From the NCBI GenBank assembly GCA_021773815.1, contig JAJFJS010000036.1, positions 1 through 64,000 of the forward strand: 64,000 nucleotides of DNA. The letters are read 5' to 3'. The notes beneath the pieces are model-generated. The model saw nothing but the letters and a program-made list of their open reading frames with translations, had not been told where the DNA came from and searched no databases. The translations under genes were made by a program, and so were the position numbers. Positions 1 through 64,000 of the stretch are shown in pieces. The stretch is from Gammaproteobacteria bacterium (GTDB lineage: Bacteria; Pseudomonadota; Gammaproteobacteria; Steroidobacterales; GCA-2729495). The first letter of the stretch is position 1; every line of letters starts with the position of its first letter.

Positions 1-1650
1 CCGCTTGGATTCATGGACTGCTGCCGAATTCGCTATCGCGGTGATTTCTGCCTTCATGCCAATAACCGAATCTGCGAGTTCAATGCTGTTTTCTGCGACA
101 GCCTTAATGGCATCGGCGACTGCTCGCACCACGACAGCATGGAATGCGATCAGCATCTCTCGCGTCTGCGGACTGACAGAAACATTCTTATGGATACGGC
201 TTATACCCAGTTCGACCAGATTGGTCTCGACAACATCACCGATATTCTCCAGGTCATTGGCCACATCCATGAGGCGCAGGAATTCGTCGGATTGTTTTTT
301 TGTCAGTTTCAATACACTGATTTTGCCGAGGTAAGTCACTATCTGCGCGTGCAAGGCATCAACCCTTTCATCTATCTGTCTGATTTCCTCCAGGGTATAC
401 CTGCTTCCCTGGAGAATTGCCGGCATCACTCGCACGAGCATTTCCTGCACATACTCTCCCATGTTTTCGATTTCCATCCGCGCGCGATCGAGCGCGATTG
501 ATGGCGTCGAAAGCAATTCGTCGTCCAGAAACTTGCTCCTGAGAACTTCTTCTTCATCGAGAGGCCTGTCCGGAATCAACCACTCGACAAACCGGGCAAT
601 CGAGGTTGTAAAACCGATAAAGATCAGGGTATTGACGATATTGAATATCGTATGCGCGTTGGCGATCTCCCGCGGAGTATCGGCCGCCATGCGCTGTGAC
701 CCGGACAGTTCGGTACTTGACGGCGAGATGGTCGTTACAAATGCCGCAAGCTGATCAATAAAACTGAACCACAGAACAACGCCGGCAATGTTAAACAGGA
801 CGTGAGTCGTCGCTGCGCGTATCGCTTCGCGAGGCTTTCCGATTGCCGCCAACATCGCGGTGATGCAGGTGCCTATGTTGGCACCGAAAGCCAGTGCGAT
901 ACCCGCCGGCAAAGTGATGAATCCCTCACCCGCCATGACGATAACGATAGCCGTAGTGGCCGACGATGACTGAACAAGCGCCGTGAATGCCGCGGCAATA
1001 AGAATTCCGATAACAGGCGTTTCCATGGAGCCCATCAGATCCAGGAATGGCTGATAGCTTCGCAGTGGCTGCATTGCCTCACTCATTACGCTCATGCCGA
1101 AAAACAAAAGCCCCAGCCCCATCAACATAGCGCCATAGTGGCGCGGTGCATCTTTTTTCGAGACGAAAAGAAAACCGAAGCCGACAGCAATCATCAGCAA
1201 TGCGGCTTTTGTGATTTTGAATGCGACTATCTGGGCGGTAATGGTGGTCCCGATATTGGCCCCCATGATCACGCCGATAGACTGTGAAAATGACATCAGG
1301 CCGGCCGTCGTAAATCCAACAACGAGGACCGTTGTGACCGACGATGACTGAATAACCGCAGTGACAAATGCGCCGGTCAACGCGCCCATGAAACGATTTG
1401 AGGTGAGTCTTGCCAGAACCGTTCGCATGCTGTCGCCAGCAACGGCCTTTAGTGCGACCGTCATCTGGTCCAGCCCGAAAAGGAACAGGGCGAGCCCACC
1501 CAATAATTCTATCGTCATCTGGCCTGCGGCTATTTCGCCGGACGCATCACTCCCGGCAAGTGCGGGCAAGCAATAAATGAGGCCTGCAGTAGCGACGCCA
1601 ATAAGAGTCGCTTGCCGAGGGACAGCCTGAAGCGAATCTGGCCGCTTCAC
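1..1650 (-). CDS. Na/Pi cotransporter family protein (3' end cut by window edge)
   Basis: Sodium-dependent phosphate carrier of the inner membrane. The frame is open without a stop from a GTG at 1650 to the window edge, so the C-terminus is missing. The N-terminus has a hydrophobic leader, then two Na/Pi-cotransporter repeats, each with the diagnostic QSSS motif (VIQSSSVTTVLVV and LVQSSSATTAIVIV), followed by GANIGT-type motifs (GANIGTTITAQ, GANIGTCITAM). The part near the edge is soluble and helical, which fits the PhoU-like tail of this family. I chose the GTG because the only upstream ATG (1669) hits a stop after seven codons, and a GAGG lies about 8 nt upstream of the GTG. It starts 12 nt after the universal stress gene ends, and a PiT transporter lies further upstream, so it probably belongs to a phosphate/stress operon. 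Confidence 0.88.
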   Translation of the reverse strand, partial: MKRPDSLQAVPRQATLIGVATAGLIYCLPALAGSDASGEIAAGQMTIELLGGLALFLFGLDQMTVALKAVAGDSMRTVLARLTSNRFMGALTGAFVTAVIQSSSVTTVLVVGFTTAGLMSFSQSIGVIMGANIGTTITAQIVAFKITKAALLMIAVGFGFLFVSKKDAPRHYGAMLMGLGLLFFGMSVMSEAMQPLRSYQPFLDLMGSMETPVIGILIAAAFTALVQSSSATTAIVIVMAGEGFITLPAGIALAFGANIGTCITAMLAAIGKPREAIRAATTHVLFNIAGVVLWFSFIDQLAAFVTTISPSSTELSGSQRMAADTPREIANAHTIFNIVNTLIFIGFTTSIARFVEWLIPDRPLDEEEVLRSKFLDDELLSTPSIALDRARMEIENMGEYVQEMLVRVMPAILQGSRYTLEEIRQIDERVDALHAQIVTYLGKISVLKLTKKQSDEFLRLMDVANDLENIGDVVETNLVELGISRIHKNVSVSPQTREMLIAFHAVVVRAVADAIKAVAENSIELADSVIGMKAEITAIANSAAVHESKR

Positions 1651-1662
1651 AGAAAACCCGCC

Positions 1663-2211
1663 TCATTCATCAACGGGCTTTTCCTTGTTCTTGACGATAG
1701 TGACCGGATACGGACAAAGCTGAACGATCTGGGCAGCCTTCGAGCCAATAATCAGGCTATCAAGCCCGGTACGACCATGACTGCCCATCACAACCATTAC
1801 CGGAACCAGCTCATCTGCGACCTCCAGGATACGCGTAGCCGGAAGTCCAGTGACCATAAGAACGTCAGCTTCCCGCAAGAGTAAACAGTCTGGGCGAGAC
1901 TCGATCACACCCGACAAAAATTCGCGAAAGGCCTCTTCTGCAACATCATCTATTCGCTCCAAATGCTTAGGCCCTATCAACTTGGAGTAGTAACCGGGCA
2001 TCTCACCCGGATCGTGAACAACATGCAGCACAATCAGGGCCGCTCGCAATGCCTCCGCGAGCGTTGCTGCGAAGTAAAGCGCCATCGCTGAGTGATCGGA
2101 AAAGTCCACCGGAACAAGAATGATCCGCCCATCGGCCTTGCTGCGAGCTGACTGCGCAAACTCGGAGATCTCCTCTAAGGACTTGGCAAGAAGTGCCGCA
2201 GGTTTTTTCAT
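1663..2211 (-). CDS. universal stress protein (UspA family)
   Basis: A single-domain UspA-fold protein of 182 aa with a roughly 25-residue N-terminal extension. The domain opens with the usual strand (GRIILVPVDFSDHS) and carries the ATP-binding motif G-2x-G-9x-G-S as VMGSHGRTGLDSLIIGSKA near the C-terminus. This places it in the ATP-binding subgroup. Such proteins are cytosolic stress or energy-status modulators. It sits between two different phosphate transporters in the same orientation (40 nt after PiT, 12 nt before the Na/Pi gene), so a role tuned to phosphate or energy status is a reasonable inference. The ATG start is preceded by GGAGA. Confidence 0.88.
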   Translation of the reverse strand: MKKPAALLAKSLEEISEFAQSARSKADGRIILVPVDFSDHSAMALYFAATLAEALRAALIVLHVVHDPGEMPGYYSKLIGPKHLERIDDVAEEAFREFLSGVIESRPDCLLLREADVLMVTGLPATRILEVADELVPVMVVMGSHGRTGLDSLIIGSKAAQIVQLCPYPVTIVKNKEKPVDE

Positions 2212-2251
2212 GCTGTTGTCTCCTGTCGCATTGTCATCACCCTCGACGCGC

Positions 2252-3823
2252 CTAGGGGAGCATCATTCCACGGATAGTGTAGTACAAGAGCGCAGCCATC
2301 AATGCTGAAACCGGCACCGTAACCAGCCAGGCCATCACGATTCTCAACAGGTGGGAACGCTTCACAAGTTCGTGACGATAGACGCCCTTCAGTGTCCTGC
2401 GTTCTTTCTTTGACAGCTGTGTCGCACCGGTTTTTTCTTTCAGTTGTTTCAACATCGTCGCTTTCAAATCTATCGATGCGATCTTGAATTCCTGGAGGTA
2501 GGCAGCAACCTCCGCTTCATCCTTTCCATGGTGGTGATCCTCGATGTCCAATACCATTTTTGAGTAGGTGGTCTTGAGATATTCGCGCAGAAAACCCACG
2601 CCAAACACGCCACCAACAGCCACATGCGTGGAACTCACCGGTAACCCGAGGTTCGTTGCGATGATCACCGTAATCGCTGCCGCGAGTGCAACACAGAATG
2701 CTCGCATCTGGTCCAACTCGGTAATCTCGCTGCCCACGGTACGTATCAGCTTGGGACCGTACAACGCGAGACCGACCGCAATACCCAACGCGCCGACCAG
2801 CATCACCCAGGTTGGTATGGAGGCCTCGCTGCTGACCGAGCCATGAAGAATGGTGTCATTGATCGCCGCGAGCGGTCCCACCGCATTGGCGACATCATTT
2901 GCGCCGTGAGCGAAGCTCAACAGCGCCGCCGCAAAAATTAGCGGCACGGTAAACAACTGGTTCACGCCCTGCTTGTCGTTCGAAATAAGCTTCACCTTGC
3001 GCGCGATTGCCGGTCTGACCAGAAAATAAACAACGATCCCGGCAACTGCGCCGATGGCCAACGCGGTTGCAAAGTCCACAGCCCAGATCTTTTTCAGGCC
3101 CTTGAGAATCAAATAGGTTGAGAACGCCCACGCCATGATGGAAATCAGGAATGGCACTATTTTTTCCGCGCATGCTGCCATTTCGGGGCCACGGTAGGTA
3201 ATCGTGCGTTTGATGAAGTAGAGGACTCCTGCCGCGATTGCGCCCCCCATGAGCGGGGAAATCGCCCAGCTCGCCACAATCTGGCTCACGGTCTCCCAAT
3301 TGGCAATCTCCCACCCGCCGGCAGCGATTCCCGCGCCCAAAACGCCGCCGACTATGGAGTGAGTGGTGGAAACCGGCGCACCCAGGACGGTCGCAATGTT
3401 CAGCCAGATGGCGCCCGCCAGCAACGCGGCCATCATTAGCCAGACAAAAGTGTCATTGTCGGCGATCAGGGCCGGATCAATGATCCCTTTCTTGATCGTG
3501 CTGACGACTTCACCGCCCGCGATCAGCGCGCCGGACGCTTCAAATATCCCGGCAATAATGATCGCTCCCAAGAGCGTAATCGCTTTCGATCCGACCGCCG
3601 GACCCACATTGTTGGCAACGTCATTTGCCCCGATATTGATCGCCATGTAACCACCGATCATCGCGGCAATGACCAGCATATGACTGTTGGTAACCTGTTG
3701 GACCGACATGCCCGAGTACAACATGACGCCAACCACGAATAACAAGGCGGTACCAAGCCGGAATAATTCCGCCCGGCCGCGGCGAGTTGCACGCTCTATT
3801 TGGGCGACATCTTCGAGATCCAT
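2252..3823 (-). CDS. inorganic phosphate transporter, PiT family
   Basis: Low-affinity phosphate (or metal-phosphate) symporter of the inner membrane, about 523 aa, the usual size for the long PiT form. Both PiT signature repeats are visible: GANDVANNVGPAVGSKAI in the first half and HGANDVANAVGPLAAI in the second. Each half also has a (S/T)STTH-type motif (APVSTTHSIVGG, LPVSSTHVAVGG). A charged cytoplasmic stretch rich in Lys, Glu and His precedes the last membrane helix. The frame extends to a GTG at 3829, but GGGGAG lies 5 nt upstream of the ATG at 3823, so I prefer that start. It is the first gene of the PiT - Usp - Na/Pi series. Confidence 0.92.
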   Translation of the reverse strand: MDLEDVAQIERATRRGRAELFRLGTALLFVVGVMLYSGMSVQQVTNSHMLVIAAMIGGYMAINIGANDVANNVGPAVGSKAITLLGAIIIAGIFEASGALIAGGEVVSTIKKGIIDPALIADNDTFVWLMMAALLAGAIWLNIATVLGAPVSTTHSIVGGVLGAGIAAGGWEIANWETVSQIVASWAISPLMGGAIAAGVLYFIKRTITYRGPEMAACAEKIVPFLISIMAWAFSTYLILKGLKKIWAVDFATALAIGAVAGIVVYFLVRPAIARKVKLISNDKQGVNQLFTVPLIFAAALLSFAHGANDVANAVGPLAAINDTILHGSVSSEASIPTWVMLVGALGIAVGLALYGPKLIRTVGSEITELDQMRAFCVALAAAITVIIATNLGLPVSSTHVAVGGVFGVGFLREYLKTTYSKMVLDIEDHHHGKDEAEVAAYLQEFKIASIDLKATMLKQLKEKTGATQLSKKERRTLKGVYRHELVKRSHLLRIVMAWLVTVPVSALMAALLYYTIRGMMLP

Positions 3824-4649
3824 GGCCACTCCCCTGTCAGGACAAAATGCTACTGGTCACAGCTAATGGCATTAAGCTGCTTTACTGATCAACAAATACT
3901 CCGCATGAAGAAATCGCGACACAAAAAGAAACCCGCCCAGGCGTTTGCCAAAACATTCTGCCGGGCATTGACCAAACCCGCGCAGGCATCGTCGATGCGG
4001 CAATCCACAGATGGCAAACACCTGCGACTTATTTAGCAGGAAGCGTCTACTATCATCGGCAGGGGCGCTGCCAACACTACTGCCATAAAGCAGCCGGGCC
4101 TGCATTGCACAGGTATTGCGCGCGTGAACAGCATCACCCAATATTTTCTTGCTGCAGGCAGCAGATGGAACTTCCTCTTTCTTTTCGGCTTTCTTTTTTG
4201 TCTCGGCTATTCCTTTCTTATCGCAACTGAAAACCTTTTTTTACGCATTTAATTTAGCGGCTTAGACTTAGCATCTAACTACGGAGATATACCTAACGAG
4301 GTTCCATATTTATCTATAGACAAGGAATTTCATGAGCAGGCACATGAAATGGTTGACCAGCAGCCAGGCATCCAGCCTCGTCAACCTGACCAAGCCCCGC
4401 CAGAAATGCGGGACACGCCGGGATTTCGCGGACCTGGCCGACCCGTACCTATTGGTTTAAAGCTCCATTAAGAGCCTGGTGACAACGCCCTCACCGTCAT
4501 CGCATTCAGGGCATTTGTTTGTGTGGCCGTCGGGCGGCGCACGTCCTGGTTTTAGCGGCATCGTGCACAGAATGCACGCCTAGGGGATCTCCAGGGGATC
4601 GCTGGAAAACCATCGAGCCGACCAAAGCCATTAACCCATATGTTCTATA
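3824..4649. other. intergenic region without a convincing gene
   Basis: About 0.8 kb between the phosphate block and the tRNA-Ser region. The stretch from about 4150 to 4320 is visibly more AT-rich than its surroundings and could hold promoters. Open frames here look like chance, apart from one weak small ORF (4332-4460), listed separately. I saw no terminator with a T-run. Confidence 0.5.
4332..4460 (+). CDS. possible small ORF, 42 aa, unknown
   Basis: The product starts MSRHMKWLTSSQASS and ends ADPYLLV. It has no recognisable domain. The only support is an AAGGA about 5 nt before the ATG and an isolated position in an otherwise empty AT-rich stretch. It could easily be a chance frame. Confidence 0.18.
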   Translation: MSRHMKWLTSSQASSLVNLTKPRQKCGTRRDFADLADPYLLV

Positions 4650-4731
4650 TGGCGAAGAGGGAGGGATTATTCGCTCGCTTCGCGAGCTCACCCCAAAGGG
4701 GCCGTCGTCGCTGCGCGACGACGTTCTCTCC
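4650..4731 (-). repeat. tRNA-Ser-derived structured element (CCA-ended)
   Basis: Read on the minus strand, this 82-nt element ends in CCCTCCCTCTTCGCCA. This is nearly the same 3' end, including CCA, as the genuine tRNA-Ser about 200 nt away (CCCTCCCTCTCCGCCA). It begins with GGAGAGA, which can pair with its own 3' end at 6 of 7 positions (one G-U), so an acceptor-like stem is kept. The anticodon arm and body are replaced by three perfect small hairpins: CGTCGTCGCGCAGCGACGACG, CCCCTTTGGGG and GCTCGCGAAGCGAGC. It is not a functional tRNA. It looks like a tRNA-derived repeat. Confidence 0.6.
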
Positions 4732-4739
4732 CCGTCATC

Positions 4740-4758
4740 CGGATCGCGATGCGATCCG
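4740..4758. repeat. perfect 8-bp hairpin with 3-nt loop
   Basis: CGGATCGC - GAT - GCGATCCG. It lies just beside the tRNA-derived element and continues the chain of hairpins. No T-run follows on either strand, so a terminator role is unproven. Confidence 0.45.
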
Positions 4759-4809
4759 TCTGCCCGACCCGAGTCGAACCGCGGGGTTCTCACCGGGCTC
4801 CCCCGTCGA

Positions 4810-4854
4810 ATGAATACAAAGACCGGTATCTTCGATACCGGTCTTTGTATTCAT
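4810..4854. repeat. perfect 21-bp inverted repeat abutting the tRNA-Ser 3' end
   Basis: Two exact 21-nt complementary arms (4810-4830 and 4834-4854) are separated by TTC. The last base is shared with the complement of the tRNA terminal CCA. On the tRNA strand it would form a very stable hairpin right after the tRNA. There is no T-run, so it could be an RNA-processing or transcription stop signal, or an unrelated palindromic insertion. Confidence 0.65.
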
Positions 4855-4941
4855 GGCGGAGAGGGAGGGATTCGAACCCCCGGACCCTTGCGGGTCAACG
4901 GTTTTCAAGACCGCCGCATTCGACCACTCTGCCACCTCTCC
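4854..4941 (-). tRNA. tRNA-Ser (anticodon UGA)
   Basis: 88 nt including an encoded CCA. The 7-bp acceptor stem GGAGAGG/CCTCTCC is perfect, with discriminator G. The anticodon arm reads GGTCTTGAAAACC, with UGA in the 7-nt loop. The long variable arm (GACCCGCAAGGGTC region) is typical of class II serine tRNAs, and the T-arm is GGGGGTTCGAATCCC. It lies 65 nt from the 3' end of xrtA and on the same strand. Confidence 0.96.
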
Positions 4942-5006
4942 GCGGGTGCATCGGTTCGTGCGCGGGCTATTCTAGCAGGCGGCCACGGGAGAGCGAGACC
5001 GTCCGA

Positions 5007-6509
5007 TTAGCGGAATACGTCCGCCATGAATTCGTCCAGCTTCCGGCGCGCCGTGGCCGTGTCGCCGTCAAATCGCACGCTGACCGCGACGACGCCCGTC
5101 GGGACCGGGCGGCTGAGCAACGCGTTGCGCAGTTCGCGGAGCTTGATGACCAGCCGGTTGCGGACCGGTCGGCCGTCGATGACATACCAGTGCCGGATGA
5201 GCCGTTTGACGTCGTCGGTGCCGATGATCTCCGTCTCGACATATGGCAGCGATCCGCTCGCGGGCAACGCGACGATGCCGGTCTGCTCACCCAGCAGCAG
5301 CCAGCGGTCGCGATCGAATAGCCGGTTGTCTTCATTGATCAACTCGGACTCACTCGACAGTGTCCGGTACCAGATCATATAGACCTCGATCGCTGACGTG
5401 GCGCCGGAATAGCTGCCGGAACGAATCACCGTGTCGCCGCGAAACCGCGGCGACCAGTCCTCGCGCCATGACCCCGGACCGGACCAGGTCCCGGTTGCGG
5501 CCGGCAGCGGCACGGACGTCGGGTTCGTCACGGCCGCGGCGCGCGTCGTCAGCACCGTCGCGGTCGCCGGCGCCAGCACGACGATGCCAATGATCGCGCT
5601 GGCCGCGATCAGCATCTTCCCGGCGGCGACCGGTCGCGCCACGGACTCGACATCGGCATTGCCGTCTTCTACAGCCGCATCTTCGGCACCGAGGTCGGAG
5701 TACCGGGCGGCGAGCGCGAGCAGGATCATGATCACAATGCCGAACACCACATAACCGAGCCAGACGTGATCGGCGATGAGTTCCATGCCGCTGTAATGCG
5801 CGACCATGACGACCGCATAGGCGCGCACCCAGTTGGCAACGATCGCCAGCGCGACGACACCGACCATGAACACCGTGCGTCGGGTCAAAGATCGAAAATT
5901 CAGATAAGCGATCAGCGCGCCGACAGCCACGGCCGCCATCAGCATGCGAATGCCGCTGCACGCCTCGATGACCCGGAAACTGCCGTTGGGTATTTCCAGA
6001 TACAGGCCGTCGCGATACACGGCCACACCCGACGCCCGCACCGCCAGTACGGTCATGTCGGCCGTGAAGTCCATCAGCGGGGGCACCAGGAAGTCGCCAA
6101 ACGGCACGAGGAAGAACAGGTAGCCGAGCGGGAACATGATCGTACGCGCAACGGGGGTCCCCAGCACCGCCCAGATCGACAGCGGGATCAGACCGACCGC
6201 GGCGAAGTTCTGCACGACCGCGATGTTGGCGGTCGCCCCTAGCGTCCAGACACCCGCCGCAAGCGTGACACCCGCCAATCCGGCATAGGAGACCGCCGGT
6301 TCGACCCCGCGCAAGACATCGCGCTGCCGCCAGATCAACCAGCCGCTGATCGGCGCGATCAACAGGCAGTGATTGAAATTGTCGATCTCGACCCAGAGCC
6401 GCAGCATTGCCGCAAAGCTGTCGGACAACGCGATGACAATTGCGATAAGAATGGCGCCGGCGACCAGCCACAGGCGCAACAAGACCGGTGATTGGGGCAT
6501 GCCCGTCAT
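5007..6509 (-). CDS. xrtA: exosortase A fused to an EpsI-type C-terminal domain
   Basis: Membrane transpeptidase that cleaves PEP-CTERM anchors of exported proteins in organisms making extracellular polysaccharide. The first roughly 285 residues form about eight membrane helices and carry the exosortase catalytic set: Cys184 in IEACSGIRML, Arg229 in ANWVRAYAVV and His248 in IADHVWLGYV. After a hydrophilic linker and one further helix, the C-terminal roughly 180 residues are a periplasmic EpsI-like domain (VYMIWYRTLSSESELINEDNR region). This XrtA-EpsI fusion is typical of exosortase A. The ATG at 6509 has GGAG about 6 nt upstream. Matching partners lie elsewhere in the window: a PEP-CTERM protein at 16545 and an amidotransferase and glycosyltransferase at the right end. 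Confidence 0.93.
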   Translation of the reverse strand: MTGMPQSPVLLRLWLVAGAILIAIVIALSDSFAAMLRLWVEIDNFNHCLLIAPISGWLIWRQRDVLRGVEPAVSYAGLAGVTLAAGVWTLGATANIAVVQNFAAVGLIPLSIWAVLGTPVARTIMFPLGYLFFLVPFGDFLVPPLMDFTADMTVLAVRASGVAVYRDGLYLEIPNGSFRVIEACSGIRMLMAAVAVGALIAYLNFRSLTRRTVFMVGVVALAIVANWVRAYAVVMVAHYSGMELIADHVWLGYVVFGIVIMILLALAARYSDLGAEDAAVEDGNADVESVARPVAAGKMLIAASAIIGIVVLAPATATVLTTRAAAVTNPTSVPLPAATGTWSGPGSWREDWSPRFRGDTVIRSGSYSGATSAIEVYMIWYRTLSSESELINEDNRLFDRDRWLLLGEQTGIVALPASGSLPYVETEIIGTDDVKRLIRHWYVIDGRPVRNRLVIKLRELRNALLSRPVPTGVVAVSVRFDGDTATARRKLDEFMADVFR

Positions 6510-6794
6510 GCAGACTCCGGGCGGATCGGTTGGGCGGCGTCTTTTTCGACCATCACAGGTGATCTGCTGTTCGAAGCGTACGGCACCGAGTCTAGCAGAT
6601 CCGCCACGAGCCCTAGTCGTTCAGCGTTGCGGGCGCGGCGCCCCGCGGCGATGCACGCGGCCCGGGCGCATCGTTGCCGGCGGCCGGCCCAAAGGCGCAA
6701 CCGATGGCCCAGGCAGCTGGCTCAAGTGGCAGCGGTTACTTTCACCAGCCGACACGTGGTTCGCACCATCGGCCGGCTGGTGAGCGTTGCAGAG

Positions 6795-6989
6795 CTAACT
6801 TCGCTCCGGCACCTCGCGGGCCTCGCGAGCTTTCAATTCCGTAATGATTTGCAGCTTTTGGACATGCGAGAATTGCGGCCAGCCGGCGATTTCGTCCTGC
6901 GTCCGATGGCAGCCAAGGCAATAGCCCGTCTGTGCGTCGATCACACATACATTAATGCAGGGCGAGAGTGCGCCGGTCGAATTGGCCAT
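6795..6989 (-). CDS. DUF1289 family small cysteine protein
   Basis: 64 aa. It shows the DUF1289 pattern [29 protein letters not shown]: four cysteines in a CxxxC...CxxC arrangement that suggests metal binding, then the conserved RTxDEIAxW stretch and a charged C-terminus. The function of the family is unknown. It is divergent from the SRPBCC gene with only 11 nt between start codons, so their promoters must overlap each other's 5' ends. I see no clear ribosome site. Confidence 0.85.
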
Positions 6990-7000
6990 GGATGTCCGGG

Positions 7001-7591
7001 ATGAACCGTTTGAATCTGCGAATATTATTGACCGTTGCGGCGTTCCTTGCCAGCACCCAGGTCACATTTGGCCTCGACCTGGTCCAGGTCACGGTCGACG
7101 TCGATGACGGGCAGTACCGCGTACTGGGCCGCAGTCGGATCGAGGCTTCCCCCGAATTCGTCTACGCGACGCTGATGGATTTCGACAATTTCCACAAACT
7201 CGCGCCCGGCATCGCCGCGACGCGCTTCCTGCCGCCCGAGCCCTCCGGCGAGCGGCGCGCCTATTCCCGCTTTGAGTCCTGTGTGCTGCTGTTCTGCAAG
7301 ACCGTCGAGAAGATCGAGGCCATCGATGGCCACCCGTTCGATTCGATCAGCGCCCGGGCCATCCCCGAGCTCAGTGACTTCGTGTTCAACGATTCAAACT
7401 GGCTGATCGAGGCGGTCGGCGATGCGACGCTACTAACTTTCACGGCCGAGTTTGAACCCGACTTCTGGATCCCGCCGCTGATCGGCCCGTGGGCCGTGCG
7501 GCGCAAACTGGTTCAGACGGCCGAGCTGATCGGCATGCGCATTGAATGGATGGCCGAACGCGGTCTGACGCTGGCCGACGTCCGCGAGTAA
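7001..7591 (+). CDS. exported SRPBCC/START-like fold protein
   Basis: About 196 aa with an N-terminal signal peptide ([20 protein letters not shown], cleavage near TFG-LDL). A polyketide cyclase/START-like lipid-binding domain follows: the segment [21 protein letters not shown] is the usual N-terminal strand-helix of the fold, and the C-terminal long helix is [18 protein letters not shown]. The ligand is unknown. In-frame starts lie at 6968, 6992 and 7001; 7001 gives the cleanest signal peptide. It is convergent with the lipoprotein gene that follows. Confidence 0.75.
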
Positions 7592-7606
7592 CGGCCGGCG
7601 CGCGCA

Positions 7607-9454
7607 TCAGTCATTCGCGGCCGCCGGTGCCGCGATCACGGGTTCGCGCAGCAGGCCGAAATCGATCGGCCGCGGTCGCTGGACAGGCCGCGGCGACCGG
7701 ATGAAGGCGACGACCTGGTCGGCCAGCATCGCCGCCACATCGGGCTCCCCGTTCGGCGCCGCCCAGATATCCCAGCTGCCGCGATATTGCCGCTGCACAG
7801 GCGCCGCCGGATCCGCTGGGCCCAGCGCGGGGTCATAGCCGAGATGGCCGAACTCGGACACATCGAAGGCCAGCGACGGATCCAGGTCGTCGCGCGGCTT
7901 GTCGGGCGGCGCCTGGCGCGGCGGCGGGTACGGTCGGCCGTCGGCACAGCCGCCCATCTCGAAACAACACGCGCCCGGGCCGTTCGCATCGGTGCACTGC
8001 CGGTCGACCCAGATACCCCAGTAGTCGGCAAACGGATGACCGACGCCGGGATAGGTCGCAAAGTCCGGCGTATCAATGCGCGCCCAGTTGCGGAAGCCGA
8101 CTTCTTTGCCGATCTGGTTCGGCAACTCAACGAGATTCAGCACCGAGTCGACCATGATCTGCGGGAACGCGATCACGATGTGCTCAGCGCCGCTGTCTTT
8201 GAGATATTCCAGCGCTTCCCAGTACCGGTAACCCCATTCATCGCCGGGCATCTGCTCGTCGGTCTGGTAGAGCCAGGCCTCGCCAAGGTTTTCGCCGCGC
8301 ATCGCGCGCGTACGTTCGACATGGCCCGCCGATGACCGTTCCTTGATGCCCATCCACGCACCAACGACACGCGCGGGCGCGAGCCCGGCATAGCGTTCGA
8401 GCAGCTGGGCTTTGATGTTCCGGTTCAGCACGAGCGTATCGTCGATCTTCGGATCGAACGCCTGGGCGTGCCGGCGCGTCGCGTGATTGACGAGGATGAC
8501 GCCGGTCTTGCCCGCGTCGACGGTCGGGGCAAAACGCGCGGCGATGCCGTCGACATGGAAGCCGGCCAGGCGAGGGTCGGCCGCGACCGGATTCGGTCTT
8601 CCGGCCAGCGGCACTACGCGGTCAGCGACCGGCGCGCCGAGCGTGCTCTTCCAGGCGGGCGGCTCAGCCGGATACGACGCGGTCATCAGGTCGGTCGGAT
8701 CGTTGACCCAATAGACCTCGACCGCGTCACCGGTGGCCGCGTTGTGCGCCGCAACCACCACCCGCGCGAGGTTGACCACATCGAAGCTCTTGAAGAAGCG
8801 GACGCCGGAAGTCGTCAGGTCCGCGAACACGATCTCGTCGACACCGGCACGCAGCAGCCGCTCAATCGTGCCGTCGGTGTCGTAGCGATCCGAATCACAA
8901 CCCGGCCACGTCGCCGCGGGACCCGTGCCGCCGTCGGCCTCGCTGCCGCAATAGCGCAGCAGTGCGCCGTTTGCGACGCCCGGGTAATACAGCGCGCGCG
9001 GATACACGTGGTGTGCCGGATCCGGCGACAGCCAGCTCGCGTAGTCGACGACGAACTCGACACCCAGCGCCTTCTCGCGCGCCGCGAGATTCTCGGCCAG
9101 CTGACGATAACGCAGGGCGGTCAGTGCATTGGCCGGATCGGCGCCGCCGAGCCGCGCATATTCGAACGCATACTTGCCCCGCTCTTTCGGCGCGTTTCCG
9201 AACCGCAGCAGTTGCGGCCAGACCTCCGGATTCCAGATGACCCGCCGGTAGACGGCGCTGTGTGGATCGTAGCCGAAGATCTGCATCGTCGCGTTCCACG
9301 ATGCCTGCGGCGAGTATTCGCCGAAGCCGCCGTGAAACAGGTAGACGACGCCGATTCGCGGCGGCGGGTTCACGAACGAACAGCTGCCGACCGCAACCAG
9401 CACGAACACGGAAACCATGACCGCCTGACCTATGCGGCCGATACTGCCGGTCAT
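7607..9454 (-). CDS. large lipoprotein with chelatase-like features, unknown function
   Basis: About 615 aa from the ATG at 9454, which gives a signal peptide ending in the lipobox-like VAVGSC followed by SFVNPPP. The open frame extends 53 codons further upstream, but that part is Arg-rich and unlike an export signal. Segments such as GVVYLFHGGFGEY, GVILVNHATRRHAQAF and a Leu-rich helix before GAEHIVIAFPQIM recall the repeated fold of ferrochelatase or CbiX-type chelatases (LVNHG... and GA..IVV.P). This is pattern resemblance only. The C-terminal region is rich in Pro, Asp and Arg. I do not recognise a named family. It is divergent from the PAP2 gene. Confidence 0.6.
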   Translation of the reverse strand: MTGSIGRIGQAVMVSVFVLVAVGSCSFVNPPPRIGVVYLFHGGFGEYSPQASWNATMQIFGYDPHSAVYRRVIWNPEVWPQLLRFGNAPKERGKYAFEYARLGGADPANALTALRYRQLAENLAAREKALGVEFVVDYASWLSPDPAHHVYPRALYYPGVANGALLRYCGSEADGGTGPAATWPGCDSDRYDTDGTIERLLRAGVDEIVFADLTTSGVRFFKSFDVVNLARVVVAAHNAATGDAVEVYWVNDPTDLMTASYPAEPPAWKSTLGAPVADRVVPLAGRPNPVAADPRLAGFHVDGIAARFAPTVDAGKTGVILVNHATRRHAQAFDPKIDDTLVLNRNIKAQLLERYAGLAPARVVGAWMGIKERSSAGHVERTRAMRGENLGEAWLYQTDEQMPGDEWGYRYWEALEYLKDSGAEHIVIAFPQIMVDSVLNLVELPNQIGKEVGFRNWARIDTPDFATYPGVGHPFADYWGIWVDRQCTDANGPGACCFEMGGCADGRPYPPPRQAPPDKPRDDLDPSLAFDVSEFGHLGYDPALGPADPAAPVQRQYRGSWDIWAAPNGEPDVAAMLADQVVAFIRSPRPVQRPRPIDFGLLREPVIAAPAAAND

Positions 9455-9654
9455 CGCGTCTCGCCTGGAAGGCTCGACGGCACCGCGAGTGACATTGACC
9501 CGGATTGCACCACGATGACGACTCTTTTGGTTTTCATACACTCGGCTTTTCACCGACCTGCGTTTGCAAAAGTCAGCGGAAACGGTTGTTCTGCGCAGAC
9601 ACGCGGAGGACAATCGAACACCGGGCTCGAGACTGGCGCGAAGGATAACCGAGA

Positions 9655-10212
9655 ATCAACCACCGAAAAACAGCCACGACCTGTCGCGTCCTGCTGATCA
9701 GCGCTTTGCTCACGACGCTGCCGGTAACGGCGACGGCCGGCGACGGCGCACGCGACCGGCAGGCCGACGTGCTCGCCATCGGCCTGCCGATCGCATCTTT
9801 CGCGCTGGCGGGCTGGAAGCACGACGGGGACGGCATGCGCGCCGCCGCCAAATCCATCGGCCTGACCGCCGTCACGACGGTCGGCCTCAATGCGCTGATC
9901 CACAAGAACACGCCGAACGACGATGCCGACGACGCCTTCCCGTCCGGTCACAGCGCGATTGCTTTCAGCTCGGCGACGTTCCTGCAGCGCCGTTACGGCT
10001 GGCGCGCGGGACTGCCCGCGTTTGCGGCTGCCGGCACCGTCGGCTGGCTGCGCGTCCGGACGGACGATCACGACTGGACCGATGTGCTCGGCGGCGCCGC
10101 GCTGGGCATCGCAGCGTCGATGCTGTTCACACAGCGCTGGTCCGAGACCGTCGCGTTCACGCCGTGGATCGCGCCCGATGGCGGCGGCCTTGCGGTGCAC
10201 GCCCGCTGGTAG
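9655..10212 (+). CDS. PAP2-family phosphatase with non-standard or damaged start codon
   Basis: Type 2 phosphatidic acid phosphatase-like protein, exported. Catalytic motifs are visible: FPSGHSAIAFSSATF (PSGH motif) and RVRTDDHDWTDVLGGAALG (the R...HxxxDV motif). The first motif (KxxxxxxRP) is not clear. The nearest ordinary start in frame is TTG at 9706, in the middle of a signal peptide. The full signal peptide (HRKTATTCRVLLISALLTTL) would begin at ATC 9655, which lies 9 nt after AAGGA. The frame is closed by TAA at 9646. I therefore give 9655 with the caveat that the codon is ATC. The function could be lipid or undecaprenyl phosphate dephosphorylation. Confidence 0.7.
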   Translation: MNHRKTATTCRVLLISALLTTLPVTATAGDGARDRQADVLAIGLPIASFALAGWKHDGDGMRAAAKSIGLTAVTTVGLNALIHKNTPNDDADDAFPSGHSAIAFSSATFLQRRYGWRAGLPAFAAAGTVGWLRVRTDDHDWTDVLGGAALGIAASMLFTQRWSETVAFTPWIAPDGGGLAVHARW

Positions 10213-10591
10213 CGAGCCTGAACGGCGGCATGGATGACACGAGGATCCGATCGCTGATGATCGCAACCAACGATGGCGCCGACGCACGACGTTCACCCGC
10301 ACGGGCCAACCGCTTGCTGACCGAAACCGGTGTGGCGCGATTTGGTACGGATAATCGCCTCGCGATACACCGGGATCCGCACACCCGGGTCACACGCGCC
10401 CCGGGGCATACCCGTGCCGCTGCGAACAGTCTCCGGCCGCGGCGGTACACGGCCGCTGCTCCATCCTGCACCGGCCATTGCGGTTGCCCGGCGCCAGTTG
10501 CCCGGAGGCCGTTGCGAAGGGCCGAAAACCGGTCATGCCATCGCACGCGTACAATCCATGACATGACGATTCACCGGCGAGACGGCAACGT
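10213..10591. other. non-coding gap
   Basis: 380 nt of GC-rich sequence between the PAP2 gene and the ABC exporter operon. Overlapping open frames on both strands are compositional shadows with no recognisable product. It should hold the promoter of the ABC operon, but I could not identify -35/-10 boxes. Confidence 0.5.
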
Positions 10592-11326
<735 letters not shown>

Positions 11327-11334
11327 CGCCGACC

Positions 11335-13698
11335 ATGAGTCCCCTGAACCGCAAGCTGACCCGTGACCTGTGGAAGATGCGCGGTCAGGTCATCGCCGTG
11401 GCCGCCGTGATCGCATCGGGCGTTGCCGTGCTGAGCATGTCACTGAGTACGACCGAGGCGCTCAGTGAAACGGCACACGCCTACTACGAGCGCTATCGCT
11501 TCGCCCATATTTTCGGTCGCGTGCAGCGCGCGCCCGAGCACCTGGCCGACCGCATCCGGCTGTTGCCCGGCGTCCAGGCCGTCACGACGCGCGTCGTCAA
11601 GACCGCGATCCTCGACATTGCCGATTTCAGCGAACCGGTCATCGGCCAGTTCGCCTCGATCCCGGAGCGCGGCGAGCCGGAACTGAATCTGCTGGCGCTG
11701 CGCGCCGGGCGCCTGCCGCAAGCGGGCCGGCCCGACGAGGCCGTGCTGTCCGAACCGTTTGCCGAGGCACACGGACTCGTCCCCGGCGACCGGCTGCGCG
11801 CGATCCTGAACGGCCATTGGCGTGAACTCGAGGTCGTCGGACTCGCGCTGTCGCCCGAATATGTCTATACGATCGGCCCCGGCGCGCTGATGCCGGACGA
11901 CCGGCGTTTCGGCGTCATCTGGATGGGCCGCGAAGCGCTGCAGGGGGCCTTCGATCTCGACGGCGCCTTCAACGACTTCAGCGTCGGCCTGTTGCGCGGC
12001 ATGGATCCGGAACCGGTTATCCGGCAGATCGACGAACTGCTGGCCAACTACGGCGGCACGGGCGCGTACGAGCGCGCCAACCAGCTCTCCAACTGGTTCC
12101 TGATGAACGAAATCAGGCAGCTCAAGACGATGTCGAGCATCCTGCCGGTGCTGTTCCTCGCGGTGGCTGCATTCCTGACCAACATGGTGCTCGGCCGGCT
12201 GATCACCGTCGAGCGCGCCGAGATCGGCCTGCTCAAGGCCTTCGGCTACAGCAACTTCGAGATCGGCCTGCACTACGTGAAGCTGACGGTCGCGATCGCC
12301 TGCATCGGCATCGTACTCGGCTGGATCGCCGGCTACTGGTTCGGGCTCGCCAACACCCGTGTGTATGCCGAGTTTTACCGCTTCCCGTTCCTGCTGTACG
12401 AACCGGGTCCGAACGCCTTCATGCTGGCGGCCGGCGCGAGCATGATCGCCGCATTGCTCGGCACCATCAGTACGGTGCAGGCTGTCGCGGCCTTGCCGCC
12501 CGGCGAGGCGATGCGGCCGCCGTCACCGACGATGTTCCGTCGCAGCGGGCTGTCAAAACTCGCGTTGTTCCAGGCGCTGGATCAACCGACGCGCATCCTG
12601 CTACGCCAGCTCGGCCGCTGGCCGCTGCGCTCACTGGTCACGAGCGGCGGGATCGGCATGGCCATCGGCGTACTGATCATCTCTTTCCAATGGCTCGATG
12701 CGATCAACCGCATGATCGATGTCTATTTTCTCCAGGCGCAGCACAACGATGTGACGGTCGGCTTCGGCGAGGTGCGCCCGGCGTCGGCCGAACTCGCCCT
12801 GGCCGGCATGACCGGTGTCATCACGACCGAGCCGATGCGGGCCGTCGCGACAAAAATTCGCTTCGGCAGCCGCGAGGAACGCAAGCTGATTCAGGGTGTC
12901 CCGGCACGGCAGAATCTGCACCATGTCTTCGATGTCGACGGCCACGCCGTCGATCTGCCGCCCGGAGGCCTCGTGATCTCGACAATCCTCGGCGAACTGC
13001 TCGACGCCGGCACCGGCGACATCCTGACCGTCGAGGTGCTCGAGGGCCGACGACCCACACGGCAGGTGCCGATCGTGGCGATGTTCGAGACCTATATCGG
13101 CAGCCCGGCCTATATGGAAATCGCCGCGCTGAACCGGCTCATGGGCGAAGCCCCGGCGATCAATACGGTCCATCTGCGCACGGACCCGCTGTATCGGGCG
13201 GCGCTGTTCCGCAAGCTGAAGGAGATTCCGGCGGTCAGTTCACTGAATCTCAAGGAGGCCGCGGTGACGACCTTCCGCGATACGATGGCCGAGTCGATGC
13301 TGATCTTCATCTCGTTCTTCGTCGTCTTCGCCGGCACGCTCGCGTTCGGGGTGACCTACAACGCCGGGCGGATTACGTTGTCCGAACGCGGCCGCGAACT
13401 GGCGACGCTGCGCGTACTCGGTTTTACGCGCGCCGAGATCTCCTACATCCTGCTCGGGGAAATCGGCGCGCTGACGCTGGTCGCCCTCCCGCTCGGATGC
13501 GCGATCGGGTACAGTCTGGCGCTATTGATTTCCGGAGCCTTCAAGACCGAGTTATTTCGCGTGCCGTTCGCCATTCTGCCCGACACCTATGGCCTGTCGA
13601 TACTGATCGTGGTCGGCGCGACGGCGGTATCGGCGTTCGTCGTCCGGCAGCGCCTCGAGCACCTCGACCTGATCGCTGTATTAAAGACAAGGGAATAG
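11335..13698 (+). CDS. ABC transporter permease, double FtsX/MacB domain
   Basis: 787 aa. There is one N-terminal helix (VIAVAAVIASGVAVLSMSL), then a large periplasmic domain, and a first FtsX block with three helices (around residues 265-390, including VVLGRLITVERAEIGLLKAFGYS-like sequence). A second helix and periplasmic domain follow, then a final FtsX block whose coupling helix reads ITLSERGRELATLRVLGFTR. This internally duplicated architecture is shared with the DUF214/LolC-like permeases found beside HlyD partners. The substrate cannot be inferred. Confidence 0.9.
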   Translation: MSPLNRKLTRDLWKMRGQVIAVAAVIASGVAVLSMSLSTTEALSETAHAYYERYRFAHIFGRVQRAPEHLADRIRLLPGVQAVTTRVVKTAILDIADFSEPVIGQFASIPERGEPELNLLALRAGRLPQAGRPDEAVLSEPFAEAHGLVPGDRLRAILNGHWRELEVVGLALSPEYVYTIGPGALMPDDRRFGVIWMGREALQGAFDLDGAFNDFSVGLLRGMDPEPVIRQIDELLANYGGTGAYERANQLSNWFLMNEIRQLKTMSSILPVLFLAVAAFLTNMVLGRLITVERAEIGLLKAFGYSNFEIGLHYVKLTVAIACIGIVLGWIAGYWFGLANTRVYAEFYRFPFLLYEPGPNAFMLAAGASMIAALLGTISTVQAVAALPPGEAMRPPSPTMFRRSGLSKLALFQALDQPTRILLRQLGRWPLRSLVTSGGIGMAIGVLIISFQWLDAINRMIDVYFLQAQHNDVTVGFGEVRPASAELALAGMTGVITTEPMRAVATKIRFGSREERKLIQGVPARQNLHHVFDVDGHAVDLPPGGLVISTILGELLDAGTGDILTVEVLEGRRPTRQVPIVAMFETYIGSPAYMEIAALNRLMGEAPAINTVHLRTDPLYRAALFRKLKEIPAVSSLNLKEAAVTTFRDTMAESMLIFISFFVVFAGTLAFGVTYNAGRITLSERGRELATLRVLGFTRAEISYILLGEIGALTLVALPLGCAIGYSLALLISGAFKTELFRVPFAILPDTYGLSILIVVGATAVSAFVVRQRLEHLDLIAVLKTRE

Positions 13699-13699
13699 C

Positions 13700-14914
13700 A
13701 TGCCGACGGCCACCACACGCAGGATCATGTTCTGGGGACCGATACTGGTCATCGCCGGCATCGTCGTGGCCATGCTGTTTCGGCCGGTGGCGGTGGCCGT
13801 CGACATGGTGACCGCCGCACGCGGCGCGATCAGCGTGAGCGTCACCGGCGAGGGCCAGACGCGCGTCAAGGACGTGTTCGTGGTGTCAGCGCCGGTACCC
13901 GGGCTCATGCGCCGCATCGACCTGGAGGCCGGCGACCGCGTCACGGCCGGCGAGACGATCGTCGCGCGCATCGAACCCAGCGACCCGTCCTTTCTCGATG
14001 CGAGAACCCAGGCGGAGGCACGCGCCGCGGTCAACGCCGCCGAAGCCGCCAAGACCTATGCGGCGGCACAGGTTAACCGCGCCGAAGCCGAACTGGAGTT
14101 CGCCGACGCGGAACTCCGGCGCTACCGGGGTCTGGCCGAACGCAACACCGTGTCCGAGAACGATCTCGACGCGGCCGAACGCCGCGCGAAAACGACATCC
14201 GCCTCCCTGGCGGAATCCAAAGCGAACCTCGGCGTGCGCCGGTCGGAACTGGATCAGGCACGAGCACGGCTGATAGAACCCAATTCCACTGCGGGCACGC
14301 GCAGTGACGACTGCGATTGCATCAACGCCTACTCGCCCGTCAGCGGCGCGGTGCTGCGCGTGATGAAAAAGAGCGAGGGCGTCGTGACGTCCGGAACGGC
14401 GCTGATCGAGATCGGCGACCCGACACGACTCGAAGTCGTCGTTGATCTGCTGTCGACCGATGCCGTCCGCGTCGAGGTCGGCCAACGTGCCCTGATCGAG
14501 GCCTGGGGCGGCACCCCGGCGCTCGAAGGCGTCGTGACGCGCATCGAGCCGTTCGGTTTCACCAAGGTGTCGGCGCTGGGCATCGAAGAACAGCGCGTCA
14601 ATATCCGTATCGACCTCGTCGATGCGCAGGATCGCTGGGCGCGCCTCGGGCACGGGTACCGCGTCGAACCGCGCATCATTCTCGATGAAGCCCGGGACGT
14701 ACTGACGGTCCCGAGAGCCGCGCTGTTTCGCGACGGCGACCGCTGGGCCGTATTCGTGGCCAACGACGACACGGCGGTCCTGCGCATAGTCGAACTCGGT
14801 CTCGAGAATGCCTTTATCGCCGAGGTCACGGCCGGTCTCGACGAAGGCGAACGCGTCGTGCTGCAACCCGGCGACCGGGTCAGCGCCGGTTCACGGCTGC
14901 AGTCGCGAGACTGA
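13700..14914 (+). CDS. HlyD-family periplasmic adaptor of the ABC exporter
   Basis: 404 aa with an N-terminal membrane anchor, a lipoyl half-motif (VSAPVPGLMRRIDLEAGDRV), a long Ala/Glu-rich coiled-coil hairpin (about residues 100-190), a second lipoyl half (INAYSPVSGAVLRVMKKSEG) and beta-barrel/membrane-proximal domains. This is the DevB/MacA layout. The start codon follows the permease stop by one base, so translation is almost certainly coupled. The tip sequence SDDCDCINAYSP has two adjacent cysteines, which is unusual for the family. No outer-membrane channel gene is beside it. Confidence 0.9.
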   Translation: MPTATTRRIMFWGPILVIAGIVVAMLFRPVAVAVDMVTAARGAISVSVTGEGQTRVKDVFVVSAPVPGLMRRIDLEAGDRVTAGETIVARIEPSDPSFLDARTQAEARAAVNAAEAAKTYAAAQVNRAEAELEFADAELRRYRGLAERNTVSENDLDAAERRAKTTSASLAESKANLGVRRSELDQARARLIEPNSTAGTRSDDCDCINAYSPVSGAVLRVMKKSEGVVTSGTALIEIGDPTRLEVVVDLLSTDAVRVEVGQRALIEAWGGTPALEGVVTRIEPFGFTKVSALGIEEQRVNIRIDLVDAQDRWARLGHGYRVEPRIILDEARDVLTVPRAALFRDGDRWAVFVANDDTAVLRIVELGLENAFIAEVTAGLDEGERVVLQPGDRVSAGSRLQSRD

Positions 14915-14980
14915 GCCTGTCGCCACGGCCCGCTCCGGGGCAAAGCTCGTCATTCTTTTTGCTCCGGCGCACGGCGCGCT

Positions 14981-15907
14981 ATGCTTGCATCCTTTAACGA
15001 CCGGAAGCAGATCTTGAACACCGAGCCAAAACACGCAACGACCAACGTGCACAAACTCCAGAAGCGGCTCCGGCGACAGGCCGGCAAGGCCATCAGCGAC
15101 TACGGCATGATCGAGGACGGCGACCGAATCATGGTCTGCCTGTCGGGCGGAAAAGATTCCCACGTGCTGCTCGACGTCTTGATGGGCCTGCGCGATCACG
15201 CGCCGATCCGGTTCGACCTCGTCGTCGTCAACATGGATCAGAAGCAACCCGGTTTCCCTGCCGACGTGCTGCCGCGCTACCTGGACACACTCGGCGTCGA
15301 ATATCACATCGTCGAGCAGGACACCTACTCGGTTGTGCGGAGCAAGATTCCCGAGGGCAAAACCACCTGCGGCCTGTGCTCGCGATTGCGCCGCGGCACG
15401 CTGTATGCGTTTGCCGAACGCATTGGCGCAACCAAGATCGCGCTGGGCCATCACCGTGACGATATCGTCGAGACGCTATTTCTGAACATGTTCTTCGGCT
15501 CGAAACTTGCTGCAATGCCGCCAAAACTGCTGTCCGACGATCAACGCAACATCGTGATCCGGCCGCTGGCCTATTGCTGCGAGCGAGACCTGGCCACCTA
15601 TGCTGCAGTGCGTGAATACCCGATCATCCCGTGCAACCTGTGCGGCTCCCAGCCGAACCTGCAGCGCCAGCAGGTCAAGGCGATGCTTGCCGACTGGGAA
15701 CGCGCCGAGCCGGGGCGCGTCGCCAGCATCTTTCGTGCACTGCAAAATATAGCCCCCAGCCAACTCGCCGACGGCGCCCGCTTCGACTTCACCGGGCTAC
15801 ACATCGACCGCAGCGGCACCCGCGCCGTCTACCCGTTCGGCGAGGCGCGGGTCAGCGAATCCGGGCTGGACCGGACGATCCGGTTCTTTGAACGTCCCGG
15901 CGGGTAG
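14981..15907 (+). CDS. ttcA: tRNA 2-thiocytidine biosynthesis protein TtcA
   Basis: Thiolates C32 in certain tRNAs, using ATP and an iron-sulfur cluster. The PP-loop [13 protein letters not shown] is present. The two Fe-S motifs are [10 protein letters not shown] and [13 protein letters not shown], and the body matches TtcA closely ([19 protein letters not shown]). Length is about 308 aa. The ATG at 14981 has no obvious ribosome site. A TTG at 15014, which follows CGGAAGCAG, is a plausible alternative that would shorten the N-terminus by 11 residues. Confidence 0.95.
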
Positions 15908-15967
15908 CACAACGGTGTCATTGGCGTAGTATGGACCTCACGCCAACCACACCAGGGTATTCATGCT

Positions 15968-16309
15968 ATGAAAAGATTCCCATTGAACTGGATCCTGATC
16001 GGCACAGCCGCTGTGATTATTGCGGGCTGCGGGGGTAAAGACGAGGCGCGCGACGCGGAGACGATGCCCGCGGCGAAATCCATGGAAGATGCCACGTCGG
16101 CAGCGGGCAACACGCTCGATGCTGCGGCCAAATCCGCGGGTAAAGCCCTCGACACAACGGGCGCTGCGGCCGCCGGCGCCATGGATGCGGCCGAGGACAT
16201 GGCCGACGATGCCGTCGACACGGCGCAGGATGCGATGGACGACGCAGCCGATGCGACCGGAAAGAAAATGGATGAAGGCCGGGACGCGGCCCGGTCACTG
16301 CTGGAGTAA
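15968..16309 (+). CDS. small Ala/Asp-rich lipoprotein with helical repeats
   Basis: 113 aa. The signal peptide ends in the lipobox IAGC. The mature part consists almost only of Ala, Asp, Lys, Met and Glu arranged in an 11-residue-like amphipathic pattern (TLDAAAKSAGKALDTTGAAA, AMDAAEDMADDAVDTAQDAM). It should form one long helix, as in LEA-like or entericidin-neighbour proteins. It may be a stress-related periplasmic helix. No enzymatic motif is present. Confidence 0.75.
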   Translation: MKRFPLNWILIGTAAVIIAGCGGKDEARDAETMPAAKSMEDATSAAGNTLDAAAKSAGKALDTTGAAAAGAMDAAEDMADDAVDTAQDAMDDAADATGKKMDEGRDAARSLLE

Positions 16310-16314
16310 CGGAC

Positions 16315-16358
16315 TACCCGGCGCCGTGCCAACCGCCCTGCGGGGCCGGCGCCGGGTA
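16315..16358. terminator. GC-rich 11-bp inverted repeat, likely transcription stop
   Basis: The arms TACCCGGCGCC and GGCGCCGGGTA are perfectly complementary with a 22-nt loop, and lie 6 nt after the lipoprotein stop. The run of T is weak (ATTT), so it may act only partly or with Rho. Confidence 0.5.
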
Positions 16359-16544
16359 TTTGACATAACCTTTATAACGTTTTTTCATGATCTCGCCGCC
16401 AAAACCATGCTAGATTAGCGACAGACCTTTCATTGATGACGCCTTGGAAGGGTCGATTGAGGAATAACTTTAATCGACAAGTCTCCCTGTATCGGGGTTC
16501 GGTTATCCGTACCCGGTTCAGGAAGATGATAAAGGGGTGTCATC

Positions 16545-17234
16545 GTGATCAAGATCCTGGGCTTTGCCCTGCTCTGTGCCTGTCTCTCTGTTCAGGCCGC
16601 CACCGTTACCGTGACCGGCGACGACGTGCAATTCACTTACGACGATGCATCGGTATTCGGTACCGCGAGCGTCGTCGGTAATTCAATTTTCTTCCTGCCG
16701 ACGAACTTCAAGGCGGAATCGCTAAACGGCGCCGGCGCCGCCACCGCGAACACGACGCTGCAAATCCGCATCGAAGTCATCACCGATGGCTTCGCGCTGC
16801 GGGAACTGCGCATGCTCGAACAAGGCGACTATCTGCTGAATGGAACGGGCGCCAGCGTTCAGCAAAGCGGACAACTCGCCGTGACCAGCCTGACGCAGAC
16901 CTGCGGCGCATTCTTCCCCTGCCGCAGCACGGCGCTGTTCGGTGCCGGACCGCTGACGGCGCACGGCGCACTGACCGAATGGAGCGCGGATGCGGCGATC
17001 GATCTCGGCCACGATCCCGAATGGGGATCCGACACATGGGTCGATCTGCAGCTGGAGAATCTGCTGACGGCCACAACCCTCAATTCTGCTCTCGGCGAAC
17101 AGGCCTTTATTGAAAAGAAATTCGCCGCGATCGGCCTGCTGCTTGAACCAATCGCGATACCGGTACCGGCGGCGTTCTGGCTGTTCGGCTCGGCGCTGGC
17201 CTGGCTCACACTGCGGCGGCGAGCTTACTCCTGA
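16545..17234 (+). CDS. PEP-CTERM protein, candidate exosortase A substrate
   Basis: 229 aa with an N-terminal signal peptide (ILGFALLCACLSVQA), a beta-rich domain with low-complexity Thr/Ala/Asn content and two Cys (TCGAFFPC). It ends in a sorting signal: IPVPAAFWLFGSALAWL followed by RRR. This is the VPxPAAxWLF variant of PEP-CTERM: motif, hydrophobic helix, basic tail. XrtA at 5007 would cut after the proline motif and attach the protein to the cell surface or matrix. The GTG start has AAGGGG about 8 nt upstream. A strong terminator follows. The domain function is unknown. Confidence 0.85.
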   Translation: MIKILGFALLCACLSVQAATVTVTGDDVQFTYDDASVFGTASVVGNSIFFLPTNFKAESLNGAGAATANTTLQIRIEVITDGFALRELRMLEQGDYLLNGTGASVQQSGQLAVTSLTQTCGAFFPCRSTALFGAGPLTAHGALTEWSADAAIDLGHDPEWGSDTWVDLQLENLLTATTLNSALGEQAFIEKKFAAIGLLLEPIAIPVPAAFWLFGSALAWLTLRRRAYS

Positions 17235-17265
17235 ATTCATCATCCTCCAAAGTGATCGAAGATTT

Positions 17266-17290
17266 CCCGGCTTCGGCCGGGTTTTTTTTT
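17266..17290 (+). terminator. rho-independent terminator after the PEP-CTERM gene
   Basis: CCCGGC - TTCG - GCCGGG followed by nine T. A UUCG tetraloop closes the stem. Confidence 0.93.
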
Positions 17291-17318
17291 GCCCCTCGGT
17301 ACCAGCAACATCGACAGG

Positions 17319-17409
17319 GGGAATTTGGGGACAGTTCACTTATCTCCCACTGAGATCGTTGAATTTACCAGTTCACTTTGAGAGATAAGTGAACCGTCCC
17401 CAAATTCCC
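17319..17409. repeat. REP-like inverted repeat element (copy 1)
   Basis: The 28-nt arms 17319-17346 and 17382-17409 are complementary except for one position. The arm core is GGGGACAGTTCACTTATCTC. A second element with the same arm design lies at 22374-22467. The arm core resembles repeats often seen near Y1/REP-associated transposases in proteobacteria (from memory). No transposase is encoded in the window. Confidence 0.8.
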
Positions 17410-17495
17410 TAACGGTCCCTAAATTCCCGCAGCGGCGGCACAGCCGGTTAGAATAGCCGCCCGATTGCATGAACCATCGCCGAGGTACTCCCGAC

Positions 17496-18209
17496 ATGCC
17501 CGCCATGGAAACATCCGACCTGACGCCCAGGCAATACTGGACGCACATCAAGGCCAATCCGGCGCGCGCGCGATTCGGCTTCGGTGACAAGGCGGCCCTG
17601 ATCAACATCGATCTGCAACGGGCTTACACGGACCTGGGCGCCTTCGATACCGCTTACGAGACCGACCCGCACCAGATCGACTACATCAATGAACTGGCGG
17701 CGCTTGCCCGAACGAAGAACATGCCGGTCATCTGGACCCATGTGGCGTACCTGCCCAGTGCCGACGATGCCGGCGTCTGGGGAACGCGGACGAATACACC
17801 GGACTCGCTGCAAAACATACGGATCGGCGATCCGCGGGCCGAACTCGACCCCCGCCTGCATATCGACGCCCGTCGTGATGCGGTGGTCAACAAGCGCATG
17901 GCCAGTGTTTTCCACGACACACCGATTCCATCCCTGCTCGTCTGGCACCAGGTCGACACCGTGATCCTGACCGGTGGCAGCACCTCGGGCTGCATCCGGG
18001 CAAGCGCCGTTGCCGCGCTGTCACACGGTTACCGGACAATCGTCCCCGAGGAATGCGTTGCGGATAAACACGAGATCCCGCATTTTGCAAACCTGTGCGA
18101 CATCATGATGAAATACGCCGACGTCGAACCGGTATCGACAGTCCGCGGCTGGCTCGACGACCATCCGGGCTGCCCGCCGATCCGGGTTGCACGCGGTTGC
18201 GAGTTCTAG
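17496..18209 (+). CDS. isochorismatase-family cysteine hydrolase
   Basis: About 237 aa. The catalytic triad of the family is visible: Asp in ALINIDLQRAYTD, Lys in VVNKRMASVFHDT and Cys in TGGSTSGCIRASAVAALSHG. The extra N-terminal segment and the STSGCIRASA loop resemble N-carbamoylsarcosine amidase-type members, so a C-N hydrolase acting on a small amide is likely. The substrate is unknown. The frame begins at 17469, but I prefer the ATG at 17496 because GAGG lies about 10 nt upstream. It lies between a REP-like element and nsrR. Confidence 0.82.
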   Translation: MPAMETSDLTPRQYWTHIKANPARARFGFGDKAALINIDLQRAYTDLGAFDTAYETDPHQIDYINELAALARTKNMPVIWTHVAYLPSADDAGVWGTRTNTPDSLQNIRIGDPRAELDPRLHIDARRDAVVNKRMASVFHDTPIPSLLVWHQVDTVILTGGSTSGCIRASAVAALSHGYRTIVPEECVADKHEIPHFANLCDIMMKYADVEPVSTVRGWLDDHPGCPPIRVARGCEF

Positions 18210-18306
18210 ATGGAGCGGACAGCGTGGCGTGTCATCACAAGTCGGCTGACGGTGGCGCATGATGCTGAATTGCAGCATCCGGGTTGCCGCCGGCGGTTGT
18301 CATTCT

Positions 18307-18357
18307 ATTGATGCCTTGTTAATATATCTTTTATTAGGGTATAGCCCATGCATCAAT
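18307..18357. promoter_or_regulatory. AT-rich control region upstream of nsrR
   Basis: An 8-bp inverted repeat ATTGATGC...GCATCAAT brackets an AT-rich core that itself contains TAATA-N7-TATTA. The AT-rich dyad type fits an Rrf2-family operator, and its position fits autoregulation by NsrR of the whole nor operon. The sequence is not a clean match to the enterobacterial NsrR box, so the assignment is tentative. Confidence 0.35.
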
Positions 18358-18373
18358 TACTGCAGCCAATATC

Positions 18374-18796
18374 GTGCGATTCACGGCATTTACCGACTAC
18401 GCTCTGCGGGTCATGATTTACCTCGCGCTCGATCCCGGCGATCGAGCGACGATCAAGGATATTGCCGACGACTACGGCATTTCCAAGAATCACCTGATGA
18501 AGGTCGTGAACGTACTGGCAAAAGGTGGATATGTAAGCGCGAACCGGGGGCCGGGTGGCGGACTGGAGCTGGCGCGTCCGGCCGATGAAATAACGGTTGG
18601 AGAGATCGTCAGGCTCACAGAGGACACCCTCCAGCTCGTCGAGTGTTTCGGGGCCGACAATCAGTGCTCGATTACGCCGGCCTGCACGCTGAAAGGAATA
18701 TTTAACGAATCGTTGCAGGCAATGTTCGGGGTGCTCGATGCCTACAGTGTTCAGGATCTCGTCAAACGCAGGACGGAGTTGAAGAAGCTGCTTTAG
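18374..18796 (+). CDS. nsrR: Rrf2-family NO-sensing repressor NsrR
   Basis: 140 aa. It has an N-terminal winged helix (MRFTAFTDYALRVMIYLAL; recognition region KNHLMKVVNVLAKGGYV and wing RGPGGGLELAR), then the cluster-binding loop with Cys91, Cys98 and Cys104 (VECF...NQCSITPACTL). The spacing C-x6-C-x5-C is close to known NsrR proteins, which bind a [Fe-S] cluster that NO destroys. It starts at GTG. It heads a same-strand run of nor genes (27 nt to the next), so it is the likely NO switch for norCB and possibly for the nod region. Confidence 0.9.
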   Translation: MRFTAFTDYALRVMIYLALDPGDRATIKDIADDYGISKNHLMKVVNVLAKGGYVSANRGPGGGLELARPADEITVGEIVRLTEDTLQLVECFGADNQCSITPACTLKGIFNESLQAMFGVLDAYSVQDLVKRRTELKKLL

Positions 18797-18823
18797 CGCA
18801 GCTAACAACAAATAAAAATTGTC

Positions 18824-19126
18824 ATGTTCGAACCCGTTGAAATACAGAACATTTTAGTGGCAACGATGGCCGGCGCACTGGTCGTCATGTTCGGTGCGCT
18901 GTACGCACTTGGCTTCGCCATGGGCAAGTTAAACAAGCAGCCGGGGATGCTGCGCGCCGCCTACGGCGCCTATGCCGCACTGAGCGTCAGCGTGTTCGTG
19001 CTGGCATATACGCTGAACCTGAACGGCATCTGGTGGGGCGTAACCCTGACCATGCTCATCGGCTACCTGCTGGCACCACAGGCGATCTGGAAGCTGTCAG
19101 TCAAAACCCACGAATTTTCCGACTAG
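18824..19126 (+). CDS. small three-helix membrane protein of the nor operon
   Basis: 100 aa with three hydrophobic stretches (VATMAGALVVMFGALYALGF; ALSVSVFVLAYTLNL; GVTLTMLIGYLLAPQ) and a charged C-terminus. I recognise no domain. It sits between nsrR and norC on the same strand (27 and 50 nt gaps), so it is probably co-transcribed. It may help assembly or stability of the NorCB complex, which here lacks the usual NorD and NorQ partners. That role is an inference from context only. Confidence 0.75.
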   Translation: MFEPVEIQNILVATMAGALVVMFGALYALGFAMGKLNKQPGMLRAAYGAYAALSVSVFVLAYTLNLNGIWWGVTLTMLIGYLLAPQAIWKLSVKTHEFSD

Positions 19127-19176
19127 AGACGATATAGAGTGAATACCAAAGTGAAGACTAATAGGAGATTGAAGTC

Positions 19177-19779
19177 ATGATTACTACCGCATGGTGGGCA
19201 AGCGAGGACTTCTGGCGCAAGGCAACCATCTGGATAACCGCTTTCATGGTCGTGGTCCTGATTGTCCTGACGTACGACTCGCTGTCCCAGATATCGGCTG
19301 GAACCGAGCGCGTGCCCGCGTACAGCGCTATCAATAACCGGATTTATTATCGACAGGACAAGAGCCGCAATATGCCGGTGCCCGTGATCGGTGATCCGGC
19401 GCCGCTGTTCGGCAAGATCCTGTCCGAGACGGAAGCGGAGGCTCTCGTAGAGAAGGGCAAAATCACGACGCAGGCCAAGAACTGCATGGGCTGTCACACG
19501 ATTCTCGGCAACGGCGCCTACTTTGCCCCGGACCTGACCAAGGCCTGGCTGGACCCAGCCTGGGGCAGCGAGGGGACGCGCGAGCAGCTGATGATGAGAT
19601 TCCTGCTCGACCCGCCCGCAAACTCCCGCGGCTACGGCAGTAAACGCCGGATGCCGAATCTTGGCATCACCGAGGAAGAGGCACGCGGCATCATCGCTTT
19701 CCTGAAGTGGATGTCCACCATCGATACGAACGGGTTTCCCCGTAACTTCACACCCATTGCACAGGAGGGCGATCGATGA
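19177..19779 (+). CDS. norC: nitric oxide reductase cytochrome c subunit
   Basis: 200 aa. An N-terminal membrane anchor (ATIWITAFMVVVLIVLTYDS) is followed by a periplasmic cytochrome c domain with the haem site CMGCH (Cys103, Cys106, His107), the NorC-typical ILGNGAYFAPDLTKAW and the axial Met159 in RRMPNLGIT. It accepts electrons from periplasmic carriers and passes them to NorB. It is about 50 residues longer than textbook NorC; the extra length lies between anchor and haem site. Its stop overlaps the norB start (ATGA), and AGGAG precedes its own start. Confidence 0.94.
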   Translation: MITTAWWASEDFWRKATIWITAFMVVVLIVLTYDSLSQISAGTERVPAYSAINNRIYYRQDKSRNMPVPVIGDPAPLFGKILSETEAEALVEKGKITTQAKNCMGCHTILGNGAYFAPDLTKAWLDPAWGSEGTREQLMMRFLLDPPANSRGYGSKRRMPNLGITEEEARGIIAFLKWMSTIDTNGFPRNFTPIAQEGDR

Positions 19780-21230
19780 AACTCGGCGTACTTGACTCCT
19801 CAAACCTGACCGGCGGCCAACAGCTCGCCGTCAAGTACTACACGGTGGCAGTCGTGCTGTTCGGCGCACAGATCCTGTTCGGATTGTTCGCAGGTCTGCA
19901 GTTCCTGGCTCCGGAATTTGGCTACAACGTGCTCGATTTCAGCGTCAACCGCATGGTGCATGTCAACGCCATGATCGTCTGGATGCTGTACGGCTTTATC
20001 GGCGCGATCTACTGGCTCGTCGAGGAAGAGGCCGGAACAGAGCTCGTGGGCCTCAAGCTCGGCAACCTCGCCTTCTGGGTGCTCACGGCCGCGGTAACGG
20101 TCGTCGTCCTGGTCTACCTGTTCGTGCAGACCGGTCCTGGTGAGATCGAATCAATCTGGTTCATCAATGAGGGTCGCGAGTACATCGAGGCGCCCCGATG
20201 GGCCGATATCGGCATCGTCGTCTGTCTGCTGGTGTTCTTCTACAACGTCGCCGCGACGTTTATGAAGGGCAAGTGGAGCGGCATATCCGGCGTTCTCGTC
20301 TTTGACCTCGTTGCAGTCGCGGGCCTGTACCTCGCCGGCATGTTCTACACGACGAACGTCTCGGTCGAGCAGTACTGGTGGTGGTGGGTCATTCACCTGT
20401 GGGTCGAAGCGACCTGGGAAGTGCTGATCGGCTGCATCATGGCGTGGGGCCTGATCAAGACCCTGGGCGCCAGCCGCAAGATCGTCACGACCTGGTTGTA
20501 TATCGAGGTCGCACTGATGCTCGGTGCCGGCATACTCGGGCTGGGCCATCACTACTTCTGGATCGGCACACCCGAGTATTGGTTCACAGTCGGCGGATTC
20601 TTCTCCGCGCTCGAACCGGTACCACTCGTGGCAATGGTCGTACACGCCGTCTACGATTCGGGCGTGCACCGGTTCAAGAATACCAACCACCCGGCGCTGG
20701 CCTGGCTGATCGCACATGCGTTCGGCAATTTCTTCGGGGCGGGTGTTTTTGGCTTTATGCATACCCTCCCGCAGGTCAACCTGTACACGCACGGCACGCA
20801 GTGGAGCTCTTCACATGGCCACTTTGCGTTCTTCGGCGCCTATGCCACGATCAACATTGCGATGTTCTATATCGCCCTGCAGAAGTGGCGCGGTAATGTC
20901 TACATGTCTGCGGGTCTGGCTGACAATGGCTGGAAATGGAAGTGGGCGCTCGGCCTGCTGAATATGGGCGTCGTCGGCATGACCATGGCACTGCTGGTCA
21001 GCGGCTACGAGCAGGCGTTCGTCGAGCGTGCACTGGGCGGGTCCACCTGGGCCGCATATTTCGCTGCCCAGAACAGCGTCTGGTTTATACAGGGCATGCT
21101 CTGGCGAGAAATATTCGGCTTGATGACTGCCGCCGGGTTCGGCCTTCTGGTCTGGGACCTGGTCACGATCGGACGAACCGAAACCCGTTCAATGCTGATA
21201 CCTGCGGAAGCCGCGAAGGCGGCGGCTTAA
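19776..21230 (+). CDS. norB: nitric oxide reductase catalytic subunit (cNor)
   Basis: 484 aa haem-copper oxidase-type membrane protein reducing 2 NO to N2O. All canonical residues are present: low-spin haem ligands His62 and His349 (SSSHGHFAFFG), haem b3 His347, the FeB ligands His207 (WVIHLWVEATWE), His258 and His259 (GLGHHYFWIG), Glu211, and the active-site Glu280 (FFSALEPVPL). It is therefore a genuine NO reductase and serves as internal control for the altered homologue at 24832. No norD or norQ follows; a small cytochrome c does. Confidence 0.96.
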   Translation: MKLGVLDSSNLTGGQQLAVKYYTVAVVLFGAQILFGLFAGLQFLAPEFGYNVLDFSVNRMVHVNAMIVWMLYGFIGAIYWLVEEEAGTELVGLKLGNLAFWVLTAAVTVVVLVYLFVQTGPGEIESIWFINEGREYIEAPRWADIGIVVCLLVFFYNVAATFMKGKWSGISGVLVFDLVAVAGLYLAGMFYTTNVSVEQYWWWWVIHLWVEATWEVLIGCIMAWGLIKTLGASRKIVTTWLYIEVALMLGAGILGLGHHYFWIGTPEYWFTVGGFFSALEPVPLVAMVVHAVYDSGVHRFKNTNHPALAWLIAHAFGNFFGAGVFGFMHTLPQVNLYTHGTQWSSSHGHFAFFGAYATINIAMFYIALQKWRGNVYMSAGLADNGWKWKWALGLLNMGVVGMTMALLVSGYEQAFVERALGGSTWAAYFAAQNSVWFIQGMLWREIFGLMTAAGFGLLVWDLVTIGRTETRSMLIPAEAAKAAA

Positions 21231-21279
21231 GCCGCCGCTTCCACGGGAACGGATTTAACAGATACTGGAGACTCACGTT

Positions 21280-21594
21280 ATGCGTATGAAATTTACCCTG
21301 ATCGCGGCAGCGTTCGCCCTGGCCAACCTGTCGGTCACCGCGTCCGCTGACGCGGACGCCACGGCCAAGGCAAAGGCGGTTTGTGCCGGTTGCCACGGAC
21401 CCAACGGCATCAGTACGAATCCGATGTGGCCGAATCTGGCCGGACAGAAGGATCAGTACCTCGTCAAGGCGATGAAGGAGTACCGGGACGGCGCCAGGCT
21501 GGACCCGAACATGGCGGCCCTCGCACAGGGCCTGACCGACGATGACATCGCCAATCTCGCCGCCTTTTACGCGGCACTGCCGGCCGGAGGCTAA
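21280..21594 (+). CDS. small class I cytochrome c
   Basis: 104 aa. A signal peptide ([17 protein letters not shown]) is followed by one haem site CAGCH and a distal Met in [15 protein letters not shown]. The fold resembles c4/c553 single-domain carriers. It lies 49 nt after norB and before a strong terminator, so it is the last gene of the nor operon and a plausible periplasmic electron donor to NorC. Confidence 0.9.
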
Positions 21595-21653
21595 CCGGCA
21601 CCAAGGCCGGCAGGACTGACGGCCCCGGATCCGTCCGGACCGTCACCCCTTCA

Positions 21654-21690
21654 CGGGCGGTCGAAGTTATGACTTCGGCCGCCCGTTTTT
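21654..21690 (+). terminator. rho-independent terminator of the nor operon
   Basis: A 14-bp stem (CGGGCGGTCGAAGT / ACTTCGGCCGCCCG, one G-U type mismatch) with loop TATG, followed by TTTTT. It lies 60 nt after the cytochrome c stop. Confidence 0.9.
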
Positions 21691-22554
21691 CATTTCCGGA
21701 TTCTCGTTCTCCGGTTTCGCCTCCGCCACGGCCATCCGCAATATCGGCAATCACGACAACTTGTTGCGGCGACCGCGAGGCCCTGACCGCCAGATGTGCA
21801 TGAATTGGTCGGCGCCGCCGGGCAACCGATAGCGGACCCGCAGGCAGCACCCCGTTTGAATCGCACAGCACAGGAGGCGCCTGACAAACGGCGCCGTCGT
21901 GAAGGCCTGTCTGTACGCACCGGGCGCACGGTTCCCGGCACCTTGGCCGGAGAGAACAGCATTCCGATCGCGGATACCACAGCAGCCGCGCATAACGGGC
22001 CGCAGGATGAATCCACGGAACCCGTTCGCCGGTATCCAGGCCCTTGCTGCGAGCGTAAGGAAATCAGGGAGGCCGTTTACCTGGGTTCCGACGGTTTCCA
22101 TCAGGTCAGGATCTTGTCGGTCTCAGAGAGAAGATACTGGTCCCTCATCATTCTGACCGCCGCTCACAAGACGGAGCGCAAAGCATAACGGCGACGTCAG
22201 GACCTGCACATCCAGGGCATCGCTCCGGCCACGCTGCCGATGCCGGCAGTCACCCGAAACGGTCTCGGCAGGCAGCACTTGAACAGATCGACTCTCACGG
22301 TCAATCCCCGGCACGGGGAAAAAACCGGGCCATTGGTGCAAGTTTGGAATTAAGGGAACGGGCGATTGGGTGGGGAATTAAGGGGACAGTGTACCTATCT
22401 CCCCATCCGGCATGCCCATAATCTGGCGGAAATAGGCTGGAGATAAGTACACTGTCCCCTTAATTCCTGATTCCATAATTCCAGCCGGAAGCGGCTGCCA
22501 ATTCAGGTTTCGATACAGACTGCCGCCCACGCACCCGCAACTTCTCAGGCTCGG
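21691..22554. other. long non-coding interval holding REP-like copy 2
   Basis: About 860 nt between the nor operon and the cytochrome b gene. Open frames here do not resemble proteins. Apart from the inverted repeat at 22374-22467 and a partial copy of its arm start (GGAATTAAGGGA) near 22346, I see nothing definable. Confidence 0.5.
22374..22467. repeat. REP-like inverted repeat element (copy 2)
   Basis: The 29-nt arms 22374-22402 and 22439-22467 are complementary except for one position. The arm core is AAGGGGACAGTGTACCTATCTC, clearly related to copy 1 at 17319 (shared GGGGACAGT..AC.TATCTC). The loop is 36 nt. Confidence 0.8.
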
Positions 22555-23049
22555 TCAGTCGTTCGTGAAGGCCTTCCGGGAACGCTCAATGCCATGCACG
22601 AGCACGAGCACGATCAGGAGCAGCGCCAGACCGCCATGGAGCTGAAAAGCCAGCTGCTCCATCGCCTTGTCGTCGGCAGCCAGCGCCGAAAAGTTGATGA
22701 GCCCGAACGCGCGAACCTCATAATCGATGACCGACGCCAGCGCGACGCCGAGCAACGGCTGGATCAATAACAGCGGATAGAAAATCCACTGCAGCAACAT
22801 GGACGGCCGTTTCCACCATCTCGGCGGCGTGTACAGGTTGTTCCGCCGGCGCCACCACCAGCGCAGCAGCATCAGCCCGAATATGGTGACACCAATACCC
22901 GAGTGAATCATGAGCAGGATTACCCTGTGCTCAAGTTCGAACCCCCCCAGTCTCCAGCCGGACAGCAGGTTGAAGGCAATAATGAAGCCCGCTATCCAAT
23001 GCAGCACTTTGGCAACGGTGTAGTAAAACTTTTTCTTTGACCCGGCCAT
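22555..23049 (-). CDS. cytochrome b561-type membrane protein
   Basis: 164 aa with four membrane helices and histidines placed for two b haems: His17 (KVLHWIAGFI), His49 (LMIHSGIGV), His138 (LHGGLAL) and His151 (VLVHGIERSRKAF). This is the small di-haem cytochrome b561/CybB fold, which moves electrons between quinol and periplasmic acceptors. It follows the hemerythrin gene on the same strand at 200 nt. The ribosome site is weak. Confidence 0.85.
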   Translation of the reverse strand: MAGSKKKFYYTVAKVLHWIAGFIIAFNLLSGWRLGGFELEHRVILLMIHSGIGVTIFGLMLLRWWWRRRNNLYTPPRWWKRPSMLLQWIFYPLLLIQPLLGVALASVIDYEVRAFGLINFSALAADDKAMEQLAFQLHGGLALLLIVLVLVHGIERSRKAFTND

Positions 23050-23251
23050 GGAGTAGTTTCTCTCGTTTTAACAGCTAACCGTATTCCGGCCAGCAGACTT
23101 GATCTAATGCTCGCGCTCAGTGGCGTCGCCCGGATGCCTCCGGCCCATTCGAATATGCTGACGCATTGCTGCCGAAGTTAACCAACACCGACGGGGAGAT
23201 CCAGTCTGGACTATCACGTATAAAGCTACGCGAATATCGCTATCCAGCGCC

Positions 23252-23695
23252 TCAGGATGCCGTCTCCGACATCTGATCTATCGCCTGTTGCCTTTCCTGC
23301 TCGTCGGTGACGTTATCAATCGCCGGATACAGGATATGTTCTTCCTTTTGATTGTGGGAGCCAAGAACCTCCAGCAACGCATTGGCGGGCTGACCAATGG
23401 CCGTCGGATTCTCCGCCCGCAATGTCTGATCAATCTGTTCGAGGATTTCCCGGATCTGGCGGTGTTCCATGCGCATGACCGCCGTCGGGCCGGCATCGCG
23501 CATGCCTGTTGCGCGTTCGAAGATCGGAAACAGCAGGTCCTCCTCCCAGACTATATGCCGCTCGAGTCCGGACCGGAAATCGCCAAACAGCGCCTGCGCC
23601 CGCTCCCCGTCCCCGGCGCCCAGCGCCAGGAGTTCGCTAAAAATATTGTCCAGCCTGTCATGATCGACGCTCATGAACTCCAGTATCGTAGTCAT
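23252..23695 (-). CDS. hemerythrin-like (HHE) domain protein
   Basis: 147 aa, all helical. The di-iron ligand pattern is present: SVDHDRLDNIF, LERHIVWEEDLLFP, MRMEHRQIREIL and GSHNQKEEHILYPAID. It lacks the C-terminal DUF438/RIC scaffold domain of YtfE but resembles NO- and O2-related HHE proteins. Its place between nor genes and the nod-like gene suggests a role in NO or O2 binding, or in repairing damaged iron centres. AAGGA lies upstream of the start. Confidence 0.88.
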   Translation of the reverse strand: MTTILEFMSVDHDRLDNIFSELLALGAGDGERAQALFGDFRSGLERHIVWEEDLLFPIFERATGMRDAGPTAVMRMEHRQIREILEQIDQTLRAENPTAIGQPANALLEVLGSHNQKEEHILYPAIDNVTDEQERQQAIDQMSETAS

Positions 23696-23760
23696 TGCTT
23701 AATCACTCTTTCCTTGATGTATCTTGAATGTCCCTGGCAAACGGCTTCAGGCAGAAAGGC

Positions 23761-24408
23761 TTAATCACCGGAAGCTACCTCTGACCCCATATCGGGCGCC
23801 GCCAGTTGTTCGAGGTCCAGCGCGACGATTTTTCCCAGACCAATGCGAATGCTTTCCCGCGCCGCACCTTCCATCGCCACCCGGACCCGGTTGCCACCGT
23901 GGATACCGCCCTCGAAAACTCCGCCCGTATAGGTCGAGAGAATCTTCTCGTTGAACAGAACTTCTTTATTAGCCGTACGGTAAAGGGTCCACATCGCCTG
24001 CATATCGACCGTCATCCGAAGGCCGAAAGACGGCGTATCCACCCTGATGATCCGGACGCTCAAAAAATATGGCGTATCACCGCTGACTTCGGTGCTCGGA
24101 AAAATACCGTCCGCCCGAATCATGGGCAGGATAACGGCCGCCTCGTGGGTACTGGAAACACCGGAAAAAATTCGATCGGCAACAATCGCCTCGGTCAGGG
24201 CCTGTTCGAAATAATCAGACGTGATGCCGGCGGAAGCGCCGCTGACACCCAGGCCCACCATGCCGGGCCCGTCATTTTCCCCGACAGCTGCCCCCTGAGA
24301 CACTGCAGCCTCATCGGCCATCGATACCGAGCAAAACATCGATGCGCCAGCCGCGATGGCGATCAGAACCAGGCATCGCGGCATCAATCGACTGTAAAAA
24401 CCCTTCAT
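23761..24408 (-). CDS. secreted protein of unknown function
   Basis: About 215 aa from the ATG at 24408, which has GGAGA about 6 nt upstream; the frame runs 25 codons further but without a start context. The signal peptide is LVLIAIAAGASMFCSVSMA. The mature protein alternates helices and strands, with a long two-strand stretch (YFLSVRIIRVDTPSFGLRMT, MQAMWTLYRTANKEVLF) ending in a helix rich in Ala and Arg. The shape recalls LpoB/DUF4410-like periplasmic proteins, but I cannot assign a family. It is 65 nt upstream of the hemerythrin gene on the same strand. Confidence 0.65.
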   Translation of the reverse strand: MKGFYSRLMPRCLVLIAIAAGASMFCSVSMADEAAVSQGAAVGENDGPGMVGLGVSGASAGITSDYFEQALTEAIVADRIFSGVSSTHEAAVILPMIRADGIFPSTEVSGDTPYFLSVRIIRVDTPSFGLRMTVDMQAMWTLYRTANKEVLFNEKILSTYTGGVFEGGIHGGNRVRVAMEGAARESIRIGLGKIVALDLEQLAAPDMGSEVASGD

Positions 24409-24729
24409 TGCTGATCTCCTGCAAACATGCTGTCGGGCGTCTCCGCAATCAGCCCGCCGGCATGTCGACTGCCCGCCGGCCATCCGTGTTGCAAAGATTG
24501 CATCACCGCTTTATGTCGGTCTGCGATACGCCCCGTGGCGTTCGCAGAGCGGGCGCATGGTCAGCGCCCGGCGGCCACAGTGCATGAATAGTTCTCGCTA
24601 CGTTTGCGCCGCTCCCTGACCGCAGGCGCCGAGAATCCGGCCCGCGGCCCCGCGGCCCGCGGCGTCTTGCAACCCGAATCAGTACCGTAGTACCTGATCG
24701 AGAGACGATGCAGCACCATTTTGTCGGCT
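24409..24729. other. non-coding gap
   Basis: About 320 nt between the secreted-protein gene and the nod terminator. It should contain the promoter for the secreted protein - hemerythrin - cytochrome b series. No motif could be assigned. Confidence 0.45.
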
Positions 24730-24792
24730 AAAAAAAGTGGGGCCCTGCAGAGGATTCATTCAACGTCGTCGAACAAACCAATGCAGGGCCCC
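24730..24792 (-). terminator. rho-independent terminator of the nod-like gene
   Basis: The arms 24739-24749 and 24782-24792 (GGGGCCCTGCA/TGCAGGGCCCC) are perfectly complementary with a 32-nt loop and followed on the minus strand by a T-run (24730-24736 complement). The first arm lies 40 nt after the stop. The nod-like gene therefore probably ends transcription here. Confidence 0.85.
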
Positions 24793-24831
24793 GGCTTCAG
24801 CAACCCCTAACAGTGGGGAGTAATATCTCTA

Positions 24832-27201
24832 TTAGCCCCCCAGTGCGGGATCTTTCTGCTCGGACCAGTCGTTCTCGTAGACTGTCCATTCGCCTTCCTC
24901 AACGTCCTCTTCCTTGAGGCGAAGCTTCGTGCCGCGCGACAGGACGAACCACATCAGGGGCAACAGGCCACCCCAGATGAAGACGGCGCCGCCGATGGTG
25001 CGGCAGTAGGTCAGGAATGAGAACACCGGACCCGTGACGATCTCAGCCGAACGTGCATACCAGGTGCCATGCGCGTAGGCCATCCAGGTCTGGTACAGAC
25101 CGACCGGGAACAGATCGAGGAACATCATCAGGACAAGACCGATATTCAGGGACCAGAACGACGTCCTGACCAGCTTCGGGTTCCACGCAGACTTGTGGAA
25201 CAGGTGCTGGAGACAGAACAGCATTCCGCCCAGTGCGATATTGCCCTTGACGCCGAACATGGCTGCATGCGCGTGGTTACCCGTCAGGTAGGTCGCATGC
25301 TCGTAGTAGTTGACGATCGGCAGGTTAACCACCGAGCCAAATACGCCAGCGCCGAAGATGTTCCAGAAGTTCACACCGAGGATGAACAGCCAGACGCCTT
25401 CCATGACGATCGTCTGTTTGCCCTCGAGCAGGTTCTTACCGGCGGTAAGACCTTCCTGGCGCATCTGCCATGCATCGAGCGTCAGCAGCAACAGCGGCAA
25501 CACCTGCAGGGTCGAGAAGACACTGCCGAGTGCGATGATGCCCGTCGGCTTCGCAATCCAGTAGAAGTTATGCGAAATACCGATCGTCGCCGTGATCAGG
25601 AAGAGCATGACCGCGAGGAAGATCACGCGCTCTGCCATCATCCGGGTGATCAGGCCCATCTGCACGAGCATGTAGCCGACGATAACGGTTGTGAACACTT
25701 CGAAGGTCACCTCGACCCACATGTGGACAACCATCCAGCGCCAGTAATCGGAGATCGCGAAGTTCATGTCGGGCTGCACGAGCAGACCGAAGAACAGGAA
25801 TCCCACCATGATGCCACTGCCGTACAGGAGCCACGACGGAACCGACCAGACGTTCCTCTTGGTCAGCCACGGCTTGACGGCACGGTAAATGATGAAGATC
25901 CAGAGTGCGAACGCCGCCAGCAGCGTGAACTGGAAGAAGCGACCGAGTTCCATGAACTCCCAGCCCTGGCTACCGAACCAGTAAGACATCTTGTCGCTCA
26001 ACATGCCCGACTGGCCCATGTAGATACCGACAATTGCGCCTACGCCCGTAACGAGACTCAGGACAAACAGGAGATCGATCAACATCTTCTGGCCCGGCGG
26101 AACCTTGGAGATTCTCGGCAGGAAGAAGATCGTGTAACCGACCCAGCACATGAAGAACCAGAAGATCTGCAGCAGCGCATGATAGCTGCGAGCCACCTGG
26201 AACGGGAGTATCTCATTCAGCGAAACGCCGCCGGGTCGGACAAAGTCCGTCGCGGCAACGACGCCACCGATGATCTGCACGCCGAACACGATGATCGCCA
26301 GGGCGAAGAACTTGTACGTGGCCCGCTGTGTCGGACGAACATACTCGTTCTCGAGGTCATACGTGGTCAGCGACTGACCGGCATGGCCACTTTCCGAGTC
26401 GAACACATCAACCGGCTGCTCTTTCATCTCGCCGTATGCGTACAGGACCACCATGACCCCGACGAACAGTGCGAAGATCGAGAACACGCTCCAGAAGAAT
26501 GTCGCGCCGGTCGGGGTGTTACCCGCGTCCTTGTCGCCAGGCCAGTTGTGCGTGTAGCTGTAGGTCTCGCCCGGGCGATTCGCGCCGGAAACCCAGCCGC
26601 CCCAGAAGAAGAAAGAACTCAGCGCCTCGATGTCGGCGCCTTCGGCGATGTGTCCCATCGTGCCGAACGCTTCCACGTATTCCGGATCGTGGAACATGCG
26701 CCGGTAATGCTCGGTCACATCCCTGAAGGCTGCGATCTGGGCATCGTTGAGGACGATAACGCCGGCTTCTTCGTCGTAAGCGTTGTTGTGGATTTCTCTA
26801 ATAACGCGCGCCGCGATGGCGTCCTCGTCATATTCAGAGAGCGCCCCGGCGCGATCGAGCAGCTCTTGCTTATAGAAAGCACGCATGCCAACAACGGTCC
26901 GGTGCAGCGCATCGGCCGTAAAGTCCGGGCCGCGTTCCGCACCATCGCCCCAGAACGAGCCGTAGCTCATCAAGCCTCTGATGTGGAACAGCTCCTGTCC
27001 CCGCTTGATCTGGGCCTGGGTAATTACGGTCTGCCCGGTGGACGACACATAATCGACCAGCGGCGGAGCGCCGGTATAGGTCGCACCACCGAGGTAAATT
27101 AGCCCGGCGATACAGATACCGGCGACAATCAGAAAGTGCGTCAACCAGTTTTTCTTATTGACTAGCCACATCGCTAGATTCTGTTGGCCTGAGTTACTCA
27201 T
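24832..27201 (-). CDS. nod: putative nitric oxide dismutase (qNor-like, altered active site)
   Basis: 789-aa membrane protein of the quinol NO reductase family: N-terminal helix, roughly 200-residue periplasmic domain without a CxxCH haem site, then about 13 helices of the haem-copper oxidase fold. Kept residues: His341 (RSYHALLQIFW), His493 and Glu497 (VVHMWVEVTFE), His544, His643 and His645 (GNHAHAAMFG). Changed residues: the second His of the His-His pair is Asn545 (GISHNFYWIA, versus GLGHHYFWIG in the nearby NorB), and the active-site Glu is Gln566 (FSTLQVLPL, versus FSALEPVPL). These two changes are those I recall for Nod of Methylomirabilis and strain HdN1, proposed to form N2 and O2 from NO. 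Start: AAGGAG six nt before ATG. It is monocistronic, with its own terminator. Activity is inferred, not shown. Confidence 0.85.
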   Translation of the reverse strand: MSNSGQQNLAMWLVNKKNWLTHFLIVAGICIAGLIYLGGATYTGAPPLVDYVSSTGQTVITQAQIKRGQELFHIRGLMSYGSFWGDGAERGPDFTADALHRTVVGMRAFYKQELLDRAGALSEYDEDAIAARVIREIHNNAYDEEAGVIVLNDAQIAAFRDVTEHYRRMFHDPEYVEAFGTMGHIAEGADIEALSSFFFWGGWVSGANRPGETYSYTHNWPGDKDAGNTPTGATFFWSVFSIFALFVGVMVVLYAYGEMKEQPVDVFDSESGHAGQSLTTYDLENEYVRPTQRATYKFFALAIIVFGVQIIGGVVAATDFVRPGGVSLNEILPFQVARSYHALLQIFWFFMCWVGYTIFFLPRISKVPPGQKMLIDLLFVLSLVTGVGAIVGIYMGQSGMLSDKMSYWFGSQGWEFMELGRFFQFTLLAAFALWIFIIYRAVKPWLTKRNVWSVPSWLLYGSGIMVGFLFFGLLVQPDMNFAISDYWRWMVVHMWVEVTFEVFTTVIVGYMLVQMGLITRMMAERVIFLAVMLFLITATIGISHNFYWIAKPTGIIALGSVFSTLQVLPLLLLTLDAWQMRQEGLTAGKNLLEGKQTIVMEGVWLFILGVNFWNIFGAGVFGSVVNLPIVNYYEHATYLTGNHAHAAMFGVKGNIALGGMLFCLQHLFHKSAWNPKLVRTSFWSLNIGLVLMMFLDLFPVGLYQTWMAYAHGTWYARSAEIVTGPVFSFLTYCRTIGGAVFIWGGLLPLMWFVLSRGTKLRLKEEDVEEGEWTVYENDWSEQKDPALGG

Positions 27202-27316
27202 TTTCAGCTCCTTGATTCAACGGCACCACAACGCACCGCTAAGATTCGCTTGCTCACATTGATATTTTAGTCAGAACTCGTTTTCCATTGCGTCCGTCAA
27301 ATGACGGACCCCCGCT

Positions 27317-27853
27317 CTAGTCCAGGTATCCGAGTCGAAACCCTTCCGCAACCACTGCCGCGCGCGTGTTGACGTTGAGCTTGCTGCGCATACGCTCAAC
27401 ATGCGTGCGGATCGTAGATTCTCCAACACCCAGGCGCTCGGCCACGGATGACGTCGTCTCACCGTCGGCCAGCAACAGCAGGATCTCCTGCTCCCTGGGG
27501 CTCAGGGCCTGCCACTCCTTCGGTGACTCGCTGCCCATCGGGCTCAGCATGCAGACCACCACTCCGTTCGCCGGTATGCAACTCAGCTGATGGCGTTGAC
27601 CATGCAGCTTGAACTGCGTGTGATGCGAACAATCCATGCCGGCCGCCAGCAGCCGCAAGACACAACCCTCACTGCACGGCAACGACTCGGACTCGTCCAG
27701 CTCGCCCATGACGTCCCAGCAATATTTTCCCGTTCCGGAGCCCAGCAATCGCCGCGCCGGCTTGTTCTGGGCGATCACGCTGCCGTCACCGCCAGCGACG
27801 ATCACGGGGCGGGTATCACCAAACGTATTGCGGTATAAACCGGGATTCAGCAT
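27317..27853 (-). CDS. Cys-rich PAS-like sensor with LuxR-type HTH, upstream of nod
   Basis: 178 aa. The C-terminal 65 residues are a LuxR/GerE helix-turn-helix (LSPREQEILLLLADGETTSS, VGESTIRTHVERMRSKLNVN). The N-terminal half looks PAS-like (RPVIVAGGDGSVIAQNKPARRLLG) and carries six Cys: 45, 60, 64, 75, 92 and 101, with C60-x3-C64 and C75-SHH. No receiver domain is present, so it is not a classical response regulator. The Cys/His set could hold an iron-sulfur cluster or a redox switch. It is on the nod strand, 115 nt upstream, and is the obvious candidate regulator of nod. Confidence 0.82.
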   Translation of the reverse strand: MLNPGLYRNTFGDTRPVIVAGGDGSVIAQNKPARRLLGSGTGKYCWDVMGELDESESLPCSEGCVLRLLAAGMDCSHHTQFKLHGQRHQLSCIPANGVVVCMLSPMGSESPKEWQALSPREQEILLLLADGETTSSVAERLGVGESTIRTHVERMRSKLNVNTRAAVVAEGFRLGYLD

Positions 27854-28653
27854 CGTAAAAATCGGCTAATGAACCTATATACGGCGAAAAATGTAACCAT
27901 CGGCACAAAACGCGTATATAAGTAGTAGTTCGTATAATCGCAATCGCGGTAGGTAATTATACGTACCCCCCGTCTCCTCCCACACCCCGGTATCAGTGTA
28001 ATCCCGACACCGGGAACGGGTTGCCACCCGTCCGGATTGTGGATTTTCCCTAGATATCCGGTTGCATCCGGGAAATTCGGCGCGGTGGCCCCGGACCCAG
28101 ACCCGCGACGACCCCGCTCGAGGGCGTTTATACCATATGCATCAAGCCTTCGCGACGATTCTGGTTGAGGGTAGACTGGCGGCGTGAATACAATTCCGAT
28201 CCGATCGACGCGGATGACACGCGGCTATCGGATCACGCGAAAATTGCCGGATTGCGCTAATTTCCGGGCTGCAACGCGCCAAAGCGACATCCCTGTCCGT
28301 CATTTTACCGACATACCGGGGGCGAGCGGCGGAGATGTCTTTATCGGCGGGCCAACGGGAAGGATAATGTCCGGCGCGGATGGCGATCGCCGGCAATTTT
28401 GCGCGCATCAGCGATGGCGAAACCTGAATGTTCGACTACGACGGAAACGGCGGATACTGGCGGATCGGTGCGGCAAACGGATCAGGCGGCGGTTTCATCG
28501 GTCTCGCGGGAACTGATTCGCGGCGCCTCGGGTCAAGACGCCGAGGCAGAATCGTTTCGACGGAGCTTTTTTTTGCCGTCGCACATACAGTGCCACGGCA
28601 GCCGGAAGAAGTATCCGTTGTGAACGCTGCAAGCATTAAAGAGTACGGTAAGA
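27854..28653. other. 800-nt region with no convincing gene
   Basis: Separates the divergent nod regulator and the MORN-repeat genes. The AT-rich stretch 27880-27965 is the likely promoter area of the regulator. Several overlapping open frames at 28140-28780 on both strands have no recognisable product. Confidence 0.45.
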
Positions 28654-29541
28654 ATGAAATTATCAATCGTTGCATGGATCAAGTCGCTGGGGAAAAAATC
28701 GCTTGCCGATGGTCCCTTCGAGTCTCATCACAAGAATGGTCAACTACAGTCCAGGGGGACCTACAAAGACGCTCTGCATGACGGCCCCTACGAGTCTTAC
28801 TATGACAATGGCCAACTCGAATCACGGGGAGCCTTCTCGACAGGAATAGAAGAAGGGCCGTGGGAAAAGTATTTCGATGACGGCCAGATGCAGTTCAAGG
28901 GCGACTACCGCAACGGTAAACTGGACGGCCTGCAGGAATGGTTCCACAAGAATGGTCAGTTGCGTGAAAAGCAGGTCTATAAGAATGGCAAGAATGAAGG
29001 CCCCTGGGAGTTCTATCACGAAAACGGCCAGCTGAAATCAACCGGACACCACACGGACGGCAGCCGGGAAGGCCGGTTCGAAATCTGGTATCCGAATGGC
29101 CAGTTGAGATCCCGGGGCAACCACAAGAGTGACAAACGCGACGGTCCGTATGTATCACACCATGAGAACGGGCAGCTGGAATCCGAGGGGGCATACAGAG
29201 AAGGCAAGAAGGATGGCCTGTGGCGCAGTTTCCATCCGAACGGCCAGCTGCAATCCAGCGGCGCATTCACGGACGGCAAGAAAGACGGCGATTGGGAAAC
29301 TTTCCACGACAACGGACAGTTACGGACCCGGGAACGCTATATAGCCAATAAACAGGATGGTCCCTTCGAGGAGTACGCAGCGGACGGACGGCTTACGGTC
29401 AAAGGCGGCTACAAAGACGGCAAGAAGGACGGCCTGTATGAATCGTACGACGAGAACGGCCAACTGAAATCCAAAGGAACATTCAGGAACGGGGCACTGG
29501 ACGGCCCCTATGAATTGTACGAAGACGGCGTTCTTCAATAG
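28654..29541 (+). CDS. MORN_2-repeat protein, about 12 repeats
   Basis: 295 aa made almost wholly of 23-24-residue repeats of the type DGPxExYxxNGQLxSRGxYKxGKK (MORN variant 2, the YwqK-type repeat). NGQL-like cores recur twelve times, the last degenerate (LYEDGVLQ). There is no signal peptide; the short N-terminus MKLSIVAWIKSLGKK is basic and amphipathic. Such proteins form a beta-solenoid-like sheet. In some firmicutes they are called antitoxins of the YwqK type, but no toxin gene is adjacent. A second gene of the same kind follows after 56 nt. Confidence 0.85.
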   Translation: MKLSIVAWIKSLGKKSLADGPFESHHKNGQLQSRGTYKDALHDGPYESYYDNGQLESRGAFSTGIEEGPWEKYFDDGQMQFKGDYRNGKLDGLQEWFHKNGQLREKQVYKNGKNEGPWEFYHENGQLKSTGHHTDGSREGRFEIWYPNGQLRSRGNHKSDKRDGPYVSHHENGQLESEGAYREGKKDGLWRSFHPNGQLQSSGAFTDGKKDGDWETFHDNGQLRTRERYIANKQDGPFEEYAADGRLTVKGGYKDGKKDGLYESYDENGQLKSKGTFRNGALDGPYELYEDGVLQ

Positions 29542-29597
29542 GGGGAAACGGAAACTCGCCGGGGCCTGTGCGCGGCGATGATCAGGAATGACGAACG

Positions 29598-30209
29598 ATG
29601 AAAAAGATATCCAATTTTTTGTTCAGACTTGTCAGCTTGCTCCCGGACGGCCCATGGATGCGGGAACGACCGGCCGATCAGTTGAAGTCCAGGGGCAGCC
29701 TCAAGAACGGAAAAGAAGATGGTCCCTGGGAAATGTACTACGCGAGCGGCCAGTTGGAATTCAGGGGAGCGTACCGGGAAGGCAGGCGGCACGGCCCGTG
29801 GGAGATGTTCTACGAGAGTGGCAGCCTGAAGATTCGCGGTACGTCCAGGAACGGCAGACCGGACGGCCTGTTCGAACGATATTATGAAAACGGCCAGTTG
29901 TTGGAAAGGTCAAACTGCAAAAACGGCGAGCAGGACGGTCCCTTCGAAACATACCATTCGAACGGCCAATTAAAGGAGAAGGGAACCTACTCCGGCGGTT
30001 TCAGGGACGGGCTGCTCGAGGTCTACTACGAAAACGGCCAGTTGCAGAGAACAGGACGCTACGAGGGCGGCGGCATGGAAGGCCCGTGGCTGTTTTATTA
30101 CCAGAATGGCCAGTTGGGAAAGAGAGAAAACTATAAAGACGGCTTACTGGATGGCCTCTGGGAATACTTCGATGAGACCGGCAAGCTGAAGCAACGGAAA
30201 ACCTACTGA
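29598..30209 (+). CDS. MORN_2-repeat protein, about 8 repeats (paralogue)
   Basis: 203 aa with the same architecture as the preceding gene: a short N-terminus (MKKISNFLFRLVSLLPDGPW) and then about eight MORN_2 units (for example DGPWEMYYASGQLEFRGAYR). The first and last units are degenerate. The two genes are a tandem duplicate pair that has diverged in repeat number. The function is unknown. Confidence 0.83.
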   Translation: MKKISNFLFRLVSLLPDGPWMRERPADQLKSRGSLKNGKEDGPWEMYYASGQLEFRGAYREGRRHGPWEMFYESGSLKIRGTSRNGRPDGLFERYYENGQLLERSNCKNGEQDGPFETYHSNGQLKEKGTYSGGFRDGLLEVYYENGQLQRTGRYEGGGMEGPWLFYYQNGQLGKRENYKDGLLDGLWEYFDETGKLKQRKTY

Positions 30210-30333
30210 CGACGGGCCCGCCAACAAGAAGGAACCGGTGTCGCGGATAATTCGTGACGTCGGAACCGGCCCCCGACACTTGCAGGCATCGGCCGGACTT
30301 GACCTCTTCCCGTCTCGCACGCAGCGCGAGCAA

Positions 30334-30657
30334 CTAGCGTTCCAGGTACTTCAGCTTGTCCGGCACTCCGTCCCATTCCTCGGCATCGGGAGGCGGGCTG
30401 GATTTTTCCGTGATATTCGGCCATATCGCCGCAAGTTCGTCATTGAGCTTGACGAAGTGGCGCTGATTGGCAGGAAGAGAACGCTGCTCGTAGATCGCAT
30501 CCACGGGGCATTCCGCCGGACACAGCGCGCAATCGATGCACTCATCCGCATTGATTACCAGGAAGTTCGGCCCTTCATAAAACGCATCCACCGGACATAC
30601 ATCCGCGCAGTACGTGTGCTTGCAGTTGATACAGTTTTCGGTAACGACATGAGGCAT
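30334..30657 (-). CDS. fdxA: 7Fe ferredoxin FdxA
   Basis: 107 aa [3Fe-4S][4Fe-4S] ferredoxin. It starts [20 protein letters not shown] with Cys spacing C-x2-C(KH)-x4-C-x3-CP, and a second set [17 protein letters not shown]. The C-terminal tail ([19 protein letters not shown]) is typical of the Azotobacter-type FdxA. The frame extends 31 codons upstream, but the family always begins at MPHVV. It is a soluble low-potential electron carrier; its partner enzyme is not in the window. Confidence 0.95.
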
Positions 30658-31137
30658 TGATGAACTCGCATTGACCCGTTCGGGCTCACGGCGGCTGATT
30701 CGGCTCTCCGTTCCGATGGTCGGGCCGGCCGGTTGCCGGACGCTGCCCAATCAAAAAGAACGCGGCGCTAGTTTACGATGAATCGGGCGAGTCACCAAAG
30801 TGGCCCGCGCGCATCACCGGAAGACGACCGCTACGGATAATACGGATGGACTTGCGCCATCCGCTCAAGCGGCGATCAATTGACAGTCACCTGCATCATC
30901 GGCGGCCGCTCGCGGGTTCGGAAACGGGCATTTCCCCGCGTGATCGAAGCCCCGCAGCCCGGACCGGCACCCTTATCCCTGATGCGGGACGAATCGCCCG
31001 TCAATGAGAACCAGCAACCGCTGCACGTCCGCAGGTCGGCCAGAAATTTTTCAATGTTTCCAGCCGCAAGTCCCCGGGCCCAAGCCGGTATAATACGCAG
31101 CTACCAATGCGTTAGAGGCGCCGAAGAAGGAGTAAAC
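30658..31137. other. intergenic, promoter region of the monooxygenase-like gene
   Basis: 480 nt between divergent fdxA and the ABM-type gene. A TATAAT hexamer lies at 31089-31094, 43 nt before the ATG, without a clear -35 box. Nothing else is recognised. Confidence 0.5.
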
Positions 31138-31446
31138 ATGCAGTCGTTTGGTCTCAACTATGAAGTCAAACCTGAACGGGTCGAAGACTTTAAGAAAGCG
31201 CTGATGCAACTCATCGAAGACATGAACAGTCATGAGGGGCACGTCGAAACGAGATTGTTCGCTGATGTTGCACGGCCTAATTCGATGATGATTTACTCGA
31301 ACTGGAAGACGAAAGCGGAATTCGTCGGTTTCTTCCGGTCTGAGGAATTTCAGCAGGCCCTGGGCGAAGCGATGAGCATGCTCGAAAGCCGACCCACACA
31401 CATGGCGGGCCAGAGCATACGGCTTATCAAGTCCCCGGGCAGCTAG
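31138..31446 (+). CDS. antibiotic biosynthesis monooxygenase (ABM)-like small protein
   Basis: 102 aa. The ferredoxin-like dimeric alpha/beta-barrel is suggested by the order FGLNYEVKPERVEDFKKALM (strand-helix), HEGHVETRLFAD, NSMMIYSNWKTKAEFVGFFR and SEEFQQALG. Most relatives have no proven substrate; they act as cofactor-free oxygenases or haem-degrading proteins. The ATG is preceded by GAAGGAG. The frame is open further upstream, but the ribosome site fixes this start. Confidence 0.75.
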   Translation: MQSFGLNYEVKPERVEDFKKALMQLIEDMNSHEGHVETRLFADVARPNSMMIYSNWKTKAEFVGFFRSEEFQQALGEAMSMLESRPTHMAGQSIRLIKSPGS

Positions 31447-31534
31447 GTCGACACCAGGTAAGACGGCAGACGCCGTCGCGTGCCGGGTTCCAGCGCCGGC
31501 TGACGCGGCGACGGGCTTTCGGTATCTTCATCCG

Positions 31535-32554
31535 ATGGATATCGACATCGTTCTCGACTCCCACCTGCCTCCAGATCAACTGGCGGAACTCGGCCTGCTG
31601 GCCGAACGATTCGGTATCCGGACGGTCTGGAATGCCAGCTATCTGGACGGCCGCGATCCGCTGACGAACATGGCCGAACTCGCGCGGCGATCCCGGACGC
31701 TGCGGGTGGCGCCGATGGCGCTGAACGCCTACGAGATGCATCCGTTCCGGATCGGCATGGCGCTGCTGACGTTAAATGAGATTGCCGCCGGCCGCGCCCA
31801 AACCATGATCGGCGGCGGTGGCGAAGTCGTCATGGCGCTCGGCATCCCGTTCGAGAAGCGGGTCCGCTATGTCCGCGAATGCCTCGAGATCGTCAAGGGC
31901 ATGTGCACGGCCAGACCGTTCGACTATACCGGCGAGCTGTTTTCCATTCACGGCTATGACCCGCAGTGGGTCACGGCGCCGTCACCTCTTATATATGCCG
32001 GTGCAAATCGTCCGCAGATGCTGCGCATGGCGGCAAAACACGCGGACGGGGTCTTCATGAGCGACCTGTCACTGGCACTGGCGCAGGATGCGATCGGCGC
32101 CGTGCACGACCGGATGGCCGAGATCGGCCGCGACCGCACGGGTTTTCGCTTCAACAACTTCATGGCCTGGTACGTTTACGATGATCCGGACGAGGCGCGC
32201 CACGAGGCGCGACGCTGGATCGGTTTCCGCGCCCTGTTTCGCGAATACATGATGCGCGAGTTCATGTCCGCCGAGGACTTCGCCGTCATTCTCGAACATA
32301 TCCCGCAGATCTACGCGATGGCGCCGAAAAACGAGCATTCGGTCGACGGCGTTCCGGACCACCTGCTCGATCTGTGCGTCGACCGACTGACGCTGACGGG
32401 CGGCATCGACCAACTGGACCGCATCATCGAGCACCTGCTCGAATTCAAAGCAATCGGCGTCACGGAGATCTGCCTGGAACTGAAGAATCACCAGGCGCAC
32501 GGCATCAGGCTGATCGGCGAGCGGGTTCTACCGGCGCTGCGCGCGGCGGCGTAG
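31535..32554 (+). CDS. LLM-class flavin-dependent oxidoreductase
   Basis: 339 aa bacterial luciferase-like (beta/alpha)8 barrel. Typical segments: AELGLLAERFGIRTVW, TLNEIAAGRAQTMIGGGGEV and VRYVRECLEIVKGMCTARPFDYTGE, then APSPLIYAGANRPQMLRMAAKHADGV. The last two are the family's cofactor-binding and product regions, shared with F420-dependent reductases such as Mer and with FMN enzymes; sequence alone does not decide the cofactor. It is convergent with the OmpA gene, with a terminator between them. Confidence 0.85.
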   Translation: MDIDIVLDSHLPPDQLAELGLLAERFGIRTVWNASYLDGRDPLTNMAELARRSRTLRVAPMALNAYEMHPFRIGMALLTLNEIAAGRAQTMIGGGGEVVMALGIPFEKRVRYVRECLEIVKGMCTARPFDYTGELFSIHGYDPQWVTAPSPLIYAGANRPQMLRMAAKHADGVFMSDLSLALAQDAIGAVHDRMAEIGRDRTGFRFNNFMAWYVYDDPDEARHEARRWIGFRALFREYMMREFMSAEDFAVILEHIPQIYAMAPKNEHSVDGVPDHLLDLCVDRLTLTGGIDQLDRIIEHLLEFKAIGVTEICLELKNHQAHGIRLIGERVLPALRAAA

Positions 32555-32555
32555 C

Positions 32556-32594
32556 ACCCGTTCATGCCCCGGGAACCGGGACAGGAACGGGTTT
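32556..32594. terminator. bidirectional hairpin between convergent genes
   Basis: The outer arms ACCCGTTC/GAACGGGT enclose an inner stem CCCGG/CCGGG and are followed by TTT on the plus strand. It sits between the luciferase-like gene and the OmpA gene stops. Confidence 0.6.
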
Positions 32595-32627
32595 CAGCTC
32601 AACGCAGCCAAATCGCTCTATATCTGC

Positions 32628-33893
32628 CTAGCGGCTCAGAACACGCAATACGACTCGTCGGTTTTCGGCTCTACCGGCGGCCGACTCATTGCTGGCAATC
32701 GGTTGAGTCTCGCCATAGCCGCGATATTTCAGGCGCTTGATATCAATGCCTTTGCCGGCCAGATAGGCCTGTACCGTTTTCGCCCGTCGCTCGGACAGCG
32801 ACAGATTGTATTCGGCCGCACCCTGACTATCCGTATGGCCGCCGATCTCGACAACGATTTTCGGATTCTTTCGCAGTGTTGCCGCGGCATCGTCCAGTGT
32901 GCCTTTGCCGCTCAAAAGCAGGCTGTCAGAATTGGTTCCAAAGTTGACATCCGGCAGGTTTATTGCTGCCTTGATTTCACATCCTTTGACATCTGTCGCC
33001 ACCCCCGCAGGCGTTCCCGGGCATCGATCAAGCCTGTCGACAACGCCGTCACCGTCTGAGTCCAGTTCGCAACCATCCGGGCCGACCGTCGCGCCCCTCG
33101 GTGTACCTTTGCACTGATCAATGCCGTCCGGAACGCCGTCACCGTCACCGTCAACGGCGCAGCCGCGGCTGTCGACCACGGCCCCGCGCAACGTATCAGG
33201 ACACGAATCCCGTCCGTTGACGACGCCGTCACCATCAGCGTCGAATTCACAGCCACGATTGTCTACCGCTTCGCCAACAGGCGTGCCGGGGCAACGATCA
33301 CCGGCGTCCTCGACGCCGTCGCTGTCGCTGTCGACCGTTCGCGTCCGGGCATTACCGAAAGCATATTGCAGACCGGCATTGACGAGCAGGTCACGAAAAT
33401 CTCCGCCCCGCGCATCCTCCCAGCGAATGAGCACCTCGGTACGCAGAGACAGACGATCGGAAAACAGATCGGACAACAGACCAAATCCGGCCTTCAGTTG
33501 CAGATTGTCGTCATCGACACCGCCCTGAAATTCAGAATTCACCCAGCCGATTCCGCCGAGAAGATAGGGTGAGAATGTGCCATCTCGGTTATGTACGTTC
33601 AATACATCGAACGAAATGGCCTTCTGCTTCAGATCCGCGCCAGGACTTCCGTTGATATCCAGCAGCTGGCCATCCAGCTCCAGGTTAAAGTATTCGGACA
33701 GCGCATAACCGAATTGAATCTGGCCGCCGGCAATCTCATCACGGAGGCTTCGGTCGCGATCAGAATCAATGTAGGTACCCATAGCGCCGGTATAAAATTG
33801 TCCGGGCTGATCGCTGGCATGCACGGCCGACGCGAGAATTAGCAGGCCAAGCGCCAGGCAGTATCCCAACGTCATTCCATTTTCTTGTCTCAT
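32628..33893 (-). CDS. OmpA-family outer membrane protein with TSP3 repeats
   Basis: About 421 aa. A signal peptide (CLALGLLILASAVHA) is followed by an 8-stranded barrel-like region (residues about 30-180) and four thrombospondin type 3 calcium repeats (DSDSDGVEDAGDRCPGTP, DADGDGVVNGRDSCP and so on, each with paired Cys). The C-terminal OmpA domain binds peptidoglycan (IGGHTDSQGAAEYNLSLSER, RGYGETQPIASNE). It links the outer membrane to the wall. The ATG at 33893 follows GGAGAGCGTG; an ATG 12 nt upstream lies before this site and is less likely. Confidence 0.93.
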   Translation of the reverse strand: MRQENGMTLGYCLALGLLILASAVHASDQPGQFYTGAMGTYIDSDRDRSLRDEIAGGQIQFGYALSEYFNLELDGQLLDINGSPGADLKQKAISFDVLNVHNRDGTFSPYLLGGIGWVNSEFQGGVDDDNLQLKAGFGLLSDLFSDRLSLRTEVLIRWEDARGGDFRDLLVNAGLQYAFGNARTRTVDSDSDGVEDAGDRCPGTPVGEAVDNRGCEFDADGDGVVNGRDSCPDTLRGAVVDSRGCAVDGDGDGVPDGIDQCKGTPRGATVGPDGCELDSDGDGVVDRLDRCPGTPAGVATDVKGCEIKAAINLPDVNFGTNSDSLLLSGKGTLDDAAATLRKNPKIVVEIGGHTDSQGAAEYNLSLSERRAKTVQAYLAGKGIDIKRLKYRGYGETQPIASNESAAGRAENRRVVLRVLSR

Positions 33894-34387
33894 CACGCTC
33901 TCCATAAATACTTCTCGTCAATAGCCACAACAAATTCAACACAAACGAAACTGACCATGCACATTGCGGATTTGGCCGCGCGACGAAACAGGCACATCGC
34001 GCAACGAAATCGCAGCGAAATCTAACAATCGTCGCCGCCTGAATATCCTGATTGGTAAACACTAACCTTAGAAGTCGACGGCAGCATCGGTCACCGTTCA
34101 TTCGCCACAGGTAAGTCTTTGGATCCCACTGGCGACGATTGAGCGCGTCGATCTTCGATATTCGTCCTTCTTCGTCCGGATTCCCGGCCCTGCTAACAGG
34201 CCATTGGCCGGGAATTTGCCGATAGCAGTTCTGACACAATTCTCGCCGTCGCGACAATTCGGTGCCGGCATGCAAATCCAAAGTGGGCCGGAATGCGTAT
34301 AGTAGGCTGTCAAAGAAAACCGGATTCGCCGTCTTGTTAGCGGGTCTCCTTCGACACAATGGATAAACAGAATATCGGAGGAATATC
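33894..34387. other. non-coding gap between divergent genes
   Basis: 490 nt between the OmpA gene and the DUF937 gene. It should hold both promoters. The overlapping minus-strand frame that spans it is not protein-like. No element recognised. Confidence 0.45.
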
Positions 34388-34912
34388 ATGGACTTGTTAC
34401 AACAGCTACTAAAAGACGCCAGCGGCGGCGCAACCAACCGAATCGGCCAGCAATTCGGGCTCGATGAATCACAAACAGGGGCTGTACTCGGTCAGCTCGT
34501 ACCCGCACTGACGGCCGGCCTGAAGAAGAATACCGGCTCAGCCGGCGGCATAGCGGGCCTGGCAAAAGCGTTACAGAAAGGCGGCCATCAGCGCTATATC
34601 GACGAACCGGAAGCGCTCGGAGACTCGGGCGCTGTCGAGGACGGCAATAAGATTCTCGGTCATTTGCTCGGCAGCAAAGATGCCAGTCGCCAGGTCGCGG
34701 CCGCGGCGTCAGCGAATACGGGTATCGATGCCGGCATCATCAAGCAACTGTTACCCCTGGTCGCGACGATGGTCATGGGCAGCCTGAGCAAGCAGACGGG
34801 CGGCGGCTCCAAGCTGGAGCAGGATGGACCCGGGCTGCTCGGCACCTTGTTCGGCGGTGACAGCAATGCCGGAGACCTGCTCGGAATGGCCTCCAGGTTC
34901 CTGAAGAAATAA
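34388..34912 (+). CDS. DUF937/YidB-like protein
   Basis: 174 aa, rich in Gly, Leu and Gln, with the DUF937 pattern: MDLLQQLLKDASGGA, IGQQFGLDESQTGAVLGQLVPAL and KILGHLLGSKDASRQVAAAA, then GLLGTLFGGD. These proteins have no known catalytic role. Some are small surface or cytosolic stress proteins. A GGAGG lies 7 nt before the start. Confidence 0.85.
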   Translation: MDLLQQLLKDASGGATNRIGQQFGLDESQTGAVLGQLVPALTAGLKKNTGSAGGIAGLAKALQKGGHQRYIDEPEALGDSGAVEDGNKILGHLLGSKDASRQVAAAASANTGIDAGIIKQLLPLVATMVMGSLSKQTGGGSKLEQDGPGLLGTLFGGDSNAGDLLGMASRFLKK

Positions 34913-35261
34913 GCCAGAGAGTTCGCTAAGCATTCTGGATTTCGCGAAGCAGCCGGGCCGCCGGGTTTGCAATCGTAATGACGTGGCCGCGAAAAAAGTC
35001 AAACAGACTCGAAATATCACGCTCAATCCGATCGATAACCTGGAGGTCGATAGCGACGATAGGATCCTGTCGCTGCAAGCACGTCGGAAAAAATCGCATC
35101 GCAAGCACGCCTGAAATGCAATGGCAAAAGAGTGGCGCAGCGCTTTCTTTTAATAAGACAGACTATTTTTCACTATCCTCGGTTTCAGACTGGTGCTGCA
35201 ACAATATCCGGATCTTAAGAATATGGCGCTCACGTCTCAGTGTATGATGCATTGATACATC
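34913..35261. other. short interval with one doubtful minus-strand ORF
   Basis: A 60-aa minus-strand frame (34926-35108) has a coherent, non-repetitive composition (IVAIDLQVIDRIERDISSLF, GHVITIANPAARLLREI) and could be a remnant of a STAS-like or other domain. No start context supports it. The rest is AT-richer sequence that presumably carries the promoter of the ATP-grasp operon. Confidence 0.3.
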
Positions 35262-36716
35262 ATGAAAAAAGTACCACAGAAAATCAGTTGGGCCGACTAC
35301 AATTCCGGTTCCGCATGGGATGAGATCATCGAGACTCCCGGGAAACCTCGGGCTGCCGCAGTCAAACTGGCCCAACAACTTTCAGCGCTGAGTGAACGGC
35401 AGCTTCAGTCGCGACAGAACGCGGCTGCGCGAGCTATCGTCGAGATGGGCATTACGTTCACGGTTTACTCCGAAGGGCAGAATATCGATCGGGCCTGGCC
35501 GTTCGATATCATCCCGCGCACGCTGGCGGCGGATGAGTGGCGCAATACAGAGGCAGGCCTCAAGCAACGGTTACGCGCACTGAATTGCTTTATCGACGAC
35601 GTCTATCACGATCGACGCATCGTAGCGGACGGAATTTTCCCCCGGGATGTTCTGGAGACATCCGCGAACTACCTGCCGGCATGTCAGGGTGCAAATCCGC
35701 CGCTGGGTGTATGGGCGAACATCTGCGGCAGCGATCTTGTAAGGGATGCTAAGGGCACAATATACGTACTGGAGGATAACCTGCGCGTACCGTCCGGAGT
35801 TTCGTACATGCTGGAAAATCGCATTGTGACGAAACAGGTTTTTCCGGAGTTGTTTGCGGACAGTAAAATTTCTCCCGTCGATGACTATCCGTCCGAGTTA
35901 TTCGACATGCTGGCCTCTTTGTCGCCTCGCGCCGGCGATGAGCCAGAGGTGGTTGTGCTGACACCCGGCATCTATAACTCGGCTTATTTTGAACACGCCT
36001 ATCTCGCTCAGCGCATGGGCACCGAACTGGTCGAGGGCAGCGATCTCGTCGTCCGTGACGACAAGGTGTACATGCGCACGATTGACGGGTTGACCCAGGT
36101 AGATGTGATCTATACGCGGGTGAACGCTGAGTATCTCGACCCCGACGCATTTCGAGCCGACTCGCAGCTCGGCGTGCGCGGTCTGCTGCGCGCCTGGCGA
36201 GCCGGGAATGTTGCGCTGGCCAACGCACCCGGTACCGGCGTGGCGGACGACAAAGTCGTTTATGCCTACGTACCCGACATGATCCGTTATTACCTCGAAC
36301 AAGAACCCATTTTGCCGAACGTACCGACGTATCTGTGTTCCGACCCGAAACAACTCGACTATGTACTGGGGCACCTGGACGAACTGGTGGTCAAGCCGGC
36401 CAATGAATCGGGGGGCTACGGCATGCTGGTCGGGCCGCATGCAACGCCCGCTGAGCGGGAATCCTTCAGGGACCGGCTCAGGTCGGACCCCCGCAACTAT
36501 GTTGCCCAGCCGACGCTGATGTTGTCCACGGTGCCAACCATGGTTGACGGGCAACTGGAAGCTCGCCATGTCGACCTGCGGCCTTTCATTCTTCAGGGCA
36601 AGTCCCTGTACGTAACTCCGGGCGGCCTCACCCGGGTCGCACTTCGTCGCGGATCGCTGGTCGTTAATTCCTCACAGGGTGGCGGCAGCAAAGACACCTG
36701 GGTGCTTGAGAACTAG
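35262..36716 (+). CDS. circularly permuted type 2 ATP-grasp protein
   Basis: 484 aa, matching the DUF404/DUF407 circularly permuted ATP-grasp family. Landmarks: IDRAWPFDIIPRTLAADEW, NCFIDDVYHDRRI, YVLEDNLRVPSGVSYMLENR, VVVLTPGIYNSAYFEHAYLA, ELVVKPANESGGYGMLVGP and HVDLRPFILQG. It likely forms a peptide or amide bond with ATP. It is the first gene of the Anbu-type cluster: it overlaps nothing but is followed 3 nt later by the alpha-E gene. Confidence 0.92.
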   Translation: MKKVPQKISWADYNSGSAWDEIIETPGKPRAAAVKLAQQLSALSERQLQSRQNAAARAIVEMGITFTVYSEGQNIDRAWPFDIIPRTLAADEWRNTEAGLKQRLRALNCFIDDVYHDRRIVADGIFPRDVLETSANYLPACQGANPPLGVWANICGSDLVRDAKGTIYVLEDNLRVPSGVSYMLENRIVTKQVFPELFADSKISPVDDYPSELFDMLASLSPRAGDEPEVVVLTPGIYNSAYFEHAYLAQRMGTELVEGSDLVVRDDKVYMRTIDGLTQVDVIYTRVNAEYLDPDAFRADSQLGVRGLLRAWRAGNVALANAPGTGVADDKVVYAYVPDMIRYYLEQEPILPNVPTYLCSDPKQLDYVLGHLDELVVKPANESGGYGMLVGPHATPAERESFRDRLRSDPRNYVAQPTLMLSTVPTMVDGQLEARHVDLRPFILQGKSLYVTPGGLTRVALRRGSLVVNSSQGGGSKDTWVLEN

Positions 36717-36719
36717 GTC

Positions 36720-37658
36720 ATGTTGTCAAAAGTTGCGGAAAGAGTGTACTGGATGGCGCGTTATATTGAGCGGGCCGAGAACACCGCACGTTTGATCAAC
36801 GTTCATCACGGGTTACTGCTCGATCTGCCGGCAGACGCCAACATCGGCTGGGAGCCTTTGCTCGAAATTCTGGATTGTCGGCAAGCGTATGGCGCAAAGG
36901 ATGCGAACGTGACTGATGCGCGCGCCCTGCAAAGCTTCATCATCACCGATGAAAAAAATCCGAGTTCGCTGCTGAGATCCCTGCACCAGGCCCGGGAAAA
37001 CGCCCGGACGACCCGCGACCTGATGCCCACCGAAGCCTGGCGAGCAGTGAATGAGCTACTGCTCTTTGCTGAGGAGAAGCTGGCCAAAGAGGTCGCGAGA
37101 AAGCGGCACGACGTTCTGGCCCAGATCGTTGGCCGATGTCAGGCAATCAACGGCTTGCTGGCCGGCACCATGAGCCAGGGGCCCGGATACCAGTTTCTCC
37201 GCGCGGGGCGAAATCTGGAACGTGCGGATATGACCACTCGCCTGATTGATGTCGCGACTGCGATCCTGATGCCGAGTCAAACGGAACTGAAGCGCTATTA
37301 TAATACCCTGTGGATGGCGATCCTTCGTTCGACGAGCGCCTACCAGATGTATCGACAGCATGTGCGCCGTCGAGTCTCTGGTCCGGATGTGATCGCCTAT
37401 CTGTTCAAGGACACCGAATTCCCCCGCGCCGTTACACATTGTCTCATCGAGGTGGAACGCTCATTGCGCAGCTTGCCGAGACCGGACGCCGCGCTGGCGA
37501 CGCTGGCCAAATCACACTCCCGCTCGCGCGATGCCGACATGACAACGCTCGACATCAGTGGCATACACAGGCTGATTGACGATATTCAACTGGACATTGC
37601 GCAAGTGCATGCCGCGATTCACGCGACATGGTTCCTGCCGGAAGAGACGATCGCATGA
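36720..37658 (+). CDS. alpha-E domain protein (DUF403)
   Basis: 312 aa, nearly all helical. The opening MLSKVAERVYWMARYIERAE and the segments NPSSLLRSLHQARENARTTR and ERADMTTRLIDVAT are characteristic. The protein always travels with the permuted ATP-grasp protein and is thought to work with it in one pathway; its reaction is unknown. Its stop overlaps the next start (ATGA at 37655). Confidence 0.92.
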   Translation: MLSKVAERVYWMARYIERAENTARLINVHHGLLLDLPADANIGWEPLLEILDCRQAYGAKDANVTDARALQSFIITDEKNPSSLLRSLHQARENARTTRDLMPTEAWRAVNELLLFAEEKLAKEVARKRHDVLAQIVGRCQAINGLLAGTMSQGPGYQFLRAGRNLERADMTTRLIDVATAILMPSQTELKRYYNTLWMAILRSTSAYQMYRQHVRRRVSGPDVIAYLFKDTEFPRAVTHCLIEVERSLRSLPRPDAALATLAKSHSRSRDADMTTLDISGIHRLIDDIQLDIAQVHAAIHATWFLPEETIA

Positions 37659-38683
37659 AATCCTTTCATTGCACATGCGGGCAACGCGTATTTTTCGATA
37701 ACACGGTTTGCGCCGCCTGCCGCGCACAGCTCGGTTTCGACCCCGTTTCATTAGATATGGTCAGCATGGTTCCGAACTCCGGCGGAGGTTACGTGGATGG
37801 CAACGGTACCGTTTACAACTATTGCCAGAATTTCTTCGAACACAAAGTCTGCAACTGGCTGATACCGGTAAAACAGACAGGCCCCTATTGCCCGGGCTGC
37901 GAGCGCACGCAAACAATTCCGAGTCTCGATGTTCCGGGCAATCTGCTGTTATGGGGTCGGCTGGAAGCCGCAAAACGACGATTGCTGTACAGCCTGCTGT
38001 CGCTGGGACTCCCGTTGGCGGCAGCCGATGGAAAGCGGAAATTAAATTTTCAGTTTCTGGAGGATCGCCGGCGCAATCCGGCTGTCGCGGAGTCATTCAT
38101 CAGTACCGGCCACATGGACGGCACTATCACGATCAATCTGGACGAGGCGGACAACGTCGCCCGCCAGGAAGCGCGCGACGAAATGCTTGAGCTGTATCGC
38201 ACGCTGCTGGGCCATTTTCGTCACGAGAGCGGCCATTTCTACCTGTATGCACTCGTATGGGGCCGGGGAGGACAGGATACGTTTCGACAACTGTTCGGCG
38301 ATGAACGTGCCGACTATGCAACGTCGCTGGACACATACTACCGTAACGGCCCTCCCGGTCAGTGGTCAGTCCGGTACATCAGCGCCTATGCTTCCTCTCA
38401 TCCCTATGAGGATTGGGCCGAAACATTTGCGCATTACCTGCACATTGTCGACGCGCTGGAGACGGCGGAATCCGCCGGCCTGATTACCCTTCCGGCGGGT
38501 GCATCACGAGATTGGCTTGGAGAGTGGATGGAGCTTTCGATCAACCTGAACGAGATGAACCGGAGTCTCGGCATCGACGATTCGTATCCGTTCGTCCTGT
38601 CCGATACGGTGCGGGAAAAACTGAATTTTATTGATCGCCTGGTGCGTCCACCAATCGAACCGGATGCTGCGGGGCGGAACTAG
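37655..38683 (+). CDS. zinc-ribbon metallopeptidase (putative, DUF2248-like)
   Basis: 342 aa. The N-terminal zinc ribbon is MKSFHCTCGQRVFFDNTVCA with CxxC pairs at about 7-9 and 19-22, and a further ribbon-like pair in YCPGCERT. The metallopeptidase core HFRHESGHFYL supplies HExxH-like ligands, with a downstream Glu in HPYEDWAETFAHYLHIVD. It replaces the transglutaminase-like protease more often seen with ATP-grasp and alpha-E genes. It starts by a 4-nt overlap with the alpha-E gene and overlaps the convergent Anbu gene by 56 nt at its 3' end. Confidence 0.87.
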   Translation: MKSFHCTCGQRVFFDNTVCAACRAQLGFDPVSLDMVSMVPNSGGGYVDGNGTVYNYCQNFFEHKVCNWLIPVKQTGPYCPGCERTQTIPSLDVPGNLLLWGRLEAAKRRLLYSLLSLGLPLAAADGKRKLNFQFLEDRRRNPAVAESFISTGHMDGTITINLDEADNVARQEARDEMLELYRTLLGHFRHESGHFYLYALVWGRGGQDTFRQLFGDERADYATSLDTYYRNGPPGQWSVRYISAYASSHPYEDWAETFAHYLHIVDALETAESAGLITLPAGASRDWLGEWMELSINLNEMNRSLGIDDSYPFVLSDTVREKLNFIDRLVRPPIEPDAAGRN

Positions 38684-39398
38684 GCAGCCGCGGCAGCTGC
38701 TCGAAGGCTTTCATCAAGCCTTCCTGCCATGTACCACGCAAAGTGCGCAGATACTCGTCGTCTTCCTCGAACACGATATGCTCACCGGGAAGCAGTGAGT
38801 CCGTGCGATAGATCAGCAGTTCGAGGGGCGGACCGACCGTAATATTGCTGCGCAGAGTTGAATCCATCGAGACCATGGCACAGCGGGCGGCAGTTTCCAG
38901 ATCCAGTTTCGGCTCGACGATTCGGTCGAGGATGGGCTTGCCGTACTTCAATTCGCCGATTTGCAGGTATGACGTTCGTGCAGTCGCACGGATATGGTTG
39001 CCTTCCGGGTAGATCAGGAAAATCTGCGGCGGCTTGCCGGCAATCTGCCCGCCGACGATGAAACTCGCACCCGCATCGAACTTCTCTTCCTTGCTGCCGG
39101 CATGCTTGCGTTGCGCAGCCAGGCTGATCGAGCCGATATAGTCAGCGACCTCGGCAAGATGCGGTAATGTTTTCAGATTCGTCGCGGCGCCGCTGTCCAG
39201 ATCGCGCCGCATTTGTCGAACGACGGCCTGCGACGTGGCCAGATTACCGGCCGTCAGCATGGTGAACATCCGTTCGCCGTCACCAAAGAACCGATACATT
39301 TTGCTGTATGCGCTGATCTGATCGACGCCCGCGTTGGTCCGTGAATCCGACGCGAATATCAGTCCGTCATTGACCGTAATGCCAACACAATAAGTCAT
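38628..39398 (-). CDS. Anbu, ancestral proteasome beta-type subunit
   Basis: 256 aa Ntn-hydrolase. It begins MTYCVGITVNDGLIFASDSR, so removal of Met exposes the catalytic Thr. The Asp of ASDSRTNAG and the Lys of AYSKMYRF complete the proteasome-type active site. Length and sequence (LTAGNLATSQAVV, IGELKYGKPILDRIV) fit Anbu/HslV-like proteases, which form open rings and have no dedicated unfoldase. AAGGGA precedes the ATG. The gene runs convergent to, and overlaps, the metallopeptidase gene, so it has its own promoter. Confidence 0.93.
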   Translation of the reverse strand: MTYCVGITVNDGLIFASDSRTNAGVDQISAYSKMYRFFGDGERMFTMLTAGNLATSQAVVRQMRRDLDSGAATNLKTLPHLAEVADYIGSISLAAQRKHAGSKEEKFDAGASFIVGGQIAGKPPQIFLIYPEGNHIRATARTSYLQIGELKYGKPILDRIVEPKLDLETAARCAMVSMDSTLRSNITVGPPLELLIYRTDSLLPGEHIVFEEDDEYLRTLRGTWQEGLMKAFEQLPRLPSSAPQHPVRLVDAPGDQ

Positions 39399-39540
39399 AG
39401 GTTCCCTTGGTACCGCTTGTGGTGCGGCGAACGAATATTTTAGCCGTATTCGGATCCCGGGTTTTCAATATTTTGGATCCGGCCGGAAATGCGCCTTGCG
39501 AGCCCCGATACGGTTGTCGTTGCTGAACCGCCGTAAGCGT

Positions 39541-40545
39541 TCAGCCGATACCCGTAAACAACCGCCCGAGCAGATCGGCGCCGGTAATAACGCGCTTCTG
39601 ATCCGGGGTCCACAGGAGGACAATGTCTTTACGAATCGCGATATCGCTGTCAGGACTGCTGCCGCGTTTCAGATCCATGATCGTGTGACCGAGCGGTCGA
39701 CTTGGATCATGTACGATTGTCGGCCGATGACAATACAAATATGGATCGAGCGGTTTTTCGTCAAGCAGCGCCGCACGCAGAAACGCGTCCGAATCGAGAA
39801 TCAATTGCGGGTGGCCGCCAGCGTCCGTAAGCACAACCCACTTCATTCCCGAACCATTAACCTGTCTTATAAACGCATCCGAAGCCGTTCGCTCGATATC
39901 CGGGAAGATCGGCAGATCAATCTTCGTCGGCAATTCGATTATGCTCAGCGGATCGACGGCTTCTCCTTCCTGCTCGATCGGCACATCGTCTATCTCGAGA
40001 AAGTTTAATGCACCCCGCCCTTCGACCTCATCGACTTCGGCAAAATCGGATTTCATGTGCTCCTGGATGACGCCGACAAGTTGTCGCTCGCGCAGAAACT
40101 CGACGCTTTCCTTGCCAAGCCATTTGTCCAGCAGCCAGGCGGTCGGTTTTGCAACCGGATAGAGCAAATATTGGTATATCCGCAGCAGTGGGCCAAGCAG
40201 AGCAGCAACTTTCAATGCCCGTCGAGAAAAATAAGCCTGCGGCATGATTTCGCCGGCAATGGTGATGACGACTGTCGAAAAAGCAAAAGCAGCTACTCCG
40301 GCCAGCACGGAATTCGACAGCAAGGTAAGCAATACGTTGATACCCACATTTCCCCAAAGAATCGTCGTCAGCAGGAAATTCGAGTCGCGACGCATGGCAA
40401 GAACTTTGATTGCCTGCCGGTTACCGGTTGCAGACTCCGCTTCGAGGCGCAGTCGGCTCAGACTGAAGAAGGCAAGGTTCAGACCGGAGAACATCGCGGA
40501 CTGCGTCAGGCAGAGCAGGATTCCGATCCAGATAATTGAGTCCAT
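39541..40545 (-). CDS. DUF21/CNNM-type membrane protein
   Basis: 334 aa. Three or four helices of the DUF21 domain (CLTQSAMFSGLNLAFFSLSR, NFLLTTILWGNVGINVLLTL, VVITIAGEIMPQAYFSRRAL) are followed by a cytoplasmic part with a degenerate CBS-like pair. CNNM/CorC proteins act in magnesium and divalent-ion balance. Its neighbours are MgtE-type genes on the same strand (21 nt to mgtE), which strengthens the Mg2+ link. Confidence 0.88.
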   Translation of the reverse strand: MDSIIWIGILLCLTQSAMFSGLNLAFFSLSRLRLEAESATGNRQAIKVLAMRRDSNFLLTTILWGNVGINVLLTLLSNSVLAGVAAFAFSTVVITIAGEIMPQAYFSRRALKVAALLGPLLRIYQYLLYPVAKPTAWLLDKWLGKESVEFLRERQLVGVIQEHMKSDFAEVDEVEGRGALNFLEIDDVPIEQEGEAVDPLSIIELPTKIDLPIFPDIERTASDAFIRQVNGSGMKWVVLTDAGGHPQLILDSDAFLRAALLDEKPLDPYLYCHRPTIVHDPSRPLGHTIMDLKRGSSPDSDIAIRKDIVLLWTPDQKRVITGADLLGRLFTGIG

Positions 40546-40566
40546 AAATTTATTGTGCGCTCTGTT

Positions 40567-41877
40567 CTATAGCGAAGAGGCAAGAATTGTGGCTATGCCG
40601 AGAAACGAAAAAAAGCCCGCAACATCGGTCACGGTCGTCAGGATGATTGAAGAAGATTGTGCGGGATCCTGGCCAAGCTTTGTCAGAACTATGGGCACGA
40701 CCGCGCCGGCAAACCCTGCTGCGACCATGGCGAGCACCATGGAAATGGCAATGACCATGACCAGTCCCAGTGAACCGCTCCACAAGAAGACACCCAGCCC
40801 GCAGGTCGCCGCTACCGCAAGTCCGTTCATGAATCCGACCTGAACTTCCTTCACGGTTACCGTAACCCAGTTGCGCAAGCCGATTTCCCGTAAAACAAGT
40901 CCGCGCATCGTTACTGCAAGAGCCTGTGCACCAGCGTTGCCCGATTGACCGGCGACAACCGGCAAAAGCACGGCGAGCGCCGTAAATCTGGCGATCGTAT
41001 CTTCAAAGATACCTACGACGCCGGCGGCAAGGAATGCCGTCAGCAAATTGATCTGCAGCCAGGGCAACCTTTTACGCAATGCAAACAATGGCGGCGACAA
41101 TGCCCGCTCATCGGCGCTTGCACCAACCATTCTCTGAATGTCGGCTGTGGCGTCTTCCTGAATTGCATGCAGCAAGGTAGCGTTATAAATCACACCGAGC
41201 AGCTGACCGTCGATATCGACAACGGGCAGATCGACCAGGCTGTACGATTCCAGTTTCTCTACGACCTCTTCGCGTGAAGAGGTAGGGCCGACAGTCGTGG
41301 TTACGGGCTGCGCTATGTCGCAAAGCCTTGTGCCGGAGGGAGCAATGGCAATTTCCTGGATAGACACGCGGCCCGATAGCCGGTTTTCTTCGTCGACGAC
41401 AAAAAGGCTGCGCGTGGCACGAGCTCTGTTCTGCCGCAGCTTGTCGAGCGTCGCATCAACCGTAGCATCATCCCTGAAGTAGTCGACCTGGGCTTCCATC
41501 AATGCCCCGGCGCTGTCGGGCGGATAAGTCAGTAATCGCCGGATCTCGGCCGCGATGTGCTGGTCCAGGAGCTTAAGCAGCAGACGCCTTTCATTTTCGC
41601 TGGTTTGTTTCAGCAGCCTGGCGGCAGTGCTCGGCGACATTTCCGACAGCAATTCGGCGGCAAGCCTGTCCGGCAAGCTGGTCAGCAGCTCAGAAGCAAC
41701 ATCCGGGACGACTGCCGCTATCACCGGGGCCAAAACACTGGCGGGATGAATCGAGAGCGCATCCACTGCATCGCTGCGCGACATCTTTTCCGTTTCACGT
41801 GCCGCCCTTTTCGGGTGCGAGAGAAAATATTGCCGATCGAGTGCAACGACAGTATTTTCATGGGCAATTTTCATCAC
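40567..41877 (-). CDS. mgtE: magnesium transporter MgtE
   Basis: 436 aa. Cytosolic MgtE-N superhelix (SELLTSLPDRLAAELLSEMS), CBS pair (RSLFVVDEENRLSGRVSIQE; SLVDLPVVDIDGQLLGVI) and a five-helix pore domain with the signature LPVVAGQSGNAGAQALAVTMRG. The CBS and N domains close the channel when cytosolic Mg2+ is high. The start is GTG 41877 or ATG 41874, both after GGGAG. It begins one base after the upstream MgtE-N/CBS gene ends, so the two are translationally linked. Confidence 0.94.
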   Translation of the reverse strand: MMKIAHENTVVALDRQYFLSHPKRAARETEKMSRSDAVDALSIHPASVLAPVIAAVVPDVASELLTSLPDRLAAELLSEMSPSTAARLLKQTSENERRLLLKLLDQHIAAEIRRLLTYPPDSAGALMEAQVDYFRDDATVDATLDKLRQNRARATRSLFVVDEENRLSGRVSIQEIAIAPSGTRLCDIAQPVTTTVGPTSSREEVVEKLESYSLVDLPVVDIDGQLLGVIYNATLLHAIQEDATADIQRMVGASADERALSPPLFALRKRLPWLQINLLTAFLAAGVVGIFEDTIARFTALAVLLPVVAGQSGNAGAQALAVTMRGLVLREIGLRNWVTVTVKEVQVGFMNGLAVAATCGLGVFLWSGSLGLVMVIAISMVLAMVAAGFAGAVVPIVLTKLGQDPAQSSSIILTTVTDVAGFFSFLGIATILASSL

Positions 41878-41878
41878 A

Positions 41879-42718
41879 CTATTTCTCCCGAGGAGATTTG
41901 GGCAAAGCGTCAGTTACGTCTGTCGCAAGACTCAGGAGTCCCCTGACCGTCACGGCTAATGCTCCGGCCAGATGGCCGGCGAACGAATTGGGAATATCGA
42001 TATCGATTTCGCGAGATTCCCTGATACCCAGACGCAGGTTATTCAGAGAAAGGCCGCCCAGCACGTTGTCGCGTCGCCCGACTACAGGCAGCATGGAACG
42101 GGTTTCCCACGACGAAAGAAATGCCACGGACTGCAGGCTGGCACGATTCAAAACCGGCTGTACGGATTCCATGCGCAGGTGTTCCAGGCGGGTGTCACGA
42201 TCTGCCCGCAACAGATCCTTGATGCGGATAACACCGGTATACCGGCCATTAACAGCTGATTCAATAAAGACTTCAGTGACCGGCCGACATTCGCTCAGAA
42301 AACGCAGGGCATCGTCTACCGTCTGGCTCGTGGTCAGTATTGGTACATCAGGTTCCGTCCATGCACCGACTTTATTAGCGGAGTAGGCCAGGGATCGGCG
42401 CGCACGTTTCGCCAGCGTGGCCGGCAATTCCGCATATATTAGGTCGCGCAGCGGCAGCGGCATGAGGCGCAACAAGCTGGTCATGTCCTGAAAATTCAGC
42501 TGACGCAGAATGGCCGCGTTGCGCTCGGGTTGCAGCAGTTCCAGGCATTGGGCGGCGGTTAACGGGAGCATATTGTTGAGTACGGGCGCAGCAAGGCGGG
42601 CCGGTACGTCAGCAAGGAATCCCGCCGTTTCCTTCAGATCAATCTGCTGCAGAATTCTGGCGGCCGATTCCGGGGCCTGCTCCAGATGAGCCAGCGTCAG
42701 CCGGGTTACGCTACTCAT
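41879..42718 (-). CDS. MgtE-N + CBS regulatory protein without membrane domain
   Basis: 279 aa. It has an N-terminal MgtE-like superhelix (LADVPARLAAPVLNNMLPLT, LLRLMPLPLRDLIYAELPAT) and a degenerate CBS pair (VTEVFIESAVNGRYTGVIRI; SMLPVVGRRDNVLGGLSLNN), then stops without the MgtE pore. Adjacent to full MgtE and overlapping the MscS gene by 8 nt, it looks like a regulatory subunit for the channel or a truncated paralogue put to use. Confidence 0.82.
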   Translation of the reverse strand: MSSVTRLTLAHLEQAPESAARILQQIDLKETAGFLADVPARLAAPVLNNMLPLTAAQCLELLQPERNAAILRQLNFQDMTSLLRLMPLPLRDLIYAELPATLAKRARRSLAYSANKVGAWTEPDVPILTTSQTVDDALRFLSECRPVTEVFIESAVNGRYTGVIRIKDLLRADRDTRLEHLRMESVQPVLNRASLQSVAFLSSWETRSMLPVVGRRDNVLGGLSLNNLRLGIRESREIDIDIPNSFAGHLAGALAVTVRGLLSLATDVTDALPKSPREK

Positions 42719-43547
42719 CTTCGTCTTTCGACAGAATCAGTGCCGACTGTTCCTGAAACAGCTTCGCAGGAACATTTATTCGCCCCTGTTCCGTCAGGAG
42801 TACGACACTGGTTGGCGTAATTTCCAGCACCTGTCCCTCGGCATCCCCGATCCGTGCGGTCTCGCCCTGTTGAATCAACTGCTGAACTTGTTGGGCACCG
42901 ATCAGGTTGCCGACAAAAGCTCTCGCCCCGAAACCAAATGCAATTGCCAGGCTGAGCAGTGATGCGCCTATGAGTATGCCCAGCAGAGTGGTCAGGAACG
43001 TGATGTCAATTCCAATCTGATCGAGACTGATGACCACAGATGTCAGCAAAATTACCGATTGCGCGATGAGTCCGAGTAATTTTCCCTGCCTGGATGCGGT
43101 GGTTGCTGCAGTCGTGACAATAATTTCACGCACATATTTGCTGAGCACATAACCGACCAGAGCGATTAAACCGCCGACCAGCAGGGTTGGGACATAGGCG
43201 ATGATTCGATCCAGCCAGGAATTGATCGTGTCGAGGCGGCCCACCCGCGTGGCAATCGTGGTGAATAACAGCAATATGATCCAGAAGCTGATATTTCCGA
43301 TCAGCGCAATGATTCCTGGTGTCATGCGAAGACTGCGATTTGCCGTTTTTTTGCCCAGATTCTGCAGAATCACGTCGAAACCCGCCGCCGCCTTCTCAAT
43401 CAAGACGCGCACAAGACGGGCTATGACCCAACCGACCGCTAAAAGAGCCAGTGCACTGAGTAGATATGGGATATAAGCAAGCAGCGCCAGCAAAGCATCC
43501 GTTGATGCATCGCGAAAATTTTCCAGCCATGAATCAAGTTCAGACAT
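42711..43547 (-). CDS. MscS-type mechanosensitive channel homologue
   Basis: 278 aa. Five hydrophobic segments include the conserved small-residue helix LLGILIGASLLSLAIAFGFG and the beta domain (GDAEGQVLEITPTSVVLLTE, GRINVPAKLFQEQ). It belongs to the TM-helix-repeat group of MscS-like proteins rather than to canonical MscS. GGGGGAA precedes the ATG. Co-directional overlap with the MgtE-N gene suggests joint ion or osmotic control. Confidence 0.87.
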   Translation of the reverse strand: MSELDSWLENFRDASTDALLALLAYIPYLLSALALLAVGWVIARLVRVLIEKAAAGFDVILQNLGKKTANRSLRMTPGIIALIGNISFWIILLLFTTIATRVGRLDTINSWLDRIIAYVPTLLVGGLIALVGYVLSKYVREIIVTTAATTASRQGKLLGLIAQSVILLTSVVISLDQIGIDITFLTTLLGILIGASLLSLAIAFGFGARAFVGNLIGAQQVQQLIQQGETARIGDAEGQVLEITPTSVVLLTEQGRINVPAKLFQEQSALILSKDEDE

Positions 43548-43930
43548 ACATTTCCCCCATTGTCTTGCGGTGGAGGTGAAGTGATTTCCGCCGGACCCGT
43601 CATTCGCATGATTGCTTGCAACGAGCTGTATTCTTATAGCATGTTTATCCGCATCGAAGGACAGGAAATGCTAGCGCATCGGAGCGGCTGAACCATATCA
43701 GCAGGGCTGGAAATGCTCGTTCATTACCCGGGCACGGGATTGATTCAGCATACATTTTCGATCGGCGCTGCTGTGACGATGCTCCGGATCGTTTTTCCGC
43801 ACAGAAACCCGCAATCGGAGGAGTAGAATTACAGGCAGACAGCGCATACCCCCCGTTGTCCGCACTGTTTTGACTTCGAAAACACGGCACCGGGCGCTCG
43901 GGACGCCGCGTTCGTCTCAGATTCGTTTTG
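43548..43930. other. non-coding gap
   Basis: 380 nt between MarC and the MscS gene. No terminator or gene identified. It is the likely promoter region of the MscS - MgtE-N - MgtE - DUF21 operon. Confidence 0.45.
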
Positions 43931-44569
43931 TCAGATTCTCGCCAGTACCGGGAACAATCCTTTTATACCGTTCGCGATAAACTCGATCGCTATAGCCGCA
44001 AGTATTAACCCCATAGTCCGCGTAATTATATTGATGCCGGTGGCGCTGATATGTCGCACTATCCAGGGCGACATTCGAAGCACACCCCAGATAAGCACGC
44101 TCAAGAGCATGATGACTGAAGACATAATAATATAGTGCGTGACTCCCACGGTTTTATGCGCCGCGACTATAACCGTACTAATAGCGCCGGGCCCCGCAAG
44201 TAGCGGCATTGCCAGCGGCACAATTGCGACAGATTCTTTCCTGATCGATTCGTCCGCTTCTTCACCGGTTTGTACGATGCTGCTGATTTTGGCATTCAGC
44301 ATCGAGATAGCCATCAGCAAAATCAAAATGCCACCACCGACCCTGAACGAGTCGATTGAAATACCGAAAATACGCAAGAGTTCTTCGCCAAAAAATAGCG
44401 ACGCCAAAAGAATAACCGTTACACCTATCGGCACAAGATTCATCGTTTTTCGACGTTCGGCCGTGCTTTCGGCTGCCGTCATACTAATGAATATCGGAAT
44501 AACACCGAATGGATTTACGATCGCAACAAGGCTGATAAAAATCTTGAAATATTCCGCGTAGCTGATCAT
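43931..44569 (-). CDS. MarC family integral membrane protein
   Basis: 212 aa with six helices. The pattern SLVAIVNPFGVIPIFISMT and VPLAMPLLAGPGAISTVIV is diagnostic of MarC/NAAT. Its role is unresolved; it was once thought to affect antibiotic resistance and is related to neutral amino-acid carriers. I chose the ATG at 44569, with AAAGGG 8 nt upstream, rather than a start 15 codons earlier. Confidence 0.92.
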   Translation of the reverse strand: MISYAEYFKIFISLVAIVNPFGVIPIFISMTAAESTAERRKTMNLVPIGVTVILLASLFFGEELLRIFGISIDSFRVGGGILILLMAISMLNAKISSIVQTGEEADESIRKESVAIVPLAMPLLAGPGAISTVIVAAHKTVGVTHYIIMSSVIMLLSVLIWGVLRMSPWIVRHISATGINIITRTMGLILAAIAIEFIANGIKGLFPVLARI

Positions 44570-44912
44570 TTTTATCCCTTTCACCCTGTGGCGAGGGCGT
44601 TGCCGTTCGGCCAAAGTGTCCTGTGAGATTTTGCAGTTTCCCGCCGACCATCAGGAAATCATCCACCATCAACTGACTGGTCAGCCTCGACGTCGGGAGC
44701 CATTGTTTGTTGCGTTCTCGGCAAAACCCTGATTGGCCAGGATCACCGGCCCATCTGATGCCGAGCTGACATCGCAACACCTGCGGATAGGTCCAGAAAC
44801 GGCACACTGCGCCGGGGTCGTCGCGCCAGTGTAAGGGAAATCCGTACTGACGGGGACTCCGCGCGGTCATACATTGATAGACTACCAGCCCGTAACGTGA
44901 CGTCTTTTTCGC
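44570..44912. other. non-coding gap
   Basis: 340 nt between the divergent MarC and symporter genes. Promoters must lie here. No motif recognised. Confidence 0.4.
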
Positions 44913-46334
44913 ATGGCCAAAACCAGTATCAAGACTATCGATGTCCTGCACCCTCGATCGCTGAGACATCTGAGCCGGCATATCCATGGGCTTGTCGAGG
45001 GGCGGCTTTGGCTAAAGGTCCTGATCGGTATGGCACTCGGACTCGGGGTTGGTGCCGCAATCGGGCCGTCCACAGGCTGGGTTCCGCCCCGCATCGGGGC
45101 TGTAATCGGCGACTGGCTGGCACTTCCCGGCCAGCTGTTTCTCACGACGATCCAGATGATAGTCATTCCGCTGATTTTCGCCTCGATCATCCGGGGACTG
45201 GCGGCCGGCGAGAACGTGGCCCAACTCAAACAGCTTGGTCTGGCGACGGTAGCTTATTTCCTGGTGACGACCGCCGTCGCGGCAGGAATCGGCCTCTGGA
45301 TCGCGGATCTTCTCGAACCGGGAAAGGCCCTCAGCGCCACGATGCAAGCTGCAGCTCGCGAAGTTCTCGTCGTCGACAGTACGCCTGTCGCACCGCCCGA
45401 GTGGCGAGAGCTACCGCAGCAACTCATTGGGCTGCTCCCCGGAAATCCGTTGAGTTCCATGGTGCAGGGCGAGATGCTCCAGGTGGTGATTTTCTCAGCC
45501 GTTGTCGGCGTAGCATTGATCGCCATGCCGCCCGAAACGGCGAAGCCCATGCTGGACTTGCTCGGATCTCTGCAGGAAGTCTGCATGACGGTCGTGCGCT
45601 GGGCCATGCTACTGGCTCCGATTGCCGTGTTTGGTCTGATGGCACGCCTGACCAGCCAGATCGGGTTCGACGCGTTACTGGGAATGGGCTACTACGTGCT
45701 TACCGTGCTTATCGGCCTTCTTCTGCTGTTCCTTTTATATCTGCTGATTGTGTTCTCTGTCGCGGGGGAACGACCCATCCACTTTATTCGGTCAATCCGT
45801 GAGCTGTTGTTGCTGGCGTTTTCCACTTCCAGTTCGGCAGCAGTCATGCCGCTGTCCATTCGAACGGCCGAGGAGAAACTGAACGTCAGGCCGTCGATAT
45901 CCCAGTTCGTGATCCCTCTTGGCGCCACCATAAACATGAATGGTACGGCCCTCTATCAGGGGGCGGCGACGGTATTTCTCGCCCAGGTTTACGGCATCGA
46001 CATCAGCATGGGCGGAATGGTTCTCGTGGTTGCGATGGCGGTCGGCGCGTCTATCGGTTCTCCCGCTACACCCGGTGTCGGCATTGTCATTCTGTCGATG
46101 GTTCTCTCGACCATCGGTATTCCCCCGGCGGGGGTCGCCCTGATAATGGGTGTTGATCGAATACTGGATATGAGCCGAACAGCCATCAACGTCAGCGGTG
46201 ATATCGTTGCCTGCAAATTGATGGATAAATGGGTCGGGAGCAGCATGACGACACAGCAGGAATTCGCCGGGCAGAAAGCACGGGAGCACATGCGCCGGAC
46301 GACGGGTGAAGATGTCGTGCATGAATCGGCCTGA
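44913..46334 (+). CDS. dicarboxylate/amino acid:cation symporter (DAACS)
   Basis: 473 aa. The DAACS fold is clear: TTIQMIVIPLIFASIIRGL in the first half, the serine-rich hairpin LLAFSTSSSAAVMPLSIRTA, FVIPLGATINMNGTALYQGA, and the second hairpin ASIGSPATPGVGIVILSMVL with VDRILDMSRTAINVSGD for Na+ binding. It imports glutamate, aspartate or C4-dicarboxylates with Na+ or H+. Confidence 0.94.
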   Translation: MAKTSIKTIDVLHPRSLRHLSRHIHGLVEGRLWLKVLIGMALGLGVGAAIGPSTGWVPPRIGAVIGDWLALPGQLFLTTIQMIVIPLIFASIIRGLAAGENVAQLKQLGLATVAYFLVTTAVAAGIGLWIADLLEPGKALSATMQAAAREVLVVDSTPVAPPEWRELPQQLIGLLPGNPLSSMVQGEMLQVVIFSAVVGVALIAMPPETAKPMLDLLGSLQEVCMTVVRWAMLLAPIAVFGLMARLTSQIGFDALLGMGYYVLTVLIGLLLLFLLYLLIVFSVAGERPIHFIRSIRELLLLAFSTSSSAAVMPLSIRTAEEKLNVRPSISQFVIPLGATINMNGTALYQGAATVFLAQVYGIDISMGGMVLVVAMAVGASIGSPATPGVGIVILSMVLSTIGIPPAGVALIMGVDRILDMSRTAINVSGDIVACKLMDKWVGSSMTTQQEFAGQKAREHMRRTTGEDVVHESA

Positions 46335-46701
46335 GAGAAAGCCTCACATGCAGATTACTCGTTGACCGCAGGTCTGACACTCCGCCGGATGTGCTCGTCC
46401 GTACCGAGCAATCATTGATTCGACAAAGCTAAGAACCACTCAACGGTGATGGCTTCGGGCCTGGCTTGCGCGCCGGAGATCGGCCCCACGCCCTGACGCG
46501 GCGCACCTCCGACCGGGACATAAACGGGCGCCTTGCCCTGCGCCCGATGGGAGGCATCGCCACCCTGATCATGGGCGTGTCGACTCTGGATCCCGGGCCG
46601 GAGCATCATGCCGACAGGCGCCGCCGCCCGATAAGGCAATCATCCGATGCGGCTCTATCCGCTTTCTGTCATCGGCTACCGGACCAGAAAATACACGCAG
46701 G
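46335..46701. other. non-coding gap between convergent genes
   Basis: 370 nt between the symporter and katG stop codons. No clear terminator hairpin with T-run and no gene found. Confidence 0.4.
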
Positions 46702-49422
<2,721 letters not shown>

Positions 49423-50385
49423 CTAGAGGTTGTACGCCGTGTAAGCGAGCATGACGAGGAAACTGATTAGCATCATCATCCCGTAACCGACTACGAGCAG
49501 CACGTACTTGCCGCCGGTCGCAACAATTTCCTGACCGTATACGCAGCGCATCGCGACGAAGAGATAGACCGGCAAATAGACCCCGTAGGCCATTGAAGTA
49601 ACGAAGTCCACCGGTTCGTTCAGTGCCGGCACCAGGCTAACCGTCGCACTCAGCAGAGTGACGGCCAACGCTAGCAAGAAAAAGAATGCGTGAAAATGCA
49701 ACAAGAACAACAGATGTTCGACGTACTTTCTCCCGGTCCGAAAATAGATAACCTTCATCACGAACGCCATCAGCGGGATGAACAAGAGCATCATCATCGG
49801 CACGTTATCCGCCAACGCACGCTGAAATGAATCCCCGCTGTCGGCTACGACTGCATTGCACGAGTCCAGCAGCCGCTGTCGGCGATCCGGCGTATCCAGA
49901 AACGCGGGCAGATTGATGGCCAGGTCGCTACACGCCCCGCTTTCCGGAGCGACGCTGTCAGTACCGATCACGAACGGCAGAGCAATGCTCGCGTCTGGAT
50001 TTTGCTGCAAATCCTCCGCGAGTCGACCCGCAACCTGCTTTTCTCCCCCGTCAACAACCATCACGGCGCCCCGCCCGACCAGCGAGGCCACGACGAAGAA
50101 GGCGAGGCTCAGTACGACGTACATTCGAAACGGCGGGACGTAACGCGCGCGCCGGCCTTCCAGGTAGTCGATCGTCAGCTGACCCGGCCTGATCAGCAGC
50201 GGCAGCATGCTTCGCCACAGACGCGAATCGAAGCTCCAGAGATCGCCGAGAAGATCAGAAATGAGCTCGGACATGCTCGCGACACGAACATCGGCTCCCT
50301 GACCGCAGTTGGCGCAGTAACGGCCATTCAGCGCCGCACCGCAATTCTTGCATGGCCGGCCGTTTACCATCGCGTGCTTCAACAA
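49423..50385 (-). CDS. DUF3667 membrane protein with N-terminal zinc ribbon
   Basis: About 320 aa. The N-terminus carries a zinc ribbon (CKNCGAALNGRYCANCGQ). The family motif LLIRPGQLTIDYLEGRRARY and VPPFRMYVVLS follows, then about five membrane helices in the C-terminal half. Function unknown. The frame begins at TTG codons (50385/50382) preceded by GAGGA; ATG 50370 is an alternative start. Confidence 0.82.
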   Translation of the reverse strand: MLKHAMVNGRPCKNCGAALNGRYCANCGQGADVRVASMSELISDLLGDLWSFDSRLWRSMLPLLIRPGQLTIDYLEGRRARYVPPFRMYVVLSLAFFVVASLVGRGAVMVVDGGEKQVAGRLAEDLQQNPDASIALPFVIGTDSVAPESGACSDLAINLPAFLDTPDRRQRLLDSCNAVVADSGDSFQRALADNVPMMMLLFIPLMAFVMKVIYFRTGRKYVEHLLFLLHFHAFFFLLALAVTLLSATVSLVPALNEPVDFVTSMAYGVYLPVYLFVAMRCVYGQEIVATGGKYVLLVVGYGMMMLISFLVMLAYTAYNL

Positions 50386-50472
50386 CAGGATCCTCTAATG
50401 TGTTGAAGGTAATAATCCAACGCTACTCGATTTTCTCCCTCTCGTCGGTCGCAGTTTGCCGCAAGTCTGCAC

Positions 50473-51405
50473 CTAACCCCAGAGATGCCGGTCTTTCTCG
50501 ATCACCTGGGACGGATTACCCACGATCAGCGGATCAGGACCGCGCACGACGCGCCCGTCCTTGCCGGGGTAGTCGAGCCGGCTCAGGAAGTATTGCAGAC
50601 AATTCAAACGCGCACGGCGCTTGTCGTCGGACTTGATCACGGTCCACGGTGCGTCGGCCGTATCCGTATAGAAGAACATTGCTTCCTTGGCCTGCGTGTA
50701 CTCGAGCCACTTGCTGCGCGACTGTTCGTCAATCGAGCTGAGTTTCCATTGCTTCAGCGGATCCTTTTTGCGGGACCTAAACCGGCGCTGCTGCTCTTCC
50801 TCGGTCACCGAGAACCAGAATTTGAACAGGCGTATGCCGGAACGCACCAGCATCCTTTCGAGATCCGGCACCTGGCGCATGAACTCGAGGTACTCCAGCG
50901 AACCGCAGAACCCCATGACGCGCTCGACGCCCGCGCGGTTGTACCAGGAGCGGTCGAAAAACACCATTTCACCGGCCGTCGGCAGATGCTTGATGTAACG
51001 CTGGAAATACCACTGTCCACGCTCCACCTCGGATGGTATTTCCAGCGCCACGGTCCGCGCGGCACGCGGATTCAGGTGCTCCATGAATCGCTTGATCGTG
51101 CCGCCCTTACCCGCGGCATCGCGTCCCTCAAACAATACGACAATTCGCTGCCCCGTCTGTTTGACCCAGCTCTGCACCTTGAGCAATTCGACCTGCAATT
51201 CCTCCTTGTGCGCTTCGTAAATGGAGTTCTTGATCTTGGTCTTGTATGGATATTTGCCTTCTCGAAACAGGTCGCGTATTTCCTCCGGGCTGCGCCGTAA
51301 CTCGGCGTAGAGGTGTGCGGCATTGTCCGTCGCATCTTTGGTGGAATCAGCCTTGTCGGACATATCTTTCCGGAGCGAAATGGGTTTGTTTGGATCGGCG
51401 GACAC
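50473..51405 (-). CDS. ppk2: polyphosphate kinase 2
   Basis: 310 aa. PPK2 core: Walker A GRDAAGKGGTIKRFMEHLNP, lid region VERGQWYFQRYIKHLP, Walker B VFFDRSWYNRAGVERVMGFC and the lid arginines in EEEQQRRFRSRKKDPLKQWK. It moves phosphate between polyphosphate and nucleotides. The length fits class I PPK2 (NDP phosphorylation); the class is not proven. The GTG start has AGGGAG five nt upstream. Together with two phosphate transporters at the left end it hints at polyphosphate use. Confidence 0.93.
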   Translation of the reverse strand: MSADPNKPISLRKDMSDKADSTKDATDNAAHLYAELRRSPEEIRDLFREGKYPYKTKIKNSIYEAHKEELQVELLKVQSWVKQTGQRIVVLFEGRDAAGKGGTIKRFMEHLNPRAARTVALEIPSEVERGQWYFQRYIKHLPTAGEMVFFDRSWYNRAGVERVMGFCGSLEYLEFMRQVPDLERMLVRSGIRLFKFWFSVTEEEQQRRFRSRKKDPLKQWKLSSIDEQSRSKWLEYTQAKEAMFFYTDTADAPWTVIKSDDKRRARLNCLQYFLSRLDYPGKDGRVVRGPDPLIVGNPSQVIEKDRHLWG

Positions 51406-51600
51406 GGTGACTCCCTGCGTTTATTCGTGTGCTGAATATACAGGGTGACATAGTTAGCCTCTGAAAAAATATTCGTAATATCCGACAGTTAAGACTGTCT
51501 ATTTTGTGAACGCCGGCACGGTGTCGCTGCGTGGGCGAATCGCCGCGCGGCGGGCGCCGTGACCGTGCCAGAGACGCTGCAGCAGGACTGCGGCCATCCG

Positions 51601-51834
51601 TCAGCCGATGCGCGCCACGGACTGCAGTTTGTTGTGCTCGTCGATGACGATCTCGAAGACGCCGTGGATGCCGTTATGCAGCACAAACGGTCGCAGCGCA
51701 CCGGCCGGAAACTGTACACGCAACCCGCTACGCGCCTGCGCCACGACCGTTGTCGCCGACCCGCTGTAGAGCCGGACAAACTCATCGGCATCGATATGCA
51801 GATCGACCACCAGTCTGTATGTTGCCTGCGTCAC
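51601..51834 (-). CDS. DUF2835 family protein
   Basis: 77 aa. It matches the gammaproteobacterial DUF2835 pattern almost end to end: YRLVVDLHIDADEFVRLYSG, VVAQARSGLRVQFPAGALRP and FVLHNGIHGVFEIVIDEHNK. Function unknown; probably a small cytosolic beta-rich protein. I chose the GTG at 51834 because the family begins there; the frame extends 26 codons upstream without conservation. It is divergent from ald. Confidence 0.85.
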   Translation of the reverse strand: MTQATYRLVVDLHIDADEFVRLYSGSATTVVAQARSGLRVQFPAGALRPFVLHNGIHGVFEIVIDEHNKLQSVARIG

Positions 51835-51926
51835 TAACCTGATCCATAACCACCGCCGCGTGCGTCCGATTGCATAGAATAACCGCACCGGCCGACGGCG
51901 GATATGCTCCACCCCCAGGTACCGAT

Positions 51927-53021
51927 ATGAAGATTGGCGTCCCGAAAGAAATCAAGGTGCACGAATATCGCGTCGGCCTGGTCGCCGACGACGTACGCAC
52001 GCTCGTCGCCGCCGGGCATGAGGTCTTCGTCGAGACCGGGGCCGGGGCCGGGATCGGCCTGACGGACGCCGACTACCGGAATGCCGGTGCAACCATCGCC
52101 GATTCGCCCGCCGAGATTTTCGAACCGGCGGAACTGATCATCAAGGTCAAGGAACCGCAGCCGTCAGAGGTCACCCGATTACGGCGCGGCCAGATACTGT
52201 TCACTTATCTGCACCTGGCGGCCGACCCGGCGCTGACCGATGCACTATGTGCGAGCGGCGCCACGTCCATTGCTTACGAAACGGTCACGGCCGATGACGG
52301 CTCGCTGCCGTTGTTGCAGCCGATGAGCGCCGTCGCGGGCCGGATGTCGATCCAGGTCGGTGCGCACTGCCTGCAAAAATCCAGTGGCGGTTCCGGCATT
52401 CTGCTCGGCGGCGTGTCCGGCGTCTCGCCCGCACGCGTGGTCGTCATCGGTGGCGGCGTTGCCGGCAGTCACGCGCTGCAAATGGCCCTGGGGCTGCAGG
52501 CCGATGTCACGATCCTCGACCGATCACCCGAACGACTCGCCGTGCTGATTGCGCAATTCGGCGAACGACTGCATACGATCGTGTCCACGCCGGAGTCGAT
52601 CGGACCACTCGTCACCGGCGCCGACCTCGTCGTCGGCGCCGTGCTGATACCCGGCGATGCGGCTCCCAAACTCATCACACGCCGGATGGTTCGCGACATG
52701 CGTCCCGGCAGCGTCATCGTCGACATATCGATCGATCAGGGCGGCTGCGCCGAAACGAGCCGACCGACGACCCACGCCGAACCGACCTATATCGTCGATG
52801 ACATCGTGCACTACTGCGTGACAAATATTCCGGGCGCCGTACCGCGTACCTCAACGCTGGCATTGACCCATGCAACGCTGCCCTTTATCCGCGCACTGGC
52901 CGATCAGGGACTCGACCGGGCCATCGCGACGGACCCGCACCTGGCCAATGGCATCAACGTGCACGACGGCACGATACGACATCCGGCCGTGCGCCACGCG
53001 CGGGCCGCCGCCACGGCCTGA
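51927..53021 (+). CDS. ald: alanine dehydrogenase
   Basis: 364 aa. Converts L-alanine and NAD+ to pyruvate, ammonia and NADH. Sequence landmarks: MKIGVPKEIKVHEYRVGLVA (substrate Arg), IIKVKEPQPSEV (catalytic Lys), FTYLHLAADPAL (His), the dinucleotide loop VVVIGGGVAGSHALQMALGL and DISIDQGGCAETSRPTTH (Asp). The frame runs 19 codons further upstream, but the family starts at MKIGVPKE. It is convergent to the dioxygenase gene. Confidence 0.95.
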   Translation: MKIGVPKEIKVHEYRVGLVADDVRTLVAAGHEVFVETGAGAGIGLTDADYRNAGATIADSPAEIFEPAELIIKVKEPQPSEVTRLRRGQILFTYLHLAADPALTDALCASGATSIAYETVTADDGSLPLLQPMSAVAGRMSIQVGAHCLQKSSGGSGILLGGVSGVSPARVVVIGGGVAGSHALQMALGLQADVTILDRSPERLAVLIAQFGERLHTIVSTPESIGPLVTGADLVVGAVLIPGDAAPKLITRRMVRDMRPGSVIVDISIDQGGCAETSRPTTHAEPTYIVDDIVHYCVTNIPGAVPRTSTLALTHATLPFIRALADQGLDRAIATDPHLANGINVHDGTIRHPAVRHARAAATA

Positions 53022-53373
53022 CGCAGCAGCGCTCAACGAGCGAATCGGAACGGTGGAGCATCGTCACGGATCACAATGCGCTGATCGGGGCAGATGCCGG
53101 ACGCCGAGGTCGGAAATTTTGCAACAGAACCAAAGTGGCCGCGCCCGACAAACGCCGCGCCGCAGAAAATAACTTCAGAAACTTAAGAAACTGTACACCG
53201 GCACCAGCATTCCCCACCGGCACCAGCATTCCCGCGCGGATCGCGATGCGCTGATCGAGGCAGATACCGGATACCGCGGTCGGAAATTTTGCAACAGAAC
53301 CAAAGTGGCCGCGCCCGACAAACGCCGCGCCGCAGAAAATAACTTCAGAAACTTAAGAAACTGTACACCGGCA
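53022..53373. repeat. tandem duplication, 170-bp period
   Basis: The stretch from 53109 to about 53204 is repeated without change at 53279 to about 53374, a 170-bp period. Upstream of each copy a degenerate block (TGCGCTGAT...GGCAGATNCCGG) resembles the last codons of the dioxygenase gene (TGCGCTGGTTGAGGCGG at 53406), so unit ends may be decayed copies of that gene's 3' end. A short direct repeat CACCGGCACCAGCATTCCC lies between the units. Confidence 0.75.
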
Positions 53374-54249
53374 CTAAAACGGACGGGCGTCATCGCTGAT
53401 GGCGATGCGCTGGTTGAGGCGGTAATCCGGCTGGAAGTCGGCCAGCACCTGGTGCTGCACCGAGCGATTGTCCCAGACCGCCACCGTGTGGTCCTGCCAG
53501 TGCAAGCGGCACTGAAAGATCGGTTGCTTCAGGTGCGCAATCAGGAACGCGAGAATCGTATCGCTCTCGGCCGGTTCGAGGCCGATGATGCGGGTTGTGA
53601 CCATCTCGTTGACATAGATACACTGCCGTCCGCTGACCGGGTGCGTGCGAAATACCGGATGCTGTACCGGCGGGTAATGCTTGTGAATCCGCACCTTCAT
53701 TTCCGGATCCTCAACGCCCGGCGCAATATTGCCGAACTTCGCGGACAGATTGTGTTCAGCCTGCAGCGGCCCGAGCATGTCCTTCATCGGTTGCGACAGC
53801 GCCGCATACGCCGCCTCACAGTTGACCCACAGCGTGTCCCCGCCCGCTCGCGGCATCTTCACGCCGTGCAGGATGGAACAGCGCGACGGAATCTCGACGA
53901 AGGTATCGTCGGCATGCATGTTTACGTCGCCGGTCACCTGCGACTGTTGCGTGTATTCCTGCTTCTTGATCTCCGGCTGTTCTTCGAGTCGCGGAATCGT
54001 GCCGCCCATCTGCACCTCGCCGAAGATTTTCGCAAAGCGCACGTGTTGCTCGGGCGTCAGCGGCTGGTCGCGAAAGAACAACACCATGTAATGCACGAGC
54101 GCCGCGCGCATCTCATCGGCGGCCGCATCGTCGAGGGGCCGGGTAATATCGATATCGCCGATCACCGCGCCGAGCGCGCCGCTGACCGGTTCGGCCGTGA
54201 AGTGTTCGAACTCGGGATCCTGACGTCGGGCGAAGTATTCATAGGGCAT
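53374..54249 (-). CDS. TauD/TfdA-family Fe(II)/2-oxoglutarate dioxygenase
   Basis: 291 aa. The facial triad is visible: His and Asp in NMHADDTFVEIP and the distal His in WDNRSVQHQVL, with the 2-oxoglutarate Arg in DYRLNQRIAI. Other family blocks: VHYMVLFFRDQPLTPEQHVR and THPVSGRQCIYVNEM. Members hydroxylate taurine, herbicides or small acids; this substrate is unknown. The ATG at 54249 has GGAGA about 10 nt upstream. Its 3' end borders a tandem duplication. Confidence 0.92.
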   Translation of the reverse strand: MPYEYFARRQDPEFEHFTAEPVSGALGAVIGDIDITRPLDDAAADEMRAALVHYMVLFFRDQPLTPEQHVRFAKIFGEVQMGGTIPRLEEQPEIKKQEYTQQSQVTGDVNMHADDTFVEIPSRCSILHGVKMPRAGGDTLWVNCEAAYAALSQPMKDMLGPLQAEHNLSAKFGNIAPGVEDPEMKVRIHKHYPPVQHPVFRTHPVSGRQCIYVNEMVTTRIIGLEPAESDTILAFLIAHLKQPIFQCRLHWQDHTVAVWDNRSVQHQVLADFQPDYRLNQRIAISDDARPF

Positions 54250-54511
54250 GAGGGGGAATCTCCGGCAACTGTGTGGCATGCACCCGGCGAAGGACCGCCG
54301 GACCCACAGCATAACGCCACGTTGCCGATTAATTCAACTGCTTTAACCGCTCTTCATGCGTTGCAGCAAATGGTCACAATAATTGGCCGGCCACTACTGT
54401 TTCCCGGGCTGTCGGGCCGCCCCGGCAACCGAACACGCCGTGCGGGACCCCGCCGATCTGTCGATCCGCCGGTAGCTTTTCAGCCCGAACAGGGTTAGAT
54501 TCGGCGGCATC

Positions 54512-54928
54512 ATGAAGACGGGCACACGAAATAATAGACGCGCGCGCGGCATTCGGCTGCTCGCCATCTTCGTGCTCGCTTGGGCCCATCTTGTCATCCA
54601 GCCCTGCCTGGCCGGCGCGCCGATGGATATGGCAATGGGCATGGGTACGGTGATGGACATGTCCAATACCCATTGCGGTCATTGCGACCCCGTCGACGAT
54701 GCCGACTGCTGGTCGACCGGCGACGGCGCATGCACCACGGACATCGACCTGGCTGCCGACAGCCGCGCCGGATGGCCGGATGATCACGGGCCGTTGTTGC
54801 TGGTAATCGATACCGCACCAACCGCCGCCGCGACCGACGGCCGGCAACAGGCCGGACCACCGCTCGATGCTCATCCGCCGCGTGCGGGCCCGCCGCTTTT
54901 TCTACGGAACTGTGCATTCCTGATCTGA
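54512..54928 (+). CDS. exported Met/His/Cys-rich small protein of the cus operon
   Basis: 138 aa. The N-terminal signal (GIRLLAIFVLAWAHLVIQPC) is followed by a Met-rich stretch (MDMAMGMGTVMDMSNTHCGH) and a CGHC motif, then DADC...GAC; the C-terminus is Pro/Gly-rich. The Met/His/Cys content fits a periplasmic copper or silver binder, and the gene sits 49 nt upstream of cusC on the same strand. No named family recognised. Confidence 0.6.
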   Translation: MKTGTRNNRRARGIRLLAIFVLAWAHLVIQPCLAGAPMDMAMGMGTVMDMSNTHCGHCDPVDDADCWSTGDGACTTDIDLAADSRAGWPDDHGPLLLVIDTAPTAAATDGRQQAGPPLDAHPPRAGPPLFLRNCAFLI

Positions 54929-54977
54929 TCCGCGCCTCGAACTGAAACCGCTTTTGTTTCTTTCGGGGAGATGGGTC

Positions 54978-56309
54978 ATGCCTGTTCACAAGGGGATTAC
55001 ACCCCACACACATCGAGATTGGTTATGCCGTGCCGGTACGTCTTATCGACGAGCCGCGGCACGCGCGTTTTTGTTCATGCTGATTGCGGGGCTGGTCGCC
55101 GGCGAGTGCGGCGCGGCCGCACCACTGGCACTTGGCGAGGCGATCGACATCGCCCTGGCCGCGGAACCCGGCACCGAGGAACTCGCAGCGCGCGCGGCAT
55201 CGCTGAATGAACAGTCTGTCGCCGCAGGAGCCCTGCCCGACCCGACGCTGCGGGTCGGCCTGCTGAACTACCCGCTCGAATCGGGCGGGTTTTCGACCGA
55301 AGGCATGACCCAGCTGCAACTCGGGCTGCGCCAGGCGTTTCCGCCCGGCAACAGCCGCGCGCTGGCATCCGAGCGGGTCGATCAGCGCGCCTCGGAAATG
55401 ACATCCAACGGCATGACGCGCCGGCGCGCCGTGCGCGAGGCCGTGAGCGTTGCCTGGCTCGATGCCTGGTATGCCGAATCGGCGTTACAGGTCATTGACG
55501 CGAGTCGCCGCTACTTCACGGACCTCGTGTCGATCACGCGATCGATGTATGCCGTCGGTCGCGGCAGCCAGGCGGATATTCTGCGGGCGGAAATCGAACT
55601 GCACCGACTCGACGACCGGCGCATCGCCAGCGAGCGGGATGTCGAAAATTATCGTGCCGCGCTCGGCGAATGGCTCGGTGCCACACACGCGCAACGACCG
55701 CTGGATGCCTTTCCGAATGAAGCGCCGCTGCCGCCGAAGACGCAGTTCATCGATCGATTGACTGCGCATCCGCTGCTGACGGCGGCCGATGCACGCATCG
55801 CCGCCGAAGATACCGGCATCCGGCTCGCCGAAACGCAATACAAGCCGGGCTGGGCCATCGACGTCGCCTACGGCTACCGTGACGGGCGGCTGCCCAGCGG
55901 CGAGCCCCGGTCCGATTTCGCGAGCGTGATGCTGAATTTCCAGCTGCCGGTCTTCCGCAGGAATCGTCAGGATCGCGTCGTCGCCGCCGCCCGCCAGGAA
56001 AAACGCGCCGCGATCTCGTCGCGCACGGCACTGTATCGCTCGATGCTGACGGAGCTGGAAGAACAGTACGCCCGCTGGGAGGCCGCCGACCGCCGGCTGA
56101 CCCTGTCGGCCCGCTTCATCCTGCCGCAGAGCGAGGCGCAGTCCCGCGCCACGCAGGCCGATTATCAAAACGCGCGCGACGGTGCATTCACCGATGTCAT
56201 GCGCGGTTACATCATGGAACTCGAGGCAAAACTGGATCACGAACGCTTGCGAATCGAGCGCGCCAGGGCGCGCGCGCGCCTCGTGAATCTCGGAGGACTG
56301 GACTCATGA
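54978..56309 (+). CDS. cusC: TolC-family outer membrane channel (CusC/CzcC type)
   Basis: 443 aa outer membrane factor. A signal region (ARAFLFMLIAGLVAGECGAA) is followed by two OEP repeats with long helices (LALGEAIDIALAAEPGTEEL; QLQLGLRQAFPPGNSRALAS). The ATG at 54978 has GGGGAG before it. Its stop overlaps the adaptor start (ATGA at 56306). The symbol is by operon context. Confidence 0.9.
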   Translation: MPVHKGITPHTHRDWLCRAGTSYRRAAARAFLFMLIAGLVAGECGAAAPLALGEAIDIALAAEPGTEELAARAASLNEQSVAAGALPDPTLRVGLLNYPLESGGFSTEGMTQLQLGLRQAFPPGNSRALASERVDQRASEMTSNGMTRRRAVREAVSVAWLDAWYAESALQVIDASRRYFTDLVSITRSMYAVGRGSQADILRAEIELHRLDDRRIASERDVENYRAALGEWLGATHAQRPLDAFPNEAPLPPKTQFIDRLTAHPLLTAADARIAAEDTGIRLAETQYKPGWAIDVAYGYRDGRLPSGEPRSDFASVMLNFQLPVFRRNRQDRVVAAARQEKRAAISSRTALYRSMLTELEEQYARWEAADRRLTLSARFILPQSEAQSRATQADYQNARDGAFTDVMRGYIMELEAKLDHERLRIERARARARLVNLGGLDS

Positions 56310-57529
56310 ATAAGGGAATGATCATCGTCACGATCCTGATCGTCGGCGCAGCGGGTTTCTTTCTCGGCGCTCGCCAGACACCGGAGATGCCGGCGGCCGG
56401 CACCGACCGTGCGGCGGAACGCGAGATCCTGTATTGGGTGGCGCCGATGGACCCGAACTATCGCCGCGACGAGCCCGGAAAATCACCGATGGGCATGGAT
56501 CTCATCCCCGTCTATGCGAATGCCGGCGAAGCCGATGCTTCGGTCGTGCGCATCTCTCCGGCAGTCGAGAACAATCTCGGCGTCCGGACCGCCACCGTGA
56601 AACTCGGCGCGTTACCGAGGGTCATCGATACCGTCGGCTACGTGCAGTACGACGAGAACGAGCTGCACCATATTCACACGCGCGTCGAAGGCTGGGTCGA
56701 AACCCTGTCGACCAAGAGTTCCGGTGAACGGGTGAGCCCCGGGCAGACGTTGTTCGAGGTCTATTCGCCGACGCTGGTCACAGCGCAGCAGGAATACCTG
56801 GCGGCGCTGGCATCGGGCAGCGCAGCGCTGCAGACGGCGTCCCGCGATCGGCTGCTGGCGTTCGGACTGACCGCCGCACAAATCGAGCAACTGACACGCA
56901 CGAAGCGGGCGCGGCAACGGATAGAGACCTATGCCGATATCGAGGGCATCGTCGCCAGTCTCGACATCCGCGAAGGCATGTTCGTGACGCCCAGCACCAC
57001 GATCATGAGCCTGGCCACACTCAAGTCGGTCTGGGTACTCGCCGAGGTCTTCGAGCGCCACAGCGCGTGGGTCGAGGTCGGCCAGCCCGTCGAAGTCACG
57101 CTCGACTATATCCCGGGACATATCTGGATCGGCGCCGTCGATTACATCTACCCCGAACTGGATCCGAAGACCCGCACGCTGAAAGTCCGGATCAAATTCG
57201 ACAACCCTGAAGAAGTTCTGCTGCCCAACATGTTCGCCCGCGTCACGATCGCCGGCACGCTGACCGAACCGGTGCCGTATATCCCACGCGAGGCGTTGAT
57301 CAGGGGCGGTCGCCAGGACCGTGTCGTCATCGCGTTGGGTGACGGCCGCTTCCGGTCGACCCCGGTGGCCACCGGCATGGAATCCGGCACCTGGATCGAG
57401 ATCCTGGAAGGACTGGAACCGGGCCAGCAGATTGTGACCTCGGCACAGTTTCTGCTCGATTCGGAATCGAGCCTCGATGCCGGTTTCGCGCGCATGGAAA
57501 ACACCGCAACCGGTGGGGTCCTGCCATGA
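56306..57529 (+). CDS. cusB: RND periplasmic adaptor (CusB type)
   Basis: 407 aa membrane-fusion protein. N-terminal anchor, then a heavy-metal binding segment [20 protein letters not shown] followed by GMDLIPVY, which is the HMBD of CusB-like adaptors. Lipoyl halves [20 protein letters not shown] and [20 protein letters not shown] flank a helical hairpin, followed by a barrel domain ([19 protein letters not shown]). It passes Cu/Ag to the pump. Its stop overlaps the cusA start by 4 nt. Confidence 0.93.
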
Positions 57530-60500
57530 TCGCTGCCATCATCCGCTGGTCAATCGCCAACCGGTTTGTCGTCATCGTCGCGGCACTGCTGCTGACCGTC
57601 GCGGGCATCGATGCCGTGCGCCGGACACCCGTCGATGCGATCCCGGACCTGTCCGATGTGCAGGTCATTATCAAGACGTCTTACCCCGGCCAGGCCCCGC
57701 AGGTCATCGAAGATCAGGTCACCTATCCGCTGACGACCGCGATGCTCGCGGTGCCCGGCGCGGTAAACGTCAGGGGTTATTCCTTTTTCGGCGACTCCTA
57801 TGTCTACGTCATCTTCGAAGACCACACGGACCTGTACTGGGCACGATCACGGGTACTCGAATACCTGAGCCAGGTCATCAGCCTGCTGCCGCCCGGCGCC
57901 AAACCCGCACTCGGCCCGGACGCGACGGGCGTCGGCTGGATCTACGAATACGCGCTGGTCGACCGGACCGGGAGCCATGACCTGGCCGAGCTGCGGAGCC
58001 TGCAGGACTGGTTCCTGAAATACGAACTGCAGACCGTTGCCGGCGTCGCCGAGGTCGCGACGATCGGCGGCATGGTGCGCCAGTACCAGGTCATCGTCGA
58101 CCCGGATCGGCTGAGCGCCTACGGCATCACGCTGGCCGCCGTGAAACGGGCCATCGAACGTGGCAACCAGGAGGCCGGCGGATCGGTTATCGAGATGGGC
58201 GAAGCCGAATACATGGTCCGCGCATCCGGCTACCTGGAGAACCTCGGCGACCTGGCGAAAATCCCGCTGGGCATCAGCAAAACGGGCGCGCCGATCCTGC
58301 TCAAAGACCTGGCCGACATCCGCGTCGGGCCGCAGATGCGCCGCGGGGTCGCCGAACTCAACGGCGAAGGCGAGGTCGTCGGCGGCGTCATCATCATGCG
58401 CTCGGGTGAGAACGCGTCCCGGACAATCGCCGCAGCGCAGGCGCGACTCGACGAACTGGCCAAGAGTCTTCCCGCAGGCGTCGAGATTGTCACAACCTAT
58501 GACCGATCGCAGCTGATCCGGCGCGCCGTCGACACGCTGCAAAGCAGACTCATCGAAGAGTTCATCGTCGTCGCGCTGGTCTGCGCGCTGTTCCTGTTTC
58601 ACTTCCGTTCGGCGATGGTCATCATCATCAGCCTGCCGCTGGGCATACTGACGGCCTTTATCATCATGCGGCTCCAGGGCATCAACGCCAATATCATGTC
58701 GCTCGGCGGTATCGCCATCGCGATCGGGGCCATGGTCGACGCGGCGATCGTCATGATCGAAAACGTGCACCAGCGGGCCGAAGAACAGCCGCTCACGAAC
58801 GAAAACCGCTGGCGCATCGTGCAGGAAGCCTGCACCGAGGTCGGCCCCGCGCTGTTCTTCTCATTGCTGATCATCACGCTGAGTTTCCTGCCGATCTTCA
58901 CGCTGGAAAACCAGGAGGGCCGGCTCTTTGCGCCCCTGGCCTATACGAAGACCTACGCGATGGCGGCGGCGGCCGCGCTGGCCGTCACGCTGGTGCCGGT
59001 GCTGATCGGGCTGTTCGTCCGCGGACACATCGCCCCGGCCGACCGTAACCCGCTGAACCGGTGGCTGATGCAGGCCTACCGGCCCGTGCTGACCGCTATT
59101 GTCCATCGGCCACGCGCCGTCATCGGCATCGCCGTACTGATCGTGATCACGGGTCTTTGGCCGGCCACCCGGCTCGGCTCTGAATTCATGCCCGAACTCG
59201 ACGAGGGCGACCTCTTATATATGCCGAGCGCCTACCCCGGCATCTCCGTAGGCAAGGCCCGGGAGATCCTGCAACAGACCGATCGGCTGATCCGCACCGT
59301 GCCGGAGGTAAAAACCGTCTTCGGCAAGGCCGGGCGTGCCGAATCGGCGACCGACCCGGCGCCGCTGGCGATGATCGAAACGACGATTCAGCTCAGACCG
59401 CGGGATGACTGGCGACCGGGCATGACGATGGAAAAACTCCGCGCGGAACTCAACGACCTGATCCAGTTCCCGGGGTTACCCAGCCTGTGGGTCATGCCGA
59501 TCAAGAACCGCATCGACATGCTGGCCACCGGCATCAAGACACCCGTGGGCATCAAGGTCGCCGGCCCGGATCTGGAAGTCATCGAGCAGATCGGCCGTCA
59601 GCTCGAACGGGTCGTGCCGCAGGTGCCGGGCACCGTCTCGGTTTTTTCCGAGCGCGTCACGGGCGGGCGCTATATCGACGTCGATATCGACCGGGCACGC
59701 GCCGCCCGCCACGGCCTGAATATCGCCGACGTGCAGGACATCGTCAGCATCGCGGTCGGCGGCATGAACATCACGCAAACCATCGAGGGCCGCGAACGCT
59801 ACCCGGTCAACCTGCGCTACCCGCAGCGCGTTCGCGATTCGGTGGAACAACTCCGCCTGCTGCCGATCATCACGCCGCAGGGAGCGCGGATCGCGCTCGC
59901 CGATGTGGCCGAGATTGAGGTCGTCGACGGCCCGCCGGTCATCAAGAGCGAGAACGCCCGGACCAACGGCTGGACCTATATCGATATCCGCGATCGGGAC
60001 ATCGGCTCCTATGTCGCCGAGGCGCAACGCGTCGTCGACCGCGACATCCGCTTGCCGCCCGGTTACTCGCTGGCCTGGTCCGGTCAATACGAGTACATGC
60101 TGCGGGCCCGGGACCGACTGGCCGTCGTCGGGCCCATCACGCTCGTCATCATCATGGTGCTGTTGTACCTGTGTTTTCGGCGGGTCGGCGAGGTGCTGCT
60201 GATCATCGCCACGCTGCCGGTCGCGCTGGTCGGCGGCGCATGGCTACTGTATCTGCTCGATTACGATCTGTCCGTCGCCGTCGGCGTCGGTTTCATCGCG
60301 CTGTCCGGGGTCGCCGTGGAAACCGGCGTCGTCATGCTGCTGTACCTGAACCAGGCGCTGGACCGGCAGTCGAGGCAATCCGAGGCAGCCGGCCGGACGC
60401 TGCACCGGGACGATATCCGGACCGCCATTCTGGACGGTGCCGTGTCGCGCCTGCGCCCGGTGCTGATGACCGTCAGCACGATCGTCATCGGCCTGTTGCC

Positions 60501-60645
60501 GATCATGGTCGGCGGCGGCACCGGCGCCGAAGTCATGCGCCGGGTCGCCGCGCCGATGGTCGGCGGCATCATCGGTACGACGGTGCTGGTCCTGCTGCTG
60601 ATTCCGGCGATCTTCCTGCTGTGGCGCCAGCGCGGCGTCGACTGA
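57526..60645 (+). CDS. cusA: heavy-metal RND pump, CusA/CzcA family
   Basis: 1039 aa, 12 membrane helices and two large periplasmic loops. Landmarks: [57 protein letters not shown] (proton relay Asp), [40 protein letters not shown] (the Met/Ile-rich segment of CusA-type monovalent pumps) and [20 protein letters not shown]. The MLATGIKTP site favours Cu(I)/Ag(I) over divalent metals. Confidence 0.94.
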
Positions 60646-60960
60646 CGGAGGGCAAGCATGGTTTTTGCGCCATTTTGGGGACCATGACCGGCATTTTTCC
60701 GGATGACGGGTTGAAATAGAGCCCGCGTCGATCGGTCACGGCACCGCCATGCCGATCAGCGACTCGGCGGCGGTGGCGATCGACGCCTTTTGCAGCGGAT
60801 AGTGCCGGGCCCGGACGGGGCATCCCTGTCCTTGGCGCACGCGTTGTATGACAATCCGGACTCATGTTTCGCCGGTATGCCGATACGGGCCTGAATCACA
60901 GGCATGGCGTAACAGGCAATGGGCGGTCTGTAACCGGCAATGGATGGATGACGGAAGGGT
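60646..60960. other. non-coding gap
   Basis: 315 nt between cusA and the amidotransferase gene. No gene or clear terminator seen. It is the promoter region of the downstream polysaccharide genes. Confidence 0.4.
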
Positions 60961-62862
60961 ATGTGCGGACTCGTTGGCATAGTTGACGTTCGGGAATCGC
61001 GGCCGATCGACGGCACGCTGCTCCGGGCGATGAACGACACGCTCACGCACCGCGGGCCCGACGGTGACGGTATGCATCTGGAGCCGGGCGTCGGGCTGGC
61101 GCATCGCCGGCTGTCGATCATTGACCTGGCCGCAGGCGAACAGCCGATGTTCAACGAAGACGGCTCCGTCTGCGTCGTCTACAACGGCGAGATCTACAAT
61201 TTCCGCGAACTCGCCGACGAACTGACGGCGCTCGGACACCGGTTTCGCACCCACTGCGATACCGAGGTCATCGTGCATGCGTGGGAACAGTGGGGTCCCG
61301 ACTGCGTCACGCGCTTCAACGGCATGTTCGCGTTCGCGCTCTGGGACCGCAACCAGCGACGCCTGTTCCTGGCGCGCGACCGGCTCGGCATCAAGCCCCT
61401 GTATTACGCGGAGCTGTCCAGCGGGTTCATCGTCTTCGCCTCCGAACTCAAGGCCATCATGCGCCATCCGGATGCGCCCCGCTCGATCAACCCCGCGGCC
61501 GTCGAAGAATACCTGACGTTCGGCTACATTCCCGAACCGAACTCGATTTATGCCGGCATCCACAAACTGGAACCGGGACATATCCTGAACATTGACGTCA
61601 CCGGCCGCCACGGCGCACCGGTCGCTTACTGGGATGTCGATTTCAACAACGCCTTGCCGGGCAAACCGGCCTTCGCCGATATCCAGGCCGAGCTGATCGA
61701 TCGGTTTCGCACCGCGGTCCGGCGACGCCTGATCGCCGATGTACCGCTCGGGGCATTCCTGTCGGGCGGCGTCGATTCGTCGGCCGTGACGGCAATGATG
61801 GCCGAGCTGATCCCGGAAAAGGTGCGCACCTGTTCGATTGCCTTCGACGACCCGCAATACGATGAATCGAGTTATGCGCGCCTGGTCGCCGAGCAAAAAG
61901 GCACTGACCATGTCGAGAGGACGGTCCAGGTCGATGATTTCTCCCTGCTCGACAAGCTCGTCGGCATCTACGACGAACCCTATGCGGACAGCTCCGCGAT
62001 CCCGACCTATCGCGTTTGCGAAGTCGCGCGCGAATCGGTGACGGTTGCGCTGTCGGGCGACGGCGGCGACGAGAACTTCGTCGGTTATCGCCGCTACCGG
62101 CTGTTCATGGCCGAAGAAGCCGTGCGCTCGCGGATCCCCGCCGGCATGCGCCGCGCCATTTTCGGGCCGCTGGGACAGTTCTACCCGAAGCTTGACTGGG
62201 CGCCGCGCATCTTCCGCGGCAAGACCACCTTCCAGTCGCTGGCACGCGACAGCGTCGGCGCCTATCTGCACGGCGTATCGATCCTGTCCGGCGAAATGCG
62301 ACAGTCGCTGTATTCCGACACCTTCAAGAAACAGCTGCAGGGCTACGACGCGCGTGAAGTCTTCGATCGTCATGTCGCGGGCAAGCAGTTCCCGGACACG
62401 CTGTCGAAGATCCAGTACCTCGACCTCAAGACCTACCTCGTCGGCGATATACTGACGAAGGTCGATCGCGCCAGCATGGCCCACAGCCTCGAGGTGCGGG
62501 TGCCGTTTCTAGATCACGAGTTCGTCGAATGGGCGGCACGGTTGTCGTCGACGATCAAACTCAAAGGCGGCGAAGGCAAATACGTGCTCAAGAAAAGCCT
62601 CGAACCCTACCTGCCCGAACCGGTGCTGTACCGGAAGAAGATGGGTTTCTCCGTGCCGCTCGTGCGCTGGTTTCGCGGGCCGCTGGCGGACCGGGTCCGC
62701 GCCCTGCCCGACAGCCCGTGGCTGGGCGACGCGCAGATATTCGATCGCAAGGCACTCGCCACAATCTGCACACACCATCTGAGCGGGCGACGCAATCACA
62801 CCGATATTATCTGGGCGCTGCTGATGCTCGAGGGATTCCTGCGCAACGGCGCCGACGCGTGA
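60961..62862 (+). CDS. exosortase A-associated amidotransferase (asparagine synthase-like)
   Basis: 633 aa. The N-terminal class II glutaminase begins MCGLVGIVDVRES, with Cys2 as nucleophile and the usual THRGPDGDGMH and YNGEIYNFRELADEL. The C-terminal ATP-PPase domain has LSGGVDSSAVTAMMAELIPE and ALSGDGGDENFVGYRRYRLF. The length and the opening sequence fit the amidotransferase 1 family of exosortase A polysaccharide loci better than metabolic AsnB. GGAAGGG precedes the ATG. It overlaps the glycosyltransferase start by 4 nt, and XrtA itself lies 55 kb to the left. Confidence 0.88.
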   Translation: MCGLVGIVDVRESRPIDGTLLRAMNDTLTHRGPDGDGMHLEPGVGLAHRRLSIIDLAAGEQPMFNEDGSVCVVYNGEIYNFRELADELTALGHRFRTHCDTEVIVHAWEQWGPDCVTRFNGMFAFALWDRNQRRLFLARDRLGIKPLYYAELSSGFIVFASELKAIMRHPDAPRSINPAAVEEYLTFGYIPEPNSIYAGIHKLEPGHILNIDVTGRHGAPVAYWDVDFNNALPGKPAFADIQAELIDRFRTAVRRRLIADVPLGAFLSGGVDSSAVTAMMAELIPEKVRTCSIAFDDPQYDESSYARLVAEQKGTDHVERTVQVDDFSLLDKLVGIYDEPYADSSAIPTYRVCEVARESVTVALSGDGGDENFVGYRRYRLFMAEEAVRSRIPAGMRRAIFGPLGQFYPKLDWAPRIFRGKTTFQSLARDSVGAYLHGVSILSGEMRQSLYSDTFKKQLQGYDAREVFDRHVAGKQFPDTLSKIQYLDLKTYLVGDILTKVDRASMAHSLEVRVPFLDHEFVEWAARLSSTIKLKGGEGKYVLKKSLEPYLPEPVLYRKKMGFSVPLVRWFRGPLADRVRALPDSPWLGDAQIFDRKALATICTHHLSGRRNHTDIIWALLMLEGFLRNGADA

Positions 62863-64000
62863 AGATCATCACGTTCACGAACCTGTTCCCGAGTACCGTG
62901 CAGCCGCGCCATGGCATCTTTGTCGAGGAACGACTGCAACATCTGCTGCGCACCGGCCAGATCGAAGCGCGCGTCATTGCTCCGGTGCCCTGGTTCCCGT
63001 TCGCCGGACGCCGCTTCGGCCGCTATGCGGAACTGGCCCGTGTTCCGAAGCACGAGGAACGGGCGAACGTCTCGGTCACGTATCCCCGCTACCCCGTCAT
63101 CCCGAAAGTCGGCATGACCGTCGCACCGGCGTTGATGGCGGCCGCGATGCTCGGGCCGGTGCGCCGCGCGCGCGACGAACTCGGTGACGGCGTCGTACTC
63201 GACGCGCATTTCCTGTACCCGGACGGTGTGGCCGCGGCCTGGATCGCCCGGCGACTCGGCCTGCCGCTGATCCTGACCGCACGTGGCAACGACGTAACAC
63301 TGTATCCGCGCTACCGGGCGCCGCGCGCCATGATCCTTCGGGCCCTACGCCAGGCCGCGCGCGTGATCACGGTGTCGGAAGCATTAAGAACACAGCTGAT
63401 CGCGCTCGGCGCCGATCCCGATGCGATCGTGACCCTGCGCAACGGTGTCGATCTCGACCGGTTCCAACCGGCAGAGCGTATGGCGGCGCGCACGAAGCTC
63501 GGGTTCACGGGACCGACGCTACTGTCGGTCGGCCACCTGATCGAACGCAAGGGACACTCGATCGTCATCGAGGCGCTGCCGTCACTGCCCGATATTCGCT
63601 ACTGCATCATCGGCGAAGGCCCGCTCGAGGCAAAACTGCGACAACTCGCACGCAATCTGGGCGTCGCCGACCGCGTGACGTTCATCGGCAATATTCCCCA
63701 GGCGCAACTCGTCGACTACTACAGCGCGGCCGATGCGCTCGCGTTGCCGTCGAGCCGCGAAGGCATGCCGAACGTCGTGCTCGAGTCCCTTGCCTGCGGT
63801 ACGCCGGTCATCGCCGCACGCTGCGAGGGTACGCCAGAACTCATTACGACACCGGCAGCCGGCGTGCTGATGGAGCGAAGGGACACGGCAAGTTTCATCG
63901 ACGCCTGCACGCAGCTGCTGAATAATGTCCCCGAACGCGCCGCGATACGGGCACACGCCGAGACGCTAGGCTGGTCACCCACGATCGCCGGCCTGCTCGA
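62859..64000 (+). CDS. glycosyltransferase family 4 protein (cut by window edge)
   Basis: GT-B glycosyltransferase, 380 codons visible, open to the edge. It starts at GTG 62859 (MKIITFTNLFPSTVQPRHGI), overlapping the amidotransferase stop. Domain 1 contains DAHFLYPDGVAAAWIARRLG. Domain 2 has the group 1 signature: LLSVGHLIERKGHSIVIEAL, IIGEGPLEAKLRQLA, and the nucleotide-sugar site LALPSSREGMPNVVLESLAC. The conserved EGMPNV..E region is complete. It probably assembles the exopolysaccharide linked to the XrtA system. Confidence 0.9.
   Translation, partial: MKIITFTNLFPSTVQPRHGIFVEERLQHLLRTGQIEARVIAPVPWFPFAGRRFGRYAELARVPKHEERANVSVTYPRYPVIPKVGMTVAPALMAAAMLGPVRRARDELGDGVVLDAHFLYPDGVAAAWIARRLGLPLILTARGNDVTLYPRYRAPRAMILRALRQAARVITVSEALRTQLIALGADPDAIVTLRNGVDLDRFQPAERMAARTKLGFTGPTLLSVGHLIERKGHSIVIEALPSLPDIRYCIIGEGPLEAKLRQLARNLGVADRVTFIGNIPQAQLVDYYSAADALALPSSREGMPNVVLESLACGTPVIAARCEGTPELITTPAAGVLMERRDTASFIDACTQLLNNVPERAAIRAHAETLGWSPTIAGLL

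Follow-up and report, generated by a model that had tools for sequence, protein, structure and literature searches.

A putative nitric oxide dismutase gene beside MORN-repeat genes and an NsrR-NorCB block in a gammaproteobacterial genome

The window analysed here, a stretch of 64,000 nucleotides of contig JAJFJS010000036.1, harbours an intact open reading frame of 789 amino acids with an ATG start on the minus strand (24832..27201), annotated as nod, a putative NO dismutase (Nod). An earlier sequence-only reading had placed such a gene at these coordinates without naming a strand; the gene is real and belongs to the minus strand, and the plus-strand frame across the same positions is interrupted by stops. 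The sequence AAGGAG, a good ribosome-binding sequence, lies 5′ of the ATG, and the GC3 of nod (0.79) is the same as that of norB and matches that of TtcA. The product possesses the Pfam domains NorB_cytochrome_c-like and COX1, and its residues 22-781 align with phmmer to the Geobacillus quinol-dependent NO reductase (qNor) 3AYF (E 3e-133). Similar to 3AYF in domain layout and haem histidines, it has the qNor-like architecture of a hydrophilic N-terminal domain lacking haem c joined to a haem-copper core (12-14 transmembrane segments in proteins of this kind). CxxCH is absent from its translation and from every nod ORF in the loci checked. The AlphaFold model (mean pLDDT 81) shows the qNor fold when compared with 3AYF (VIA Z 41.2, rmsd 2.5, 728 residues). 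The fold, the lack of CxxCH and the long N-terminal domain had been claimed from the letters and are upheld by the translation, Pfam, phmmer and this model, although a fold common to the model and qNor is no proof of function. A cNor NorB is a short catalytic subunit accompanied by a c-type NorC, which does not describe a protein of 789 amino acids with its own N-terminal domain and no CxxCH. NCBIfam returned no model for the protein, and a search of phage records gave zero matches. All matches in plasmid records were below 60% identity, the best among the matches listed being qNor-like (32-35%).

Directly upstream of nod, at 115 bp and on the same strand, lies the gene of a LuxR-type regulator whose N-terminal half is PAS-like (27317..27853, minus; Pfam GerE). 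Five cysteines of this protein (C45, C60, C64, C92, C101) are invariant in an alignment of six homologues located near nod genes. Its AlphaFold model, of moderate confidence (mean pLDDT 70.5), matches PAS/LOV and LuxR-HTH proteins, and the protein is a possible candidate for an NO or O2 sensor acting through a metal or Fe-S centre. Divergent from nod are the genes of MORN_2-repeat protein 1 (28654..29541, plus) and MORN_2-repeat protein 2 (29598..30209, plus), both with PF07661 and both conserved next to nod. A 4Fe-4S ferredoxin with DUF3470 follows (30334..30750, minus), and is usually found beyond the MORN pair.

On the other side of nod, the window encodes a protein without Pfam match and with a predicted N-terminal signal-like segment (23761..24483, minus), whose gene follows nod within the subclade to which the window belongs; homologues with 41-53% identity are present near nod in eight other loci. 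A hemerythrin HHE protein (23252..23695, minus; PF01814) and a cytochrome b561-like protein (22555..23049, minus; PF01292) are encoded beside it, the latter near nod in seven loci of our set, the window included. Genes for a cytochrome c-dependent NO reductase (cNor) lie on the plus strand. They comprise an NsrR-like Rrf2 regulator (18374..18796; NCBIfam PRK11014, E 4e-39, under the curated cut-off), a small membrane protein encoded between nsrR and norC (18824..19126), which is kept in relatives, NorC, the cNor cytochrome c subunit (19177..19779; Cytochrom_C, CMGCH motif), NorB with canonical HH and E (19776..21230), and a small cytochrome c (21280..21594; PF00034). NorB does read GLGHHYFWIG and FSALEPVPL, the motifs with which the product of nod had been contrasted. 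An inverted-repeat search upstream of nod, NsrR and norC detected nothing assignable as an NsrR site. Elsewhere in the window, an ORF resembling catalase-peroxidase (KatG) with a possible N-terminal export signal (46702-48948, minus), and ORFs resembling a heavy-metal RND efflux set of the CusCBA type (54954-60645, plus) were observed.

This arrangement bears on the suspicion that nod came from another organism and was joined to the window contig by assembly or binning, since the window genome is in 149 contigs. A genome of the same genus, G010, has on one contig the same order, with a nod fragment, the 23761..24483-type protein and, further along, cytochrome c, NorB, NorC, the small protein and NsrR. 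G031, from another genus of the same family, possesses on one contig nod, the MORN pair, the ferredoxin, NirS, a second cd1 protein and NsrR-NorCB; its NirS is 79% identical to that of the window genome. The small protein between nsrR and norC has 62% identity in both. Because the contigs of these independent genomes hold equivalent blocks, and the GC3 of nod matches that of norB and TtcA, the nod-NsrR-NorCB setting was inherited rather than created by a chimeric join, and we rule out the artefact as exceedingly improbable. The setting is less special than the sequence-only reading had proposed when it called a gammaproteobacterial nod beside NsrR-NorCB notable. Strain HdN1 is a gammaproteobacterium whose nod has been known since 2012 (PMC3413370), Nod-type genes near NsrR and/or NorCB also occur in relatives and in Bacteroidota, and regulators of the LuxR type and NsrR have already been reported close to nod (PMC13386854). 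Among the Bacteroidota, Algoriphagus and its kin have their Nod-type genes next to an Rrf2/NsrR-like gene, and NorCB is nearby in some of them.

In the alignment with the Geobacillus qNor, Asn545 of the window Nod stands at His560, a ligand of FeB, and Gln566 at the catalytic Glu581. His493, Glu497 and His544 are retained, and the other haem-copper signature histidines (H341, H643, H645) are invariant throughout all aligned sequences. The two substitutions and the retained residues had been read from the letters, and the alignment confirmed each of them. The quinol-site residues named by Ettwig et al. (PMC3413370), His328 and Asp746 of the Geobacillus protein, are Thr318 and Gly738 in the window Nod; Geobacillus E332 is R322, at a column adjoining a gapped stretch of the alignment. 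The window Nod does not possess the full set of three FeB histidines, catalytic Glu, and quinol His and Asp by which a qNor is recognised. With Nods and true qNors aligned together, the comparison that the earlier reading had suggested, the window Nod shows the Nod-type state at residues 545 and 566 and at the quinol site, with residues 493, 497 and 544 kept.

The tree and the alignment covered 83 sequences of Nod type and 17 true qNors. A search of named genomes had supplied 80 relatives, to which sequences from 99 related genomes and from eight genomes already known to carry Nod were added; the true qNors came from plasmids, from relatives and from two PDB entries. Asn and Gln occupy both columns in 83/83 Nod-type proteins, and His and Glu in 17/17 true qNors. 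The search pattern behind the set of 80 included HNFYWIAK and biased the hits to Asn; because one search pattern spans the Asn, this set alone cannot show that the residue is universal. An unbiased, profile-free search of the whole genomes of 99 relatives returned full-length matches of 68-87% identity (Nod-type) or 33-35% identity (qNor-type) and none between. Fourteen alignment columns split Nod from qNor, for instance D86 for His, M490 for Trp, M494 for Leu and T564 for Ala. The invariance of N545 and Q566 in 83 sequences from many phyla indicates that these residues were selected for and are not the product of decay.

The maximum-likelihood tree, built with a quick method and with long branches flagged among the outgroup, places the Nod-type and qNor groups on opposite sides of one branch with 100% SH-aLRT and one label change. 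The window Nod groups with Nods of related gammaproteobacteria, and HdN1 belongs to the sister group. The window protein therefore lies outside the true qNor clade, where a placement would have spoken against the earlier assignment to the putative NO dismutases of Methylomirabilis and HdN1, an assignment that residues and tree sustain. On the changes of His to Asn and Glu to Gln, the loss of quinol residues, the qNor fold and the separate clade shared with HdN1 and Methylomirabilis, the predicted protein is a member of the Nod family, not a qNor.

Quinol-site states vary within the Nod-type proteins. A clade containing Algoriphagus, Cecembia, Indibacter and kin (L060-L071) keeps the quinol His328 and has Gly for Asp746, unlike other Nods. 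A Myxococcales MAG (L072, SKPJ01000380.1, 4431-6704) encodes a protein with Asn and Gln in the active site, yet with the quinol-site His and Asp both retained; it has a basal position in the Nod clade and may represent an intermediate between qNor and Nod. One Flavobacteriales MAG (L074) possesses tandem, distantly related Nod-type genes (5321-7690 and 7926-10328), whose products are 43% and 51% identical to the window Nod.

Among known systems, the Nod of HdN1 (FP929140, L035) is 67% identical to the window Nod, and possesses the Asn and Gln and the loss of quinol residues. MORN genes adjoin nod in both organisms. The HdN1 locus differs in that no NsrR-NorCB was found within 8 kb, and the PAS-LuxR gene directly upstream of nod is an addition of the window. 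The Nod of Candidatus Methylomirabilis (L041; 62% identity) has identical active-site changes. Unlike the window, Candidatus Methylomirabilis has two tandem nod copies and no MORN genes were found near them. Nods of marine Alphaproteobacteria (L010, L011, L013; 71-72% identity) are alike in active-site and quinol-site states; an NsrR-like gene is directly divergent from their nod, and no MORN genes were found nearby.

In the gammaproteobacterial Nod clade, which takes in HdN1 and a Halieaceae genome, MORN-type genes adjoin nod in 18/18 members, whereas none were seen near Nod-type loci outside this clade within the flanks retrieved. Eighteen of 40 genomes of the window's family have nod, 18 have close homologues of MORN protein 2, and 17 have both (Fisher p 3.5e-9, uncorrected for relatedness). 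There is one mismatch each way: nod opens its contig in G010, as the MORN genes do in G045 (70% complete). Since each of them sits at a contig edge of an incomplete genome, both may reflect missing sequence. The nod-MORN gene association is thus established, and we found no published mention of it in the literature covered, outside which lie Elbon 2024 and Ruff 2024. This association is the new element here, and it supplies a concrete candidate partner of Nod. It is conceivable, though we hold it only tentatively, that the MORN_2 proteins are dedicated partners of the gammaproteobacterial Nod, for instance by helping to assemble or cluster it or by coupling it to enzymes that use O2, and that the nod-MORN block, which often includes the ferredoxin and in one relative nirS as well, is inherited as a cassette for oxygenic denitrification.

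The window genome (3.87 Mb, 98.95% complete) belongs to a genus that includes the genome of Chromatiales bacterium NP153 (nod locus L003), and its content was assessed by profile searches only. It possesses narG above the profile cut-off, and a cd1 NirS (L149 8251-10584, G000:C36) with two CxxCH motifs before the d1 domain. This NirS has one cytochrome c domain more than usual. One COX1 (haem-copper oxidase) is present besides Nod and NorB, and no canonical qNor was found alongside these two proteins. The profile searches did not detect nirK, and two profiles for nosZ likewise gave no hit; with the genome split into 149 contigs, these absences are strong but not final evidence. The nearly complete genome brings together nitrate and nitrite reductases, Nod, cNor and a haem-copper oxidase, with NosZ not found, a gene content that fits oxygenic denitrification and is no proof of it. 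In 25 genomes of the family, cd1 genes were present in 8/9 with nod vs 4/16 without (Fisher p 0.004, relatedness uncorrected). Because the nod-bearing family members G012 and G020 also carry nosZ, Nod does not simply replace N2O reduction, and a general role as replacement of nosZ is ruled out.

We estimate at about two in three the probability that the gene encodes an NO dismutase, which would convert NO to N2 and O2 without an external electron donor in this setting of NarG, NirS and NorCB. Nod would be a membrane protein of qNor origin in which haem b, haem b3 and a non-haem metal site of two His and one Glu persist, with Asn in place of the third metal-binding His, Gln in place of the catalytic Glu, and the quinol-binding residues gone. 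Without the quinol site, it presumably could not readily draw electrons from the quinol pool, and the binuclear site would instead convert two NO into N2 and O2 by rearrangement. Nitrite would be produced by NarG and NO by NirS, and the NO would be split between Nod (N2 and O2) and NorCB (N2O). The haem-copper oxidase or oxygenases would use the O2 from Nod; the nod locus has no specific link to any O2-dependent pathway. Expression is probably coupled to NO through NsrR and the PAS-LuxR protein.

Nod has still been neither isolated nor biochemically characterised, and evidence is cited both ways (PMC13386854, June 2026). According to Fuchsman et al., similar qnorB-like genes track N2O maxima and may remain NO reductases (PMC5723336). 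A divergent NO reductase that detoxifies NO to N2O, supplied with electrons through a changed quinol site or by a different donor, would agree with this N2O-profile argument, with the retained qNor fold and haem histidines, with the NO-stress gene setting (NsrR, hemerythrin, cNor), and with the quinol His, or His and Asp, kept in the Algoriphagus clade and in L072. Nevertheless, the window Nod has Thr and Gly at the quinol His and Asp, and Gln at the catalytic Glu implicated in NO reduction. The loss of these ligands and of the Glu speaks against a normal quinol-driven reductase, though not against every other donor. Considering also the invariance of N545 and Q566, and that the window genome already has a canonical cNor, we regard such a reductase as unlikely.

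Alternatively, since the site of electron entry and the catalytic Glu are both lost and regulators lie nearby, the gene might encode a non-catalytic NO-binding or NO-sensing protein of qNor descent. However, the invariance of the buried ligands of haem and metal suggests turnover, and Nods rank among the most abundant proteins of Methylomirabilis (PMC3413370). A purely binding or sensing role is accordingly quite improbable.

The window Nod is a sound further member of a known but biochemically unproven enzyme family. Nod-type genes are also present in named strains, namely Magnetovibrio blakemorei MV-1, Terasakiella brassicae, Roseovarius amoyensis and Algoriphagus species, so that the question is testable without the uncultured source organism. 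If NO dismutation is true, Nod would be among very few light-independent sources of O2, and would remove NO without release of N2O.
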